This document shows, in pieces, positions 1 to 56,483 of a stretch of 56,483 bases of DNA. Each line of letters opens with the position of its first letter. Positions within the stretch are counted from its first letter, which is position 1. Position numbers and translations under genes: made by a program. The notes under the pieces were generated by a model. It was not told the origin of the DNA. It was given only the letters and a program-made list of their open reading frames with translations, and did not search any database. Source of the stretch: a virus; the IMG/VR virus record IMGVR_UViG_3300024520_000087, positions 1 to 56,483 of that record; one strand, 5' to 3'.

Positions 1-135
1 TAAGCCAACTAGACACCGAGACTAATATTGTCACTCCGTTCTTTGAAGACTCCCTCCCAGAAGCTTGGGACGCTTACGGTATTAGCTGGAACCACGAAGG
101 ACTATTTGTAATCGTCAGAGTTCAGGGAGGTCTAA
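1..135. repeat. Terminal overlap of a circular contig (copy 1)
   Basis: Bases 1-135 match 56349-56483 with a single mismatch (C at 9, G at 56357). Overlaps of this kind arise when an assembler closes a circular or circularly permuted genome. A gene reads through the joint in frame, which argues against a biological long terminal repeat with its own ends. Confidence 0.93.
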
Positions 136-815
136 GTTTGGAGAGAGTCTTAATCTATAACAAGAAATTAGAAAGAGTAGGAGAGATGGTTGTAGGACAA
201 GATCAATTAAGAGACGCTCATCAAACCATGTGGCACGATGACAAACTTTGGATCGTATCCAGTGGGCTTAACCAAGTCGTGTGTATACCCGAGAATCAAT
301 TCGACACAACTATCTGGATTCCAGAAGAGGGTGAGAAGGGAGACCGAAACCACATTAATTCCATCTGGTTCCCGCCCGATGAGGATAAAGTTTATCTAGT
401 CGCTCACAACTTCCAAAAGGGAAGTGAGATATGGGAATTCACTTACCCAGGACTAGACTTAATCCAAAAAACAAAGATGGGTTTTCAGGCACACAATGTG
501 GCTAAGGTTAATGGTAAATTAATGACACTCTCCTCAAGAGAAGGAAAAATAATCATGGACGATGAGTCTAAAAAGATAGGAGAATATTATGGTAGAGGAT
601 TGGCCATAAGCAAGGACAGAATATTTATAGGACAGTCAGCAATCATTCCCGATAGAAACGACAGGAAGCTAAGCTCACAAGGAGCGGTCTTGATCTACGA
701 CAAGGACTTAAACTTTATTAAGAAGATAATAATCAACCAGGGAGAGGTTAGGGAAGTTAGAATACTTGATGAACCCGACGAGGCTCATCACTTAAAACCA
801 TGGCTTACAAAATAG
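1..815 (+). CDS. Beta-propeller-like protein of the glycan island (3' part; start lies at 56321)
   Basis: The reading frame is open from base 1. It joins the start at 56321 once the contig is circularised, giving 280 residues. The protein is rich in short beta segments with repeated W-x-x-D/N and aromatic-G patterns (for example MWHDDKLWIVSSGLNQV, then SIWFPPDEDKVYLVAHN), which suggests a WD/beta-propeller-like fold. It has no signal peptide and no clear catalytic motif. It overlaps the FkbM-type methyltransferase that follows by 16 nt and sits among glycosyltransferases, so a role in glycan assembly or recognition is inferred from context only. Base 9 (C) differs from its copy at 56357 (G), which changes Leu to Val. 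Confidence 0.8.
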   Translation, partial: SQLDTETNIVTPFFEDSLPEAWDAYGISWNHEGLFVIVRVQGGLSLERVLIYNKKLERVGEMVVGQDQLRDAHQTMWHDDKLWIVSSGLNQVVCIPENQFDTTIWIPEEGEKGDRNHINSIWFPPDEDKVYLVAHNFQKGSEIWEFTYPGLDLIQKTKMGFQAHNVAKVNGKLMTLSSREGKIIMDDESKKIGEYYGRGLAISKDRIFIGQSAIIPDRNDRKLSSQGAVLIYDKDLNFIKKIIINQGEVREVRILDEPDEAHHLKPWLTK

Positions 816-1510
816 TTAAAACAACATTTGAGGCTTACAACGGAACCAATCTTGACTACTTCAGGAGGAAGGACACTAATGACCTAAACACTATTGCCTC
901 CATAGTTGTTAACGACGAGTATCACACCGAGGACATGACCTACAGTGAAGGAGATGTGTTTGTAGACATAGGAGCACATATTGGTGGTTGGGCTAAGCTT
1001 ATGAGGTCTTTGGTCCCTAATTGTGGAATTATTGCTGTTGAACCCTTACCAGAGAACATAGAACTTCTCAAGTCAAATGTGGATGGAGAGATCATAGAGA
1101 AAGCTATCGCTAACAGATCTGACACAACAAGAAAGATACACTATGGAGACAACACTGAGTCTGGCAAACACCATAAATATATAGGCAATGTTGTTATGCT
1201 TGGAGTTAAGAGTGAGGAATATGTAAAAGTTCCAGCCATTAGTCTTAACGACTTACTAAAAAACGTAAAGAGCGTAAGGGTGATGAAGATGGATTGCGAG
1301 GGGGGAGAATACTCAGCGTTACGATTCGCAAGTCGTGAAACTCTAGATAAGATTGATTATATTATTGGTGAATATCACAATCCAGACAACGAGAAGACCA
1401 AGACTCGCAAAGCACTACACAAAGCAACCAAGGGACTCTTCGAAGATATTAGCGAGTCCAAAAAAGACACTCCACTTGGACAGTTTTGGTTTAAAAACAA
1501 GAGACTATGA
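800..1510 (+). CDS. FkbM-family SAM-dependent methyltransferase
   Basis: A 236-residue class I methyltransferase. The SAM-binding motif I is VFVDIGAHIGG at residues 53-63. The following acidic strand is IIAVEPLPEN near 77-86, and the FkbM-type late motif MKMDCEGGEY lies near 163-172. FkbM proteins usually O-methylate sugars or polyketides, and here a sugar target is likely because the gene lies inside a glycosyltransferase cluster. It overlaps the gene before it by 16 nt and the gene after it by 4 nt (ATGA), so the three are probably translated together. The substrate cannot be read from the sequence. Confidence 0.85.
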   Translation: MAYKIVKTTFEAYNGTNLDYFRRKDTNDLNTIASIVVNDEYHTEDMTYSEGDVFVDIGAHIGGWAKLMRSLVPNCGIIAVEPLPENIELLKSNVDGEIIEKAIANRSDTTRKIHYGDNTESGKHHKYIGNVVMLGVKSEEYVKVPAISLNDLLKNVKSVRVMKMDCEGGEYSALRFASRETLDKIDYIIGEYHNPDNEKTKTRKALHKATKGLFEDISESKKDTPLGQFWFKNKRL

Positions 1511-2565
1511 ATGTATTTGCAGATTTCCACCATTCGGATTTAATGTTGTCATTACAACTCCTGTTCGAGAAAAGACTGGGATGGAAGTTGTATCGCCCTA
1601 TTGGTGAAGAATGGTTTACAGAAGGTTACTGGAAACTAGCTGAACCTTACAACAACAACCCTGCTACAATTGCACAGTATTTAGACAAAAGAGGGGTCAT
1701 ACCAGAAGACGGAACTAAACCCCTAAACACTTCCATTATAGACATAGATGATTATTATCTAATCGACTCTCCCACAATGAACCAGAGAGCTATTACCCTG
1801 GATAGGTTCAAAAGAATGGATATAGACATAGTGATAGCCTCAATTCCTGACCATTTCGAATCCTTTTCAAGACTCATTAAAGACCACAAGCGCAACGCTA
1901 GACTAATTTGTCAGTTTGGAAATATCTTGTGGAACATCAAAGACTACCCTTACAAAAACATAATGGCTTCTATTGCTCCACAGAAAGTACCGAGTGGTTA
2001 CAACACTGTGTTCTACCATCAAGAGTTCGACACGGACGTGTTTAACTACGAACCACCCAAAGGAGGAAGACACATCAGAAGCTTTGTAAACATACTTGAG
2101 ACCGCTTCTATTTACGAGGAGGACTGGAAAACATTTCAAGAAGTAGAAAAACTACTACCACAGTATGCTTTTGAGTCTTATGGATCTTCATGTAGAGAAG
2201 GAGTCGTTAATGGACACAAGGAGATAGCGAAGAAGATGAAAGAAAGTCTTTTCGGTTTTCACCTGAAGAGTGGTGGGGACGGTTTTGGGCATATCCTTCA
2301 CAACTGGTTTGCGGTCGGTAGGCCTCCGATAGTTAGATATTCCCAGTACGAAGGTAAACTAGCGGGAGAGTTGATGTCAGACGGTGAGACATGTATATTT
2401 GTCGATGGTCTAACCCCCGAAGAGATTGCCAACAAGATAACCCATTACAGTTCTCGCGAGAAACACAAAACACTGTGTAAAAATGCTTACAAGATGTTCA
2501 AGAGAAAGGTTAACTTTGATGCAGAGTTTCAGAGAATCAAGTTGTTCTTAAAAAATCTACACTAG
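1507..2565 (+). CDS. Probable GT-B-type glycosyltransferase
   Basis: A 352-residue protein whose last third resembles the nucleotide-sugar half of GT-B enzymes. It contains a glycine-rich stretch GGDGFGHILHNWFAVGRPPIV (given in parts: GGDGFGH, then NWFAVGRPPIV), then GELMSDGETCIFVDGLTPEE, which matches the usual layout of donor site followed by a short C-terminal helical region. The N-terminal half is not recognisable. It is the last gene of the glycan island, ending just before a small hypothetical gene and a promoter. Family assignment is by fold pattern, not by a full motif, so the specific family is open. Confidence 0.6.
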   Translation: MNVFADFHHSDLMLSLQLLFEKRLGWKLYRPIGEEWFTEGYWKLAEPYNNNPATIAQYLDKRGVIPEDGTKPLNTSIIDIDDYYLIDSPTMNQRAITLDRFKRMDIDIVIASIPDHFESFSRLIKDHKRNARLICQFGNILWNIKDYPYKNIMASIAPQKVPSGYNTVFYHQEFDTDVFNYEPPKGGRHIRSFVNILETASIYEEDWKTFQEVEKLLPQYAFESYGSSCREGVVNGHKEIAKKMKESLFGFHLKSGGDGFGHILHNWFAVGRPPIVRYSQYEGKLAGELMSDGETCIFVDGLTPEEIANKITHYSSREKHKTLCKNAYKMFKRKVNFDAEFQRIKLFLKNLH

Positions 2566-2585
2566 ATTTTACCTCATCACAAACC

Positions 2586-2789
2586 ATGTCAAACAACGAT
2601 CCAGTATTTAAAACAAAGTTTTTAGCTTTTACTCCACAAATGAAGGTGTTGAGTGGAGCACAGGGTGGAGGATTCCAGATAATATTAGACGTACCCGAAT
2701 CAGAGTGGGAAAAGGTAGCAGACATTAACCATCCAGGCAACAAAAGACTAGAATTCACAGCAACACTGGAGGGTAGAGTGGTTAGATGA
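2586..2789 (+). CDS. Small hypothetical protein
   Basis: 67 residues, with alternating hydrophobic strands (FQIILDVPESEW, LEFTATLEGRVVR) suggesting a small beta-rich domain. There is no cysteine cluster and no membrane segment. It lies 20 nt after the glycosyltransferase and is the last gene before the 2790-2914 spacer. I do not recognise the family. Confidence 0.6.
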   Translation: MSNNDPVFKTKFLAFTPQMKVLSGAQGGGFQIILDVPESEWEKVADINHPGNKRLEFTATLEGRVVR

Positions 2790-2808
2790 TACATTATATT
2801 CTCCCACT

Positions 2809-2829
2809 ATAGTTACGCTACATAACTAT
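2809..2829 (+). promoter_or_regulatory. Inverted repeat upstream of promoter (possible operator or hairpin)
   Basis: ATAGTTA, a 7-nt centre, then TAACTAT form a perfect 7-bp dyad. It lies 23 nt upstream of the -35 hexamer at 2853. No T-run follows, so it is a better operator candidate than terminator. Confidence 0.4.
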
Positions 2830-2852
2830 ATTATGTACATGTCAATAGGGGG

Positions 2853-2881
2853 TTGCATTACTAATAGAAAGGTAGTAATAT
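2853..2881 (+). promoter_or_regulatory. Sigma70-like promoter, TTGCAT-17-TAATAT
   Basis: TTGCAT at 2853-2858, a 17-nt spacer and TAATAT at 2876-2881, preceded by the GGGGG tract that also precedes the -35 boxes at 8248 and 41363. It would drive the small-gene block starting at 2915. Unlike the leaderless promoters elsewhere, there is no ATG 36 nt from the -35; the first ATG is at 2915, giving a leader of about 25 nt. Confidence 0.6.
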
Positions 2882-2914
2882 CTGGTTGTTCTCTTGTTCT
2901 CCCCCTCTACTAAC

Positions 2915-3100
2915 ATGACAAAGCTATATTACCAACCACCAACAGACAAACAGTTCAACGAATTAAAGAAGAAAGCTATTAAGATATGGCAAACGTACGA
3001 CAACGCTCCATATTTGTACATGTTGTTTGTTCTTTTTATGTGGCTACCTCTTCAAATAGCATTCAGATTCTTTTTAGAGATAGAGGTAGTAGGACAATAA
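2915..3100 (+). CDS. Small single-span membrane protein
   Basis: 61 residues from ATG 2915; upstream in-frame TTG codons lie inside the leader and are less likely starts. A charged N-terminal half (residues 1-30) is followed by a hydrophobic segment, YLYMLFVLFMWLPLQIAF, near residues 33-50. That is enough for one membrane span. The function is unknown. It is the first gene after the 2853 promoter. Confidence 0.6.
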   Translation: MTKLYYQPPTDKQFNELKKKAIKIWQTYDNAPYLYMLFVLFMWLPLQIAFRFFLEIEVVGQ

Positions 3101-3102
3101 TC

Positions 3103-3117
3103 GCGTCACTGTGACGC
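3103..3117 (+). promoter_or_regulatory. 15-bp perfect palindrome GCGTCAC-T-GTGACGC
   Basis: The dyad ends 8 nt before the ATG at 3126, a position suited to an operator or a small translational-control hairpin. The half-site CGTCAC/GTGACG recurs, with a 3-nt centre, at 43761-43775. Confidence 0.4.
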
Positions 3118-3125
3118 ATTTATAT

Positions 3126-3260
3126 ATGAGCAAGATCAACATGACTAAATGGGTAGATGACTTTGCAATACCTGTATGTTTTTTTATGTTTTTTATATCA
3201 ACTGGAGTTATATCCATTGCCCTTGCGGTAATAGTAGTGAAGTGGGCAATCACCTTATGA
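3126..3260 (+). CDS. Small membrane protein
   Basis: A 44-residue ORF. A charged N-terminus (MSKINMTKWVDD) is followed by one long hydrophobic stretch, roughly residues 15-41, and a Lys-Trp near the end. It ends in ATGA overlapping the next gene. The packing between two real genes and the membrane-span composition support it; the function is unknown. Confidence 0.55.
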   Translation: MSKINMTKWVDDFAIPVCFFMFFISTGVISIALAVIVVKWAITL

Positions 3261-3499
3261 ATAAAGAAACTAACAAACTAATGAATCATATCGACGAGAC
3301 AGCAGAAGAACCATGCTACTGTAATCGTTGCATTAAGAGAAGAAGGATCAACGAACTCAAGGAGATATTCTCACTCTCAAACTTGCTAACAGTAATAATA
3401 TTCGTTCTCGGTCTGAGCCTAATAATCAATCTTTCATTCCCTTGGACATTAATAGGATATGGACTCTTAGGTTTCTGGCACGGGAGGGTGTTCCCATGA
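3257..3499 (+). CDS. Small membrane protein with a CxC-x2-C cluster
   Basis: 80 residues from ATG 3257, which overlaps the preceding stop. The N-terminal half carries the cysteine cluster CYCNRC and a basic patch KRRR. The C-terminal half has two hydrophobic stretches (LLTVIIFVLGLSLIINL and WTLIGYGLLGFW), so it probably has a cytoplasmic metal-binding head on a membrane hairpin. Its stop overlaps the next start. The family is unknown. Confidence 0.6.
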   Translation: MNKETNKLMNHIDETAEEPCYCNRCIKRRRINELKEIFSLSNLLTVIIFVLGLSLIINLSFPWTLIGYGLLGFWHGRVFP

Positions 3500-3864
3500 C
3501 TAATAAATTCAGAGCATGGGACAGAAAAGAAAAGAAGATGATCTGTCCTGCTTTAGTGATAAGAAACATGGGCTTTGGTGATGGTTCGGTCGTGGTTAAC
3601 ACGGACGCTCGAAAGGGAAACGAGTTAGACTGGATGCAATACACAGGACTCAAAGACAAAAACGGTAAAGAGATAATCGAATCTGACTTGGTTAAGGACG
3701 ACTATGGTCACACTCTCTTGGTTGAGTGGCGGAATGGGGGTTTCGTTGCGACATTGGACAGCTTAGAAGTGGAAGGCCAAGAGCTACAGGGTGTCTACGA
3801 AGAAAACAAAACCAGCTTTGAAGTAATAGGAAATATATATAACAACCCAGAACTAATTAAATGA
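3496..3864 (+). CDS. YopX-family phage protein
   Basis: 122 residues from ATG 3496. It matches the YopX pattern from end to end: N-terminal KFRAWDRKEKKM, the central MQYTGLKDKNGKEI followed by an acidic D-L-V, and C-terminal FEVIGNIYNNPEL. YopX proteins are common in early or accessory regions of phages and prophages of Gram-positive bacteria and others; their function is not established. It overlaps both neighbours by 4 nt, so it is part of one translationally coupled block. Confidence 0.9.
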   Translation: MTNKFRAWDRKEKKMICPALVIRNMGFGDGSVVVNTDARKGNELDWMQYTGLKDKNGKEIIESDLVKDDYGHTLLVEWRNGGFVATLDSLEVEGQELQGVYEENKTSFEVIGNIYNNPELIK

Positions 3865-4208
3865 TCGGTACATCGTTACAACTTGTCTCAGTTTTCTTGC
3901 TTGGTGTTGTGGTTGCATATCTCACCCTACGAAACGAACCAAAGGATGAACCAGACTCTATAGAAGAACAATTAGATAAATACCTTGTTAACTGTAATCA
4001 ATGCAACGTCCTTCTAAAGAAAAGAGATGCACAAAAGGTTGCAGTTAAAGACTATATGTTTGTGGCCATGAATATGTTTCCGCACAGAGACATATACTTT
4101 TGTGACAAGCACAAGAAACCCTACGATAGAATGGAGATATACGGCACTCGCACTGATTATTACAAGTCTGAAGCAAAGGTTACATCTAAAGGAAAGATAA
4201 CTAAATGA
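3861..4208 (+). CDS. Membrane-anchored protein with Cys/His pairs
   Basis: 115 residues. An N-terminal hydrophobic anchor (about residues 6-23, LQLVSVFLLGVVVAYLTL) is followed by an acidic linker. Then comes a domain with CNQC and a later CDKH, which could bind one zinc ion. The topology suggests a small zinc domain held at the inner membrane. The function is unknown. Confidence 0.6.
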   Translation: MIGTSLQLVSVFLLGVVVAYLTLRNEPKDEPDSIEEQLDKYLVNCNQCNVLLKKRDAQKVAVKDYMFVAMNMFPHRDIYFCDKHKKPYDRMEIYGTRTDYYKSEAKVTSKGKITK

Positions 4209-4411
4209 AACTACAAGACTACACAAACCTAACCGTTGAACAACAACGACTCAATCAAAAGAAGATAATAGCTCTATTCAAAGAGTTCTGGAGCACTAAC
4301 CCAGATGAAGAAGCCTTCACAAGAACAACAGAAGGACTAGTATTGTTCCCTGAAATCATATACCACATGACTACAAACAAACCAAAGAAGAAAATCCCCA
4401 CCTTACTATAA
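4205..4411 (+). CDS. Small hypothetical protein
   Basis: 68 residues, mostly helical, with a basic C-terminus (KPKKKIP). It overlaps the preceding stop by 4 nt, which supports the start. It is the last gene before the long gene-free region. The family is not recognised. Confidence 0.55.
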   Translation: MKLQDYTNLTVEQQRLNQKKIIALFKEFWSTNPDEEAFTRTTEGLVLFPEIIYHMTTNKPKKKIPTLL

Positions 4412-4763
4412 CGCTGATGTATACTTATCCCTGGGTGAGCTGTGGAGTTTAGTTAAATGCTATTCAACAGTTGAAGTGTGCTCTACAACTCCCCCTAATA
4501 GCTTCACCAACCAATCACCCTATTACATTACAGGAGAATACCCCTAATAACTACTTAGTATCAACTAGTCAACTATTAACACTAACTAGCCTCAAAAATC
4601 ACTCTTACTTATAGATTCCTTCATTAGAGGGGTATAACACTAGGCATAAAGAACTACCACTCAATACTACATTACTCAGCAAAACATATACGTTATACAC
4701 AGTAAAATACGTCGCACAATACACATTGTACGACTAAAGGGGTATGTAGATAAGGCCGTAAGC

Positions 4764-4856
4764 ATGGGATATACAGCAGAAGGAGGTAAACCACTTTGCG
4801 TAATTGCGGGTATATGTCTATGGCAATACAAAGTGTACTTACACAGCGATATGTAA
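4764..4856 (+). CDS. Possible 30-residue ORF
   Basis: ATG at 4764 and stop at 4854. The peptide has a plausible composition (GYTAEGGKP, then a hydrophobic LCVIAGICLWQY). It lacks a good ribosome binding site and overlaps a strong hairpin, so it may be chance. Confidence 0.2.
   Translation: MGYTAEGGKPLCVIAGICLWQYKVYLHSDM
4792..4835 (+). other. Long imperfect hairpin
   Basis: CACTTTG (4792-4798) pairs with CAAAGTG (4829-4835). ATTGC (4803-4807) pairs with GCAAT (4823-4827), with a small internal loop and a 15-nt apical loop. A second short dyad, GTGTA-CT-TACAC, follows at 4833-4844. No T-run follows, so a terminator is unlikely. Confidence 0.45.
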
Positions 4857-5118
4857 AGCCTTTGGGATGTTTTTTGGGTCCCTTATTCCAGATTTTGGGT
4901 CCCATATAGAAGTGTTTTATTTAAGTTATTTTAACTTTCGTGCCTGGAGAATTATTTTGTAATTATTTAGTGGTTTGTCTTTTTGTGCCTAAAATGCACC
5001 TTTCTCCACCGCAGAGTGCAGAATTATTATAGTTGTAAAAGCGTATTGTGGATTCCCAGGCATAAGGTGTGGCTAGAAAGGGTCCCATACTCATAAATTT
5101 TATTTTAAAAGATATAAC

Positions 5119-5148
5119 TTGACTTTAGTACACACGCGTGTGTATAGT
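5119..5148 (+). promoter_or_regulatory. Leaderless-type promoter TTGACT-18-TATAGT, with palindrome in spacer
   Basis: TTGACT at 5119-5124, an 18-nt spacer and TATAGT at 5143-5148, then 6 nt to ATG 5155. The -35 to ATG distance is 36 nt, the same as at four other promoters here, so transcription should start at or near the A of the start codon. The spacer contains TACACACGCGTGTGTA (5129-5144), a perfect 16-bp palindrome reaching into the -10. A repressor bound there would block polymerase directly. Confidence 0.75.
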
Positions 5149-5154
5149 TGTGTC

Positions 5155-5496
5155 ATGTCACATCTATATATACTTAAAGGAAAGAAGATTGTTCCTATTG
5201 ATGATGTATTGGAGTGGGGAAGATGGTTTGAGAAAGCCAATAGGAGAGTAGACGAAACCATTCTTCCTGACGGTAAACGTGTTTCTACTGTCTTTTTTGG
5301 AACTGATTACTATTTCGGTCCCAAAGAAGATCGCGAACCAATATTGTTTGAAACAATGGTCTTTTCTGAGAAGCTTGAGACGGTAAAGCTTGGTAAGAGG
5401 AAAAGGAAAATACATCCAGATTTAGATGTGGAAAGATACTCTACATGGGAAGAAGCAGAGAAGGGTCATAAAGAAATGGTTAAAAAATGGACATGA
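5155..5496 (+). CDS. Hypothetical protein, first gene of the early block
   Basis: 113 residues from ATG 5155; an upstream in-frame TTG coincides with the -35 box and is not a start. The protein is a mix of strands and helices with VFFGTDYYFGPKEDREPILFETMVF in the middle (seen as VFFGTDYYFG and PILFETMVF) and a WEEAEKGHKEMV C-terminal helix. No membrane span or catalytic motif is visible. Its promoter has its own palindrome, so it is probably a regulated early gene. Confidence 0.7.
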   Translation: MSHLYILKGKKIVPIDDVLEWGRWFEKANRRVDETILPDGKRVSTVFFGTDYYFGPKEDREPILFETMVFSEKLETVKLGKRKRKIHPDLDVERYSTWEEAEKGHKEMVKKWT

Positions 5497-5551
5497 GTAC
5501 TCGTTTTTACTTATCAAGCATCTTTAGTAATGTTTGGTTACATTTTTTGCT

Positions 5552-5686
5552 ATGAATCACAAAAAGAAGAACAAAAGTAGAAACTTAAGAAAGGCAAAAA
5601 GAGTTCCTAAGAATGGTCCATGGAGTCGCATGATCCATAAATGGTGGGTTAGGTATTATGAAAAAAAGAATAAACATTTCTATTAA
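5552..5686 (+). CDS. Small basic protein
   Basis: 44 residues, strongly basic at the N-terminus (MNHKKKNKSRNLRKAKRVPK) with a WSRMIHKWW aromatic patch. It overlaps the next gene by 29 nt in another frame. It could be nucleic-acid binding. The support is the ORF's tight fit and composition, without a clear ribosome binding site. Confidence 0.45.
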   Translation: MNHKKKNKSRNLRKAKRVPKNGPWSRMIHKWWVRYYEKKNKHFY

Positions 5687-6011
5687 AGAATCATATTTAG
5701 AGAAAATCGATAGTTTCTGTGAGAAGTTTAGATATACTCGCAGTGAGTTAATGGCCGTAGGTGCAATGCATTACATGGATAAATATAAGGATTATAGACC
5801 TCCTGGTGTCAAAAGAGTCCCCAAAGTCAAAAATATCAACAGTTTTAATAGCCGCCTTGAGACATCCCAAGTATTAAAGGACGAATATCCCAAGGTTGTT
5901 AACTCCAAAGAAGAAGTTGTTGATGAGGTTTCTGGCACTTCTGATGTTTGTGCTCATGGAGCTGGAGAGAAAATGTGTAAAGAGAAAGAATGTATTAATT
6001 CTATGTTTTAA
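5658..6011 (+). CDS. Ribbon-helix-helix-like protein
   Basis: 117 residues. Residues 3-40 read as a beta strand followed by two helices (RINISIKESYLEKIDSFCEK, then YTRSELMAVGAMHYM), the pattern of a CopG/Arc ribbon-helix-helix DNA-binding domain. The rest is a polar tail with CAHGAGEKMCKEKEC near the C-terminus, a possible metal site. It is likely a phage transcriptional regulator of the early block. The assignment is from the pattern only. Confidence 0.55.
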   Translation: MKKRINISIKESYLEKIDSFCEKFRYTRSELMAVGAMHYMDKYKDYRPPGVKRVPKVKNINSFNSRLETSQVLKDEYPKVVNSKEEVVDEVSGTSDVCAHGAGEKMCKEKECINSMF

Positions 6012-6145
6012 TGTTGTATTTATGGCTCATTGCTTGGTTAGTCGAAGAAACACCTGAGATTGTATTTAGTCCACCCAATAATTGGGCGATTGCTTTAATT
6101 ATCTGTGCTGTAATGAGTTTTAGTATTTCTTTAAAAGAAAGATAA
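6011..6145 (+). CDS. Small two-span membrane protein
   Basis: 44 residues. The ATG shares its A with the preceding TAA stop. Two hydrophobic stretches (LYLWLIAWLV and WAIALIICAVMSFSI) are separated by a short polar loop with PPNN. It ends one base before the RNA ligase ATG in the TAATATG junction. The function is unknown. Confidence 0.5.
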   Translation: MLYLWLIAWLVEETPEIVFSPPNNWAIALIICAVMSFSISLKER

Positions 6146-6146
6146 T

Positions 6147-7214
6147 ATGAAAATCAATCTTAAAGCATTCAACGAATTAGTAAACAAAAACTTCATTGGT
6201 GTACAAAAACACCCCGATTCAGACCTTCTTATTTGGAACTACACTAATAAAGCCCAATACGATGGTGAGTGGTTGCCAGAAACAAGAATGGCTCGTGGAT
6301 TAATCACTGACTTAGATGGGAATATCCTTTATCGTTCTTTTGATAAATTCTTTAACTATGCGGAACACACAGGTGAAGATAGTAAATTAGAACCAATCCC
6401 CAATGAAGAATTCAGTGTTTATGAGAAATATGACGGCAGTCTGGGTATTTTATATTGGATTGATGGAGAGACTTTTATTTCTACTCGTGGCTCTTTTGTT
6501 TCAGACCAGGCCAAGGTTGCCACCAAGATATTACGAGATAAATACCCCAATGTTCCCTTTCAAAACTTACATGAGTGGACAATCCTTTTCGAAATAATCT
6601 ATCCAGAAAACAGAATAGTGGTTGATTACGGTGAAATGAAAGATCTGGTCTTACTAAATGCAATTAATACAGAAACTGGAGAGAGTATTAATTATAAGGA
6701 GCTGACTAAATTTGCGAAAGAAAACAATATTCCCATAGCGGAAAGATATCAATTTACATCTCTTCCAGACATGAATACTGACATTCCAATTAACGTAGAG
6801 GGTTACGTGATTGAATTTGAAGGTGGGATGAAAGTAAAAATGAAATATGACGAGTATGTGCGATTACACCGTTTGGTAACTGGCGTAAACTCAAAAACAA
6901 TTTGGGATCTTCTACGACACAAACAACCGTTTGATGAGTTGTTAGACAAAGTGCCAGATGAATTCTACGATTGGGTTAAGAAAACCAAACTCAATCTGGA
7001 GAACTCTTACAAGGAGATAGAAGACTCTGCAAAAAAGAAGTTTAAAGAGATATCTGACTTAAAAACCAGAAAAGAACAGGCATTTTCTTTATCGGGTTAC
7101 ACTTATCCTGGAATTGTCTTTAAAATGCTGGATGGCAAGGATTACGAAGAACAAATATGGAAAATTATCAAACCCAGAGCGGAAAAACCATTCAAGGAGG
7201 ACGTAGATGCCTAA
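6147..7214 (+). CDS. rnlA: T4 RNA ligase 1-like RNA ligase
   Basis: A 355-residue ATP-dependent RNA ligase that seals 5'-phosphate and 3'-OH RNA ends. The nucleotidyl-transfer motif I is EKYDGSLG, with the acceptor lysine at residue 94, close to Lys99 of T4 Rnl1. Upstream is TRMARGLITD (46-55). Downstream motifs are STRGSF (112-117), a motif IIIa-like TILFEIIYP, EGYVIEF (motif IV) and KMKYDEYV (motif V). The length matches the T4 family (about 374). The next gene, overlapping by 8 nt, is the end-healing enzyme, so the two form an RNA repair cassette. In T4 this pair reseals tRNA cut by a host anticodon nuclease. Confidence 0.93.
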   Translation: MKINLKAFNELVNKNFIGVQKHPDSDLLIWNYTNKAQYDGEWLPETRMARGLITDLDGNILYRSFDKFFNYAEHTGEDSKLEPIPNEEFSVYEKYDGSLGILYWIDGETFISTRGSFVSDQAKVATKILRDKYPNVPFQNLHEWTILFEIIYPENRIVVDYGEMKDLVLLNAINTETGESINYKELTKFAKENNIPIAERYQFTSLPDMNTDIPINVEGYVIEFEGGMKVKMKYDEYVRLHRLVTGVNSKTIWDLLRHKQPFDELLDKVPDEFYDWVKKTKLNLENSYKEIEDSAKKKFKEISDLKTRKEQAFSLSGYTYPGIVFKMLDGKDYEEQIWKIIKPRAEKPFKEDVDA

Positions 7215-8052
7215 AATAATACTAACCAAAGGATTGCCTGCAAGTGGAAAAACTACTTGGGTAAAGGAAGAACAAAAGAAAGATCCCAACCTTGTTCGTG
7301 TTAACAAAGATGATCTTCGTGCCATGTTGCATGGTGGTAAGTGGGGCAAGAATAACGAGAAGGATGTTCTTGCGATCAGAAATTTTATTGTAGATAGGGC
7401 ATTGACTCGTGGACGAAACATCGTTGTCGATGACACCAACCTTCATTCCAAACACGAGATACACTTGAAGCAAGTTGCAAAAAAGCACAACGCAGAATTT
7501 ACAATTAAAGACTTTACGAGTGTTTCACAAGAGGAATGTATAAAACGTGATCTTAAAAGAAGCAATAGTGTTGGTTCCGAAGTAATCCATAAAATGTATA
7601 AACAATTCCTCGACATTGTCTCTCCAGGTATCTTAGAGCCAGATCCAAACTTACCGACTGTGATTATTTGTGATCTTGATGGAACACTTTGTTTGTTCGA
7701 CGGAAATCCTTACGAAAGAGACTTCAGTAAGGATAAGATAAATAAACCCGTGAAATCTATCCTAGACAGCAATGAAGACGTGAAAGACATAATTTTCTTT
7801 TCTGGTAGAAATGGTAAATTCAAAGACCAAACAAGAAAGTGGCTGGACGATCACGGATACGGTGACTGTTCACTGTATATGAGAGCTGAAGGCGACACCC
7901 GCAAGGACGTGCTAGTCAAGAAAGAGATGTATGAAGAACATATTGAGGGCAAATTTAATGTACTATTTGTGTTGGACGACAGAGATCAGGTCGTAAACCT
8001 GTGGAGGGGCCTTGGCCTGGCTTGTTTCCAAGTGGCAGAAGGGAATTTTTAA
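7207..8052 (+). CDS. pseT: Polynucleotide kinase / 3'-phosphatase (T4 Pnkp-like)
   Basis: A 281-residue two-domain end-healing enzyme. The N-terminal kinase has a P-loop, GLPASGKTT (9-17), then VNKDDLR (33-39) and VVDDTNLH (73-80). The C-terminal HAD phosphatase has DLDGT (156-160) with both catalytic aspartates, FFSGRN (197-202) and DDRDQVV (257-263). Both active sites look intact, as in T4 Pnkp (301 residues). It would phosphorylate 5'-OH ends and remove 2',3'-cyclic phosphate, preparing cleaved tRNA for the ligase before it. A GGAGG at 7196 near the start supports ATG 7207. Confidence 0.94.
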   Translation: MPKIILTKGLPASGKTTWVKEEQKKDPNLVRVNKDDLRAMLHGGKWGKNNEKDVLAIRNFIVDRALTRGRNIVVDDTNLHSKHEIHLKQVAKKHNAEFTIKDFTSVSQEECIKRDLKRSNSVGSEVIHKMYKQFLDIVSPGILEPDPNLPTVIICDLDGTLCLFDGNPYERDFSKDKINKPVKSILDSNEDVKDIIFFSGRNGKFKDQTRKWLDDHGYGDCSLYMRAEGDTRKDVLVKKEMYEEHIEGKFNVLFVLDDRDQVVNLWRGLGLACFQVAEGNF

Positions 8053-8225
8053 TGGAAAAGAACAAACTCACACTATATATTAGTATCGTACAATTACTCA
8101 TACTTATTTGTTTAATTGTCGTTGTTTTTGTTTTAGAGGCAAGATATGGAGGGTTAACCCACTCCGACTGTGAGATCTCCTACTGCGAGTCAGTAACACA
8201 AGAAAACCCCATACTTCAGTCATAA
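8052..8225 (+). CDS. Small membrane protein
   Basis: 57 residues from ATG 8052, which overlaps the Pnkp stop. One hydrophobic segment (about residues 8-30, with VQLLILICLIVVVFVLEA) is followed by a polar tail containing CEISYCE. It is coupled to the RNA repair genes. The role is unknown. Confidence 0.55.
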   Translation: MEKNKLTLYISIVQLLILICLIVVVFVLEARYGGLTHSDCEISYCESVTQENPILQS

Positions 8226-8227
8226 TC

Positions 8228-8243
8228 ATTGTAACCACAATGG
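8228..8243 (+). other. Short hairpin CATTGT-AACC-ACAATG
   Basis: A 6-bp perfect stem with a 4-nt loop just after the stop at 8225. It is followed by Gs rather than Ts, so it is not a classic terminator. It lies directly upstream of the 8248 promoter. Confidence 0.4.
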
Positions 8244-8247
8244 GGGG

Positions 8248-8276
8248 TTGACAAATGTAACTATATTTTATATATT
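8248..8276 (+). promoter_or_regulatory. Leaderless-type promoter TTGACA-17-TATATT
   Basis: A perfect -35 TTGACA (8248-8253), a 17-nt spacer and TATATT (8271-8276), then 7 nt to ATG 8284. The -35 to ATG distance is 36 nt. GGGGGG precedes the -35. There is no room for a ribosome binding site. Confidence 0.8.
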
Positions 8277-8283
8277 ACCTCTA

Positions 8284-8475
8284 ATGAAAGTAATAAGCAT
8301 GCGCGACTTTACTACTAACCCCTACCATCATTTGGAGGAACTTCCCCTCGTCGTGATGAAAAGAAACGTCCCCCATCTTTACATACAGGACTTCTCAGAA
8401 GTGGCGACTAAGACCCTTGCAAAGAAAGTTATTAAAATGCACATAGAAAACATTGTGAAAAAGAAGAATAAATAA
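8284..8475 (+). CDS. Phd/YefM-like protein (antitoxin-type DNA-binding domain)
   Basis: 63 residues from ATG 8284. The start MKVISMRDFTTNPYHHLEEL followed by PLVVMKRNVPHLYI fits the Phd/YefM pattern: MKVIS-RDF, then NP-x2-L, then a strand and a basic loop. The C-terminus is a basic helix. Such proteins bind operator DNA and usually pair with a Doc or RelE toxin. Here the next gene (199 residues) does not look like either toxin. It may therefore act as a stand-alone repressor or as an antitoxin against a host toxin. It has its own promoter. Confidence 0.6.
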   Translation: MKVISMRDFTTNPYHHLEELPLVVMKRNVPHLYIQDFSEVATKTLAKKVIKMHIENIVKKKNK

Positions 8476-8477
8476 TC

Positions 8478-9077
8478 ATGGCCAAAAACGTATCAGTACA
8501 TATCCCAGAACCAAATATACAGACAATTAAACTAACTCTTGTTGGTAGGCGACCTCTTATTATGAATGAGTGGAGTGAAAAGGCTAAAACTCAAATAAGA
8601 GACAAACAAGCCAAAAAAGCTAACAAGAAAAAGAATGCACGTAAACCAAAAGAAGAGTACGAGTCAGCCAAAATCAAAAATGGAAAAGGGAAACTTAGCA
8701 TTAAAGCTATCTGGATAAAGAGTGCAATTGTCGGATCTGCAAGATTTGTTGACGATCTTCCAATGACAGTATTAAGAGGCGCAGTCTTTGTAAGAGGTGA
8801 TGATGACGGATTAATACAACTCAGATACAAGAAAGAGGAAATGGTCGAGGACACAGTGAGACTTTCAGGGATGGGTAGAAGTGCAGATTTAAGATACAGG
8901 CCATATATCTACGACTGGGAAGCAGATGTCGAGATAGACTTTGATGGAGACGTTCTTTCTCTCGAACAAGTAGTTAATCTTGTTAAAAAAGCAGGATTCT
9001 CTAACGGTTTAGGAGAAAACAGACCAGAACGTAGTGGAAATGATTATGGAACATTCGACGTAAAAGCAACAAAGTAG
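8478..9077 (+). CDS. Conserved phage protein of unknown function
   Basis: 199 residues. Features include PLIMNEWSEKAK near the N-terminus, a lysine-rich central loop (KKANKKKNARKPKEEYE) and a C-terminal ADLRYRPYIYDWEADVEIDFD followed by EQVVNLVKKAGFSNGLGENRPER (given here as parts). I recall this layout from many unrelated phages, where it often precedes a homologue of the 9307 gene, as it does here. The role is not established; a nucleic-acid or recombination function is a guess. Confidence 0.7.
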   Translation: MAKNVSVHIPEPNIQTIKLTLVGRRPLIMNEWSEKAKTQIRDKQAKKANKKKNARKPKEEYESAKIKNGKGKLSIKAIWIKSAIVGSARFVDDLPMTVLRGAVFVRGDDDGLIQLRYKKEEMVEDTVRLSGMGRSADLRYRPYIYDWEADVEIDFDGDVLSLEQVVNLVKKAGFSNGLGENRPERSGNDYGTFDVKATK

Positions 9078-9119
9078 TGGCAGGATCGTTACGGTTTTTA
9101 TCGGAAAATTACGCAAGTT

Positions 9120-9306
9120 ATCGGATGGGATGGGATTGGCAGGAGGGGTATCGAGTGTAGGGGATTGGACCAGAAAGGAGTCGAGGGTTAAGGATCGGAA
9201 TAGCAGGAACGGAAGAGAGGGGTATAGAGGGGTGAGGAACAGAAAGGAACGGATTGGCAGGAACGGAGGGGGAAGATTGGAGGGGAGAGTTTAGGAATGG
9301 AGAGGA
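9120..9306 (+). repeat. G-rich purine tract with about 60-nt spaced repeats
   Basis: The spacer between two conserved genes (9078-9306) is nearly all G and A on the + strand. A unit related to GATTGGCAGGAACGGA recurs at about 9133, 9200 and 9264. GGGGTAT followed by (A/C)GAG recurs as well. No credible ORF lies on the + strand. The sequence is full of GGAGG-like and GGGG runs. It could form G-quadruplexes or R-loops, or act as a protein-binding array. Confidence 0.6.
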
Positions 9307-9762
9307 ATGGAAATCATGAAAACAAGAGACAAAATACAAAAAGCATTTAATGAGCTATCAGAAAAAAGCTCAGATGGAGGTGTGAGACCTGAAGACTTGG
9401 TTAAATACGCAAAACCCAAGGATTCACCACTGCATGAACACTTCGAATGGGACAATAAAAAGGCGGGTCAAACATATAGGGTTCACCAAGCAAGACAGTT
9501 GATTGGAAAACTACGAGTAGAAGTAGAAGGAGAAAACGTAAAACAGTTTCACAGTATTGTATTGGAAGTAGAAGAAGGTAAAGAAAGTAAATATTTCTCT
9601 CTAGAGAAAATACTTACAGATAAAGATCTCAAATCAAAAGCACTAAAACAGATGGTTAAGGATATTAAGTTCTTTATTAAAAAATATGAAACGCATAAAG
9701 AATTATTTGAAATAGTGAATACGGATAAAGTCGACGAATACCACAAACAGTATTTAGATTAA
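9307..9762 (+). CDS. Conserved phage protein of unknown function
   Basis: 151 residues. The pattern VRPEDLVKYAKPKDSPLHEHFEWDNKKA, then YRVHQARQLI (shown as parts), is one I recognise from many phage genomes, where a related gene lies near a homologue of the 8478 gene. It is mostly helical with a lysine-rich C-terminus. Two ATGs lie at 9307 and 9316, and the GAGAGG upstream favours the first. The function is unknown. Confidence 0.7.
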   Translation: MEIMKTRDKIQKAFNELSEKSSDGGVRPEDLVKYAKPKDSPLHEHFEWDNKKAGQTYRVHQARQLIGKLRVEVEGENVKQFHSIVLEVEEGKESKYFSLEKILTDKDLKSKALKQMVKDIKFFIKKYETHKELFEIVNTDKVDEYHKQYLD

Positions 9763-9764
9763 TT

Positions 9765-9971
9765 ATGTTTAAAACAGGAGACAAAGTAACCATAAAAGAG
9801 GGTTCTGCTTACTATGAGAATAGAAAGCAGATGCGTGGAACCATCACGAATATAGATTATGATGATGAATGTACTGTTGAATTTGAAGATGGATATAGAG
9901 GCGAATATGCCCAAGATCAATGTGTAGATTTACTTATAAGGGAGACGAAGCAGAAAAAGAGAGGAAATTAA
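9765..9971 (+). CDS. Small SH3/KOW-like beta protein
   Basis: 68 residues beginning FKTGDKVTIKEGS, with MRGTITNIDYDDECTVEFEDG, a pattern of short strands like KOW or Tudor/SH3-like barrels. The C-terminus is basic. It lies 2 nt after the preceding stop. Partners are unknown. Confidence 0.55.
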   Translation: MFKTGDKVTIKEGSAYYENRKQMRGTITNIDYDDECTVEFEDGYRGEYAQDQCVDLLIRETKQKKRGN

Positions 9972-10041
9972 AAATAAATGCATTCGGAGAGATGGTTTAG
10001 GAGAAGACGTTTAAAGTTGAAATAGTTGAAGGAGAAGAAGA

Positions 10042-11214
10042 ATGAAAACCAAGAATAAAAAATGCAAACAGTGCAAGATAACTTTTTCCAGAAAAGTTTG
10101 GAATCAGGTATTTTGTTCCAACAAATGTCAAAGAGAATGGCTTTTAAAGGTCAACTTAAAGATCAAGGAGAAGAAAAAGAAGCAAAAGGAAGAATACAAA
10201 TCTAAACACCCGCTTGTTGAAAGAAAAAAGGAATGTAAACAGTGTGGAGAGACTTTTACCTGGAGGTCTGATAAACCAACTAGAAAATTCTGTGAAGTAA
10301 AGTGTTCATCTAAATATGGTGGCCCAAAAGAAAAAGATAGGAGAAAAAAGATAAAAGAGTCTCAACAAAACATAGACAAAGATAACAAAAATCTAGTTGC
10401 AGTTAATGACGTGTGGCTCACACTCAAGCATTACAAAGAACCTCTCAAAAAAGTTAAAAAGGGTAATCATGGATTTTATGGTGCTCTTCTTTCTACTGTG
10501 GATGGGGAACTTATACAGTGTCATATTTGCGGGAAGCTTTATAAATCATTGATTTTCCACGTGAAGTCGGCTCACAAAATAAACACCAAGGAATATAGGA
10601 AAAAATTTAACCTTGCTGGCAGTACAGCTTTAGTTTCTGAGGTTCTTAGAAATAAATATAAAAAGAGAACGATTGATTGGCTAAATAAAATGAGTAAAGA
10701 AGAAAAGGAGACATATTTTGAAAGAAAACGGGAACGCATTAAAAAATGGTACGCGAGAACAAAAAAGGATGGCACCCTCCACGAAAAAATGTCTCACCCT
10801 ATTACTTTGGAAACTAAAAACAAAAGGGGTACGTGTCCAGACCAATTACTGGACAAAATAAAGAAAGTTTCCAATCAACTTGGCCACACTCCTTCTAAAA
10901 GAGAATTTATTCAAGTCTGTGAAACACAAAGGTATATGCATCTTATTTACAAGACATTTGGGTCTTGGCCCAATGCTCTTAAGATGGCTAAATTGAACCC
11001 AAAACCAAAAACAGAAAATGGAGGACACAGAAAATACTCAGACGAAGAGTTGTTGGAATATTTAAGAATCTTTACACAAGAGTTTAACAAGGTTCCTACA
11101 TATACAGATTTTAGAAGAGGTTTATTGCCAGACTACGCAATATATACGAGACGATGGGGAGGAATAGAAAATGCAAGACAAGAAGCAGGAATTTACGAAT
11201 TTATAGAAGATTAA
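10042..11214 (+). CDS. Zinc-finger protein with homing-endonuclease-associated repeats
   Basis: 390 residues. Two N-terminal treble-clef-like units (C8-x2-C11 with FCSNKC; ECKQC with FCEVKC) are followed by a lysine-rich helix. Then comes a MucR/C2H2-like finger, CHICGKLYKSLIFHVKSAH, around residue 160. The C-terminal third has two copies of an approximately 50-residue unit: LLDKIKKVSNQLGHTPSKREF with FGSWPNALKMAKL, and LLEYLRIFTQEFNKVPTYTDF with WGGIENARQEAGI. These match the repeat often attached to HNH homing endonucleases. No HNH core is visible. It is probably a DNA-binding regulator or a nuclease-free relative of a homing enzyme. SD GAAGGAGAAG is just upstream. Confidence 0.7.
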   Translation: MKTKNKKCKQCKITFSRKVWNQVFCSNKCQREWLLKVNLKIKEKKKKQKEEYKSKHPLVERKKECKQCGETFTWRSDKPTRKFCEVKCSSKYGGPKEKDRRKKIKESQQNIDKDNKNLVAVNDVWLTLKHYKEPLKKVKKGNHGFYGALLSTVDGELIQCHICGKLYKSLIFHVKSAHKINTKEYRKKFNLAGSTALVSEVLRNKYKKRTIDWLNKMSKEEKETYFERKRERIKKWYARTKKDGTLHEKMSHPITLETKNKRGTCPDQLLDKIKKVSNQLGHTPSKREFIQVCETQRYMHLIYKTFGSWPNALKMAKLNPKPKTENGGHRKYSDEELLEYLRIFTQEFNKVPTYTDFRRGLLPDYAIYTRRWGGIENARQEAGIYEFIED

Positions 11215-11215
11215 T

Positions 11216-12019
11216 ATGTTATCAGAAAGACTCGGAATACACACTCAACTAGTTGTTCCCCCCGAGTTGCTCGTAAAGAGAGAGGGTTTTGTGGTCAAAA
11301 AAGATGTGGATTCTACAGGATTACAGTCAGATGTAGAAGTAGGAGAATATGATGGAATGCCAGCCATAAGAAAAGTTGCAGGTAAACATTTAGACCAAGA
11401 CACCTTGCAACAAATGGCGTTGACGTCAGTCATTCAAAGACAGCAAATGGCTGAGACTGGAATACTTATTCCACACAACTTTGTAACACACGTAAACGGA
11501 GGATTAGAAGTAATAGACGAACTAGTTTTAACACAGGATGTAGAACAAGACATAAAAGAGAGAGATTACACAGGATACAGAGAGGTAATTAAATACATTT
11601 GCACATTAAATGATGGAACAGTTAGAAGCAAAGTAATGTTTGATGCTATGCCAGGCAACTTTGCACATGACGAGGACGGTTTACACTTCTTCGATTTCTT
11701 TCCGCCGACCCTAAGGGGAAGCGACGGAGGAGTGACACCATACTATGAAGAAGTGTTTGTTAGGCCAAGAGACTTATTCACATTTAATTACGGTGACACC
11801 AGAGGTCAGTTAACTAAACTAATGGCAGGGAACAGGTATAGATTTCCAGAACACGAAGAACAACTAGAAGAGATAGCACTTAGCACCATTCAAGGAAGAG
11901 TGCCAAGAGAAGTAGAACGATATATAAATGAACAAGCAGAAAATAACTATCCAGATATGAATACATTTTATCAAGGGCAGGCGTACGAGGCTGCTGAACT
12001 ATTGCAAACACTAATATGA
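11216..12019 (+). CDS. Hypothetical protein with kinase-like motif order
   Basis: 267 residues. In the middle, VMFDAMPGNFAHDEDGLHFFDFFPP (parts: FDAMPGNF and LHFFDFFPP) has the order D-x4-N, then a hydrophobic strand, then D-F-F. This resembles the catalytic loop and metal loop of protein-kinase-like and aminoglycoside-phosphotransferase folds. A P-loop-like or clear ATP lysine motif is not obvious, although MPAIRKVAG near residue 47 could hold the lysine. It is coupled to both neighbours. The kinase reading is a hypothesis. Confidence 0.5.
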   Translation: MLSERLGIHTQLVVPPELLVKREGFVVKKDVDSTGLQSDVEVGEYDGMPAIRKVAGKHLDQDTLQQMALTSVIQRQQMAETGILIPHNFVTHVNGGLEVIDELVLTQDVEQDIKERDYTGYREVIKYICTLNDGTVRSKVMFDAMPGNFAHDEDGLHFFDFFPPTLRGSDGGVTPYYEEVFVRPRDLFTFNYGDTRGQLTKLMAGNRYRFPEHEEQLEEIALSTIQGRVPREVERYINEQAENNYPDMNTFYQGQAYEAAELLQTLI

Positions 12020-12249
12020 AACATAAAAAATTAGAAAAGGTTGTTGGTGAAGATAGATCTGGATCATTCAAAGACTTTCCTGAGAGGTTAGAAATAGTGC
12101 GCAAGAAAAAAGGAATGACTCTAAGAGAATTTGGGGAGACGATTGGTGTCCCGACTAGTACGTTATGGAACTGGGAAAACGGCACTAGGCAAATGCCATA
12201 TGACCTAATCTGGCTGGTTTTGTGTGAACTAAACATGCTTAAGAACTAA
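12016..12249 (+). CDS. XRE-family HTH regulator
   Basis: 77 residues. Helix-turn-helix residues about 33-60: MTLREFGETIGVPTSTLWNW, then ENGTRQMP. That is the standard Cro/C1-type pattern with the W-N-W-E-N-G signature. There is no second domain. It overlaps the preceding stop by 4 nt. It probably regulates phage promoters; it lacks the oligomerisation domain of a lysogenic repressor. Confidence 0.8.
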   Translation: MKHKKLEKVVGEDRSGSFKDFPERLEIVRKKKGMTLREFGETIGVPTSTLWNWENGTRQMPYDLIWLVLCELNMLKN

Positions 12250-12250
12250 T

Positions 12251-12490
12251 ATGAAAATAACGTTCAAACAGACCAGTGGAGCTTGTCCAGAACAGTACGA
12301 TGCTTTAGATGAAAAAGGTAACACGATTGGTTATTTAAGATTGAGACATGGACACTTTACTGTTGAACACCCAGACGTCCATGGTGAAGTGGTATATGAA
12401 GCGAAAACAAAAGGAGATGGGATGTTTACAGAAGACGAAAGAGATTTTTACTTAAACCAAGCACGAGAAAGATTGAGTGAACTTTTATGA
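12251..12490 (+). CDS. Small hypothetical protein
   Basis: 79 residues, beta-rich, with the pattern QYDALDEKGNTIGYLRLRHGHFTVEHPD. This resembles small conserved phage proteins that wrap a sheet around a helix. It starts in a TAATATG junction after the XRE gene. The function is unknown. Confidence 0.55.
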   Translation: MKITFKQTSGACPEQYDALDEKGNTIGYLRLRHGHFTVEHPDVHGEVVYEAKTKGDGMFTEDERDFYLNQARERLSELL

Positions 12491-12678
12491 TTAAAAGGAT
12501 TACATACCGCATTACCAAAGAGACGCCAGCGCACGTTAATTTTAGTTTATGGGTTAATGGAGGGCTTATTTGTTCACCTGGCGGTATGTGTTTAAGAGTT
12601 GATGAGTTTCCCATCTTTGTTGAGAAATTGGGAGCGATTGATGACAGTGAATGGTATAAAAAAGAAATGGGAATCTAA
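12487..12678 (+). CDS. Small hypothetical protein
   Basis: 63 residues. ATG overlaps the preceding stop. The sequence ITYRITKETPAHVNFSLWVNGGLICSPGGMCLRV (parts: HVNFSLWVNG, CSPGGMCLRV) looks like a small all-beta domain with a Cys pair. The family is not recognised. Confidence 0.55.
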   Translation: MIKRITYRITKETPAHVNFSLWVNGGLICSPGGMCLRVDEFPIFVEKLGAIDDSEWYKKEMGI

Positions 12679-12679
12679 T

Positions 12680-12868
12680 ATGAGTGATGAACACAAGCAG
12701 GGCGCAGAAGAAATAATTGGCAAAATGTACGAGTTTGCTAGAGAGAGATTGAGTAATGCAGACATGTTTACTAACTCACCCAAGGACAAGTGGAAAGCAA
12801 CAGGAAAAAGAGAATTACTCGGTGATTTATTTAGATATTTAAAGGAGTTGAAAGATTATGAGAATTAA
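12680..12868 (+). CDS. Small helical hypothetical protein
   Basis: 62 residues from ATG 12680 in a TAATATG junction; an earlier in-frame ATG would overlap the previous gene extensively. It is all helical and charged. No motif is visible. Confidence 0.55.
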   Translation: MSDEHKQGAEEIIGKMYEFARERLSNADMFTNSPKDKWKATGKRELLGDLFRYLKELKDYEN

Positions 12869-13043
12869 AATTGGACCAGATAAATTAACACTCTTAGTAC
12901 CATTGATCCTCACTTTATACTCAGTGTCCCAATTGGGGCTAGAAGTAGAATCTAGTGAAGTCGACGGTGAAACCATAGTGGGTATGTTTTTGTTTACATT
13001 TGGATTCTGGATACTTGGATATATAAGTGGAAGAAGTGAATAA
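12858..13043 (+). CDS. Small two-span membrane protein
   Basis: 61 residues with hydrophobic segments LTLLVPLILTLYSVSQLGL and IVGMFLFTFGFWILGYISG, separated by an acidic loop. It overlaps the preceding gene by 11 nt. A short membrane protein of unknown role. Confidence 0.55.
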   Translation: MRIKIGPDKLTLLVPLILTLYSVSQLGLEVESSEVDGETIVGMFLFTFGFWILGYISGRSE

Positions 13044-13044
13044 T

Positions 13045-13374
13045 ATGAAAAATAAATTATCAGCTTATGATATTGACGGAATACTTACAGCGGGCGTAAA
13101 ACCCAAGAAGCCTTACGTGGTAATCTCTGGACGCTTAAACACTGATTGGGGGAGAACCATTGAACAACTAGGACCAGATGTGGTCAAGAACTCGGATGGA
13201 GTTTATTTGAGACCATTTGGTGAGCAAGGAGACAGGGGCATGGCAGGAGTGTGGAAAGGAAAGATGATTAACATGCTAGGAATTACAGAATTCCATGAAG
13301 ATGAGAAAATACAAGCTGACATAATTAGGGCAATGTGTCCTGACTGTGAAGTGATAGAGCATGAAAAAACTTGA
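13045..13374 (+). CDS. Small HAD-like phosphatase-type protein
   Basis: 109 residues from ATG 13045. YDIDGILT near residue 8 supplies the D-x-D of HAD motif I, and VVISGR near 26-31 looks like motif II (T/S). The spacing between them is very short, so the cap and much of the usual core are missing. A C-terminal CPDCEV follows. It may be a minimal HAD fold, perhaps a nucleotidase, or a non-catalytic relative. It is coupled to the HIT and methyltransferase genes after it. Confidence 0.6.
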   Translation: MKNKLSAYDIDGILTAGVKPKKPYVVISGRLNTDWGRTIEQLGPDVVKNSDGVYLRPFGEQGDRGMAGVWKGKMINMLGITEFHEDEKIQADIIRAMCPDCEVIEHEKT

Positions 13375-13846
13375 TTACATGACAAGGAAAGAGTACCTAG
13401 ATTGGTACGCCAAAGAGGGTTGCAAAGAATGTCTACTTTGTAAACCTGAGGTACAAATGGTTATTGAAGAATTCAAACATTGGATCTGGATTGTCAACCC
13501 AGCACCTTATGTGGGTAGGCATACAATGCTAATTCCAAGAAGGCATATTCTTTTTGAGAGTGAAATAACAGAAGAAGAACACAAGGAATACAGAAAGATA
13601 TTTGATTTAATTCTTGATAGGTACAGAGCTGCAAAGATGAAGCACCACGATGGGACGCCAGTTAGAAAGTTTACCGTAGCCACAAGGACAAGAGATTATC
13701 GATTTGTACATGATGGGGATCTTCCTCGACCAGAGCATCTACACAAACATTTCATACCAGAACACATAAAGATGTGGAGGAAAATGAATGAAGAGGATGC
13801 ACACACATACAGAGATACTGTTGAATTACTAAAACGTAATGAATAA
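13361..13846 (+). CDS. HIT-family nucleotide-binding protein
   Basis: 161 residues. It has the N-terminal Cys pair CLLC of many HIT proteins, then IVNPAPYVGRHTMLIPRRH. The histidine triad region is PEHLHKHFIPEH near the C-terminus (H-x-H-x-x-x-x-H rather than a strict H-x-H-x-H). HIT proteins hydrolyse or transfer nucleotides, for example AMP or GMP adducts or sugar nucleotides. It overlaps both neighbours. Confidence 0.75.
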   Translation: MKKLDYMTRKEYLDWYAKEGCKECLLCKPEVQMVIEEFKHWIWIVNPAPYVGRHTMLIPRRHILFESEITEEEHKEYRKIFDLILDRYRAAKMKHHDGTPVRKFTVATRTRDYRFVHDGDLPRPEHLHKHFIPEHIKMWRKMNEEDAHTYRDTVELLKRNE

Positions 13847-14435
13847 AAAAATAGTAGAAAGAATCTATCCAAACGACAAGCGTGTTAAACCACAAACAGT
13901 GGCACACCACATCGCTAGATATGAGTTTGCGTCTAAGTTTGAAGGAGAAGTTGCATTAGACGTTGGATGTGGTACTGGATATGGATGTGAAATGTTAAGA
14001 CAAGCAGGATTTTATATGACTAAAGGATTTGATGAGAGTCTGACTGCAATTAATTACGCCAAGGAACATTTCCCCAAGTGCCACTTCTTCAGAAGAGACT
14101 TGGTAGAAATGAATGGCACACTCTATAGACCAGACTTAGTCACAATGTTTGAAGTAATAGAACACATCCCGTTTAATATAGGTAAGGACACCATACGGTG
14201 GATAAGTAAAGTTTTAAGAAACAAAGGTACATTTATCATGTCTACCCCTAGAGATATTAATGGTAAGTATAACGAGTTTCACAAGAGTGAATGGCCCTAT
14301 CCGATTATAAAGAATGAATTAGGATCAGTATTTAAAAATGTAAAGATCTACGGACAAGATTGGGATACTGCTAAAATAACAACAGAACACGTACCAAATG
14401 AAGATTTTTACATAGCAGTTTGTAGTAATGACTGA
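13839..14435 (+). CDS. Class I SAM-dependent methyltransferase
   Basis: 198 residues. Motif I is ALDVGCGTGYG near residues 39-49, an acidic residue follows at the end of the second strand (KGFDES), and MFEVIEHIP forms the post-II strand and helix. This is the Methyltransf_11/UbiG-like pattern. The target could be a small molecule, RNA cap-like end or sugar; context with HIT and HAD genes points to nucleotide or sugar chemistry. Its start overlaps the HIT stop by 8 nt. Confidence 0.85.
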   Translation: MNKKIVERIYPNDKRVKPQTVAHHIARYEFASKFEGEVALDVGCGTGYGCEMLRQAGFYMTKGFDESLTAINYAKEHFPKCHFFRRDLVEMNGTLYRPDLVTMFEVIEHIPFNIGKDTIRWISKVLRNKGTFIMSTPRDINGKYNEFHKSEWPYPIIKNELGSVFKNVKIYGQDWDTAKITTEHVPNEDFYIAVCSND

Positions 14436-14520
14436 ATACACATACTTAATTCTAACGCTCAGCGGTAAATACATAGAAGTAGATGAGGAAGTGTGGAATT
14501 TAATAAAGAGACTTATATGA
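14428..14520 (+). CDS. Small hypothetical ORF
   Basis: 30 residues (begins MTEYTYLILTLSGKYIEVDEE). It overlaps the methyltransferase stop by 8 nt and ends in ATGA shared with the next gene. Position and composition support translation; the function is unknown. Confidence 0.5.
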   Translation: MTEYTYLILTLSGKYIEVDEEVWNLIKRLI

Positions 14521-14825
14521 CAAATAAACAAACAGACAAACACACAACACACCATGCTTGCAAAGAAGTAGCGGATAAGCATGGAGATAAAGCAAAATGC
14601 TGTCGCTGTATTAGACATAAATGTAAAAAGACAAAGAACAGTGTGAGCTTTGGTGTTAAAAACATGAAGGGATCTATGATAATGGCAAACGGTGAATCTT
14701 ATTACCCACAAAGTGTAATCGACCAAGCCCTCAAGCAACGAGATGAGGAGATGATGAGAAAACAATTCAATGTTTGCGAAACACACACAACTCAGAAGCA
14801 CGGAAGAAAGCCAGTAACGCACTGA
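14517..14825 (+). CDS. Small Cys/His-rich protein
   Basis: 102 residues from ATG 14517. The N-terminal half is rich in H, K and C (KCCRCIRHKCKK), a likely zinc-binding cluster. The C-terminus runs out of frame through the start of the homing-endonuclease-like fragment, so its last 15-20 residues may not be original. The function is unknown. Confidence 0.5.
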   Translation: MTNKQTDKHTTHHACKEVADKHGDKAKCCRCIRHKCKKTKNSVSFGVKNMKGSMIMANGESYYPQSVIDQALKQRDEEMMRKQFNVCETHTTQKHGRKPVTH

Positions 14826-15040
14826 AAGGGCGAGCTGTTTCCGAAGAGTTTCGTATGAAGATGCGAAAAGTGAATACACGCAAGAGACCAGTAGCGATGT
14901 ATAAAGATGAAACTAAGGTTAAAGAATTTGATTCACTTTCATCAGCATCTAGACATTTGGGTTTATGTGTGACTTCTGTCTGGGACGTTCTCGTTGGGAA
15001 AAACAAAACAGCGGGTGGATATAAATTTAAATACTTATGA
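14774..15040 (+). pseudogene. Remnant of a homing endonuclease (NUMOD3 plus NUMOD1-like C-terminus)
   Basis: The frame encodes SEARKKASNALKGRAVSEEF, a NUMOD3-type repeat. PVAMYKDETKVKEFDSLSSA and HLGLCVTSVWDVLVGKNKTA follow, then GGYKFKY: the NUMOD1/IENR1 DNA-recognition module found at the C-terminus of GIY-YIG and HNH homing enzymes. No nuclease domain precedes it; upstream sequence in this frame is closed or belongs to the 14517 gene. The only starts are a TTG and later ATGs. Either it is the tail of a decayed mobile endonuclease or it has been kept as a small DNA-binding protein. Confidence 0.65.
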
Positions 15041-15318
15041 AATTAGAAGATACATTACGAAAGGTGCTGAGGGAGTTTGAGGACATTGCAGACGATTTAG
15101 ATGCCATGCCGAGTAGAGTAAGAGAAAAAGGGTTAAAACAATTCATCACCAAAGCAATAAAACAAGCACTGGAAGAATATGAGAAGGCTGTGAGGGTGGA
15201 GGAGAAGGTGGACAAAGACTATAGCGAGTGTGCCAACCAATATGGTGTTCATCACCTTAATGGCTACAATGCAAGTATAAAAGACAGAGAAAAGAAAGTG
15301 GAGGATTATCTAAAATGA
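15037..15318 (+). CDS. Small helical hypothetical protein
   Basis: 93 residues, entirely helical and charged (a coiled-coil-like VLREFEDIADDLDAM with KQALEEYEKAVRVEEK). It starts in ATGA overlap with the homing remnant and overlaps the next small membrane gene. The function is unknown. Confidence 0.55.
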   Translation: MKLEDTLRKVLREFEDIADDLDAMPSRVREKGLKQFITKAIKQALEEYEKAVRVEEKVDKDYSECANQYGVHHLNGYNASIKDREKKVEDYLK

Positions 15319-15434
15319 AAATACTAATACATCTAGTAGCAGGAATTATTGTGTACAACATGGGTTTTGAGCCAGCGGGACTATACTTAATAGTAGTGTC
15401 AAGTATGCTTACTGTAAGATTTCTTGAAGATTAG
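15315..15434 (+). CDS. Small membrane protein
   Basis: 39 residues (MKILIHLVAGIIVYNMGFEP, then AGLYLIVVSSMLTVRFLED). Two hydrophobic runs make a likely membrane hairpin. Its ATG overlaps the preceding TGA. It is the last gene before the structured region. Confidence 0.5.
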   Translation: MKILIHLVAGIIVYNMGFEPAGLYLIVVSSMLTVRFLED

Positions 15435-15435
15435 T

Positions 15436-15522
15436 GTGATGGGGATGGCGGTGACGCTAGAGTAGTAAAAAGAGACAAAAGCCGTGCGACTCGGATGAAA
15501 AAATGGTCTCCTTCCCCATCAT
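15436..15522 (+). ncRNA. Candidate structured RNA upstream of the terminase genes
   Basis: GATGGGGA (15438-15445) pairs perfectly with TCCCCATC (15513-15520), and the helix extends outward to about 10 bp with a G-U pair. Inside, GGCG-GTGA-CGCT (15447-15458) is a hairpin with a GNRA tetraloop. GAGAC (15472-15476) pairs with GTCTC (15506-15510), enclosing CCG/CGG. The whole is a closed three-way-type fold of about 85 nt. It is not a tRNA: the D arm, anticodon arm and T-loop consensus are missing. It lies 315 nt before the small terminase gene. Confidence 0.45.
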
Positions 15523-15528
15523 AGTGAT

Positions 15529-15601
15529 CTTGAGGGGGCCTGGGGTTAAAAACTCAGAGGCAATTCTTTAATTAGGATTGGTCGGGCTTAACCCCCTCAA
15601 G
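15529..15601 (+). other. Hairpin with two competing pairings
   Basis: CTTGAGGGGG (15529-15538) is a perfect 10-bp match for CCCCCTCAAG (15592-15601). GGGGTTAA (15542-15549) can pair instead with TTAACCCC (15588-15595), which overlaps the same 3' arm. The two pairings exclude each other. No T-run follows, so this is not a simple terminator; it could be a regulatory switch or part of a larger RNA. Confidence 0.45.
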
Positions 15602-15672
15602 TAAATAAAATATGAGTCCACTCTTTAATCAGGGTTGGATTGTCCGAGTCCACTCGAACAAATAAAATATGA
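15565..15672 (+). repeat. Imperfect tandem duplication ending in AAATAAAATATGA
   Basis: Two units of about 57 nt share TCTTTAAT-x-AGG-x-TTGG near their start and AAATAAAATATGA at their end (15603-15615 and 15660-15672). The second unit also holds two direct copies of GAGTCCACTC. Each unit ends in an ATG: the first opens a 17-codon ORF, the second the 28-residue membrane protein gene. Confidence 0.55.
15612..15665 (+). CDS. Possible 17-residue leader peptide
   Basis: ATG AGT CCA ... AAC AAA TAA, 17 residues (MSPLFNQGWIVRVHSNK), lying wholly inside the second repeat unit and stopping 3 nt before the next ATG. Translation would disturb pairing of the repeat. No strong ribosome binding site, so it may be chance. 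Confidence 0.25.
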   Translation: MSPLFNQGWIVRVHSNK

Positions 15673-15755
15673 AGAAACTAATAATAATAATACTATTCGC
15701 AATCTTTTTCTTTATCTTATTCCCTTTTTATCACATGATTAAGTTTGAAGAATGA
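15669..15755 (+). CDS. Tiny membrane protein
   Basis: 28 residues (MKKLIIIILFAIFFFILFPF, then YHMIKFEE): a lysine pair and an almost purely hydrophobic core, typical of tiny membrane-inserted phage proteins. It lies between the structured region and the terminase promoter. The function is unknown. Confidence 0.45.
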   Translation: MKKLIIIILFAIFFFILFPFYHMIKFEE

Positions 15756-15800
15756 ACAAAAGAGATATTGTCCTTCAGAGAAGGTGAAGCACTTGTACGA

Positions 15801-15830
15801 TTGAATTAACAACACGGGATGTAGTATAGT
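15801..15830 (+). promoter_or_regulatory. Leaderless-type late promoter TTGAAT-18-TATAGT
   Basis: TTGAAT at 15801-15806, an 18-nt spacer and TATAGT at 15825-15830, then 6 nt to the small terminase ATG. The -35 to ATG distance is 36 nt. It is the likely promoter for the packaging and virion operon. Confidence 0.7.
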
Positions 15831-15836
15831 CATTTT

Positions 15837-16388
15837 ATGGCTACTCCAAAAACTAAGTCTCCAATACCATTACCAGACTTCTTAAATGTTGACAAAGAAC
15901 TAGTCCCCAGGCAAAGGAAACGTAAGAAAGATAAACACCAGGATGCCTATGAAGAGTTTTGTAAATGGTCCGCCACCCCAAAAGAATTAAGAGAACCAAA
16001 GACTCAAGCTGAATTCGCTAGCTTGTGGAAATTGGCCCCTAAATATATAAGCAACTGGAAAAACAACGAAGACTTCCAAGCAAAGAGACTTAACTACTTC
16101 TGGAACTGGATGTTCGAGAAACTACCCGACGTAATGTATGCAATCTACAGAAGGGCAAAGAGGAACTCTTCAGCCGATGCCAGAATATTCACAGACATAA
16201 TTGGAAAGAGACTAGAAACGAACGCTCCAAAGAAAGAGATGACACCATTCTTAATGGTTGGTATTCCTCAAGATAGGGTAAATAACCTTTTTGTCCCCAA
16301 AGGATATGATTCTGCTATCAAGAAAACTATTGAATTAAACAAAGATAAGGTTGAAGATGCAGAAACAATGCCAGTAGAAAAAGCTTAG
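15837..16388 (+). CDS. terS: Terminase small subunit (phBC6A51-type HTH)
   Basis: 183 residues directly before the large terminase. A helix-turn-helix-like segment around residues 52-80 (PKTQAEFASLWKLAPKYISN, then WKNNEDF) fits small terminases of the phBC6A51 type, which recognise phage DNA and start packaging. The N-terminus is basic. The start is fixed by the promoter: ATG 15837 is 6 nt after the -10. The SD is absent, in line with leaderless translation. Confidence 0.8.
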   Translation: MATPKTKSPIPLPDFLNVDKELVPRQRKRKKDKHQDAYEEFCKWSATPKELREPKTQAEFASLWKLAPKYISNWKNNEDFQAKRLNYFWNWMFEKLPDVMYAIYRRAKRNSSADARIFTDIIGKRLETNAPKKEMTPFLMVGIPQDRVNNLFVPKGYDSAIKKTIELNKDKVEDAETMPVEKA

Positions 16389-16391
16389 CAA

Positions 16392-17879
16392 ATGGATCAA
16401 GATCAATTAGACCAACAAGAACATAACGAGAAGTTCTCAATCACACCCACACCCAAGCAGGCAGAATTTATCACGACAGATGTGAAGTTCTCATGTTACT
16501 CGGGTGGTTACGGAAATGGTAAAACTACTGCGGGATGTTTGAGATCACTCCTTTTATCTTCAGGGATGCCTAACAACTTTGGTTTAATTGGAAGACTTAC
16601 ATATCCAACTCTACGTGATACAACAAGGAGAAGTTTCTTTGAACTGTGCCCTCCAGAGTACTATGCAGCAGAAAATGGTGGTGAGTGGAGGAGATCAGAG
16701 AATCATCTTAAATTTACCAATGGATCAGAGATTATCTTCCGTCATATGGACCAAATATCAGAACAGGAACTAAAATCTCTTAACTTGGGGTGGTTTTACA
16801 TAGATCAAGCAGAAGAGGTTCCAGAATCGGTATTCATGGTACTCCAATCTCGTCTTCGTTTAATGGCAGTCCCCAATAGATTTGGTTTCGTCACCTGCAA
16901 CCCAGAACCAGGAAATTGGCTCTTTCATAAATTCAAGAAACCTCACGATGAAGGAAAACTACACCATGATTACCAGATAATAGAGGCTCCTACCTCTGAG
17001 AATCAAAAGAACTTACCTGATGATTATATTCAGGTTCTAAGAGACGCTTATCCAGACGAAATGCAGAGACGTTACATTGATGGTGAGTGGGAAGTCTTTG
17101 AAGGTCAGATTTATCCAGAGTTCTCTAGAAGAATCCATGTTATCAAGCCGTTCGATATTCCAAAGGGTTGGGAGAAGATAGTTGCCATCGATCACGGAAT
17201 GGTAAATCCAACAGCCGTTCTTTGGGGAGCTATTGATTATGACGGCAATGTTTATATATACAATGAATATTACAATCCTGGCATAGTCTCTACCCACGTT
17301 AAAAACATACTCGAAATAACGGGTGATCAACTGGACGATATATCATTTTGGTTGATTGATCCTTCTACCGTAGCAAAGACCAGAGAAAAAGATGGAATGC
17401 CCTGGTCGATATTAGAGGAGTATGAAGATGGTGGTATTTGGGCCACTCCAGCCAACAACCAAATTCTGGGTGGGATCAACAGAGTTAAGGAGTTCATGAG
17501 AGTCGATCCCAAGAGAAGAAACCCAATTACTGGAGAGCTTGGATCACCAAAGTTGTTTATTTTCTCTAATTGCGTTAATCTAATAAATGAAGTCCCCCCT
17601 TATCAATGGAGAAAGATGAGGAGTGTCCTCCCAAGAAATACTTTGGAGAGGCCAGTGGATTACAACGATCACGCGCTGGATGCACTTAGGTATATGATTA
17701 TGTCTAGATTCCCAGCTCCGCAAAGAAAGAAAACTGGATATGAACTCGTTACACCTTTACAGAGAAAGAACTCAAATTCAATCACGACACCATTCCCCAA
17801 CAGCCACAAAGGAGATGACATGTTGGGTCAATTCGATGGAAATATAGGAGGAATACCACATGGTGAAAAGTTCAGGTAA
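16392..17879 (+). CDS. terL: Terminase large subunit
   Basis: A 495-residue packaging motor ATPase and nuclease. Walker A is GGYGNGKTT (38-46) and Walker B with catalytic glutamates is WFYIDQAEEV (134-143). The RNase H-like nuclease domain has its first aspartate in VAIDHGMVNPTAV (D267), a second in LIDPSTV (D323) and the late YNDHALDALRYM. All key residues are present. The length and order match Terminase_6-type large subunits of podoviruses and siphoviruses. Confidence 0.96.
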   Translation: MDQDQLDQQEHNEKFSITPTPKQAEFITTDVKFSCYSGGYGNGKTTAGCLRSLLLSSGMPNNFGLIGRLTYPTLRDTTRRSFFELCPPEYYAAENGGEWRRSENHLKFTNGSEIIFRHMDQISEQELKSLNLGWFYIDQAEEVPESVFMVLQSRLRLMAVPNRFGFVTCNPEPGNWLFHKFKKPHDEGKLHHDYQIIEAPTSENQKNLPDDYIQVLRDAYPDEMQRRYIDGEWEVFEGQIYPEFSRRIHVIKPFDIPKGWEKIVAIDHGMVNPTAVLWGAIDYDGNVYIYNEYYNPGIVSTHVKNILEITGDQLDDISFWLIDPSTVAKTREKDGMPWSILEEYEDGGIWATPANNQILGGINRVKEFMRVDPKRRNPITGELGSPKLFIFSNCVNLINEVPPYQWRKMRSVLPRNTLERPVDYNDHALDALRYMIMSRFPAPQRKKTGYELVTPLQRKNSNSITTPFPNSHKGDDMLGQFDGNIGGIPHGEKFR

Positions 17880-18099
17880 AAATTCAGATAAAAAACAAGA
17901 GTTACACATGTCTCTAGCGTGGTGGTCTGACATAATCAGGACGCTCGACAGTAAAGTTCATGGTATGTCAAAAGTGGGAGCGTATGGGTCGATTTCACTA
18001 GAGATAGTTATCCAAAATGGGAAAACAAAAGACATTGTTTTTTCAGATAAACTCAAATTAAGACAAAAAACCCAAAAGGAAGCAGAAAACAAAGCTTGA
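17860..18099 (+). CDS. Small hypothetical protein in the packaging region
   Basis: 79 residues with a basic N-terminus and C-terminus. It overlaps the terminase end by 20 nt in another frame, preceded by GGAGG. The central SISLEIVIQNGKTKDIVFSD looks like a beta hairpin. The family is unknown. Confidence 0.6.
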   Translation: MVKSSGKNSDKKQELHMSLAWWSDIIRTLDSKVHGMSKVGAYGSISLEIVIQNGKTKDIVFSDKLKLRQKTQKEAENKA

Positions 18100-18125
18100 C
18101 AAGTAGGTAAATTTTCTGTTATTTT
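18096..18125 (+). promoter_or_regulatory. Weak promoter candidate TTGACA-18-TATTTT
   Basis: A perfect TTGACA overlaps the stop of the preceding gene, with TATTTT at 18120-18125 and an 18-nt spacer. The -10 is poor and no ATG lies at the 36-nt position. It might give extra transcription of the portal region. Confidence 0.3.
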
Positions 18126-18173
18126 TAATGTAGTCCAAGAAGAACAACTCACGTGACGCAGTGTGTTGTTTTT

Positions 18174-18461
18174 ATGGAAATATTAACCCTCTCTCTCACA
18201 ATAACTTTTCTCTCTGTTTTTGCTTGGTTTCAATATAAGCTAAACAAGAGAATTATAAGGTCTATAAAGGATGGGCCAACTCCTCAAATTACTCCAAACA
18301 AGATTACTGGATTAGATTCCAACGTTGTCGAACTAACAGAAGGAAATCCTCTCGACTTACCAAATGACGTTAAGGTCGAAGTTGAGGGTGGAGACACACA
18401 CCTTCCTCCACAATATGAATTCACACCTGAACAAACACCTAACCAAATAGTTGCGGAATAA
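18174..18461 (+). CDS. Membrane-anchored hypothetical protein
   Basis: 95 residues from ATG 18174; a GTG at 18153 is an alternative. One N-terminal hydrophobic segment (LTLSLTITFLSVFAWFQY), a basic stop-transfer (KLNKRIIRSIK) and an acidic, proline-rich tail follow. It lies between terminase and portal, ahead of the portal by 3 nt. The role is unknown. Confidence 0.55.
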   Translation: MEILTLSLTITFLSVFAWFQYKLNKRIIRSIKDGPTPQITPNKITGLDSNVVELTEGNPLDLPNDVKVEVEGGDTHLPPQYEFTPEQTPNQIVAE

Positions 18462-18464
18462 ACA

Positions 18465-20567
18465 ATGGCAAAGAAAGATGAAGAAAAGAAAAATTCTAAA
18501 AGTAAAGTTAGCGATCAAGAACTTGAAGCAATTGTAGCGGATTCTGAATCAAAGGCGCTCGTTCAAAAATGCCGAAATCTCTTTCATTACGCCAAGGAAG
18601 CTAGAAGGAAGTATGACTGGGAGTGGTTAGTAAGAACACTTTATGTTAGGGGATACCACTTTGCTAGATACAACAGAAACACTAGCACAGTAACTTTCGG
18701 CAATAGGAGTGGAGTTAGAATACCAGTCAATCTCTTACACGCACATTTAAGGGGTGTAAGGAATCAAGTTACTAGTTTTAGGCCAAAATGGGAGGTTTTC
18801 CCTAAGGTTACAACCGAGTCAGCCCTAGAAAACGCTAGATATTCTGGAAAAGTCCTTGATTACATTTACGACCAATCGCACATTAAAAGAGCCATAAAGG
18901 AAGTAGTTACACAATCTTTATTGTATTCAGTTGGTATTTGGCAATTCACTGTGGACAAAGATGGAAAGATTAATGTAAGAACCGTCGATCCATTTGACTT
19001 CTACATAGATCCCAACACTAGGTCCGCAGACATAAACGATCCAGAACAAGGTGCAGAATTTATTATAAGAACAATGAATATGCCTCTAGATGCTGTTGTT
19101 AAGAATCCAAACTATACGGGAGTGGAAGAGTTGCAGCCCGACAATCAGGTTGCCTCCGCTGATTACAAAAGATTTCTTTTGCAAGTAACTAGGCACATTT
19201 ATCAAAGACAACAAGAAGAAGCTCCTACTGTAATTGTTAAAGAATGCCAGTTTAGAGAACGTCAAGACGACGGCACTTTCAAAATAAGGATAGTTACTTA
19301 CATAGATTCTCTACAAACCCCGATAAGGAACGAACTTACGGACAAAACTGAGTATGACTATGAGATCTATCAAGGTGAATTAACACCGCTCGAAGTTTAT
19401 GGAGAGTCTTGGTCTAAACACCTAATACCTATTAATAGAGTAATAGATTCTCTAGAGAGTCACATCTTTGAGTACAACCACCTATTTGCTAGAGGAAGAT
19501 TTGTAATAGACAAAAATTCTGGAATCAGATTAATCGTCAATCAACACGGACAAATAATCGAGAAAAACAGAGGATCTACTGTTACATCTCTACCAATAAC
19601 ACCTCTACCAAACGCACCTTTCCAACAACTCATAAACATGAGACAACACTTTGAAGATATTTCAGGTGTACATGACGCGTCTTTGGGAAGAATACCTGCT
19701 GGAGTTAAGAGTGGAATAGGAATAGCAGAACTTAAACAGGCTGATGCTACTAACCAATCAGATCTAGTCGACAATCTTGAAGATTTTCTCTCCCGAGCAG
19801 GAGGGAGAATCCTTAAGCTTGTTGCTGAACATTGGAATACAAGCAAGCTTATTAATGTAACTGGCGAAGGAGGTAAGCCTGAGTACTTTATGGCGGTTGG
19901 AGAAAGAGGTAAATCTAAAAAGAAAAAGGATGAATTTACTTTTGGAGAGATGAAACTCCCACTAGCAACCATCGGAGCAGAAAACGAAGTAAGAGTAAAG
20001 GTTGGAAGTTGGTTAGCTTACACAAAGGAAGCTAGACAAGAAAAACTTAAAGAACTTTTCAGACTGGGAGCAATCGACCAAAAGGCCTTACTTGAACACA
20101 TGGAGTTTGGTGACATCGACGGAATAATGGAGAGAACCAGACAAGAGAGACTCTTGCAAGGTAGAGCTGGAGCACCATCTCAATCCGTACAAAGAATGAC
20201 TGGTCAGGAAATGAGCGACGAGGAACTAGCACTAGCTGAGAACGAGCTGATGTTAGAAGGAAAAGACCAACCAGTAGAGCCTGACGATGATCACGAAGTA
20301 CACATTTCTGTTCACAGAGAATTACAGGATGATCGGAAACAAGGTCACGTAATAAAGGCACACATTAATGAGCATTTGAGTTTAGCTAGGTGGCAAAGAG
20401 GACAAGAGAGTCAACCTTTTTCACCAGAAGAGCAACAAGCTCAAGGGAATGGTCCAGAAAGAAGTCCAGTAGCGCCAACACCTGACCTGGCAGCAATGCT
20501 TGCAGGAGGAGGAGGTCCAGGAGGACCAGGTCCAGGAGGACCACCACCAGGACCAGGAGGACCATAA
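18465..20567 (+). CDS. Portal protein
   Basis: A 700-residue protein placed after the terminase. It has typical podovirus/P22-like portal features: an N-terminal helical region with RKYDWEWLVRTLYVRGYHFA, VNLLHAHLRGVRNQVTSFRP, and VRTVDPFDFYIDPN, which portals use in the clip/stem region. A mid-protein IGIAELKQADATNQSDLVDN follows. The last 100 residues are acidic, then rich in Gly-Pro repeats (GGPGPGG), a low-complexity tail that is unusual. The twelve-subunit ring it forms is the DNA gate and head-tail connector. Confidence 0.88.
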   Translation: MAKKDEEKKNSKSKVSDQELEAIVADSESKALVQKCRNLFHYAKEARRKYDWEWLVRTLYVRGYHFARYNRNTSTVTFGNRSGVRIPVNLLHAHLRGVRNQVTSFRPKWEVFPKVTTESALENARYSGKVLDYIYDQSHIKRAIKEVVTQSLLYSVGIWQFTVDKDGKINVRTVDPFDFYIDPNTRSADINDPEQGAEFIIRTMNMPLDAVVKNPNYTGVEELQPDNQVASADYKRFLLQVTRHIYQRQQEEAPTVIVKECQFRERQDDGTFKIRIVTYIDSLQTPIRNELTDKTEYDYEIYQGELTPLEVYGESWSKHLIPINRVIDSLESHIFEYNHLFARGRFVIDKNSGIRLIVNQHGQIIEKNRGSTVTSLPITPLPNAPFQQLINMRQHFEDISGVHDASLGRIPAGVKSGIGIAELKQADATNQSDLVDNLEDFLSRAGGRILKLVAEHWNTSKLINVTGEGGKPEYFMAVGERGKSKKKKDEFTFGEMKLPLATIGAENEVRVKVGSWLAYTKEARQEKLKELFRLGAIDQKALLEHMEFGDIDGIMERTRQERLLQGRAGAPSQSVQRMTGQEMSDEELALAENELMLEGKDQPVEPDDDHEVHISVHRELQDDRKQGHVIKAHINEHLSLARWQRGQESQPFSPEEQQAQGNGPERSPVAPTPDLAAMLAGGGGPGGPGPGGPPPGPGGP

Positions 20568-20719
20568 TGCAATACGGGAAAAGACCAGTAGTCAAGAAGT
20601 TTAGGAGAAAAGTTACGGGACGAGGTAGAGATATAAGAGTCACTACTTTAGAAAGAAAAGAAAGAAAAAGACCAATGAGACAAAGAAGAAACATGAGAAA
20701 ACAAAGGACGGTGAGGTGA
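20567..20719 (+). CDS. Very basic small protein 1 (50 aa)
   Basis: The ATG shares its A with the portal TAA stop. The peptide has 22 Lys/Arg in 50 residues and only 3 acidic ones, with RKERKRPMRQRRNMRKQR at the C-terminus. It is the first of five small, mostly highly basic ORFs. DNA or RNA binding inside the head is a natural guess; no homologue is recognised. Confidence 0.6.
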   Translation: MQYGKRPVVKKFRRKVTGRGRDIRVTTLERKERKRPMRQRRNMRKQRTVR

Positions 20720-20723
20720 TTTT

Positions 20724-21005
20724 ATGAGAATAAAAAGACACGGATTAAGTAAAGAAAGTAGAAAACTAATTAGAAAAGGTTTGGGAATTGCCTCTATGGG
20801 AATAATGGGAGGTAAAGCCGCCAGTGTTGGTCGTGCAGCAGGAAAAAGATTGAAGAAAAGTCTTCCTACGCCCACAAAAAGACGAAGGAAAAGAGTTACG
20901 CCAACAATGAAGGCCCTTCGAAGTAAATATGGGTCACAAATGACAAAACAAGAATGGAGAGAAAGATTAAAGAAAACAAAAAGGTCTCAGAGACCAATGA
21001 AATAG
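20724..21005 (+). CDS. Very basic small protein 2 (93 aa)
   Basis: About a third Lys/Arg. Near the N-terminus LSKESRKLIRKG matches a 12-residue motif shared with the next two genes (LTKENRKARNKG and LAKDSQKMRRKG). A central glycine/alanine stretch (GIASMGIMGGKAAS) is followed by KRRRKR and a basic helix. GAGGTGAT is the ribosome binding site. Possible nucleic-acid condensing or minor head protein. Confidence 0.65.
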   Translation: MRIKRHGLSKESRKLIRKGLGIASMGIMGGKAASVGRAAGKRLKKSLPTPTKRRRKRVTPTMKALRSKYGSQMTKQEWRERLKKTKRSQRPMK

Positions 21006-21021
21006 AGAGAGGTGATTTAAT

Positions 21022-21276
21022 ATGGCTTGGAAATTCCCAGGATTAACAAAAGAAAATAGAAAAGCTAGAAACAAAGGTTTCTTTGCTCAAGTGAAAGAAG
21101 CCAGAGAAATAAAGAGAACTATCCGTGCTAGAGCAAAAGGAAAACTAACACCTCGACAAAAAGGACAACAGATAGGTAGAGCTGTTAAAAAAAGAGCAAA
21201 CATACACAAACAAATGGATACCCAAAAAAGAAAGCAAAGGCGTCCACAAGAAGACGTTTCTAAATATTTTAGATAA
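21022..21276 (+). CDS. Very basic small protein 3 (84 aa)
   Basis: About a third Lys/Arg, helical throughout (VKEAREIKRTIRARAKGKL and QKRKQRRPQED). It carries the shared motif LTKENRKARNKG at residues 8-19. Ribosome binding site GAGAGGTGATTTAAT precedes the ATG. Same group as its neighbours. Confidence 0.65.
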   Translation: MAWKFPGLTKENRKARNKGFFAQVKEAREIKRTIRARAKGKLTPRQKGQQIGRAVKKRANIHKQMDTQKRKQRRPQEDVSKYFR

Positions 21277-21278
21277 AA

Positions 21279-21443
21279 ATGGCACTTGCAAAAGACAGTC
21301 AGAAAATGAGAAGAAAGGGTCTATATAGATCTCCTTCTAGACGTGTTTCAAAGCCCAAGAAGTTGGGAACTCATCCATCTCTTAGTACTAGAAAAGTGAG
21401 CCCTAAAAGATTATTCAGAACTTTAAGTGGAAAATTACGCTAA
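21279..21443 (+). CDS. Very basic small protein 4 (54 aa)
   Basis: 54 residues with 18 Lys/Arg and one acidic residue. It opens LAKDSQKMRRKG, the third copy of the shared motif. It starts 2 nt after the preceding stop and is followed by AAGGAGGTG for the next gene. Arg/Ser/Pro content (RSPSRRVSKP) resembles protamine-like tails. Confidence 0.6.
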   Translation: MALAKDSQKMRRKGLYRSPSRRVSKPKKLGTHPSLSTRKVSPKRLFRTLSGKLR

Positions 21444-21460
21444 GGAGGTGTTTAAAAGTT

Positions 21461-21661
21461 ATGCCGATAAAAATACATTCAGACAGATTAGCTCAGGTTA
21501 AAAAAGATAGAAAAAAGAGAATGACCTATTCTATGGGTGGGCCCGAATATATCCCAGTTGACCTTTATGGTGCTAGGACCGACTACCCAAAAGGTAACCC
21601 TGGAAATCTAAAAAGGGCAGCTCAAGATATCAAGGATAGGTTTGATATGGATCTTCCATAG
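21461..21661 (+). CDS. Small basic protein 5 (66 aa)
   Basis: 66 residues with a strong AAGGAGGTG site upstream. Basic N-terminus (KKDRKKRM), then MGGPEYIPVDLYGARTDYP and a helical end. It is less extreme than the four before it and lacks their shared motif. Probably a minor head or assembly protein. Confidence 0.65.
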   Translation: MPIKIHSDRLAQVKKDRKKRMTYSMGGPEYIPVDLYGARTDYPKGNPGNLKRAAQDIKDRFDMDLP

Positions 21662-21694
21662 GAGAAGAAAACATTGAGGGGGGGTGAACAATAT

Positions 21695-22075
21695 ATGCTT
21701 AAATTTACTTATTTAAATGCAGACAATAGTACAGGTGATTCACAAAACCTAGAAGCTAGGGATGAAGCATCTGGTGCAGGACTTAACAAGGATACTTATG
21801 TGAAATCTATTCACTTTGGTAACCCTGCTAATGGTGATGTCACCATTATCCACGATGCACAAACACAACCAGGACACGCTTCTGGAATGGGAAGTATTGC
21901 AGTTGGGGAAGCCGCGTGGAAATACACACACCCTACGGCAGCAGCAGGACTTCCTCATTTACCAGTGATTGACTTCACTAGTAATGGGGCGACTCAAGGA
22001 CTTCAGGTAAACGGAGGTTCTTTTCACACAGATGCAGAAAACGTTACTGTTATCTGGGAAAGAGTAGACGACTGA
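21695..22075 (+). CDS. Probable head decoration or minor capsid protein
   Basis: 126 residues from ATG 21695, with GAGGGGGGGTGA 8 nt upstream; an in-frame TTG further up is not needed. It is beta-rich (MLKFTYLNADNSTGDSQNLE, GDVTIIHDAQTQPGH, VIWERVDD) with no membrane span. Position just before the scaffold and capsid suggests a head protein such as a decoration trimer; this is inference. Confidence 0.6.
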   Translation: MLKFTYLNADNSTGDSQNLEARDEASGAGLNKDTYVKSIHFGNPANGDVTIIHDAQTQPGHASGMGSIAVGEAAWKYTHPTAAAGLPHLPVIDFTSNGATQGLQVNGGSFHTDAENVTVIWERVDD

Positions 22076-22090
22076 TAAGCATTGAATAAT

Positions 22091-22312
22091 ATGCTTTATC
22101 AACACGGAGGAGAAGGAACAGGTTCCTACAAAGGAAAAGGTTCTTCTTCTAAATTAAAACAACATGGAGGGGAAGGGTCGGGATCTGGAAAATCTTCTGG
22201 TGGAGTTAAACTTTTTAACCCATCAAAGGCAGACTATTCTGGACCTGGAAGACATCTTAAGACTGTTTCTTACAGTATGAAAAAGAAAGGCAACAGTAAG
22301 ATGTCCTATTAG
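22091..22312 (+). CDS. Glycine-rich small protein with QHGGEG repeats
   Basis: 73 residues from ATG 22091. Two copies of QHGGEG(T/S)GS lie at about residues 4 and 25, then GKSSGG and a basic C-terminus. It looks flexible and disordered. Function unknown; probably part of the head gene set. Confidence 0.5.
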   Translation: MLYQHGGEGTGSYKGKGSSSKLKQHGGEGSGSGKSSGGVKLFNPSKADYSGPGRHLKTVSYSMKKKGNSKMSY

Positions 22313-22331
22313 GATTAAGTTTCTAACTTGT

Positions 22332-22431
22332 TTGGCTAACATCTTAGATGGCCAAGCAGGTGAGGGTCTTACTCTCAAGGGTCGTCCACTTTAGAGACGT
22401 TAAAAAACGGATCGCCCACGTTAGAGGCGAT
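22332..22431 (+). other. Array of four hairpins in the scaffold gene leader
   Basis: In the 157-nt gap before the scaffold gene. H1 is 22332-22355: TTGG/CCAA enclosing CATC-TTA-GATG. H2 is 22362-22376: GAGGGT-CTT-ACTCTC. H3 is 22383-22399: CGTC-CACTTTAGA-GACG. H4 is 22411-22431: ATCGCC-CACGTTAGA-GGCGAT. H3 and H4 have nearly the same loop, CAC(T/G)TTAGA, while one stem pair changes from T-A to C-G, keeping the pairing. The tetramer ACGTT recurs between them. This is compensatory change within one sequence, a sign of selected RNA structure. Confidence 0.55.
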
Positions 22432-22469
22432 GGACGTTAAAGAAAGTAGAAGAGAGGGGGTGATTATGA

Positions 22470-23216
22470 ATGAATAATGACAACAACGATTCTACTTCTC
22501 AAGTATCCGAAGAGGAATTGAGTGATGAGCTCTCGTCAAGCACAGAAGAACAGGGGGTGAAGACAACAGCTACTCCTGTAGAAGATTCATCTGACGAGGA
22601 ATCTACTCAAATAGGTGGGGAGGACGGTGAACCCAAAGGAAGAGGCGCTGAAGCAAGAATAAAACAGCTTTTAGCGGAGAATAAAACTAAAGACGCACAA
22701 ATAGCATCTTTAGAAAACTCTAGGGTAGAGAAATCTACTCCCATTCCACGGGAAACATCCAATCAAAAACCACCCGAGGTTTTAAGAGCTATATCCCAGT
22801 TGAAAAACATGGGAGTCAGTTTTGACAGCGACGTTGACCAAAAGGTCGCGGACGTACAAAACAGATTAACTCTTAACAACGAACATGGAAGGCTAAATGA
22901 AACGTATAACGGTTCAGATGGTCGTCCTAAATACAACTCGGACGAGGTTGAGAAGTATATGCGAGACAATGGAGTGTACCAACCTGAGGTTGCGTATAAG
23001 ACCATGCATGAAACGGAGTTACTTGATTGGAACTTAAAACAATCTTCCCAGAAACCTAAAAGCTATACAGCACCACCTACTGCACCAGGCAGTAGAGGGA
23101 GCCAGACTATAACTAGGGAGAAACTTGCAGAAATGCAAGACAAACCTAATTACAAAGAATGGTACAACAAGAATCGAGACAAGATTCTTAAGTTGATGGC
23201 TGAAGATAAGTTATAA
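22470..23216 (+). CDS. Capsid scaffolding protein
   Basis: 248 residues right before the major capsid gene. The first 55 residues are very acidic and Ser/Thr-rich, then comes a helical coiled-coil-like segment (EARIKQLLAENKTKDAQIAS, LENSR), a proline-rich middle and a basic C-terminal helix (WYNKNRDKILKLMAEDKL) suited to binding capsid. This is the usual scaffold layout. A GAGGGGGTGATT site precedes the start; ATG at 22466 or 22470 are both possible. Confidence 0.8.
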   Translation: MNNDNNDSTSQVSEEELSDELSSSTEEQGVKTTATPVEDSSDEESTQIGGEDGEPKGRGAEARIKQLLAENKTKDAQIASLENSRVEKSTPIPRETSNQKPPEVLRAISQLKNMGVSFDSDVDQKVADVQNRLTLNNEHGRLNETYNGSDGRPKYNSDEVEKYMRDNGVYQPEVAYKTMHETELLDWNLKQSSQKPKSYTAPPTAPGSRGSQTITREKLAEMQDKPNYKEWYNKNRDKILKLMAEDKL

Positions 23217-23237
23217 GCAGAAGGGGGGTGAGAAAAA

Positions 23238-24110
23238 ATGGCATTAGGAACAAATCATTTAACAACGACAACATCAGCGATATTTATACCTGAGGTATGG
23301 TCACCGGAAATTCTTAGGGCAACTGAGGAAGCTTTGGTTATGGCCCCTTTGGTAAAACGTTTTGATTCAATGGTTACCTCAAAAGGTGATACTATACATA
23401 TCCCTAATTTGAGTAACTTGAGCGCCAATGATAAGTCAGCTAATACTCAAGTCACGCTACAGTCTCCAACGGAAACTGAAGTAACAATCAGCATCGATAA
23501 GCACAAAGAAGCTTCGTTCTTGGTTGAAGACATAACTAGAGTTCAATCAAACTATGATCTTATGAGTGAGTATACAAATAAGGCAGGATTTGCAATTGCT
23601 AAACAGGTAGATACTGACCTACTCGGTGAGTACACAAACCTTACTAGCACTGACGTCGGAACTTATGGTGACGACATCACAGATCCAACTGTTTTGGCTG
23701 GTATCGAAGCTCTTGATCTCGCAGACGTCCCTATGGAAGATAGGGCTTTTGTTATAGATCCAACTCAAAAGACTGCGCTTTCGAAGATAGATAAATTCGT
23801 AAGAGCTGACTATTTGGGTGAGTATCAAAGTCCAAAACCTGCAAAGGTTGGACCAAACAGCCGATATATGTGGGGAGACATTTATGGAGTTCCTGTGTAT
23901 TACACCAATCAAGTACCTAGTACTGCTGGTACACCTACACAGATTCATAACATCCTTCTACATAAAGAAGCGTTTGCGCTCGCTATGCAACAGTCTCCAA
24001 GAACTCAGAGTGATTACATTCTCGAGTATATTGGTAATTTAGTTGTGGTAGATGTTATTTATGGTATTAAAACCATAAGAGCAGATTTCGCGATCGAAGT
24101 TCGATCGTAA
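23238..24110 (+). CDS. Major capsid protein (HK97-fold, podovirus type)
   Basis: 290 residues. It starts with a Thr-rich N-arm and AIFIPEVWSPEILRATEEAL. KGDTIHIPNLSNLS, VEDITRVQSNYDLMSEYTNK and a C-terminal DYILEYIGNLVVVDVIYGIK follow; the last resembles the P-domain strand of HK97-fold coats from P22/T7-like podoviruses. Strong AGGGGGGTGAG ribosome binding site, as expected for the most abundant virion protein. Its place after terminase, portal and scaffold agrees. Confidence 0.9.
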   Translation: MALGTNHLTTTTSAIFIPEVWSPEILRATEEALVMAPLVKRFDSMVTSKGDTIHIPNLSNLSANDKSANTQVTLQSPTETEVTISIDKHKEASFLVEDITRVQSNYDLMSEYTNKAGFAIAKQVDTDLLGEYTNLTSTDVGTYGDDITDPTVLAGIEALDLADVPMEDRAFVIDPTQKTALSKIDKFVRADYLGEYQSPKPAKVGPNSRYMWGDIYGVPVYYTNQVPSTAGTPTQIHNILLHKEAFALAMQQSPRTQSDYILEYIGNLVVVDVIYGIKTIRADFAIEVRS

Positions 24111-24121
24111 AGATAGCTAAT

Positions 24122-24147
24122 GGGGGTAAGGCGAAGTTCTTACCCCC
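24122..24147 (+). terminator. Strong hairpin after the capsid gene (GGGGGTAAG/CTTACCCCC)
   Basis: A perfect 9-bp stem, GGGGGTAAG-GCGAAGTT-CTTACCCCC, 11 nt after the capsid stop. No T-run follows, so it is more likely an mRNA 3'-end stabiliser or a partial attenuator than a full terminator. Confidence 0.55.
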
Positions 24148-24156
24148 TCAACTGAT

Positions 24157-24354
24157 ATGAACGACAAGAGTTTAGTTAAACAACACAATAAACAAGTGGA
24201 GAGAGTTATGTCCCAAGGATCTAGTCAATTTAAGAGTCCACGCAATGTGGCTCAGGATATTATGACTAGAGCTGTGGATCGAAAAACAGGTAAGGTTTAC
24301 AGAGGAGAAAGCGGATTGCGTCTGTTGGATCGACAGAGGAGAGGTGGACAGTGA
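24157..24354 (+). CDS. Small basic hypothetical protein
   Basis: 65 residues, basic (KQHNKQVERV, RQRRGG). It lies between the capsid gene and the glycosyltransferase, overlapping the latter by 4 nt. Possibly a head completion factor; no family seen. Confidence 0.55.
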   Translation: MNDKSLVKQHNKQVERVMSQGSSQFKSPRNVAQDIMTRAVDRKTGKVYRGESGLRLLDRQRRGGQ

Positions 24355-25007
24355 AAGTCGCTGTCGTTACTCCCTCACGGGGGTTGATACATTCAAGAAC
24401 CGTTGAGGCTATAAGGAAGAATTTTTTGGGAATCGAAAAGAATTTTGAATGGAATCATTTTATTTCACACGACAAGCCAATCCCTAAGGCTCAAAACTAT
24501 CTTTTCGAAAAGGCGTTTGACTGGGGTGCAAATTACATCTGGTCGGTAGAAGAAGACAATGTTTTTCCAGCCCACACTCTGATTAAGATGATCAACTTTG
24601 CCAAACAGAAAGAGGCAGAAGTTGTTTATGTAGATTACCCGATAGGAGCTAAAAGAAGTTCGGGAATTTGCAGAAAAGGAAATCAGATTTTGTGGGGACC
24701 GATGGGATGCACGTTAATTTTAAGAAGTGCTCTCGAAAAACTTGATCGTCCTTGGTTTAGGACAGACAAGACATTTAGAATCGAGAACAAAGATCCTCTC
24801 GAATTAATAGAAGAGGACATCCCCAACAAATATGGGGGCCAAGATATATGGTTCGGAATGAAATGCAAGGAGAAGGGAATTAAAGTGGTTCAATTAACCA
24901 GCATACTGGCTGGGCACGTTAAACCAAAAGGAGAAAACAGAGAAATAAACAATACTTATGAATTTGAAATTTGGGACTCTATTAAAGAGCACCAAAGATA
25001 CAACTGA
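24351..25007 (+). CDS. GT-A glycosyltransferase next to the capsid gene
   Basis: 218 residues starting KVAVVTPSRGLIHSRTVEAI, the GT2-like nucleotide-sugar strand. IPKAQNYLFEKAFDWGANYI follows, then WSVEEDNVFPAHTL, whose EEDN is the DXD-like metal motif. GGQDIWFGMKCKEKG is a later acceptor-side block. GTG start at 24351 overlapping the preceding TGA, with AGGAGAGGTGG upstream. A glycosyltransferase between capsid and fibre genes suggests glycosylation of virion proteins, though transfer from elsewhere is possible. Confidence 0.8.
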   Translation: MKVAVVTPSRGLIHSRTVEAIRKNFLGIEKNFEWNHFISHDKPIPKAQNYLFEKAFDWGANYIWSVEEDNVFPAHTLIKMINFAKQKEAEVVYVDYPIGAKRSSGICRKGNQILWGPMGCTLILRSALEKLDRPWFRTDKTFRIENKDPLELIEEDIPNKYGGQDIWFGMKCKEKGIKVVQLTSILAGHVKPKGENREINNTYEFEIWDSIKEHQRYN

Positions 25008-25025
25008 GAAGGGTGGGTGATAATT

Positions 25026-25307
25026 ATGACAGCAACTTTTGAAAAAGCAGATACAAGGAAACTAGCAGTTACAACCTCGGACCAACAAATGGACTTTGGT
25101 AGACCTGTCGTAGATGAAGTTTATGTGGTAGCAGATGAAACAACAGTTAGGCTTGATTTTGATCAACCAACTGATGATAGTTCATTCCATTTATTAACTG
25201 CGAATGAACCTTTCAGAATTAAGGTCAATTTCCACAGACTACATGCTTCTACAACCACAGGGACAGCAAACTTGTACGTATTAGCAACCAGACATAACGA
25301 CGCTTAA
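25026..25307 (+). CDS. Small beta protein of the virion region
   Basis: 93 residues from ATG 25026 with GAAGGGTGGGTGA upstream. All beta pattern (VDEVYVVADETTVRLDFDQP, FRIKVNFHRL, ANLYVLATRHNDA). Likely a decoration, neck or fibre-associated virion protein. Confidence 0.6.
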   Translation: MTATFEKADTRKLAVTTSDQQMDFGRPVVDEVYVVADETTVRLDFDQPTDDSSFHLLTANEPFRIKVNFHRLHASTTTGTANLYVLATRHNDA

Positions 25308-25308
25308 A

Positions 25309-26343
25309 ATGGAAGAAATTGTAAACAACGGCAATCGTAAGCCTTTTGTAAGAAACAAGGTTTCTCTTTATTTGGCATACGCGAAAAAGTCTCTACTAGA
25401 GATAGCCTCTGTTGTGTCCCAGAAACTAACTTTCAAAGTTAAAGTGGAAAACGAAGTAGATAACAAGTCTTCACTTAATAGGATCGTTAAAGAACTAAGG
25501 ATTGTTCAAAACGGACTCAAGGAAGTTGTCGCCGTGGAATTCCCCGATAACACAGAAAAACTGACGAGTGCTTTCGGAAAGAATATTGAAGAATTAAACG
25601 AGACACTTGAGAAGGTTGGTTCAGAGGTTGTAAATCTCCAGAAACTACAGAAGGATGTTGAATTCCCCTCCATACAAAAAGTATCTGGTGCTGTAAGTGT
25701 GTCTAAAATACCAGACAGTGCTCAGCTTACCAAGATACTTGAGGCGTTGGGAGCAATTAATAAAGATCTTTCAAAGATCAAATTAGAGATCCCACCTTAC
25801 CCAGAACAAAAAGAGGTTATTATACCCCCGTATCCTGAACCTAAAGAGGTTAAGATTCCTCCTTTTCCCAAGGTTATTCAAACTGTTGAAGGAAAACACA
25901 TAATTCAAGCTATTAATGCTCTCAAGGAAGAGATTGTAAAAATTCCCAAAGGAATAAATATTCCAGAAATAGACTTTCCGTCTCAAATATCCATTGACAA
26001 TTTTCCTCCACAAAAGTATCCAATGCCTGTTACGAATATCAACGTGAACTCATTAAGAGGTCCCGTTAGGGCTACCGCGATCGTTGTTAAGACAACCGTA
26101 ATTCCACTTCCATCCACTCCATTACCTGACAGGCGTTCTTGGGTGTTCTTCAACAACTCTGAAGACACAGATGTGTATATTGGTGCGTCAGATCTCTCTA
26201 TCGCTAATGGAATGCCAGTTGGGCCTAAACAGTATTCACCTTCATTTGATGCGGGACAGTTGGTAGATATTTATGGTGTGGTGGCTAGTGGTGAAGCAGA
26301 AATAAGATTATTTGAAGTTTCCATGGATGCGATCGGAGCATAA
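25309..26343 (+). CDS. Fibre-like protein with coiled coil and PPYPE repeats
   Basis: 344 residues. A helical N-terminal half (about 40-165) with heptad-like runs of K, E and L is followed by proline repeats: EIPPYPEQKEV, IIPPYPEPKEV and KIPPFPKVI. The C-terminal 110 residues form a beta domain (RRSWVFFNNSEDTDVYIGAS). This suits an elongated trimeric virion fibre or appendage shaft with a head. It begins 1 nt after the preceding stop. Confidence 0.6.
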   Translation: MEEIVNNGNRKPFVRNKVSLYLAYAKKSLLEIASVVSQKLTFKVKVENEVDNKSSLNRIVKELRIVQNGLKEVVAVEFPDNTEKLTSAFGKNIEELNETLEKVGSEVVNLQKLQKDVEFPSIQKVSGAVSVSKIPDSAQLTKILEALGAINKDLSKIKLEIPPYPEQKEVIIPPYPEPKEVKIPPFPKVIQTVEGKHIIQAINALKEEIVKIPKGINIPEIDFPSQISIDNFPPQKYPMPVTNINVNSLRGPVRATAIVVKTTVIPLPSTPLPDRRSWVFFNNSEDTDVYIGASDLSIANGMPVGPKQYSPSFDAGQLVDIYGVVASGEAEIRLFEVSMDAIGA

Positions 26344-26346
26344 ATT

Positions 26347-27090
26347 ATGGGTAGAGCAAGTACAGCAGCTTTTGGAGCGCCTTATAAAACTTCCGCGGGT
26401 AAGGTTAGGTCTGGTTTGGTTGACGATGATGGACATGTACAGGTCGACATCCTCAATAGCACACTATCTGTAACACAGTCTGGAATCTGGGATATTAATG
26501 ATGTTTCTGGAACAATTTCTCTTCCCACAGGTGCAGCTACTTCAGTCAATCAATTAGCCGATGGTCACAATGTGACAGTGGACAATGGATCAGGTGGTGC
26601 AGCAGTTAATATTCAGGATGGGGGTAATACTATTACCGTGGATGGAGCTGTGACGGTTTCTGCGACAGATTTAGATATAAGGGATCTCACAAGTGCCAGT
26701 GATTCGGTATCTGTGCTTCAAGCTACACACGATAGTCTTAATCTGAACGCTAATATCCAAGTAGGGGATTCAGATGTTGCAGCAGGTAATCCTGTACCAA
26801 CAAATGAAGTAGAACCCACAGGTGTGAATGGGGGAGATGTTGCTGTTGGAACGTCAGAAGTTGAGATGACTTTTTCAGGAACAACTCAATCTTTAATGAT
26901 TCAGTCAGATCCAGATAACACAGGTAAGGTGTGGGTTGGCAATACTGGCATAACTAATTCTGGTGGCAATGCATTTGCACAATTGGAACCTGGTGACGCT
27001 GTGTCAATGGATTTAAACGATGCCTCGGCTGCTATGTATGCCATTTCAGACACCGCCTCTCAAAATGTCTTTAAGTCAGCACTAACATGA
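26347..27090 (+). CDS. Beta-rich fibre-like protein sharing modules with the 28618 gene
   Basis: 247 residues, low in Lys/Arg and rich in G, S, T, D, N and V. Residues about 58-98 (LPTGAATSVNQLADGHNVTV, then DNGSGGAAVNIQDGG) and 125-145 (ATHDSLNLNANIQVGDSDVA) recur in the 28618 gene. Composition and context indicate a virion surface fibre or receptor-binding part. No catalytic motif. Confidence 0.65.
   Translation: MGRASTAAFGAPYKTSAGKVRSGLVDDDGHVQVDILNSTLSVTQSGIWDINDVSGTISLPTGAATSVNQLADGHNVTVDNGSGGAAVNIQDGGNTITVDGAVTVSATDLDIRDLTSASDSVSVLQATHDSLNLNANIQVGDSDVAAGNPVPTNEVEPTGVNGGDVAVGTSEVEMTFSGTTQSLMIQSDPDNTGKVWVGNTGITNSGGNAFAQLEPGDAVSMDLNDASAAMYAISDTASQNVFKSALT
26520..26650 (+). repeat. Duplicated fibre module, copy 1
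   Basis: The segment coding LPTGAATSVNQLADGHNVTV and following residues matches 28795-28925 closely at protein level and moderately in DNA, including the shared stretch CAATTAGCCGATGG. Confidence 0.75.
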
Positions 27091-28286
27091 GCAAACTGAC
27101 ATTACATCACGCACCACTTACTAATAATCAGAAGGCGGAACTCAATTTCTTCAATGGATCATTTCTTGAAACCTTTGACGCTCTTGTGACAAGTGATGGA
27201 GCAATTGTGACATTGACGATTACTAATGCGAGCAGTGGAGATTTAACGACCAGATTTTCAAGTGGTTACTCTATTTTCACTGGAGGCTCAACAATAGCAC
27301 TAACCGCAGGAAGTGACACTTCCCCCACATCAAATTATATTTATATTCTTGAGTCAGATCCAACAAGTTTGGTCAAGTCTACTACGGAGTGGCCCGCCAC
27401 AGAACATATCAAAGTAGCCTATTTCTTTGTTCCAAGTGCAGGATTTGTGCAAACAAATGGAGCTTATATCAATCAAAACTGGAACGACCATGCCCAAAAT
27501 ACTACTAGCCAGGGACACATGACTCACATGACAGAGAGATCGAGAAGGGATGGTGCATACTATTTTTCAGGCGTAGATGGAAATGGTACAAGTGGTTACT
27601 TAACCCCAACGGCATCAAATGTAGAGTTGAAGTCAACAGCAGGTGTTATCTACCAGATGCACAAACACACTGTACCAGCGTTTGATACGAGTGGAGGTGA
27701 CATGGTTTTGGTTAAAAATTGGTCAGGTACTCCATACAATGACATTACTAATTTGTTTGATATTACAGAAGACAGTACGGGTTCATCTATCGGAAACAAT
27801 AAATATTTCAACTTGGTTCTCTGGGCAGTGGCAAATAAGTCAGGTGAATTTTCGCCGATGATAATCAACCTTCCTAGTGGATCATATAATACCCAATCAG
27901 CAGCAGAAAATGATACCAGTGGATTTGATGATTTTTCTGTACCAAGAGAATTCAACCTTGAAAGCTCAACGGCATTTCTTGTAGCCAGAATTACAATACA
28001 GAAAAAAACCACTTGGGCAGTTGCCTCTACCGTGGATCTTAGAGGAACGACACCACAAACTGCAAAAGGTGGTGCAGCAGGGATTGTTACCAGCTTTGCA
28101 GACAATGTATTTACAGTATTTGACGAAAGCGATAATACAAAAATTATGGCATTCGATGTTGGAACCAATGTAACCACAGCAATAACAAGAACGCTAGGTG
28201 TCCCTGACGCAGACGGAACAATCGCTCTTACCGATCAGTCAGATGGGTCTATTAGAGCAGATAAGTTGATTTGGTTGGGGTGGTAA
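27087..28286 (+). CDS. Tail fibre-like protein
   Basis: 399 residues. N-terminal LTLHHAPLTNNQKAELNFFN, then beta-rich stretches with SGYSIFTGGSTIALTAGSDT and YIYILESDP. Mid-protein HDxT-like HMTHMTERSRRDGAYYFSG and YQMHKHTVPAFDT carry several histidines, as in metal-stabilised fibre tips. The end, RTLGVPDADGTIALTDQSDG, resembles fibre collar sequences. It overlaps the previous gene by 4 nt. Likely receptor-binding. Confidence 0.65.
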   Translation: MSKLTLHHAPLTNNQKAELNFFNGSFLETFDALVTSDGAIVTLTITNASSGDLTTRFSSGYSIFTGGSTIALTAGSDTSPTSNYIYILESDPTSLVKSTTEWPATEHIKVAYFFVPSAGFVQTNGAYINQNWNDHAQNTTSQGHMTHMTERSRRDGAYYFSGVDGNGTSGYLTPTASNVELKSTAGVIYQMHKHTVPAFDTSGGDMVLVKNWSGTPYNDITNLFDITEDSTGSSIGNNKYFNLVLWAVANKSGEFSPMIINLPSGSYNTQSAAENDTSGFDDFSVPREFNLESSTAFLVARITIQKKTTWAVASTVDLRGTTPQTAKGGAAGIVTSFADNVFTVFDESDNTKIMAFDVGTNVTTAITRTLGVPDADGTIALTDQSDGSIRADKLIWLGW

Positions 28287-28300
28287 GATAACATAAAAAC

Positions 28301-28621
28301 ATGGCAATAACACCGAAACAATTAGCAGATGGTCAATTAGCCAATTCTATAGGTGATTTGTATACCGTGCCTGCAAGTACTACTGGATATGTCAAAAAGA
28401 TCATCTTAGTAAATACTGGTGCTGGAAACAACACCGTTAATTTATATGTAACTCCTTCAGGTGGGACTGCGAGAAAAATTATCTCTGAAGATACTGTTTT
28501 GGCAACAGGTGAATCTTTGGAGCAAACAGATCTAGTTTTGGATACTGGTGATAAAATTCAAGGTGATGCTACCAATGCAACCGAGGTTGACTTTACAATA
28601 TATGGAGCTGAAGAAACATGA
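28301..28621 (+). CDS. Small beta virion protein
   Basis: 106 residues: LYTVPASTTGYVKKIILVNT, TVNLYVTPSGGTARKI, and TGDKIQGDATNATEVDFTIY. This all-beta pattern is frequent in phage tail or fibre accessory proteins. Overlaps the next gene by 4 nt. Confidence 0.65.
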   Translation: MAITPKQLADGQLANSIGDLYTVPASTTGYVKKIILVNTGAGNNTVNLYVTPSGGTARKIISEDTVLATGESLEQTDLVLDTGDKIQGDATNATEVDFTIYGAEET

Positions 28622-29601
28622 GGGTCTTTAATACCAATTCACAAGAAGTAATCGAACCCAGACAAGCTACTCACGACGATCTGAATGTCAACGCAAACAT
28701 TCAACAAAACGATACTGATGTAGCTACGGGCAATGCCATGTTCGTTCAGCCTGGTACGGGAGCCACTTTCCCTATTTCAGCTGCATCTTTACCCTTACCT
28801 TCTGGTGCAGCCACTTCAGCACTTCAATTAGCCGATGGACATAATGTAACAGTTGATAATGGAGCTGGGGGATCGGCCGTTAACATCCAAGATGGTGGAA
28901 ATTCAATCACAGTAGATAATGACGGACTCACAGAACTGGCTGGAGCTATTACAGCAGGTGTAATGTCTGTAGAAGATACATCAACCATACTAGACGACTC
29001 TATTTTCAATATCACCACCCAAAGAATAACAATGATGGGTGCATTTGTTGACGACACTGCAACAGATTCGGTTGGTGAGGGGGACGGTGGAGCCTTCAGA
29101 ATGTCAGCCGACAGAGTCTTATACACACAAGGCCACGTGGCTCACGATGCAGTAGATAGTGGTAATCCACACAAGATTGGTGGTAGATCACAGGAACCAA
29201 CAAGTGCACTAGAAGAAGTTGCAGATGATGACAGAACAGATGGGGCATTTGATCGACAAGGAAGGCTGGCTGTGTGGATGGGATATCCAGTCCAAAGTGC
29301 AGACATAAACGACTCGACAAGTGGAAACAACACTATTCAGGCGGCAGCGGGGGCTGGCCTTAGAATTGCAGTGATGGGCTATCATGTAATTTCAGATGGG
29401 ACCGTAGACTATAGATGGGAAGACGGGGCTGGTGGAACAGCATTTACTGGACAAATCCCATTACAGGCTCGCGAAGGTGTAGTTGCAGGTTATGGAATGC
29501 ATCCAATGTGGGTGGGAACCGCAAACACATTGCTGAATCTTGAATTGTCAGCAGGGGTTAATGTTCATGGACAAGTATCGTTTGTGGTAATGACAGACTA
29601 A
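28618..29601 (+). CDS. Beta-rich fibre protein, paralogous modules with the 26347 gene
   Basis: 327 residues. RQATHDDLNVNANIQQNDTD and LPSGAATSALQLADGHNVTV (then DNGAGGSAVNIQDGG) repeat the modules of the 26347 gene but in reversed order, so the two arose by duplication and shuffling. The C-terminal part (GYHVISDGTVDYRWEDGAGG, GQIPLQAREGVVAGYGMHPM) is a separate beta domain common in phage virion proteins. Confidence 0.65.
   Translation: MRVFNTNSQEVIEPRQATHDDLNVNANIQQNDTDVATGNAMFVQPGTGATFPISAASLPLPSGAATSALQLADGHNVTVDNGAGGSAVNIQDGGNSITVDNDGLTELAGAITAGVMSVEDTSTILDDSIFNITTQRITMMGAFVDDTATDSVGEGDGGAFRMSADRVLYTQGHVAHDAVDSGNPHKIGGRSQEPTSALEEVADDDRTDGAFDRQGRLAVWMGYPVQSADINDSTSGNNTIQAAAGAGLRIAVMGYHVISDGTVDYRWEDGAGGTAFTGQIPLQAREGVVAGYGMHPMWVGTANTLLNLELSAGVNVHGQVSFVVMTD
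28795..28925 (+). repeat. Duplicated fibre module, copy 2
   Basis: Matches 26520-26650; see that entry. Codon differences are spread along the unit, so the duplication is not recent. Confidence 0.75.
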
Positions 29602-29602
29602 T

Positions 29603-29797
29603 ATGAAACTTAAAAAATACGAGGACAATATGAAAGAAAAAACACCAGAGAAACTAGATTCTGTTGGATCTAGCGTTGCTTGTAGTGAAGAAAAATGCAA
29701 GGGTGAAATGATGGTAGTACAACCCACCATGAAACATCTACAACTCCCTTTGCATAGAGCCATTTGTGGTAAGTGTGGCTGGAGGGGGTGGGTGTGA
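29603..29797 (+). CDS. Zinc-ribbon small protein
   Basis: 64 residues from a TAATATG junction. Cysteines C27, then C32 (ACSEEKC), and C55-x2-C58 (ICGKCGW) form a likely zinc ribbon. Role in a virion gene block unknown; may bind nucleic acid. Confidence 0.55.
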   Translation: MKLKKYEDNMKEKTPEKLDSVGSSVACSEEKCKGEMMVVQPTMKHLQLPLHRAICGKCGWRGWV

Positions 29798-30108
29798 TAT
29801 ATACCAAATCCACACATAAAGACTTCTACGGAGAATCTTCTGTCAACGTAGAATACGACCCAAACACAATGAAACTAACCAAGTTTAATTGGGATGTTGC
29901 TGTTGGCAAGACAGCACACTTGGAAATTAATGGATATGATAGTGGATTAAAAACAGGCACAGGATCAGAAGACATAATTGTTGACATTTTTTTGATAAAT
30001 GAGGACTGGAAACCAATTGTTATAAATCAGGAGGGTGAAGAGGTGGAGGTTGACTACTCAAGAGTGGTTCTAAAAGAGCCTCAATCCTTCAAGTTGAATA
30101 TTAATTAA
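29794..30108 (+). CDS. Beta protein of the virion region
   Basis: 104 residues from GTG 29794, chosen because GGAGGGGG lies 6 nt upstream and the start overlaps the preceding TGA. Beta-rich (FYGESSVNVEYDPNTMKLTK, TAHLEINGYDSGLKTG, VVLKEPQSFKLNIN). Likely virion accessory protein. Confidence 0.55.
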   Translation: MIYTKSTHKDFYGESSVNVEYDPNTMKLTKFNWDVAVGKTAHLEINGYDSGLKTGTGSEDIIVDIFLINEDWKPIVINQEGEEVEVDYSRVVLKEPQSFKLNIN

Positions 30109-30801
30109 ATGGCAGTAGCATTTGAAAGTATAACCATAAACACAGACTCCTCTGGGAGATCTAGTGCTTCCTTCTCTCACACAAACACTAGTGGGGATAC
30201 ACTTGCTATAATAACCCACAATCAAGAAAACTTTGGATCACTTGTGACATGTACTGCTGCTAGTTACAACTCAGTTGCATTAACCGAAAGAGTGGCAGGA
30301 ACACGTGAGGTTGGACCTTTAGATTTCGCTGCAAAAATATGGACATTAGATGGTCCAGCCACAGGAGCTAACACGGTGTCAGTTACTTATGACGGTACTG
30401 GGGTGAATGACGCAATCATGGTTCTCTCCTTTACTGGTGCGAATAATGGAGTTGGGTCGACTACTGGAACAGCAAACGGTGACAGTGCTAACCCATCAGT
30501 AACATTTGGTACAGATAATAGTACTGGACTAATAATCTCTGGGGCCATGCTCCTTGGCAACGATGGCATACCTTGGACACCTGGCACTGGTGTAACCGAA
30601 AGAGCGGACAATGCAACAGGTGGAAGCAATGTAACTGATCATGCCTTTACTGCTGGCGACAAAGCAGCAACGGGTGGAAGTGACACAATAGATTTTACTG
30701 GATCAACTAGTGATGACTGGTTAATAACAGCTATTGAACTAAATGCAGCCGCAGTCGCAGGAGTAAAACTACAAAGACCTCTTAGGGGGGTTGGTATTTA
30801 A
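30109..30801 (+). CDS. Beta-sandwich virion protein
   Basis: 230 residues with a Thr/Ser/Gly-rich pattern: ITINTDSSGRSSASFSHTNT, DTLAIITHNQ, AAKIWTLDGPATGANTVSVT and DDWLITAIELNAAA. This arrangement is common in phage-encoded beta-sandwich proteins next to fibres and may be carbohydrate-binding. Starts directly after the previous stop. Confidence 0.65.
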   Translation: MAVAFESITINTDSSGRSSASFSHTNTSGDTLAIITHNQENFGSLVTCTAASYNSVALTERVAGTREVGPLDFAAKIWTLDGPATGANTVSVTYDGTGVNDAIMVLSFTGANNGVGSTTGTANGDSANPSVTFGTDNSTGLIISGAMLLGNDGIPWTPGTGVTERADNATGGSNVTDHAFTAGDKAATGGSDTIDFTGSTSDDWLITAIELNAAAVAGVKLQRPLRGVGI

Positions 30802-30825
30802 TATTCTCCTGGACAAGGGGAGGTA

Positions 30826-31035
30826 TTGGGTGATACATTTAAATCGATGATTATTGAACTTAGTCCAGAACAAATCAGGAATATTAGGGCTTTTCTGGGA
30901 AGAGTAGATCTAAAAGGAAATGAAGCTGTTGCTCTTGTCAGTATTTTTCAGGCACTTGCCTCCCAAAAACCAGTTAGAGTTGAACCTAAAGATGTCAAGA
31001 AAAAGAAACATTTGACAAAGAAGACTAAAAAGTGA
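30826..31035 (+). CDS. Small helical protein, start uncertain
   Basis: Up to 69 residues from TTG 30826, or 62 from ATG 30847. GGGGAGG lies too close to the TTG and rather far from the ATG, so the start is open. Helical with IIELSPEQIRNIRAFLGRVD and a lysine-rich end (KKKKHLTKKTKK). Unknown role; precedes the terminator. Confidence 0.5.
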   Translation: MGDTFKSMIIELSPEQIRNIRAFLGRVDLKGNEAVALVSIFQALASQKPVRVEPKDVKKKKHLTKKTKK

Positions 31036-31074
31036 TAAATTGAATTGATCCTTGCGAAGTGACTCAGAAGGTGG

Positions 31075-31106
31075 CACGCGCGTTCTTTTACAGACGCGTG
31101 TTTTTT
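31075..31106 (+). terminator. Rho-independent terminator
   Basis: CACGCG (31075-31080) pairs with CGCGTG (31095-31100), loop 14 nt, immediately followed by TTTTTT. The only well-formed intrinsic terminator in the late block. It separates the fibre genes from the adaptor gene, whose ATG is 15 nt after the T-run. Confidence 0.7.
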
Positions 31107-31120
31107 ATTGGAGAAATATT

Positions 31121-31840
31121 ATGGCAAAAACATTGGAAACCATCAGAACTCAAGTTAGAAGCTATCTTGACGAAGATACAGCCGCAGATTGGACTGATCC
31201 AGAACTAAATGTTCTTGTTAACACGTATTATCATCATGTTTATTCAGCTGTTGTAGATGTGTTTGAAGAATATGCGCCTCTAAAGACAGATTTTTTGTCA
31301 ACTGTTGCCAATCAACAAGAATATTCTTTGCCTTCTGACTTCTTCAAAATTAGGCGTGTGGAAATTGACTATGATACCGCTAACACAGATTCCATTGCAC
31401 AAAGAGCCATACCAATTAACATGGATGCTGTTAGAAGAGATCTTGGTAACGAAAATTTGGGAGTGACAATCAGGAGAGGGTCTAATTACTACCTTAGAGG
31501 TAATCAGCTCGGATTTGTACCTGTACCAGATCAAACAGGGACCAATGCCATCAAGATTTGGTATTACCCCGTCCAGTCAGATATGACTACAGACGCGACT
31601 ACAATAGATCTTCCTTATCCAGACAGAGATTGGATTTTAATTGCTTGGGGAGCTGCCGCTGAAGCGTTGGCTTTCGGACAACAAGAGACAGCAGAGTCGA
31701 GCAGGCTAGAAAGAAAATATGAAAAAGGAATAGAGATGATGAAGCAAAGACTTGAAGACAGGATCACCGATGAAACAAAGATAGTTGTTGACAGTTCTGG
31801 TGAAAATGTTGATTTCGAGTCACATTATTCAGGATTCTAA
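31121..31840 (+). CDS. Head-tail adaptor (P22 gp4-like role)
   Basis: 239 residues from ATG 31121 with GGAGAAATATT upstream. N-terminal helix LETIRTQVRSYLDEDTAADW, TDPELNVLVNTYYHHVYSAV, then LPSDFFKIRRVEID, YYLRGNQLGFVPVPDQTGTN, IKIWYYP and a C-terminal helix. This order is that of portal-adjacent adaptor proteins in P22-like podoviruses. The next gene supports it. Confidence 0.75.
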   Translation: MAKTLETIRTQVRSYLDEDTAADWTDPELNVLVNTYYHHVYSAVVDVFEEYAPLKTDFLSTVANQQEYSLPSDFFKIRRVEIDYDTANTDSIAQRAIPINMDAVRRDLGNENLGVTIRRGSNYYLRGNQLGFVPVPDQTGTNAIKIWYYPVQSDMTTDATTIDLPYPDRDWILIAWGAAAEALAFGQQETAESSRLERKYEKGIEMMKQRLEDRITDETKIVVDSSGENVDFESHYSGF

Positions 31841-31841
31841 C

Positions 31842-33374
31842 ATGCAAAACAATTTACTTATTATCAGAGAACAGCTTTTTGGAAAAGGATACAATGACAA
31901 ACTCCCACCAGAGTTTATCCCTGCGGGTTATTTGGCTGATGTTAAAAACGGGGTTGTTAGCGAAGACAAGATCGAAAAGAGAACGGGATACAGTCTACAA
32001 GGAAATGACACTGGAAATAAGCCAATCCTGGGCTTAAAGGGTATCACAACAGCGGCAGGATTAAAGAGACTCTATAAGTTCCATGACAATTCAGGTGGAA
32101 CAGAAACCGCTATTTATGAGTGGACTGGAAGTGGAGACTGGTCAAATATTGACGAAACTCTTTTTACGACACAAGGGAATGTTGTGAATTGCACGTTGGC
32201 TGAGAATGTTATCTACGCTTTTAATGGTGCAGACACTCCAGTCAAAATAACTCCTGGCTCTCCTGGTACAGCAGCGGCAGTCACTGACGGCAATTTCCCA
32301 GTGGGTAGTTTTAGTGCCTGGTTTCATAATTTTCATTTTGTATCAGGGGTATCTGCTAATCCAAACAGGCTTTATTGGTCGGATCTCGAAGATTCCGACG
32401 ATTTCACTAATGGCGTTACGGGAAGCGTAGATGTTAACCCAGATGACGGAGATCAAATAACAGCTCTGGCGACCCTAAAGGACGAATTAATCATTTTTAA
32501 AAGAAATAGAATCTGGTCTCTTACGGGATTTGGTACTTCAGCATTCACAATCAGTGATGTTAATGAACGTGTTACTGGTTTCGGGACCCCCTCTCATCGT
32601 TCCATTATTAACGTGGGAAATGACCTTTATTATCTCTCTCACACAGGTGGTATTCCCGAGTTTAGAAGTCTCCAAAGAACTAGATTCGGAGTACTTGTTG
32701 AGGGGGGAATAATCTCTGATGACATAACAGGAACAATGAAAGGACTAAACGAAGGAAGACTTAATCAGGTCGCAGGAACATTTGACGGAAGAAGAGCGTA
32801 TTGGTCTTACCCTCTTTCAGGAAGCACAACCAACAATCAAGTATCTGTTTTGGATACGATTACTAAAGGGTGGGTTAGATATACAGGAATGGATGCCACC
32901 ATATGGGCTGAGTTCAACTTTAGTGCTGAATCTTCTATTTACTTTGGTGAGGCTGGTAACGACTCTCTTGTTTATAGACTCGATACGTCAACGAGTGATA
33001 ATGGTGCTGCTATATCATTTAAGGTTGATACTAGGCGCTTCGGAGCCGACAGGCAGGAAATTAAAAAGAAATGGAAGTACTTCTTCGTCACAGCTGACGA
33101 GACAGGAGACTATGATCTTACGGTTCAGTTTTCTCCAGATGGTTTTGATTTCGAAACATTGGAAACAATGAATCTAAAGTCTGGAAGCTCTACTTTTCCT
33201 TTTACTTTCCCAATTACACTAGGAACAACCGATGTGCAAAGGAAAAGATTTAATTTTGCCAAGCAAACAAAATACACAATGCAAATGAGATTCTTACAAG
33301 AAGGACTTGATCAATCAACAGCCATAAGGGACTGGGAGATGCTTTACAAACATCGATCTCTTAGGGACGCGTAA
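31842..33374 (+). CDS. Tail hub / DNA stabilisation protein (P22 gp10-like)
   Basis: 510 residues from ATG 31842 in a TAACATG junction. The opening EFIPAGYLADVKNGVVSEDK, then IEKRTGYSLQGND, is typical of tail accessory proteins that begin by listing parameters of a propeller-like domain. DELIIFKRNRIWSLTGFGTS and DLYYLSHTGGIPEF continue the beta-propeller pattern. It would close the portal vertex below the adaptor. Confidence 0.7.
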   Translation: MQNNLLIIREQLFGKGYNDKLPPEFIPAGYLADVKNGVVSEDKIEKRTGYSLQGNDTGNKPILGLKGITTAAGLKRLYKFHDNSGGTETAIYEWTGSGDWSNIDETLFTTQGNVVNCTLAENVIYAFNGADTPVKITPGSPGTAAAVTDGNFPVGSFSAWFHNFHFVSGVSANPNRLYWSDLEDSDDFTNGVTGSVDVNPDDGDQITALATLKDELIIFKRNRIWSLTGFGTSAFTISDVNERVTGFGTPSHRSIINVGNDLYYLSHTGGIPEFRSLQRTRFGVLVEGGIISDDITGTMKGLNEGRLNQVAGTFDGRRAYWSYPLSGSTTNNQVSVLDTITKGWVRYTGMDATIWAEFNFSAESSIYFGEAGNDSLVYRLDTSTSDNGAAISFKVDTRRFGADRQEIKKKWKYFFVTADETGDYDLTVQFSPDGFDFETLETMNLKSGSSTFPFTFPITLGTTDVQRKRFNFAKQTKYTMQMRFLQEGLDQSTAIRDWEMLYKHRSLRDA

Positions 33375-33389
33375 AGGAGGTGCATTTTA

Positions 33390-33950
33390 ATGGCAATTAT
33401 TACAAAAACAAATACATACAATACAGGAGACACTTTGACTGCTGCTAAATATGAAACAGATCGAGACGACGTCATCGATGATTACAATGGAAATATTACT
33501 AATGCCAATATTGCAGCGGGAGCAGCCATCGATCTTACCAAGTTAGCTTCCACTCCAGCAACCTTGACTGGTTCAGAAACACTTACCAATAAAACTCTAA
33601 CATCACCAGTCGTCAACAACCCAACGATGAAGGGAGCGGTTAATACCTTAGTGACAGCTGCTGATGGAGCTACTGTTACCTTTGATTTAGATAGTGGAAA
33701 CATACAAGCAGTCACTCTTGAAGGGAATAGGACTCTTGCGATATCAAATGAAAACGCAGGGCAAGTCTTTGTCTTGAGATTAATCCAAGATGGAACAGGA
33801 AGTAGAACAGTTACTTGGTTTTCAACCATTAAGTGGGCTGGAGGTTCAGCACCTACACTTACGACAACTGCAAGCAAGGAAGATGTTCTTGGTTTCATTA
33901 CAACGTCAACAGATAATTACTTAGGGTTTATTGTAGGACAGAATCTATAA
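33390..33950 (+). CDS. Tail fibre/needle-like beta protein
   Basis: 186 residues, with AAAGGAGGTG upstream. ATLTGSETLTNKTLTSPVVN and TVTFDLDSGNIQAVTLEGNR, then FVLRLIQDGTGSRTVTWFS, form the well-known pattern of phage fibre tail domains. Virion surface protein. Confidence 0.7.
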   Translation: MAIITKTNTYNTGDTLTAAKYETDRDDVIDDYNGNITNANIAAGAAIDLTKLASTPATLTGSETLTNKTLTSPVVNNPTMKGAVNTLVTAADGATVTFDLDSGNIQAVTLEGNRTLAISNENAGQVFVLRLIQDGTGSRTVTWFSTIKWAGGSAPTLTTTASKEDVLGFITTSTDNYLGFIVGQNL

Positions 33951-33951
33951 C

Positions 33952-34560
33952 ATGCCACAACTAACAATTAACGCAGAAACAGGAAGCTCTGGTGGGCAAG
34001 CTAGGGGGATAGACAACTCGTGGGCTACTGTTCGTGGACAAACTAATGCAGATGACGCAGATCAAAATAGTGCAAGAATGGCATCCAATTTCTCGGGTGG
34101 TAGCTATTTTATAAGGCGCGGATTCTTGAAGTACGATCTTACTGGAATCCCATCGGGGTCAACAATAGATGCGGTTACTTATCAACCATATTGTCTCTCT
34201 AGTGGGAGCTCTAATGATGACTCAACTTCGCTTGAGGTTGTTGTCTCTACAGCAGATGACAATATTGGGACAAACGATTATAACAACATCACTTTTAGCA
34301 GTTTGGGGAGTATTAACCTTTCATCTATTAATCAAGACGACTATAGCGACATCACACTAAACAGTACGGGAATAGATCATGTTAAAGATAATTTGACGAA
34401 CGGATCTGTTAAGTTTGCTCACATTACAGGGAGGGATCTCAGCAACAGCGCACCAGGCGGTGACAATGAATGTCAAATAAACGATGGGGATGCGGCGCAA
34501 CCAACCAGAATAGTGGTCACATACACATCACCAGGTGGAATTTTATTTATGTTAACTTAA
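33952..34560 (+). CDS. Beta-sandwich virion protein (DNRLRE-like)
   Basis: 202 residues. FIRRGFLKYDLTGIPSGSTI, DAVTYQPYCLSS and a C-terminal PTRIVVTYTSPGG follow the order of DNRLRE/carbohydrate-binding-type modules: R-G-(F/L)-L-(K/R)-(F/Y)-D-L and a final V-x-Y strand. It may bind a surface glycan. Confidence 0.7.
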   Translation: MPQLTINAETGSSGGQARGIDNSWATVRGQTNADDADQNSARMASNFSGGSYFIRRGFLKYDLTGIPSGSTIDAVTYQPYCLSSGSSNDDSTSLEVVVSTADDNIGTNDYNNITFSSLGSINLSSINQDDYSDITLNSTGIDHVKDNLTNGSVKFAHITGRDLSNSAPGGDNECQINDGDAAQPTRIVVTYTSPGGILFMLT

Positions 34561-34562
34561 TT

Positions 34563-35264
34563 ATGGCAAAAGCAACAAATCTATGGGAGTACTACTCCCA
34601 AAAAGGACAACAGCTCCCTTCTGTTTCAGAAAGAAGAGATCAGTTTAGTCTGGGCGGTGATTATCGGGGAACAGCTCAACAAAACCAACAACTATTGGGT
34701 AGATTGCAGGGCGATCAGTCACGGGTTTTATCCCAATCAGCTCAAGCTCCTCCCACGATTTCTTCTATGACCAGAACAAGACCATCTGTTTCTTATGCGG
34801 AGTACACAAGACCAACTAATCCCTCTGACCCAATATCTCTTATACAAAAGTACTTTCCACAACATGAGTGGGAGAACGCTATTAAAGTGATGCAGGGGGA
34901 GAGTGGTGGAAATTCTGATGCAGTTGGAGACAACTATCCAATAAGAGGACGAACAATTCCTAGTTACGGGCTTTTCCAAATCAGAGCATTAGAGGGAAGA
35001 CCAGCACCAGAACAACTCTTAGACCCAGAAGCTAATGTTAAATATGCAGCCGAAATGCAAGCTGCACAAGGATGGCAACCCTGGACTGTGGCGAGGAACA
35101 TGGGTCTTTCGGGGACCACTCCTATTGCAGGAAAGACTCAAGCTTTCCAACAAGCTGTTCAACAACCAACACAACAACCGACACAGCAAGCACAACCACA
35201 AGGAATGAGTAGAGATGATCTTATGAAAAGAAGTGCAGAAATATTAAAGGGAGGTAAATTATGA
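34563..35264 (+). CDS. Virion lytic transglycosylase (SLT-like lysozyme fold)
   Basis: 233 residues from ATG 34563. The lysozyme-like domain is at residues about 93-185: AIKVMQGESGGNSDAVGDN with the catalytic glutamate in GESGGN, then PSYGLFQIRALEG and a tail with VKYAAEMQAAQGWQPW. SLT enzymes cut peptidoglycan to let DNA in. A Gln/Pro repeat (QQPTQQPTQQ) follows. It heads the ejection-protein genes. Confidence 0.85.
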   Translation: MAKATNLWEYYSQKGQQLPSVSERRDQFSLGGDYRGTAQQNQQLLGRLQGDQSRVLSQSAQAPPTISSMTRTRPSVSYAEYTRPTNPSDPISLIQKYFPQHEWENAIKVMQGESGGNSDAVGDNYPIRGRTIPSYGLFQIRALEGRPAPEQLLDPEANVKYAAEMQAAQGWQPWTVARNMGLSGTTPIAGKTQAFQQAVQQPTQQPTQQAQPQGMSRDDLMKRSAEILKGGKL

Positions 35265-35932
35265 GTTTTATAGACGATTTGGTAAATGCAGGTTACATTG
35301 GGTATCAAGGATGGGGAGAGGCTGAAGCAGCGGCTGATTTCCAGGCTACTGGTGGAGCAGGAAAAGAAGGTGGCGGAGGAGGGGGCGGTGGTGGTGGCGG
35401 AGGAGGGGGAGACTTTGGAGCACCATTTAACTTTAACTGGGAACAAGCAGAGACTGATGCTCTTGAGAAACTAAGACCTTACTATGAGGAAGTATTAGCT
35501 GAAGCCAAAGGTGACGTTGAGCGCGCCAAGAAGATTATCGAAGAGGACTATTCCACAGGCAAAAGATATAGAGAAGAAGATCTTGGCACTGCTCAAGCTG
35601 GTTTTGCATTAAGTGAACCCAGAGAGAAAAATGTGATGCTTGAGGATTTGAACCGAAGAGGCCTCCTTAAGAGTACTGTTAGAACTGAAGATCAGGATTT
35701 TCTAAACACCAAGCAACAAAGAAGGAGAGAAGCAATTGAAAGAGCCACTCAAAGAAAAGGAGAATTAGCTGGAGTAGATCGCGCACGAGGCATTGAAGAA
35801 ATAGACATTAAATTCCCAAGATTTGAAAGAGACTTAGGAGAGGAAAAGAAAGAGAGAGCGGCTGCAATGGCTGGTCAACAGTTTACTAGAGATCAATCTA
35901 AATTCTTAGCAGAAACAAGTAGATTCCTATAA
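35261..35932 (+). CDS. Internal virion protein with a polyglycine tract
   Basis: 223 residues. A run of about fourteen consecutive Gly (residues 37-50) separates a small N-terminal part from a long charged helix (WEQAETDALEKLRPYYEEVL onward). ATG overlaps the preceding stop by 4 nt. Helical ejection-type protein; the G tract is encoded by GGA/GGT/GGC repeats and may vary in length. Confidence 0.6.
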   Translation: MSFIDDLVNAGYIGYQGWGEAEAAADFQATGGAGKEGGGGGGGGGGGGGGDFGAPFNFNWEQAETDALEKLRPYYEEVLAEAKGDVERAKKIIEEDYSTGKRYREEDLGTAQAGFALSEPREKNVMLEDLNRRGLLKSTVRTEDQDFLNTKQQRRREAIERATQRKGELAGVDRARGIEEIDIKFPRFERDLGEEKKERAAAMAGQQFTRDQSKFLAETSRFL

Positions 35933-37134
35933 TGGCACAATTTGAAGACATACAAAACCAATTGGCTCAAACTCGAAAAGACTATGGTCAGCGCGTAGCT
36001 GATTATCCAACTTTTGAGAAAGATTTACGTAAAGAAGTATATGGATCAGATCAAATACTTCCAAAACTAAGATCTCAAAAAGACCAAGCATTAATGGAGC
36101 TTTGGAATGCGGACAAGAGACTTTCTGATCGATACGCCAACCCAGAGAGTGAAATGTTTATTAGAGATCCTTATAAGAGAGAGTCAGTCACTTCAGATCA
36201 ATATGGAGGGATCCTTGAGGGACTCGCAGGAACTACTCGCCTCGCTGAACGTCGAGAAGATATGTTGGGGGATATCCTAGAACGTGGTGTGAAGATATTT
36301 GAATTAGGATTAAGCGCTAAATCAAGAGAACACGACATGCTTAGGGGTGAATTAGACGCAATGCTTAAACAAGCAGATATGGCTGAAAAAAAAGCGGATC
36401 AAGCTCAAGCCACGAGTAAAGAGGAGTCAATAAACGAGATAATTAAGTACATTATGTCTGACGTTGACATAACAGACCCAAATGAAATAACGGAAACACT
36501 AAAAGCTGTGGGGAGCCAGCAACCAGAAGTTATTCCTGATCTGATTGGTTTTCTAGGAACTCTACCTAAACAACAAGAAGGGCCAATAACAAGCATTGAA
36601 GACGCTCACACTAAGTTCAGCACTGGAGCTGATAGGAATAAATTCGCAGAACACCTAGATTACTTGTCTGAGTTGAACCAAATAAGGTCTGGTTTTACAG
36701 AAGCTGATGTAAGCAGTAATTTCCTTGCAAATCTATTTGAAGGACAAACGGGACCACTGTCAAGTTTGGCTGGTCAAAAAATTGGACCACAAGAGTCTAG
36801 AGAGCTTAGGTCTAAGTTGGAGGGGTACAGAACTAAAGTCAGAAAAGGACTATATGGTTCTGTGTTGACAGAGAGAGAAATACAAGAAGCCAAGAAATAC
36901 TTACCAGGCACGGGAGTACAAGAGGGTGAAAACTTAGTGAGGATAGAAACACAACTCCAAGAAAAAGAAACCAACCTTAAAAACTTCTTGCTGGCTAATG
37001 GTTTCTCAATGGATGAGGTCGAGGTGATTCTAGAATACACAAAAGCTGGAACCAACGAAGACGCCTCGGACCTTGAGGGTATTATTCCAGGAAGTTATTT
37101 AAATGAAGCTGATTCTTTATTAGGAGATTTTTAA
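35932..37134 (+). CDS. Helical internal/ejection protein
   Basis: 400 residues, nearly all helix, with two coiled-coil-like sections (residues about 1-60 and 120-165). No enzyme motif. Overlaps the previous gene by one base. Position between the transglycosylase and the 578-residue protein matches the ejection proteins of P22-like podoviruses. Confidence 0.6.
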   Translation: MAQFEDIQNQLAQTRKDYGQRVADYPTFEKDLRKEVYGSDQILPKLRSQKDQALMELWNADKRLSDRYANPESEMFIRDPYKRESVTSDQYGGILEGLAGTTRLAERREDMLGDILERGVKIFELGLSAKSREHDMLRGELDAMLKQADMAEKKADQAQATSKEESINEIIKYIMSDVDITDPNEITETLKAVGSQQPEVIPDLIGFLGTLPKQQEGPITSIEDAHTKFSTGADRNKFAEHLDYLSELNQIRSGFTEADVSSNFLANLFEGQTGPLSSLAGQKIGPQESRELRSKLEGYRTKVRKGLYGSVLTEREIQEAKKYLPGTGVQEGENLVRIETQLQEKETNLKNFLLANGFSMDEVEVILEYTKAGTNEDASDLEGIIPGSYLNEADSLLGDF

Positions 37135-37135
37135 C

Positions 37136-38872
37136 ATGGAAGATATTTCAATATTATCAAGACTTACACAAAACAGAAAGAGAATTGTTAGTCAATTCAA
37201 AACTGACGCTAGAGAGCGTGGTTTGTCTCGTGACCAAGCCACTCAAGAACTCGCGGGTAGACTTAAACAATGGGATGAAGGTGAAGGTTTTTGGACTTCA
37301 TTGGGTAGAGGTCTTGTTTCTCCTTTTGTTGAGACTGGAAGAAATATAGCCACAGCAGGAGTGGAATCTGCAAGAGCACCCGTGCTTGCAGCCCTGTCTA
37401 AAACAGACCCAGAAAGAGCTGCTCAGCTCGCTCAACCCCTTTCTTCTTCCAAGTTGGCGCCCATTTTTAAGAGCGAAGCGCAAATGGAACAAATAGGTGA
37501 AAAACCAGGTAGAGCTTTATATGAACAAGGTGTTAAGCCAAGTGCTGGTGTTGCTTCTTACGCCATACCCTTTGGGAAGGGAGCAAGTCTTCTCACCAAA
37601 GCAGCGGTTCCTGGAGCAGTATCTGGAGGATTACAAAGCCTTGCGCAGACACCAGAAGAGGCCGATCTTAAAGAAACGCTCACAAGTGTAGGTCTTGGAT
37701 CGGTTGTTGGTGCGGTAACTGCAACTGCATCTGCAAAACTAAGTGAATACGCCAAAGGTAAAATAGCCAAAATGGCACAAAAGAGAGCAGCTCTTAAACA
37801 ACAACAGCAAACTGGTTCATGGAAACCATCTGACTTTGGAAAAGGGGATTGGACTCAAGAAAACATTCTCAAAAGAACTGGAACTCGGCTAGTCGCAGGA
37901 CAACAAGACGTTCCTGCTGGAATGGGTAGAGCAACAAACCAAATGGAAACAGCCAGAAAGATGGCGGATTATGGATTAGCCAATGCTGACAATTGGCCTA
38001 GTGCTGCTAATACAATTACAGGAAGAGATGGTCTTATTACAAAAGTAACTCGCAGAGCCGTAGGAAAAGCAGATGATGTTGTTATTGACGGTTGGTTAGA
38101 CATGTCAGATGATCTCTTAATCAATTCACCCGAGATTGGTGCTTCCAAACAAAAAGGAGTAAAGGCATTCTTTAAAAACTTACTAATGAAAACAACTGGT
38201 GGAAGTAAAGGAAGTCTCAATCCTAAAGCAGATCCTACGGATGTTTTTGAGGCTATCCAGATTCTTGAAGGTAAGGCCGCAAGCATTAAAGGAGGAAGAC
38301 CTTCTTGGAGTCTAACCACAGAAGACAAAGCAATGATGGAGGTTTATCATTTAATGGCCGATGAGCTAAAAGATAGACTCTTTATAGAATCAGGAGCTAA
38401 TAACCAAATAATATCGTCTCTTTCAAGGGCTGACATTGCTAAACTAAAATCGATCTCTCCTAACCTATATGATGACGTTGCTGCCGCCAAAACAGTCAGT
38501 CAATTAAGAAACGTTGCTAAACCTTTTGTAGATGCCCATAAGCTCTTCAAAGAAGGAATAGCTACTGGTAGTTCACCGTTTTATCAACTAGGTGGGGGTA
38601 AGCCAAAAGGTCTCGGTAAGCTCGCTGGAGGGTTTGCCAGAGGGCTTCCTTTTGCTGAATCAATCCTTGAAAGTAAACCTGTCACTTCAGGGGCTGGACA
38701 AGCACTCAGGAATATTGGTAGTTCGTCTTTCGCGTCCGTCCCAGGTAAGATTTCTGGTGCGGTTACATCGGGAGCTTCAAAAGCGGCTGGTGCTTTGGGA
38801 AGGGGCACAAAAGGAGCAGCCATTCTACCTTCGTTAATAATGGCAGCACAACAACAACTTAGAAAACGTTAA
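37136..38872 (+). CDS. Large internal/ejection protein
   Basis: 578 residues. N-terminal coiled coil with RLTQNRKRIVSQFKTDARER, then a Gly/Ala-rich stretch with GLVSPFVETGRNIATAGVES and GLGSVVGAVTATASA that could contact membrane, a long mixed region and a Gly/Ala/Ser C-terminus. Such amphipathic Gly/Ala stretches are typical of proteins that cross the envelope during DNA ejection. Confidence 0.6.
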   Translation: MEDISILSRLTQNRKRIVSQFKTDARERGLSRDQATQELAGRLKQWDEGEGFWTSLGRGLVSPFVETGRNIATAGVESARAPVLAALSKTDPERAAQLAQPLSSSKLAPIFKSEAQMEQIGEKPGRALYEQGVKPSAGVASYAIPFGKGASLLTKAAVPGAVSGGLQSLAQTPEEADLKETLTSVGLGSVVGAVTATASAKLSEYAKGKIAKMAQKRAALKQQQQTGSWKPSDFGKGDWTQENILKRTGTRLVAGQQDVPAGMGRATNQMETARKMADYGLANADNWPSAANTITGRDGLITKVTRRAVGKADDVVIDGWLDMSDDLLINSPEIGASKQKGVKAFFKNLLMKTTGGSKGSLNPKADPTDVFEAIQILEGKAASIKGGRPSWSLTTEDKAMMEVYHLMADELKDRLFIESGANNQIISSLSRADIAKLKSISPNLYDDVAAAKTVSQLRNVAKPFVDAHKLFKEGIATGSSPFYQLGGGKPKGLGKLAGGFARGLPFAESILESKPVTSGAGQALRNIGSSSFASVPGKISGAVTSGASKAAGALGRGTKGAAILPSLIMAAQQQLRKR

Positions 38873-38873
38873 T

Positions 38874-40034
38874 ATGGCAATGTGGCAAGATATATCAGAT
38901 TTATTTAGATCGGGGGCTAAGAGGTCTATTGGTTTTTTGACCAACGATCCTAGTTTTGATGAACCCGTAGCCGCTCAGAAAAACACTCAGGCAACCTTAG
39001 AAGGGAAAGTAATTGAACAAGGCAAACAAGACTTGAGAGATTTTGTTCAACGACAAGGACGCAGTCAACCTTTTCAAAAAAGTGGAGGAGCAGCCGCGTC
39101 TCTGGGACAACGAGTGGCGTCTATTCCAGAGTTCTTGAGAGTTTTGGGAAAAGGAATCCCCCATCAAGTTCCTTATTCAGACAAGCCAGAACAGAGATTT
39201 ATAGGAGAGGAGAAATTGCTTCCTTTTAAAAGTGATCCCAACAAATTCGCTGTCAGACCTAATGAAACGATTTTGGAAAGTATTGCTGCTCTTATGTCAC
39301 AGGGGTTGGATCAATTTATGAGTCCTGCAATGGCCACCAAACAAAGAGCCAGGATAATTAAGGATTTATTCAAAGAGGAAGTAACAGGACCTATATTCCA
39401 AAATTTAAGAGAAAGTCCCGAAGCTGAAATGCTTAGGAAGTTCGAGCAAACAACTGAGTCTACGAAAAAAAGAAGGAGTTTGGTTCCTGAAGTTAAAGCA
39501 GCCAGTACAGAACAAGCTCCAGAGGTCCCAGATCAACCTGGTTGGATGTCGAACAAGGCTGCAATAAGGGCGTTGGAGACTGGAGAGAAAATTGTAGACT
39601 CACCAGTGGGAGAATTCTTGAATCAAACACAACACCCAATGGGAGCAATATTCTCTAATTTAAGTCCAGAGGAAAAGGAGCTATTCACCCAATCCAGGAA
39701 AAAGAAACTTACAGAACTCACGTCGGCAGAACGCAAGGTGGAGGCGAAGGTGTCTCGAAACATTCCCAAGATTGGCTTAACATCCCCACAAACAGTAGGA
39801 CTAACAAGTGTCCCTTTATTTAAGGGAGACAAGGGGTTTAAGCTTCCAAGTAAGATAACGAAAGAGACAGTGACTAAGATAGGTAAAACGGGTAGGCCTT
39901 TATATGAACATCTCGTTGAAAGAGCAACATTTGACCAAAATCCAGCATTATTAAAGAAGATCATTGACGTCATGCCTAATGTCGCAATGAAACCTCACTA
40001 TGCTAGGTATTTAATTAACATGCTAGCCAATTAA
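38874..40034 (+). CDS. Internal virion protein
   Basis: 386 residues, mainly helical and charged, starting in a TAATATG junction. Contains a Lys/Arg/Gln-rich region with no recognised motif. Likely the third ejection-type protein or a virion-associated protein; weak assignment. Confidence 0.5.
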   Translation: MAMWQDISDLFRSGAKRSIGFLTNDPSFDEPVAAQKNTQATLEGKVIEQGKQDLRDFVQRQGRSQPFQKSGGAAASLGQRVASIPEFLRVLGKGIPHQVPYSDKPEQRFIGEEKLLPFKSDPNKFAVRPNETILESIAALMSQGLDQFMSPAMATKQRARIIKDLFKEEVTGPIFQNLRESPEAEMLRKFEQTTESTKKRRSLVPEVKAASTEQAPEVPDQPGWMSNKAAIRALETGEKIVDSPVGEFLNQTQHPMGAIFSNLSPEEKELFTQSRKKKLTELTSAERKVEAKVSRNIPKIGLTSPQTVGLTSVPLFKGDKGFKLPSKITKETVTKIGKTGRPLYEHLVERATFDQNPALLKKIIDVMPNVAMKPHYARYLINMLAN

Positions 40035-40035
40035 T

Positions 40036-40287
40036 ATGACAACAACTAACGGAAAACTACTAGAGAGAGTCGCAAAACTTGAACAACGTGTGGAAAGTGA
40101 GCTCGCAAACATAAAGAAAAGCATAGATGATATTAAGGATAACCACCTTCACACACTACAATCAGACGTAAGCGACTTGAAAATTAAGCTAAATACCCTT
40201 ACAGTGAAAGTATCAGCTATTGTCGCCATAGCAACAGTTACAGTGAACATTGTTTTAGAAGTGGTATTTAGGTTTCTAATCAAATGA
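40036..40287 (+). CDS. XhlA-type lysis accessory protein (coiled coil plus C-terminal membrane span)
   Basis: 83 residues. Heptads from about residue 8 to 55 (LLERVAKLEQRVESELANIK) precede one C-terminal membrane span (VKVSAIVAIATVTVNIVLEV). Same architecture as XhlA/hemolysin-type holin partners. Next to the amidase, so a lysis role is likely. Confidence 0.65.
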   Translation: MTTTNGKLLERVAKLEQRVESELANIKKSIDDIKDNHLHTLQSDVSDLKIKLNTLTVKVSAIVAIATVTVNIVLEVVFRFLIK

Positions 40288-41129
40288 GTTTAAATAAAAA
40301 ATGGGTTGGGAGCCACCCCAACAACTACATGGTTGGTAGGAATGGTCGAACCATTTCCTTTATTGTTCTTCATTGGATAGTTGGTACATTGGAATCCGCA
40401 GACTCTACTTTCGCCAACCCCGACAGAATTGCTTCAGCAACTTATGGTGTAGGTGGCGAGCAAGTTCATCAGTATGTTAAAGAGGAAGACACTTCATACG
40501 CCAACGGCAACTGGGAAAAGAATTTAACTTCAATATCCATTGAACACGAAGGTGGACAATTACTTGCTGACGGCAAAACAAGAATGAAACCTTCCGACAA
40601 AACACATGAGACGAGTATTAAATTGGTAACCGAGCTTTGCAAGAAATATGGTATCCCAGCAGACAAAGATCACATACTTAAACACAGTGATGTAGGAGAC
40701 AAACCAACACAATGTCCTGGGACATTAGACATAAACAAAATCATTAGAGAAGTAAAAAAGAATCTAGGTGAACAAACAACATCTCCAGTAAGACAATTGA
40801 TCACTGATATACTTTTAGCCCTTAAGGGAGAGACCAGTGAAAACGAGATAGATGCTTGGGAAAAGAAATTCACCAACCCCAAAGAAATGATCGAAGAGTT
40901 GTTAATGAATGACGGTACTGTCAAAAAAAGATGGATAGAAAGTCCCATGAACGAGGCAATTAAAAATTGTAACGAAAATTGGCAGTCCCAACTAAACACT
41001 GCTAACCATAAGATAATCGAAGTACAACAAACAGTATCAGAACTGCATGACCGAAAGGTCGAAGACTTTGACTGGCGAGTACTATTAAGACTTACATGGA
41101 AGAGGTTTTTAAATAGAGGAGGTGATTAG
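40284..41129 (+). CDS. N-acetylmuramoyl-L-alanine amidase endolysin (Amidase_2)
   Basis: 281 residues. The zinc ligands of the type 2 amidase are visible: H30 in FIVLHW, H134 in ILKHSDVGDKPTQCPG and C144 in the same block. IEHEG (about 86-90) supplies the conserved catalytic region. A C-terminal helical region (residues 155-281) may bind wall. No signal peptide, so release depends on a holin. Start overlaps the preceding stop. Confidence 0.93.
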   Translation: MSLNKKWVGSHPNNYMVGRNGRTISFIVLHWIVGTLESADSTFANPDRIASATYGVGGEQVHQYVKEEDTSYANGNWEKNLTSISIEHEGGQLLADGKTRMKPSDKTHETSIKLVTELCKKYGIPADKDHILKHSDVGDKPTQCPGTLDINKIIREVKKNLGEQTTSPVRQLITDILLALKGETSENEIDAWEKKFTNPKEMIEELLMNDGTVKKRWIESPMNEAIKNCNENWQSQLNTANHKIIEVQQTVSELHDRKVEDFDWRVLLRLTWKRFLNRGGD

Positions 41130-41130
41130 T

Positions 41131-41358
41131 ATGGCGAGTAAAATTTTACTTAGCAAACAAGGAAGACTAATTAGTGAAGATCTTAAAAAGATTGGGACTG
41201 GTGCTCTTATGGCGGGTGTCGGTGCATCACTCTTTTATTTATTGGACGGATTAACGGGTGTTGATTTTGGAGAACAATGGACTCCGATAGTCGTTGCCAT
41301 TCTAGGAATACTTTCCAACACGGTAAGAAAGGCGGCGTCTGAAACGAATTACAAGTAG
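41131..41358 (+). CDS. Holin-like membrane protein
   Basis: 75 residues from ATG 41131 with AGAGGAGGTGATT upstream. Two hydrophobic segments, GTGALMAGVGASLFYLLDG and WTPIVVAILGILSNTV, separated by a short loop, with basic N-terminus and C-terminus. This is class II holin architecture, right after the endolysin. It ends the late operon. Confidence 0.7.
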   Translation: MASKILLSKQGRLISEDLKKIGTGALMAGVGASLFYLLDGLTGVDFGEQWTPIVVAILGILSNTVRKAASETNYK

Positions 41359-41362
41359 GGGG

Positions 41363-41391
41363 TTGATTTGGGCTTAGTTTGTCTATAGAAT
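41363..41391 (+). promoter_or_regulatory. Leaderless-type promoter TTGATT-17-TAGAAT
   Basis: TTGATT at 41363-41368, 17-nt spacer, TAGAAT at 41386-41391, 7 nt, ATG 41399. Distance 36 nt. GGGGG precedes the -35. The other ATG at 41390 overlaps the -10, so it cannot be in the transcript. Confidence 0.75.
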
Positions 41392-41398
41392 GAGACAA

Positions 41399-41623
41399 AT
41401 GGATGTATCTGAGCTTTCTTCATCAGAACTAAAACAGGTAAGACTTGACAGACTGAACGAACTCTATAGTGTTCTCACTGACATTTACTCTCTTCAGGGA
41501 AATGTTGCTATGAATAGGGCTTATCTCGACGGTGTCCCTGTAACAAAAATTGCTAAATGGTTTGACGTTTCTCCACAAGTTATCCGCAAAGTTCTTAACA
41601 AATTTAAGAATACAGATGACTAG
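41399..41623 (+). CDS. HTH DNA-binding protein
   Basis: 74 residues from ATG 41399, set by the promoter. After a helical N-terminus, GVPVTKIAKWFDVSPQVIRK (about residues 46-65) is a helix-turn-helix of the sigma-like/Trp repressor kind, ending NKFKNTDD. First gene of the middle block, so it may switch transcription from late to replication genes or the reverse. Confidence 0.65.
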   Translation: MDVSELSSSELKQVRLDRLNELYSVLTDIYSLQGNVAMNRAYLDGVPVTKIAKWFDVSPQVIRKVLNKFKNTDD

Positions 41624-42053
41624 TCAAACCGAAGAAGAAATAAAAGAAGAACTCGAAGAAGCTCTTGGTTCTGGAGAAGAAGAGAAAAAAGTTAAACCTA
41701 CTCCATCCAAGGCTGTTCCTGGTGCAAGTGCTTCAACAAATGTAAGGATGTGGGTCGATGAATATGCTGTTGATTTCACAATGAATGGGAAGACAGACAG
41801 AGAAGTTTTTGAAAGGGCTCTTAAGGTAATTGATGCAGCAAAAGAAAGAGGATGGGAACCTTCATGGAAAAACGACACTGTAGTGTCATCACAAACATCT
41901 CCGCAGACTGCACCAAGTCAACCAGGGGATGTCCCAACATGTCCAACACACAATAGACCCATGAGATCGTTCGATGGACGTTACGGCCAGTATTACAAGT
42001 GCACAGCTAAATTAGATGATGGAACTTGGTGTAATGAGAAGGGTAAAAAATAA
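41616..42053 (+). CDS. Hypothetical zinc-binding protein
   Basis: 145 residues from ATG 41616, overlapping the HTH stop by 8 nt. Acidic N-terminus (EEEIKEELEEALGSGEEEKK), a central WVDEYAVDFTMNGKTDREVF part, then CPTHNRPMRSFDGRYGQYYK and CNEKGKK: Cys/His likely bind one zinc. Similar layouts occur in phage proteins near replication genes. Confidence 0.6.
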   Translation: MTSQTEEEIKEELEEALGSGEEEKKVKPTPSKAVPGASASTNVRMWVDEYAVDFTMNGKTDREVFERALKVIDAAKERGWEPSWKNDTVVSSQTSPQTAPSQPGDVPTCPTHNRPMRSFDGRYGQYYKCTAKLDDGTWCNEKGKK

Positions 42054-42124
42054 TGACCTCGTATTGCTCCGTTTCCAAAGGTCAACCAGGTCATGTAGGA
42101 CATTCTAATCAAAAAACCAAGTAA
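42053..42124 (+). CDS. Possible 23-residue ORF
   Basis: The ATG shares its A with the previous TAA. Sequence MTSYCSVSKGQPGHVGHSNQ plus KTK. Cys and His present but no other support; the region also holds the terminator. Confidence 0.25.
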   Translation: MTSYCSVSKGQPGHVGHSNQKTK

Positions 42125-42142
42125 ATATCAAATTAAAGATTG

Positions 42143-42193
42143 AATAGCGTGGGTGATTGTTGGGCAGGCTTCCATTCACGCTATTGAGTTTTT
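42143..42193 (+). terminator. Terminator-like hairpin
   Basis: AATAGCGTG (42143-42151) pairs perfectly with CACGCTATT (42177-42185) over a 25-nt loop, followed after GAG by TTTTT. The loop is long, so efficiency is uncertain. Lies between the HTH block and the initiator gene. Confidence 0.55.
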
Positions 42194-42286
42194 AATTTAA
42201 ACTCCCTCAGGAAGAGTGTAGAACTTTAGGTTTCACACCGAGCGTCTTAGACAATTCGGGAGGACATTTTTCATGAGTTTTAATTG

Positions 42287-42316
42287 TTGACAAGAAAGGC
42301 TTTAGTCTCCTAAGAT
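42287..42316 (+). promoter_or_regulatory. Leaderless-type promoter TTGACA-18-TAAGAT for the initiator
   Basis: TTGACA at 42287-42292, 18-nt spacer, TAAGAT at 42311-42316, 7 nt to ATG 42324 (37 nt from the -35). An ATG at 42315 overlaps the -10 and is excluded as a start. Confidence 0.75.
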
Positions 42317-42323
42317 GTACATA

Positions 42324-43064
42324 ATGCATAGTGATAAGTTTCCAGGCTTCCCTCGTGAGTTAGAAAAATCCTATTGGCAATTCCCCACAATAATCAACGG
42401 TCACGCACATTCTCTGACTGGTGCTGAGTTTAAAGTATTGTGGTATATTCTCCGCCACACATTTGGATGGCAAAAGACTACAGACAGGCTTTCTTTGTCT
42501 CAAATTTGCAACGGTATCAAGAAAAGGAATGGAGAACATTTCGACAAGGGGACTGGTTTGTCAAAACCTTGGGTGATAAAAGCAACAAAGACACTTGAAA
42601 GGAAAGGATTCATTAAAGTCAAAAGGTCTAAAGGGAAGTCCAATGAGATCACTTTAATGATCACTGGTAAAGAAAATAAACCAGTTAATAAAGTTAACCA
42701 GAACCAGTTAAGAAAGTTAACCAGAACTGGTAAAGAAAGTTTACATACAATAGATATTACCAATAGAATACCAATAAAAGATTCCGACATTGCTCCGAAA
42801 AGCAAGTCGGGCTCTTGTCCTAATAAACAAGAAACTCATAAAGGATGTATAGAGTTTATTGATTCTTTTGCAGAAAGCCGTGGTGTTAAATTTGCTAACT
42901 ATCCTAAACAGATAAATGGTTTACATAAGTTATTAAGAGCTGGTTATACGTTTAGCCAAATAAACAAACAGATTGACGTTATGGAGAAGAAGAAGTTCTG
43001 GATGAGTAATGGTTTCGATTTAATGAACGTTGTAAATGAAATAGGAAAGGGAAGTTATGGCTAG
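42324..43064 (+). CDS. Replication initiator, lambda O-like N-terminal domain
   Basis: 246 residues. Residues about 10-107 are the winged-helix Phage_rep_O type: FPRELEKSYWQFPTIINGHA, LTGAEFKVLWYILRHTFGWQ and LSKPWVIKATKTLERKGFIK. A flexible linker (residues 113-150) is encoded by the iteron block, as in lambda O, where the origin sits inside the gene. The C-terminus (ESRGVKFANYPKQINGLHKL) may recruit a helicase loader. No helicase or loader gene is seen. Confidence 0.85.
   Translation: MHSDKFPGFPRELEKSYWQFPTIINGHAHSLTGAEFKVLWYILRHTFGWQKTTDRLSLSQICNGIKKRNGEHFDKGTGLSKPWVIKATKTLERKGFIKVKRSKGKSNEITLMITGKENKPVNKVNQNQLRKLTRTGKESLHTIDITNRIPIKDSDIAPKSKSGSCPNKQETHKGCIEFIDSFAESRGVKFANYPKQINGLHKLLRAGYTFSQINKQIDVMEKKKFWMSNGFDLMNVVNEIGKGSYG
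42663..42743 (+). repeat. Iterons: probable origin of replication
   Basis: Four related 17-nt units: CTGGTAAAGAAAATAAA (42664), CCAGTTAATAAAGTTAA (42681), CCAGTTAAGAAAGTTAA (42704) and CTGGTAAAGAAAGTTTA (42727). Copies 2-4 are 23 nt apart, with CCAGAA between. Because 23 is not a multiple of three, the units are read in different frames, so selection acts on DNA, not peptide. An A/T-rich stretch, 42741-42780, follows, as in lambda-type origins. Confidence 0.75.
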
Positions 43065-43398
43065 AAGGAAAACGGTTGAAGAGAAACCCAAGAAACAAGT
43101 TCCGACCATTTCTAAGAAAGAATTTGCTCAAAAGTGTGATACATGGGATCTATACTACGAGAAAGCACGTGATACTAAGGCTGCAAAAAGATTCAGAGCA
43201 CAAATGGAAGCGTGGAAAAAGGGAAACTTTGTCCTTGTCCAGCAGTTTGCCGATAAAGCACGAGAACAGACGGAGAACCAAGAGTGGGAGTTAGAGGTTC
43301 CGCCGTTTAAAGATCCACGTGCACAAATAAGGAGAGGGGAGATTGAAATAGAAATAGATATCATTTCTTATGCTAAGGATGTGTTTAGTACGAATTAA
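43057..43398 (+). CDS. Hypothetical protein downstream of the initiator
   Basis: 113 residues, basic N-terminus (MARRKTVEEKPKKQ), helical, overlapping the initiator by 8 nt. The location suggests a replication partner, such as a loader, but no P-loop or zinc motif is visible. Confidence 0.55.
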   Translation: MARRKTVEEKPKKQVPTISKKEFAQKCDTWDLYYEKARDTKAAKRFRAQMEAWKKGNFVLVQQFADKAREQTENQEWELEVPPFKDPRAQIRRGEIEIEIDIISYAKDVFSTN

Positions 43399-43614
43399 AT
43401 GCCACAAATAAAAGAAAAATTAAAGGCGGTTGTTGTAGAAAGAGATTCCACAATCACGGAAAAGAATTCCGCAAAAGAATCTCACGCTATAAATTTATTG
43501 GTTCGCTTATTGGATAAAGCAGAAATATTTCAATACGAGGAAAGAGTGAGAATCATTGCAATAATTGAAACCCTATTAGATAAATCGCCGAATAAGCCGA
43601 GTAAATGGAAATAG
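43399..43614 (+). CDS. Small helical protein
   Basis: 71 residues directly after the preceding stop. Charged, helical (HAINLLVRLLDKAEIFQYEE). The family is unknown. Confidence 0.5.
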   Translation: MPQIKEKLKAVVVERDSTITEKNSAKESHAINLLVRLLDKAEIFQYEERVRIIAIIETLLDKSPNKPSKWK

Positions 43615-44003
43615 TTAATAACTCACACGGATGGTATGAAACATTAATCGACGAGTGTAGACAAATCCTCACCGAGCATGTATTCCTTTCCAACTGGACT
43701 CTCATCGAAGGTTATTGGTCTTTGGGGCGGAGAATAGACAAAGACAAACATCGATTAAAACGTCACGCCGTGACGCGAATTGCAAAGGATATGGGCAAAA
43801 GCAGACGAACAATTGAAAGAGCTGTTCAGTTTTACAAAAAGTATCCCGACCTTAATTTGTTACCAGAAGGTAAAAATACTTCATGGCACAGGATAGTAAA
43901 CAAGTATCTTCCAGAAACATCAGGCAAGACCGAAAAGAAAGAGAAAAAGGTAAAATGTCCCAACTGTTCCTTTGAATTCAGCCCCCTGTTGACACACGAG
44001 TAG
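43605..44003 (+). CDS. DUF1016-N-like protein with HTH and zinc tail
   Basis: 132 residues. The start (YETLIDECRQILTEHVFLSN, then WTLIEGYWSLGRRI) resembles the N-terminal helical bundle of YhcG/DUF1016 proteins, typically L-L-x-x-Y-W-x-L-G-R-x-I. A DMGKSRRTIERAVQF segment follows, which could be an HTH, and the end has CPNCSFEF, half a zinc ribbon. Probably DNA-binding. No nuclease domain present. Confidence 0.6.
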   Translation: MEIVNNSHGWYETLIDECRQILTEHVFLSNWTLIEGYWSLGRRIDKDKHRLKRHAVTRIAKDMGKSRRTIERAVQFYKKYPDLNLLPEGKNTSWHRIVNKYLPETSGKTEKKEKKVKCPNCSFEFSPLLTHE

Positions 44004-44017
44004 AGTAATGATATTTT
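43989..44017 (+). promoter_or_regulatory. Promoter TTGACA-17-TATTTT with AGGTAA-G-TTACCT dyad
   Basis: TTGACA at 43989-43994 and TATTTT at 44012-44017. The dyad AGGTAAGTTACCT (44018-44030) sits at the expected start site, an operator position. No ATG at 36 nt; the first ATGs are at 44039 and 44059. Confidence 0.5.
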
Positions 44018-44058
44018 AGGTAAGTTACCTGTTTGGGCATGAAAGAACGTTTGAACCA

Positions 44059-44127
44059 ATGTTGCTTAAAAACTTCTACAGAGGCTTTGCTGCATCCATG
44101 TTGGCCGCTAAAGTGGGTGATCAATAA
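44059..44127 (+). CDS. Possible 22-residue ORF
   Basis: MLLKNFYRGFAASMLAAKVG plus DQ, from ATG 44059. The composition is protein-like. It lies between two promoters and could be the transcript of the first. No ribosome binding site. Confidence 0.25.
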   Translation: MLLKNFYRGFAASMLAAKVGDQ

Positions 44128-44134
44128 CCCCCCA

Positions 44135-44163
44135 TTGACACAAGTGGTTATTAATAATAATAT
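44135..44163 (+). promoter_or_regulatory. Leaderless-type promoter TTGACA-17-TAATAT
   Basis: TTGACA at 44135-44140, 17-nt spacer, TAATAT at 44158-44163, 7 nt to ATG 44171: 36 nt in total. Confidence 0.78.
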
Positions 44164-44170
44164 TATCTCA

Positions 44171-44335
44171 ATGAGCGCATTTTCAGTACCACTAGGGACA
44201 ACTTTCTTCAATAGAGTCCAGGCTCTTTTTTATAGGGCAATCAACTGTAATCACGATGGGCAATTCCATCTCGACGTGGGAGACGAAGATCATATTTATT
44301 TTTATTGCTTTCGCTGCTTAAGGAGAACAAACTAA
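44171..44335 (+). CDS. Small zinc-finger-like protein
   Basis: 54 residues from ATG 44171. A longer in-frame ORF from 44033 would run through the promoter and is rejected. C28 and H30 (NCNHDG), then YCFRC with two Cys near the end, could form one zinc site. It may be a small regulator produced at high level from its own promoter. Confidence 0.6.
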   Translation: MSAFSVPLGTTFFNRVQALFYRAINCNHDGQFHLDVGDEDHIYFYCFRCLRRTN

Positions 44336-44547
44336 TGGACACAATACAAGAATTACAAAGAGCAGCCATGGAAAGTGCAACCAGGGCCATTGTAGAAATG
44401 ATCGACAAACACTTAGCGACGGTGAAGTTTAAAGGAAAGAAAGACAAGGTTTATGAGAAAGGATACAAGGATGGGTTGAAGGAATTAAGGGAAATACTGG
44501 AAAGTTATCTGAAAGGAAAATCAAACGGAAATGGCAAGCGTAATTAA
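44335..44547 (+). CDS. Small helical protein
   Basis: 70 residues from ATG 44335 with AAGGAGAAC upstream. Helical (IQELQRAAMESATRAIVEMI) with a basic C-terminus. The function is unknown. Confidence 0.55.
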   Translation: MDTIQELQRAAMESATRAIVEMIDKHLATVKFKGKKDKVYEKGYKDGLKELREILESYLKGKSNGNGKRN

Positions 44548-44737
44548 TATAAAAAAAATCAACTTGGTCTACGAAGACGGTAGTGAAGCAACGCTCACAG
44601 GAGAGAGTGCCACGTCTGCTGCTAAGGCTATGTTTTCTGGAACCCAGACATTTAATCAAGACGATTGGGAGCTTAGGGGTGGTGTTCCCAAAAAGAAGGG
44701 TTTATTGAGAAAGATACTTAATTTTATAAAAGAATAA
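44531..44737 (+). CDS. Small hypothetical protein
   Basis: 68 residues overlapping the previous gene by 17 nt. N-terminal strand (INIKKINLVYEDGSEATLTG), then a helix and basic end. No family seen. Confidence 0.5.
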   Translation: MASVINIKKINLVYEDGSEATLTGESATSAAKAMFSGTQTFNQDDWELRGGVPKKKGLLRKILNFIKE

Positions 44738-44738
44738 T

Positions 44739-44927
44739 ATGTTAAAAGGAATTATTTTAGTACTCATAGGTTTCATTTCGTACTCAGCAGTGATGTTCAT
44801 TTATTCTGAGGGTTTCAAAAAAGGTGGCCAGGTTCAAAAGAAAGAAAGTAGACAAAGATGCCGAAAGAATTTAAGTAAACGAAGACAAGCAAAAAAAATT
44901 AGACGTAGGAAAGGCGGTGATAAGTAA
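44739..44927 (+). CDS. Small membrane protein
   Basis: 62 residues from a TAATATG junction. One hydrophobic span (LKGIILVLIGFISYSAVMFI), then a strongly basic cytoplasmic tail. Directly precedes the SPFH gene, overlapping by one base, so a joint membrane function is possible. Confidence 0.55.
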   Translation: MLKGIILVLIGFISYSAVMFIYSEGFKKGGQVQKKESRQRCRKNLSKRRQAKKIRRRKGGDK

Positions 44928-45790
44928 TGGAAAATTTAACAGACGGAGAGAAAAAGAAACTATTCGGAATAGTTAAACTAGGTTTCCTCTCTTTTATCGC
45001 ATTAATCATCCTTTTCCTTGCTGTTGAAACAGTCGAAGCTGGAACAGTGAAAGTTGTTACAAGATGGGGAAGAGTTACAGGTAGAGTCCTTGAACCAGGA
45101 GTTCATTTTTTGTGGCCTTTCGCTGAAAGAAGTCTTGAATATGACACCAAGAAAGTTATTTATGAGACAACCACAGAAGTTAAACAAGAAGGTTCAGACG
45201 CTGACTACAAGGACTTTCCAGTTGATACCAACACCGAAGATGGTCAACAAGTAGATATTTTCTACACAGTTCGATTCTCTACCGATCCTACGAAAGCAGG
45301 ATGGATCGCACAAAACATTGGATCTCAGGGTGCAGTAGTTGAAAAGATTGTTAAAACTGAATCAAGAATCTGGGCTAGGAATATACCTAGAAGGTTTGAT
45401 GCAGAAGATCTTTACAGTGGAAATGGTTCACAAGAAGTACAAGATCAAATTTTCACCTCTTTGAGTACAACCTTTAGTGAGAATGGTTTGATACTAGACT
45501 CAGTTGGTATTCGAGAAATCAAATTCACCAATGAATATGTAGCTGCAATCGAAGCTAAACAGTTAGAAGCAGTTAAGGTTAAAACCGCTGAGAACATAGC
45601 TGAAAGAGCCGTGTTCGAGAAAGAAGCTAGAATAACTCAAGCAGAAGGTCAAGCTAGGGAGCAAGAACTTCAGAAGACATCAATTTCTAGTGAATTACTT
45701 GAGAAAATGTGGATCGAGAAGTGGAATGGAAATCTACCCAACTACATGATGGGAGATAGCCAAGCATTGATTCAATTGCCTCAACAGTAG
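44927..45790 (+). CDS. SPFH/prohibitin-like membrane protein
   Basis: 287 residues. One N-terminal membrane span (about 12-33), then the band-7 domain: GTVKVVTRWGRVTGRVLEPG, VHFLWPFAERSLEYDTKKVI, DGQQVDIFYTVRFS, and a coiled-coil C-terminus (KQLEAVKVKTAENIAERAVF, RITQAEGQA). This is HflC/HflK/prohibitin architecture. Host HflKC holds the FtsH protease, which in lambda controls CII. A phage copy could sit in the membrane and alter proteolysis or membrane domains. Good ribosome site AAAGGCGGTGAT. Confidence 0.85.
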   Translation: MENLTDGEKKKLFGIVKLGFLSFIALIILFLAVETVEAGTVKVVTRWGRVTGRVLEPGVHFLWPFAERSLEYDTKKVIYETTTEVKQEGSDADYKDFPVDTNTEDGQQVDIFYTVRFSTDPTKAGWIAQNIGSQGAVVEKIVKTESRIWARNIPRRFDAEDLYSGNGSQEVQDQIFTSLSTTFSENGLILDSVGIREIKFTNEYVAAIEAKQLEAVKVKTAENIAERAVFEKEARITQAEGQAREQELQKTSISSELLEKMWIEKWNGNLPNYMMGDSQALIQLPQQ

Positions 45791-45830
45791 TTTTTATACC
45801 CAGCCCTTCTATTATGAGATGGGTTGGACT

Positions 45831-46079
45831 ATGAAAATTAAAGAATTAACAATCAGAAAAGCATCTGGTTACAAAAGGACCCTAAAAGATGCCGCAGGAA
45901 ACTATGACAGTACTAGTGGCGAGGCAGATGTGTCATTAACTGTGATGAGCGAGGATGGGGAAATAGATGCAACCGAAGTCATAGAGAGAGTTAAGAAACT
46001 AGTCAAAGAAACACTAGATCCTGACCCAGCTTGGATGAGGAAAGAGAAGAAGGAAGAATCGAAAGACTTACCTTTTTAA
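45831..46079 (+). CDS. Small hypothetical protein
   Basis: 82 residues from ATG 45831; an ATG at 45819 sits in the loop of a hairpin (CCAGCCC 45800-45806 with GGGTTGG 45821-45827). The protein has SYKRTL-like strands then VSLTVMSEDGEIDATEVIER and a helical, acidic tail. Unknown, but small proteins of this kind are often found near recombination genes. Confidence 0.5.
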   Translation: MKIKELTIRKASGYKRTLKDAAGNYDSTSGEADVSLTVMSEDGEIDATEVIERVKKLVKETLDPDPAWMRKEKKEESKDLPF

Positions 46080-46092
46080 TTCTGCTACATTT

Positions 46093-46341
46093 ATGTTAGT
46101 GGAAAAGTCTGAGTTTACAACAACTGGATTGACGGACGGAGAAGTAAAAGCTCCCGAGGCAGCAATGTTTAGGAAAATGATGACTGGTGAATATCCTGGC
46201 CAAAAGCGGATAGCAGTGAAGTTGATCGAAGAACCTGTACGTGATACAAATAGTAAATGGTCAGAGGTTCTAAAAAGAAAAATAAAGTCACTACTAAACA
46301 AGCTAAGAAAAAGGCGTGGACCATATTCAGCAAGTACGTAA
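46093..46341 (+). CDS. Small hypothetical protein
   Basis: 82 residues, basic C-terminus (KRKIKSLLNKLRKRRG). The start has a weak ribosome site. Overlaps the NinG gene by 85 nt in another frame, a long overlap, so either this gene's end or NinG's start may need correction. Confidence 0.5.
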   Translation: MLVEKSEFTTTGLTDGEVKAPEAAMFRKMMTGEYPGQKRIAVKLIEEPVRDTNSKWSEVLKRKIKSLLNKLRKRRGPYSAST

Positions 46342-46709
46342 GGACAAGAGACGCATTAAAAACCACTGGGGATTTGTATTCTGCAAAATGCGTTACATGT
46401 AACAGATTATATCCAACAACAGGCGTCGGAACTATGCAGGCAGGACACTTTATCGGAGGCAGAAACAATTCAATACTTTACGACGAAAGAGGAGTACACG
46501 CACAATGCTACGGATGTAATGTGGGAAAGAAAGGGAATATTGTTAAATACTACAAGTTTATGTTAAAGGAATACGGCCAAGAAGTGATAGATGATCTAGA
46601 ACACTTGTCTGGTCAAGTAAAACAAATGAAAGCATTTGAACACCTAGAAGTATTTGAGAAATACAAAAAGAAATTCGAAGAGTTAACTGGAGGTGGTAAC
46701 GATGACTAA
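46257..46709 (+). CDS. ninG: NinG/Rap-like recombination protein
   Basis: 150 residues. Zinc-binding Cys C45-x2-C48 (AKCVTC) and C84-x2-C87 (QCYGC) flank a TMQAGHFIGGRNNSILYDER block with the conserved A-G-H-(F/I)-I-x-(G/R) motif. This is the NinG/Rap family, an HNH-like fold that resolves recombination branches in lambda. Basic N-terminus for DNA. Supports a lambda-like middle region with the O-type initiator. Confidence 0.85.
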   Translation: MVRGSKKKNKVTTKQAKKKAWTIFSKYVRTRDALKTTGDLYSAKCVTCNRLYPTTGVGTMQAGHFIGGRNNSILYDERGVHAQCYGCNVGKKGNIVKYYKFMLKEYGQEVIDDLEHLSGQVKQMKAFEHLEVFEKYKKKFEELTGGGNDD

Positions 46710-46911
46710 TAGCCCAATGATTGGTAGATTAATGAAGCTAGATTCCCTTAAGCGTTGTGATTTAGAAGGCTGTACCACTGGACCAGTCAAGTCTGGATAC
46801 AGAATAAATAGCCCAGGTTTTGCAGGATTCTTTTGTGGCGCAGTACACGCTAGAGTTGCACATGGCAACATGGAAGCTCTCAAAAAAGAGCACAACTTAA
46901 AAATAGAATAA
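46702..46911 (+). CDS. Small Cys-containing protein
   Basis: 69 residues from ATG 46702 with GGAGGTGGTAAC upstream. Contains CDLEGC and GFFCG, a possible metal site. Unknown function; coupled to NinG. Confidence 0.55.
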   Translation: MTNSPMIGRLMKLDSLKRCDLEGCTTGPVKSGYRINSPGFAGFFCGAVHARVAHGNMEALKKEHNLKIE

Positions 46912-47144
46912 TGGCGACTAAATTAGTAAATCCAAGAGGAAGAACGATTGTGGTAGAGGATACCTCTGTTTCGTCGCTGCTTAAAAGAGGTTTTGTTTTC
47001 CCCCCAGAAGATCAAAAGGGTATGCGATATTCGCAAGTTCACGACAAAGGCGCAGATAATGCTAGACCTTACAGAAAGGAGAAGCAACCAGCCAAATTAA
47101 CAATTGAACGACTTGGAGACGTGTTGCCAGTAGATACGATATGA
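46911..47144 (+). CDS. Small hypothetical protein before the glycan island
   Basis: 77 residues, overlapping neighbours by 1 and 4 nt. The pattern TKLVNPRGRTIVVEDTSVSS with LLKRGFVFPPEDQKG recalls small proteins found beside phage glycosyltransferases. Function unknown. Confidence 0.55.
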   Translation: MATKLVNPRGRTIVVEDTSVSSLLKRGFVFPPEDQKGMRYSQVHDKGADNARPYRKEKQPAKLTIERLGDVLPVDTI

Positions 47145-48292
47145 TTTGGAGGACAAAAAACGAACTATCGAAACCAGTGAGTGTTAAGTATTGTGGTCCG
47201 TTTCTTGACTTTACAGGATATGGAGAAGCTAATAGAAACGCCATCATGGCACTTCACACAGTAGGAGTAGAAGTAACCACAGAAAAAGTAGAATATGCTT
47301 CAGGAAATGCAGACTTCGGAGAAGCAGCCGAATTAGCACAAAGACTAGAAGGAAGACCAATAAAATACGACATCAAGATTGTCCATGTGCCCTCAGATGG
47401 ATACATGAAGTTTCTCGAACCAGCCAAGTATCACATAGGACATTTGTTTTGGGAAACGGATAGTATTTCAAAAACATGGGTGTGGAATTGTAACTTAATG
47501 GATGAGATATGGACTGGCGGCCAAATACATAAAGAGAACTTCAGAAGAGCGGGAGTCAAGGTTCCGATACACGTTTTCCCACAGGCAATTGATAATGTAA
47601 TTCAAGTACAGAAGCCATTCCGAGTCACAGACCATAAGGGATACATGTTTTATTCCATATTCCAGTGGATAGAGAGAAAGAATCCTAAAGCTTTATTGAA
47701 GGCTTACTGGGAAGAGTTTCAAGGAGAAGACAATGTTTCGCTGTTGCTTAAGGTTTACAGATTTGGTTTCGATAAGAGCGAAAGAGAGCAAATTAGAAAA
47801 GACATCAATGATTGGAAAGAAGAGTTTGGCCATAAACACTTCCCTAAAATATTCTTGTTCTTTGATTTAGTAGATAAATCAGATATGTTTAGGATTCACT
47901 ATACTGGTGATTGTTTTGTTTCAGCACATAGGGGAGAAGGTTGGGGAATCCCTCAAGCAGAAGCAGCCGTTATTGGAAATCCAATAATCTCAACTGGGTT
48001 GGGAGGAGTACATGAATGGTTTGAAGACGAGAAGTCGGCATTCTTAACTAAGTGGAAAAGAACCAAAGTGAAGAATATGGACTTTGCCCCATGGTACGAA
48101 AAAAACCAGCATTGGGCGGAAGTAGATCACGCAGACCTTAAAAAAAGAATGAGGTTTGTTTTTGACAATCCAGAAGAAGCAAAAAAGGTCGGAAACATGG
48201 CCAAAGATGTAGCATACAACAAGCTATCATATAAGGCAGTCGGTGAAGCAATGAGAGACAGGCTGGTTGATATACAAAGATTAATAAAATGA
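47141..48292 (+). CDS. GT4-type glycosyltransferase
   Basis: 383 residues. N-terminal GT-B entry FLDFTGYGEANRNAIMALHT. C-terminal donor site CFVSAHRGEGWGIPQAEAAV, then GNPIISTGLGGVHEWF (about residues 260-295), with the E-G-W-G-x-x-x-x-E-A core of GT4 enzymes. First gene of the island. The sugar and acceptor are unknown. Confidence 0.88.
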   Translation: MIWRTKNELSKPVSVKYCGPFLDFTGYGEANRNAIMALHTVGVEVTTEKVEYASGNADFGEAAELAQRLEGRPIKYDIKIVHVPSDGYMKFLEPAKYHIGHLFWETDSISKTWVWNCNLMDEIWTGGQIHKENFRRAGVKVPIHVFPQAIDNVIQVQKPFRVTDHKGYMFYSIFQWIERKNPKALLKAYWEEFQGEDNVSLLLKVYRFGFDKSEREQIRKDINDWKEEFGHKHFPKIFLFFDLVDKSDMFRIHYTGDCFVSAHRGEGWGIPQAEAAVIGNPIISTGLGGVHEWFEDEKSAFLTKWKRTKVKNMDFAPWYEKNQHWAEVDHADLKKRMRFVFDNPEEAKKVGNMAKDVAYNKLSYKAVGEAMRDRLVDIQRLIK

Positions 48293-48495
48293 GAAACGAA
48301 ATAAAAGTAGAAGTAGCAGGGGAAACTGGATATGAGGCGGGTATTAAGTTTTATGGAAGAAGAATAGCGGAATTAAATACAGAAGGAGTTACTGGAATGA
48401 CATTCGAAAATCTTTTAATTGAAGAGGAGCGAGAAACAGCTGTACTTAAATTGGCACAACTCGAAAGAAGAAAGGGGCTGGGTTTTATTAAATGA
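48289..48495 (+). CDS. Small hypothetical protein
   Basis: 68 residues with ATGA overlaps at both ends, charged and helical. It lies between two glycosyltransferases; possibly an accessory subunit. Confidence 0.5.
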   Translation: MRNEIKVEVAGETGYEAGIKFYGRRIAELNTEGVTGMTFENLLIEEERETAVLKLAQLERRKGLGFIK

Positions 48496-49520
48496 AAATA
48501 CTGTATTTATCGTGCCACAGCGTCCTAGAATTTGATGAAGTTTCCTTGTTAACAGAACTCGGCCATGAGGTTTTCTCCTGCGGCGCATACAGCAACCCTC
48601 TTTTGGGGGGAGACAATAGACGTGGACCCATTAAGGGAGCCAAGTTCCATGACACACTTTTTAGTACCTACATGCAATGTTCCAAGGAGAAGCTTCATCC
48701 CGATTTGGTTGCCTGGGCCGATGTAGTTATTTCCATGCATAATTCAAAAATACCTCTTCAAAAAACAGAACAGCCTTGGATTACTGGAAATTGGCCCTTA
48801 CTTAAAAACAAGCGAACCATATGGAGATCGATAGGGCAATCCATCCAGTTAATCGAAGAAGAGCTCCAGTTCTACAAAGACCAAGGACTGCAAATAGTTA
48901 GATATTCTCCTAAAGAAAATACAATCCCTTCTTACGCAGGGGACGACGCCATTATCAGATTCTACAAAGATCCAGACGAGTACAAAGACTGGAATGGTAA
49001 AAAGGAAATAGTTTTAAATTTCAGCCAGTCATTAAAACAAAGGGGAGATCATTGTGGTTACGATGTATTCATGAAAGCCACGGATGGTTTTAATAGAAAA
49101 GTATATGGTCCAGGGAATTCAGATTTGGGAGATTTGTGGGGTGGGGTAGTCGATCAAGATGGACAGAAAAAGTTATATCGAGATAGTAGGGTTTATTTTT
49201 ACAATGGAACCGCACCAGCTTCTTACACATTAAGTCTAATAGAAGCTATGATGACAGGTATCCCCGTGGTTGCAGCAGGCCCAGCATTCACCCAAGGTCT
49301 GTACAATCAAGACACCAATGAAATAGAAGACATAATCCAAAACGGTGTAAATGGATTTGTAAGTAATGACACAGAGGAACTTAAAAAGTATATTGAATTA
49401 ATGATGAATAGCAAAGAAGACGCCAAGAGAATAGGAGATGCAGGTCGAATAACAGCTAAAGCGATGTTCGGAAAAGACGCAATACGTCAACAATGGGAAG
49501 GATTTTTAAACAATGGATGA
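48492..49520 (+). CDS. GT-B glycosyltransferase (GT4-like)
   Basis: 342 residues. The C-terminal half has RVYFYNGTAPASYTLSLIEA, then MMTGIPVVAAGPAF, and NGVNGFVSNDTEELKKYIEL: the GT4 E-x7-E region with PAS-YTLSLIEAM in place of the usual EGFG. The N-terminal half starts KILYLSCHSVLEFDEVSLLT. Both halves of GT-B are present. Confidence 0.8.
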   Translation: MKILYLSCHSVLEFDEVSLLTELGHEVFSCGAYSNPLLGGDNRRGPIKGAKFHDTLFSTYMQCSKEKLHPDLVAWADVVISMHNSKIPLQKTEQPWITGNWPLLKNKRTIWRSIGQSIQLIEEELQFYKDQGLQIVRYSPKENTIPSYAGDDAIIRFYKDPDEYKDWNGKKEIVLNFSQSLKQRGDHCGYDVFMKATDGFNRKVYGPGNSDLGDLWGGVVDQDGQKKLYRDSRVYFYNGTAPASYTLSLIEAMMTGIPVVAAGPAFTQGLYNQDTNEIEDIIQNGVNGFVSNDTEELKKYIELMMNSKEDAKRIGDAGRITAKAMFGKDAIRQQWEGFLNNG

Positions 49521-50121
49521 TTTTCTCACACCCAATAACTGGTTTAAAGAAAAGTTCCGTGATAAATCAGGAGAGCGTTACCACACGTTTAAAGCAGGAC
49601 TCAATCTTTATTTACAGAGACGGGGGGAAATTGCCGTGGAAACAGGAACTCAAAGTAAGTCAGAAGACTGGGAATCAGGATGCAGCACTACATTAATAGG
49701 ATCAGTCACTGATACATGCGGAAGCACTCTGTATACAGTAGATAATGTTAAAAACAACCTCGGAGAATCAAAAAAGGTAACACAAGAATATGGTAAAAGC
49801 ATAAAATACATGTTGACTGACTCGGTTGAGTTCCTGGGCAAGTTCGATAAACGAATAGATTTCCTATATCTTGACAGTTGGGAACTCCCCAAAGAAGAAC
49901 TCGATCTAGAAATCTACAAAAAGGAAATGGTTAGATACCAAAGACATTGTTTGAAAGAAATAGAAACAGCTTGGCCTCGACTACACAAAGACTCAATAGT
50001 ATTATTTGACGACTATGACTTACCGTCAGAAAGTGTGCCCAAGCTAGCGGTAGATTGGCTGAGAGCGATGGGATGGAAAATAGTACTCTCAGGCCAACAG
50101 TGCTTAATGATATCAAGATGA
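49513..50121 (+). CDS. SAM-dependent methyltransferase-like protein
   Basis: 202 residues. VETGTQSKSEDWESGCSTTL near 41-60 resembles motif I with E-T-G-T, LYTVDNVKNN the motif II acidic strand and FLYLDSW the post-motif strand. DSIVLFDDYDLPSES follows, typical of class I methyltransferases acting in sugar pathways. Overlaps both neighbours. Confidence 0.7.
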   Translation: MDDFLTPNNWFKEKFRDKSGERYHTFKAGLNLYLQRRGEIAVETGTQSKSEDWESGCSTTLIGSVTDTCGSTLYTVDNVKNNLGESKKVTQEYGKSIKYMLTDSVEFLGKFDKRIDFLYLDSWELPKEELDLEIYKKEMVRYQRHCLKEIETAWPRLHKDSIVLFDDYDLPSESVPKLAVDWLRAMGWKIVLSGQQCLMISR

Positions 50122-50813
50122 ACCCAACACAAGAAATAATTACAAAAGGTGGATTAACCCTTCAACCTGAGTTCCAAAACGCCAAATATCTAATGTACGA
50201 TGAAGGTGGGATAGAAGCGGAATGTGGTGAGTTTCTTTATGGTTTAATCAGACTTCTCAAACCAGAAAGAATTTTAGAAACGGGAACAAGGAAAGGAATA
50301 GCTTCAGCATATATGGGGCTGGGTTTAAAGAAAAATGGAATTGGAGAGTTGGACACAATAGAGTTTGCCCCCGAACATTGGCCCGTTGCCAAGGACTTGT
50401 GGAAGAAGCTAGAGATAGACAGTCTAATAACACTTCATGAGAAAAAAGTAGAAGACTTTGATCCAGAACCCAACTTTAAAGGGTCTGATTTGTCGAGTAG
50501 TGATTATATGGAGAAAGAGAGAAGAAAGTATGATGTTGCTTTTCTTGACACAGAGCCAGATTTGAGATTCAAGGAACTTGTAAGATTCTTTCCTTATGTG
50601 AAGCATGGTGGATTTATAATCATTCACGACTTACACAGCCACATGTCACAAACCAAAGCTCCAGGTCAACCCTTTGCGTGGCCGTTTGGCAAACTCCCCA
50701 AAAAAATAGTAGACTGGGTAAAGGATGGGGAATTGAGACCATTTCATTTCGAGACACAGAGGGGAATGACGTGTTTTTACAAGAGTAGACCAGGAGATTT
50801 CAAATGGAAATAA
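50118..50813 (+). CDS. SAM-dependent methyltransferase (Methyltransf_24-like)
   Basis: 231 residues from ATG 50118, in ATGA overlap. ILETGTRKGIAS (52-63) is motif I, LDTIEFAPEHW motif II and VAFLDTEPDLRF the acidic post-motif. HGGFIIIHDLHSH follows. Resembles cephalosporin hydroxylase/Methyltransf_24-type methyltransferases of glycan clusters. Confidence 0.78.
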   Translation: MNPTQEIITKGGLTLQPEFQNAKYLMYDEGGIEAECGEFLYGLIRLLKPERILETGTRKGIASAYMGLGLKKNGIGELDTIEFAPEHWPVAKDLWKKLEIDSLITLHEKKVEDFDPEPNFKGSDLSSSDYMEKERRKYDVAFLDTEPDLRFKELVRFFPYVKHGGFIIIHDLHSHMSQTKAPGQPFAWPFGKLPKKIVDWVKDGELRPFHFETQRGMTCFYKSRPGDFKWK

Positions 50814-50829
50814 AAGATCAAACAAATAT

Positions 50830-51834
50830 ATGAAGATTTTAGTAACAGGTGGAGCAGGGTTTATTGGGACCAATGTTTGTCTGGAAGCGATAAGTCGAGG
50901 ACATGAAGTGGCTTCCTTTGACAACCTCGTGCGCCCATTAACTGAAGAAAACATTTCAGTATTAAAAGAAGCTGGCGTGATTATTGTTAACGGTGATATC
51001 AGAAACGAGGTAGACTTCGCTAAGTTTCCCTGGGTCCCTGACGGAATTGTCCACTTAGCTGGTCAGTGTGGTATCCCATATGCACATGTTTCCCCAAGAT
51101 ATGATTTCCAAGTTAACGCTCTGGGTGTTATCAATATTCTCGAATACTCACGTTTAAACGGAAAGATCCCCGTAGCGTTTGCTTCTTCTAATAAGGTCTA
51201 CACAAACATAACTAACTCATATCCCATAGAGGAAGGGAAAACACGTTACACCTGGAAAGAGATTGAGTCCTTAGATGAAAACACACCGATAGATGCTTTT
51301 GGCAAATATGCTCGCTCACTATACGGGACCTCTAAAGTATCAGGAGACTTATATTGTCAGGAATACTGGCAGGCTTTTGGAGTACCAACTGTCATTAACA
51401 GAATGAGTTGTATATATGGCCTGTATCAAAAAGGTATCGAGGATCAAGGATGGGTAGATTGGATGGCAAGACAAGTAGCACTCAAGGATGGAAAGATCAA
51501 CATATTCGGAACTGGTAAGCAAGTAAGAGACATGCTTTTTGGAACAGATGTAGCCAAACTATACATAGACGAGATTGAAAACATTGATAAGGTAGCTGGT
51601 CAGACTTACAATATCGGCGGTGGGATCAATAACACACTTTCCTTACTAGAGGCGATAGATATTATCGAAGAAGAAACAGGGAAGAAAGCTGAACTTAATT
51701 TCACGGACAAACGTCACGGTGACCAGGATATTTGGATCTCTAATATCTCCAAGATCAAGCAAGACTTGGGATGGGAGCCTAGGGTGACTCCAAAGGAAGG
51801 AATCAAGTTAATGATAAAGGAGATGATAAGTTGA
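50830..51834 (+). CDS. NAD-dependent sugar epimerase/dehydratase
   Basis: 334 residues, short-chain dehydrogenase fold. GGAGFIG (7-13) binds NAD. Catalytic Y165-x3-K169 lies in YGTSK and the Ser in AFASSNKVYT (about 117-126). GRQVRDMLFGTD-like GKQVRDMLFGTDVAKLY and NIGGGINNTLSLLEA are shared with CDP-paratose/tyvelose and GDP/UDP-sugar epimerases. It would make the nucleotide sugar the nearby transferases use. Confidence 0.9.
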   Translation: MKILVTGGAGFIGTNVCLEAISRGHEVASFDNLVRPLTEENISVLKEAGVIIVNGDIRNEVDFAKFPWVPDGIVHLAGQCGIPYAHVSPRYDFQVNALGVINILEYSRLNGKIPVAFASSNKVYTNITNSYPIEEGKTRYTWKEIESLDENTPIDAFGKYARSLYGTSKVSGDLYCQEYWQAFGVPTVINRMSCIYGLYQKGIEDQGWVDWMARQVALKDGKINIFGTGKQVRDMLFGTDVAKLYIDEIENIDKVAGQTYNIGGGINNTLSLLEAIDIIEEETGKKAELNFTDKRHGDQDIWISNISKIKQDLGWEPRVTPKEGIKLMIKEMIS

Positions 51835-52706
51835 CACGTGCAGTCGTCGTCTGTTTTCACAAGTATCAACCCTATGGCGGGGAATATTACGAACCTATCC
51901 TAGATTTCTTTATTAAGACTATGGAGAAGTACAAGGATGAGTACGACCATGTCTATTTTCTGGACAGTAATTGGAACATAGACCCAAGCAAACTCAAAGA
52001 CTTAAATGCAACCATTATCAGGATAGATCCTTCAACACGTTACTATGACGCTTACAAAGAAGCCCTTCCTCAAATAAAAGAAGATTTAGTTTTGTTTATG
52101 GATAACGACACGGTGGTTTATAAGGAAGATGTGATTAGGGATACATTTGGAAAACTTGAACACTATGGTGTTGTTTCGATTATTGATGAGATCGGAGATT
52201 ACAAGACTGATCTACTGTCATCTGGAAACAAGTTTTGTCCTTACTGGTTCGCCACAAGAAAAAAACTACTCATGAAATACTTAGATGTAGATTGGGGATC
52301 TCACATGCCTCACAGTGAAACCTTAGGACACTTAACAGAAGCTATGTTGAACGACGGAATCAGAGTTCTGGAATGGTGGGAAGATAAATCCAGTCTGCAT
52401 ATTGATGGTACAGAAGGTTATCCGACTAATGCTGGTAAAGGAAAGAATCTTGGTTACTACCACATCAGAGCTGGCAGTGTCCCAGCTCTACTGCTGGCCT
52501 ACAAAGACCACGACACAGAGAAGTATGATGAGTATCTCAAAAACCAACCAAAGAATGAGTATCTTAGACAAATGGCTTGGTTCTGGTACATAACGGATAA
52601 TACACATGTCTTGGGAAAGATCATAGAACTGGTTGAAGACTTAGAGTTAGGTTCGGGGGAGTTTGGTGACTATACTTACAAATTTAGAGACTATCACGGC
52701 CTATGA
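51831..52706 (+). CDS. GT-A-like glycosyltransferase
   Basis: 291 residues from TTG 51831, overlapping the epimerase TGA, with AAAGGAGATG upstream. VVVCFHKYQPYGGEYYEPIL start, EDLVLFMDNDTVVYKEDVI holds the DXD (DND), and SHMPHSETLGHLTEAMLNDG is the later block. Same general type as the transferases at 53480, 54460 and 55286. Confidence 0.7.
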   Translation: MTRAVVVCFHKYQPYGGEYYEPILDFFIKTMEKYKDEYDHVYFLDSNWNIDPSKLKDLNATIIRIDPSTRYYDAYKEALPQIKEDLVLFMDNDTVVYKEDVIRDTFGKLEHYGVVSIIDEIGDYKTDLLSSGNKFCPYWFATRKKLLMKYLDVDWGSHMPHSETLGHLTEAMLNDGIRVLEWWEDKSSLHIDGTEGYPTNAGKGKNLGYYHIRAGSVPALLLAYKDHDTEKYDEYLKNQPKNEYLRQMAWFWYITDNTHVLGKIIELVEDLELGSGEFGDYTYKFRDYHGL

Positions 52707-53293
52707 AAAATTTAACTTGTAAAACTTGTAATAAACAATACCAGGTTCATAATTATCGAGCAAAAATTTCTTCTTATTGTTCTGTTAAATGTAAGGGAGT
52801 GGGGTTTAGGGGGGTTATTCCGAGTTCAGCTTTCAAAAAAGGTAGCACTCCCTGGAACAAAGGCAAGAAGGGGGTTCAGATTATGTCGGAGAAAACCAAA
52901 AAGAAGCTATCAATTTCTATCAGAAAAGCTTATGAAAATCCAGAGTTAAGGAAAAGGCTCAGTGAGATGCATAAAGGAGAAAAAAGTTACTTGTGGAAGG
53001 GTGGAATTACGACTGAAAACCAAATGCAGAGGGTTGTTTTCCGAAACAAAATGAGAAAACAGGTAATGGAGCGAGATGATTATACTTGCCAGATGTGTGA
53101 TAAACGAGGCGGGGTGCTGCACGTTGACCACATCCAATCTTGGTCGGAATACGTGGAGTTGAGGTTTAGTATGGACAATTGTCGTACACTTTGTGAAGAT
53201 TGCCATTACTTCGTCACTTGGGGAAAACGTAAGCCTGCTGGAATGAAGACCTGGGGAAGAAACACGCGATCAAAGGAGGTGTCTCGTGCGTAA
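52703..53293 (+). CDS. HNH homing endonuclease with NUMOD3-like repeat
   Basis: 196 residues. N-terminal treble-clef C6, C9, C26, C30. A NUMOD3-like MSEKTKKKLSISIRKAYENP with LRKRLSEMHKGEK follows. The HNH core is RDDYTCQMCDKRGGVLHVDH with IQSW, then NCRTLCEDCHYFVTWGK. All metal ligands present, so it may be active. It sits inside the glycan island with ATGA overlap to the gene before it, a selfish gene placed between sugar genes. Confidence 0.88.
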   Translation: MKNLTCKTCNKQYQVHNYRAKISSYCSVKCKGVGFRGVIPSSAFKKGSTPWNKGKKGVQIMSEKTKKKLSISIRKAYENPELRKRLSEMHKGEKSYLWKGGITTENQMQRVVFRNKMRKQVMERDDYTCQMCDKRGGVLHVDHIQSWSEYVELRFSMDNCRTLCEDCHYFVTWGKRKPAGMKTWGRNTRSKEVSRA

Positions 53294-53483
53294 AACCCTA
53301 GGAGAACTAATAGATGAACTAACAATAACCAACCTTAAGATTTTCATGTTGGTAGATAAAGTCCAAGACGACAGCCACACTCGTGAAGATTCTAAGAAGA
53401 TACAAGACCTTAATCTTTACAGATCCAAACTAAAGAACGCCATCAATGCAGGGCTAGATCAACAACAGGAGGTAAAGCTGTGA
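53286..53483 (+). CDS. Small helical protein
   Basis: 65 residues from GTG 53286 with AAGGAGGTG upstream, helical (LGELIDELTITNLKIFMLVD). Unknown; probably coupled to the transferase after it. Confidence 0.55.
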   Translation: MRKTLGELIDELTITNLKIFMLVDKVQDDSHTREDSKKIQDLNLYRSKLKNAINAGLDQQQEVKL

Positions 53484-54463
53484 GTAGAGCAGTATTTGTC
53501 AGCGCTTGTGGAGATCCCTTTATTCTCATGATGGCACATAAGCTTTTTAAAGAGAACTTCTATGACGAGGTAGATAAGTTTTACATTAACCTAAACAACA
53601 ACGCTAACGTTCCATCTGACGCAATCTCTGAAGTCTTGGCAAGACTATCTCAAGATCCCAAGGTTCATATAATCTACCACCCTGAAGGAATCGGTAACGG
53701 TATGCCAATTACTGAAATGACCCTAATAGCGAAAGAGGAACTGGTAATGCTTTTAGAGGATGATGGTTTTATCTTCACATCAGGGATAGTTGATGAGTGT
53801 TTTAAAAGAATAGAGTCAGGTGAAGTGGACGCTGTGGGATCTGAAAGATTCTCTTGTGGTCCTGAAATAGGAGAAGCTCTTAAAAAGAAATATAATTTAG
53901 ATTACTCAGGTTATGGAGATGTAGGACCCAACTACTGGCCCAACTTCTTTTTCTGTAAACGTCAGGATTTGCTAGATACTGACATGAACTTCGCCAGTCA
54001 GTCATTCCCTCCTGAGTCTCACTGGAAAGAACTAGACCACACTTTTAAAGAACAAAACTACGCCGACACTTTTGGTTGGGCAACTATGCAAATGCTACAC
54101 AAAGGAGTGAGGTTTGGGTCAGTCCCACAAAACCACGCTTCACCTTATGAGATTTCTGATAAAAGAGCTAAGTTGCTTAACTGGATAGGAGAACCAATGA
54201 AATGGATTCATGGAGGTTCTCTTTCAGCAAGTTGGGGAGGATACTTAGAAGAAGCCACGCCAGACGTTTCAATAGAGATAGCGGTTTATGAAATGGAAAC
54301 AAGATGTGCCTTCTGGAGGATATGTGCTGATGTGGTAGAGGGCTTTGATGACTTTAAAGATAAGTACAAAAAAGGTATTGATGGTCTAGTACAAAGGGCA
54401 GGATTATCAGAGGAAAGGATCAAAGAGAAATACGACTTATATAAAGGATTACTAAAAATATGA
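53480..54463 (+). CDS. GT-A-like glycosyltransferase
   Basis: 327 residues from GTG 53480 with AGGAGGT upstream. FVSACGDPFILMMAHKLFKE, then EELVMLLEDDGFIFTSGIVD with an E-D-D metal motif, NYWPNFFFCKRQDLLDTDMN and a helical C-terminus. No close paralogue here, but the same fold family as its neighbours. Confidence 0.7.
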   Translation: MSRAVFVSACGDPFILMMAHKLFKENFYDEVDKFYINLNNNANVPSDAISEVLARLSQDPKVHIIYHPEGIGNGMPITEMTLIAKEELVMLLEDDGFIFTSGIVDECFKRIESGEVDAVGSERFSCGPEIGEALKKKYNLDYSGYGDVGPNYWPNFFFCKRQDLLDTDMNFASQSFPPESHWKELDHTFKEQNYADTFGWATMQMLHKGVRFGSVPQNHASPYEISDKRAKLLNWIGEPMKWIHGGSLSASWGGYLEEATPDVSIEIAVYEMETRCAFWRICADVVEGFDDFKDKYKKGIDGLVQRAGLSEERIKEKYDLYKGLLKI

Positions 54464-55263
54464 ATAAAATAGATATTGTTTCACAGATTTGCGTATATAA
54501 TGACTATCCAATTTACAGGCAGTTGTTAACTAAATACAGACCCTTTTTTAATAAGATTATTTTGTATCCTTCCCGCCACCATGGGGTAATAGATATGGAA
54601 GAGTTTCTGAAGAAGACGTTTCCAGAGACATGGGTGGAAGATCAGAACATCGACTGGACCACTCCTGGAATAGACTGGAGACAGGTAGAGACAGAACCTT
54701 GTCTTGAACTCTCTGACTCTGAATGGATACTCTTTATGGAACAAGACTTCTTTGTAGATGACTGGCCCAAGCTATGGCTCGATGTAGATAAAGCGATGGA
54801 AATTTCGGACATGATAGGTTGGTGGAATGACACTACCCTACCTTATGTGCATCCTTGCTTCTTGTTGATTAAGCGTGAGTTACTAGACAAAACCAAGAAA
54901 GATTTCAGAGCACACCCAGAGATACACGGTTGTGATCACTTCGCTTTGATAACAAGAGACGCTCAAGAGTTAGGAGCCAAGATAACTAAACTACAAGATA
55001 TTGGTTACGTTAATTGGGAGAACGCATTCCACATGGGAGGTTTAACATATCCTTACCAGAACTGGAAAGGCGACGGGACTGACGAATTTGGTGTAGCAAG
55101 TCCAGAAGCCTTTATGATCTACAATCACTACAGTGGACTCGCACCAGTAGAACAGTCTAAACTATACTTAGAGCTATCGGTTGAGATTGGCGAGAGGCTT
55201 AGAAAACTCTTCCCCGTCCTCAAACTAGAAGACAATAGGTGGACGAAATTCTTTAAACTATGA
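54460..55263 (+). CDS. GT-A-like glycosyltransferase, paralogue of the next gene
   Basis: 267 residues in ATGA overlap. SDSEWILFMEQDFFVDDWPK contains the metal-type E-Q-D, then HPCFLLIKRELLDKTKKDFR and GCDHFALITRDAQEL. The following gene repeats these in the same order, so they arose by tandem duplication. Confidence 0.7.
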   Translation: MNKIDIVSQICVYNDYPIYRQLLTKYRPFFNKIILYPSRHHGVIDMEEFLKKTFPETWVEDQNIDWTTPGIDWRQVETEPCLELSDSEWILFMEQDFFVDDWPKLWLDVDKAMEISDMIGWWNDTTLPYVHPCFLLIKRELLDKTKKDFRAHPEIHGCDHFALITRDAQELGAKITKLQDIGYVNWENAFHMGGLTYPYQNWKGDGTDEFGVASPEAFMIYNHYSGLAPVEQSKLYLELSVEIGERLRKLFPVLKLEDNRWTKFFKL

Positions 55264-55285
55264 TAAAACCAGCAGTAATATAATT

Positions 55286-55996
55286 ATGCGGCCAGATCTA
55301 ATAACACCATGGCCTATCCACGTTGACTATCCTTTGTGGCGGCAACAACTTAAAAAGATTAGAGGACACTTTGATAAAGTAATCATCGTCTTCACTCAAA
55401 TGAATGCCGAAGGAGATTACCGTGAGTTCATAAAAGATTCTCTAGCTGGAGATGATTGTATTATTGTAGACAGTAACAATCTAAAACCTGGTGAGGATTG
55501 GAGAAATGTAGCCACAAATACAGGGTTAGAATACTCACAGTCTGATTGGGTTTTCTTCACAGAGGAAGACTTCTTCATAAACGATATGGATAGGTTCTGG
55601 GAACTCGTTAACAGTTTGGTTGACGCAGGAGTTAAGGCTATCGGATATTTCCAATCAGGTGACAGATTCCACCCATGCTGCTTATTTGTAGAGAGAGAAA
55701 CAATCAACGCAACCCAAAGGGATTTCGGTGTACGTCCTGATGTCTCAGACCACTTTTCAATATTCACCCAAGATCTTCTTAATAATAAAGTTCCTGTTGG
55801 TTACATCACAGAGCCAATGAGAATGAGTATCTTTTACCATTTAAACGGCCTCTCTCAAAACATATATTTACTACAGTCAGGTGAAGTTCCTAACTACGAC
55901 CCACCTAGTTTTAAGAAATACATGGAGGATTGCCTACTAGTAAGCCCTATACATGAAGACTTTATTAAAATGGCTAAGGAGTATCTACATGAGTAG
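55286..55996 (+). CDS. GT-A-like glycosyltransferase, tandem paralogue
   Basis: 236 residues. SQSDWVFFTEEDFFINDMDR, HPCCLFVERETINATQRDFG and SDHFSIFTQDLLN match the 54460 protein. It has a shorter N-terminal part. Probable function is the same transfer step on another acceptor or sugar. Confidence 0.7.
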   Translation: MRPDLITPWPIHVDYPLWRQQLKKIRGHFDKVIIVFTQMNAEGDYREFIKDSLAGDDCIIVDSNNLKPGEDWRNVATNTGLEYSQSDWVFFTEEDFFINDMDRFWELVNSLVDAGVKAIGYFQSGDRFHPCCLFVERETINATQRDFGVRPDVSDHFSIFTQDLLNNKVPVGYITEPMRMSIFYHLNGLSQNIYLLQSGEVPNYDPPSFKKYMEDCLLVSPIHEDFIKMAKEYLHE

Positions 55997-56321
55997 TTTT
56001 TGTAGCGTGTGTCAAAACAAAGACGGAGAACCTCTAGAGTTTCCTAGTGTAAAAGAACTTAGCGAGCATCTTAAATCTGGGCACAAACTGGGTAGGCCCA
56101 AACCCAAATCAGTAGCACCTAAGACCGATAAAGGAGGGAAAGTCGCAGTCGCTCCTAAGCCAATAGTTCTCAAGTATAAGTACGAAGGAAAGTGTCCCAC
56201 TTGCCAAAGAGAGGTTGATACCATTAAAGTAGAGATGTCTAAAGACGAACACGTAATGATTGCATTCTGTAATTTCTGTAAGATCCAACCCAAACAAACC
56301 AAAGTAAAACCAATTAAATGA
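55989..56321 (+). CDS. Small zinc-finger protein
   Basis: 110 residues from ATG 55989, which overlaps the preceding stop by 8 nt. FCSVCQNKDGEPLEFPSVKE with HLKSGHK is a C2H2-like finger near the N-terminus; CPTCQREVDT and CNFCKIQP form a zinc ribbon at the C-terminus, with a lysine/proline linker between. Likely nucleic-acid or partner binding. Confidence 0.65.
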   Translation: MSSFCSVCQNKDGEPLEFPSVKELSEHLKSGHKLGRPKPKSVAPKTDKGGKVAVAPKPIVLKYKYEGKCPTCQREVDTIKVEMSKDEHVMIAFCNFCKIQPKQTKVKPIK

Positions 56322-56483
56322 AACTAGTAGTAGCATCGAGAAATGGCATAAGCCAAGTAGACACCGAGACTAATATTGTCACTCCGTTCTTTGAAGACTC
56401 CCTCCCAGAAGCTTGGGACGCTTACGGTATTAGCTGGAACCACGAAGGACTATTTGTAATCGTCAGAGTTCAGGGAGGTCTAA
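56321..56483 (+). CDS. Beta-propeller-like protein (5' part; continues at base 1)
   Basis: ATG 56321 shares a base with the preceding TGA stop. The frame (MKLVVASRNGISQVDTETN...) continues through the terminal overlap into 1-815 without a stop, which confirms circularity. See the entry at 1-815. Confidence 0.85.
56349..56483. repeat. Terminal overlap of a circular contig (copy 2)
   Basis: Matches 1-135 except for G at 56357 versus C at 9. This copy gives Val at that codon. As the first bases of a contig are the least supported, this copy is the more reliable. Confidence 0.93.

Follow-up and report, generated by a model that had tools for sequence, protein, structure and literature searches.

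Directly behind the portal gene of an uncultured phage lies a run of small, strongly basic genes that may be a cassette of late head genes for proteins carried inside the virion, s1 being its core and s2, s3 and s4 fast-evolving cargo with a docking tag. We favour this reading tentatively. The gene s1 is conserved behind the portal gene in related phages, and s2 to s4 share a 12-residue motif on bodies that are otherwise alike only at the level of chance.

Head genes of the window

The window, that is, the whole 56,483-base virus record, comes from an uncultured short-tailed phage, marked by a P22/SU10-type portal, an SU10-type adaptor, an HK97-type capsid protein and an amidase. The places and lengths of five ORFs (s1 to s5) given in a preliminary description of this DNA hold, as does its statement that about one third or more of the residues in the first four are Lys or Arg (Table 1). 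It had also set the cluster between portal and scaffold. The head-gene location is borne out, downstream of the portal and upstream of the scaffold and major capsid protein, but two further conserved genes precede the scaffold. One of these, the Gly-rich protein, has a GPGRxL-like C-terminus in most members. The scaffold candidate matched no Pfam or PHROGs family; it also occurs in relatives, directly upstream of the capsid gene.

Table 1. Positions of head-region features in the window and of two small-protein families in other loci
Feature	Locus	Positions	Strand	Remarks
Portal protein, P22/SU10 type	window	18465..20567	+	PF16510 6e-27, PF23899 2e-15; immediately upstream of s1
s1, 50 aa	window	20567..20719	+	44.0% Lys+Arg; conserved family
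s2, 93 aa	window	20724..21005	+	34.4% Lys+Arg; motif LSKESRKLIRKG, residues 8-19
s3, 84 aa	window	21022..21276	+	33.3% Lys+Arg; motif LTKENRKARNKG, residues 8-19
s4, 54 aa	window	21279..21443	+	33.3% Lys+Arg; motif LAKDSQKMRRKG, residues 3-14
s5, 66 aa	window	21461..21661	+	21.2% Lys+Arg; separate conserved family
Conserved acidic protein, 126 aa	window	21695..22075	+	candidate head-decoration protein; lies after s5 and ahead of the scaffold
Small Gly-rich protein	window	about 22091..22312	+	repeated QHGGEG units; kept in relatives
Scaffold candidate	window	22470..23216	+	acidic, pI 4.9; named by position and composition
Major capsid protein, HK97 type	window	23238..24110	+	phrog_267 5e-51
Second basic family	L006	8660-8827
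Second basic family	L046	26-154
Second basic family	L047	1565-1729
Second basic family	L072	4645-4809
Second basic family	L127	3936-4079
Second basic family	L129	5138-5287
MPLTxxGxK family	L151	5001-5360
MPLTxxGxK family	L154	3501-3656
MPLTxxGxK family	L155	3925-4068
MPLTxxGxK family	L156	4001-4738

The portal and the small basic genes are one operon-like run, and no promoter-like sites were found on the plus strand of the portal-to-capsid interval. A search for RNA families between positions 15000 and 30000 returned none. No near DNA match to the window was found among isolated phages, and the single host clue, a distant capsid match (38% identity) in a deltaproteobacterial MAG, is uninformative. 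Elsewhere in the window, an RNA ligase (PF09511) is followed by a protein that gives the impression of a kinase/phosphatase (6147-8052), a possible RNA-repair pair, and the right end (47141-55996) holds genes that look, by sequence impression only, like those for glycosyltransferases, methyltransferases and epimerases.

Under a random model of the same composition, net charge is in excess for s1, s2 and s4 (p about 0.018, 0.023 and 0.004, respectively), whereas the excess is unclear for s3 (0.2) and absent for s5. DNA this rich in purines would by itself account for some of the Lys and Arg. In synonymous codon use, the annotated frame of s1 to s4 fits the large genes of the phage best among the three forward frames; since equally high scores occur in some reverse frames of s1 and s4, codon use alone is no proof. 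It seems very improbable that these are spurious ORFs in purine-rich DNA. Composition does predict part of the charge excess, notably in s3, but s1 is conserved with an excess of third-position differences, while s2 to s4 have a motif beyond chance, ribosome-binding sites in two of the three, and fitting codon use. The small basic genes are supported as real protein-coding genes.

A protein family behind the portal gene

The start codon of s1 overlaps the portal stop by one base (TAATG), and s1 may be made by coupled translation from the portal's own message. By sequence comparison, s1 is a new, previously undescribed protein family, missing from Pfam and PHROGs, whose features are a K-x-T-x-x-G-R core, an Arg-rich C-terminus and a gene directly behind the portal. 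Some 100 related loci, all of uncultured phages, were collected by searching with the capsid and portal proteins. The family comprises 15 distinct sequences including that of the window: a first set of homologs came from L003, L004, L005, L006, L017, L044, L047 and L072, and profiles added those of L116, L118/L119, L121, L124, L127 and L129. Leave-one-out profiles recognised each of the nine first members (0/500 shuffles each), and the s1 of the window scored 50.9 bits against a profile of the other eight (0/1000 shuffles). Pairwise differences are more frequent at third codon positions than at first or second positions.

Where a relative has a portal of 53% identity or more and its contig extends further, s1 is always beside the portal gene, with nothing in between except in L003 and L121, which have one small ORF there. 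The junction gap is -4 to +10 nt in eight of the nine tested, and starts often overlap the portal stop. Distant relatives (portal about 51% identical or less: L131, L048, L080 and L133) are without s1 and often hold other small basic ORFs behind the portal. Absence from virions together with a lack of conservation in related phages had been named in the preliminary description as an outcome that would count against it; because s1 is conserved in them, that outcome does not apply to s1.

The steady place of s1 in near relatives, with start codons that overlap or nearly abut the portal gene, would also suit assembly factors, that is, basic proteins that bind the acidic scaffold (pI 4.9) or the portal ring while the procapsid is assembled and are not kept as cargo. 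We consider this unlikely, given that it leaves the tag of s2 to s4 unexplained and that near relatives do without s2 to s4 despite conserved scaffolds and portals.

An AlphaFold2 model of s1 suggests, at low confidence (pLDDT 62), a hairpin of residues 9-17 and 21-28, and a solved-structure search with s1 found nothing. When s1, s2 and s3 were compared by tblastn with 50,697 phage records, the result was either nothing or composition-level matches, to Streptococcus satellite phages (E 5-8). None of the five ORFs had a convincing Pfam or PHROGs match, the best being a sub-threshold match of s3 to RRF (E 0.04).

The five ORFs, first presented as one cluster, fall apart into the conserved s1 family, the virus-specific s2 to s4, and s5, which is outside the basic group as a non-basic conserved family. 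The s5 pattern, P-x-D-L ... N-L ... R-F-G-L, is kept in about 20 loci. For s5, a solved-structure search gave nothing credible and a fold search with its model gave no match.

A shared motif on dissimilar proteins

A common motif, L-[STA]-K-[ED]-[SN]-[RQ]-K-x-x-[RN]-K-G, is present near the N-termini of s2, s3 and s4, as had been noticed before. The three-way ungapped BLOSUM62 score of this motif is 103, which was reached in none of 1500 whole-protein shuffles (best 93) and none of 5000 N-terminal shuffles (best 83), all of which kept protein composition. From residue 29 to the end, 574 of 1500 shuffles scored as well as the real proteins. The earlier view that the three are diverged copies thus stands for the motif only, because s2 to s4 are unalignable beyond it. 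As a regular expression, the motif has three matches in the window and, among the loci searched, is found elsewhere only in contigs of the same virus; as a score matrix run over the six frames of the window, it finds only s2, s3 and s4. In s2, it is followed by a Gly/Ala-rich stretch and a basic C-terminal half.

The motif regions of s2 and s3 are also close at the DNA level, and a 13-nt repeat spans the ribosome-binding sites of both, which is weak support for duplication because this phage has many leaders of that kind. The gene for s4 is without a clear Shine-Dalgarno sequence and starts 2 nt after the s3 stop, and its translation is likely coupled to that of s3. In 2.9 million viral contigs, no relatives of s2 to s4 were found; s2 and s3 matched only one further contig, which belongs to this virus too. 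Membership of s2, s3 and s4 in the s1 family was rejected (65, 82 and 958 of 1000 shuffles, respectively, scored as well).

We put the internal proteins IPI, IPII and IPIII of phage T4 through the identical test as a control. Their tag scored 112 (0/5000 shuffles), and 581 of 1500 shuffles matched the remainder. Like s2 to s4, the T4 proteins are small and net-positive, with a short shared N-terminal tag and otherwise unrelated remainders, and in both systems the proteins vary between related phages. We prefer tagged internal cargo because the T4 internal proteins are built in this way and the control gave the same pattern. To our knowledge, a tag on a variable body is otherwise found only in T4-like and giant phages. 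T4 tags are cut off by the prohead protease. No such protease was recognised among the part of the window's proteins that was scanned. T4 internal proteins are basic, are present in about 360 copies each and bind DNA at low salt; their N-terminal targeting sequence, of which 10 residues suffice, is joined to proteins that are poorly conserved among relatives, and IPI inhibits a host restriction enzyme (PMC9026906).

The two systems differ in several respects. The window tag (LxK[ED][SN][RQ]KxxxKG), a basic one, sits partly inside the proteins (residues 3-19), whereas that of T4 (MKT[YF]xEF) lies at the very N-terminus; Lys and Arg make up 33-34% of s2 to s4 and 14-19% of the T4 proteins; and the s2 to s4 genes lie within the head operon. 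Membership in the T4 family itself was rejected, given the different tag, the lack of sequence homology and, among the window proteins scanned, the lack of a recognised protease.

In the preferred cargo reading, presence in the virion, tag-mediated docking, binding to DNA and ejection are inferred. The tag would dock s2 to s4 on a procapsid component, either the acidic scaffold or the portal, so that they would be enclosed before DNA packaging. Their strongly positive bodies would then bind the incoming DNA and exit with it into the host. With the tag alone constrained, the bodies would be free to turn over fast between relatives. Against this reading, the motif is seen in one virus only and has no known partner, purine-rich DNA accounts for part of the charge, and the canonical ejection-protein candidates lie elsewhere. 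Condensation of DNA inside the head, as suggested earlier, may be one role. The net charges of s1 to s4 are 19, 29, 22 and 17; if these proteins were as abundant as T4 internal proteins, they would neutralise roughly one quarter of the genome phosphates, a figure that follows from the assumption and does not count as evidence.

The Lys/Arg composition alone could point to simple protamine-like condensers, which would bind packaged DNA by charge, with the motif as a DNA-binding basic helix and no tag. The motif is basic and, judging from its residues, might form a short helix that ends at its glycine. The condenser reading seems quite improbable, since the motif is also kept at uncharged or acidic positions (L, S/T/A, E/D, S/N and G), beyond what charge would need.

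A broader form of the cargo reading is possible but rather doubtful: the uncultured short-tailed clade may have independently evolved a protease-free capsid-cargo system with a short basic tag. Such a tag, unrelated in sequence to that of T4, would admit fast-changing small basic proteins for delivery with the DNA. If these proteins are virion cargo, the clade would offer a second, simpler route by which proteins are loaded into the head and injected, and a place to seek counter-defence proteins in phages without T4-type machinery.

Ejection proteins of P22, T7 and SU10-type podoviruses are large, unlike s1 to s4, although they share the fate proposed here, entering the head at the procapsid stage and leaving it together with the DNA. 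We rejected s1 to s4 as canonical ejection proteins, for which there are separate candidates at 34560-40034. There, a protein with an SLT lysozyme-like domain is followed by large proteins, which by their place are putative ejection proteins. The SLT-domain candidate parallels gp20, the transglycosylase ejection protein of SU10 (PMC9509320).

The portal-scaffold slot in related phages

Of the small called ORFs in 19 contigs, strongly basic ones make up 16 of 46 between portal and scaffold and 9 of 210 elsewhere; the contrast is large, and its Fisher p of 6e-8 is optimistic because some loci had been inspected beforehand. The relatives carry no s2 to s4 and have nothing or other basic ORFs in their place. 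The slot holds nothing besides s1 in L004, L005, L017 and L118; in L003, s1 is preceded by a 58-residue LTKSGKK protein and followed by two other small ORFs. The authors of the preliminary description knew of no phage family with such a cluster, and a literature search for basic proteins encoded in this interval turned up no relevant work; there is now an uncultured clade with s1 and variable small basic ORFs, though not with the same cluster. Small genes beside the portal are routinely called hypothetical or left uncalled, and s1 is a conserved family among them.

Six loci share another family of basic proteins in this slot (Table 1). This undescribed family, behind s1, has a helix-turn-helix-like pattern, FSKxxIAKILGVKPxxLTxxGGYVR. 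Shuffle-controlled profiles rejected s2 to s4 as its members, and likeness of s2 to s4 to the other small ORFs of L003 was not significant.

Such a pattern, together with fast turnover between relatives, would fit late non-virion proteins that act on host nucleic acid or ribosomes and sit in the head operon for timing. This, too, seems unlikely: Pfam and PHROGs scans linked the proteins to no ribosomal family and to no other known family that binds nucleic acid, and one would not expect a host factor to stay beside the portal gene as steadily as s1 does.

Other small basic proteins, uncharacterised so far, occur in or near the same slot, of the type MPLTxxGKKxM..YGxKKGxxVFYASxNKGKI. They adjoin the portal in HTVC023P, MW202711, L003, L013 and L022, are near it in HTVC033P, and lie in the structural gene region in HMO-2011. 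Among 15 proteins tested, one, the L003 member, has an N-terminus similar to the window motif (5/2000 shuffles). Against a profile of about 40 residues of this LTKxGKK family, 214, 65 and 742 of 1000 shuffles did as well as s2, s3 and s4, respectively, and membership was rejected. The unannotated family MPLTxxGxKIxxxMxxxYGxKKGxxVFYAxxNKG is found among the head genes of marine phage isolates (HMO-2011, HTVC033P and HTVC023P) and of an environmental genome, and several members adjoin the portal or terminase. DUF6496 (PF20106, phrog_2423) is also a small basic head-module protein, with one in the same slot of L014; none of the five window ORFs matches either profile.

The major capsid gene of L072, a relative, contains a group I catalytic intron (6314-6505; Rfam RF00028, 68.6 bits), and those of L015 to L017 have an extra stretch of similar size, which in L017 is without an Rfam match. 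Extra ORFs interrupt or precede the capsid gene in L027 (2239-2856), L019, L023 and L149, and the portal gene of L149 is split by a large insertion. The L027 ORF resembles an HNH endonuclease by eye, and the extra ORFs of these four loci are possible homing endonuclease insertions.
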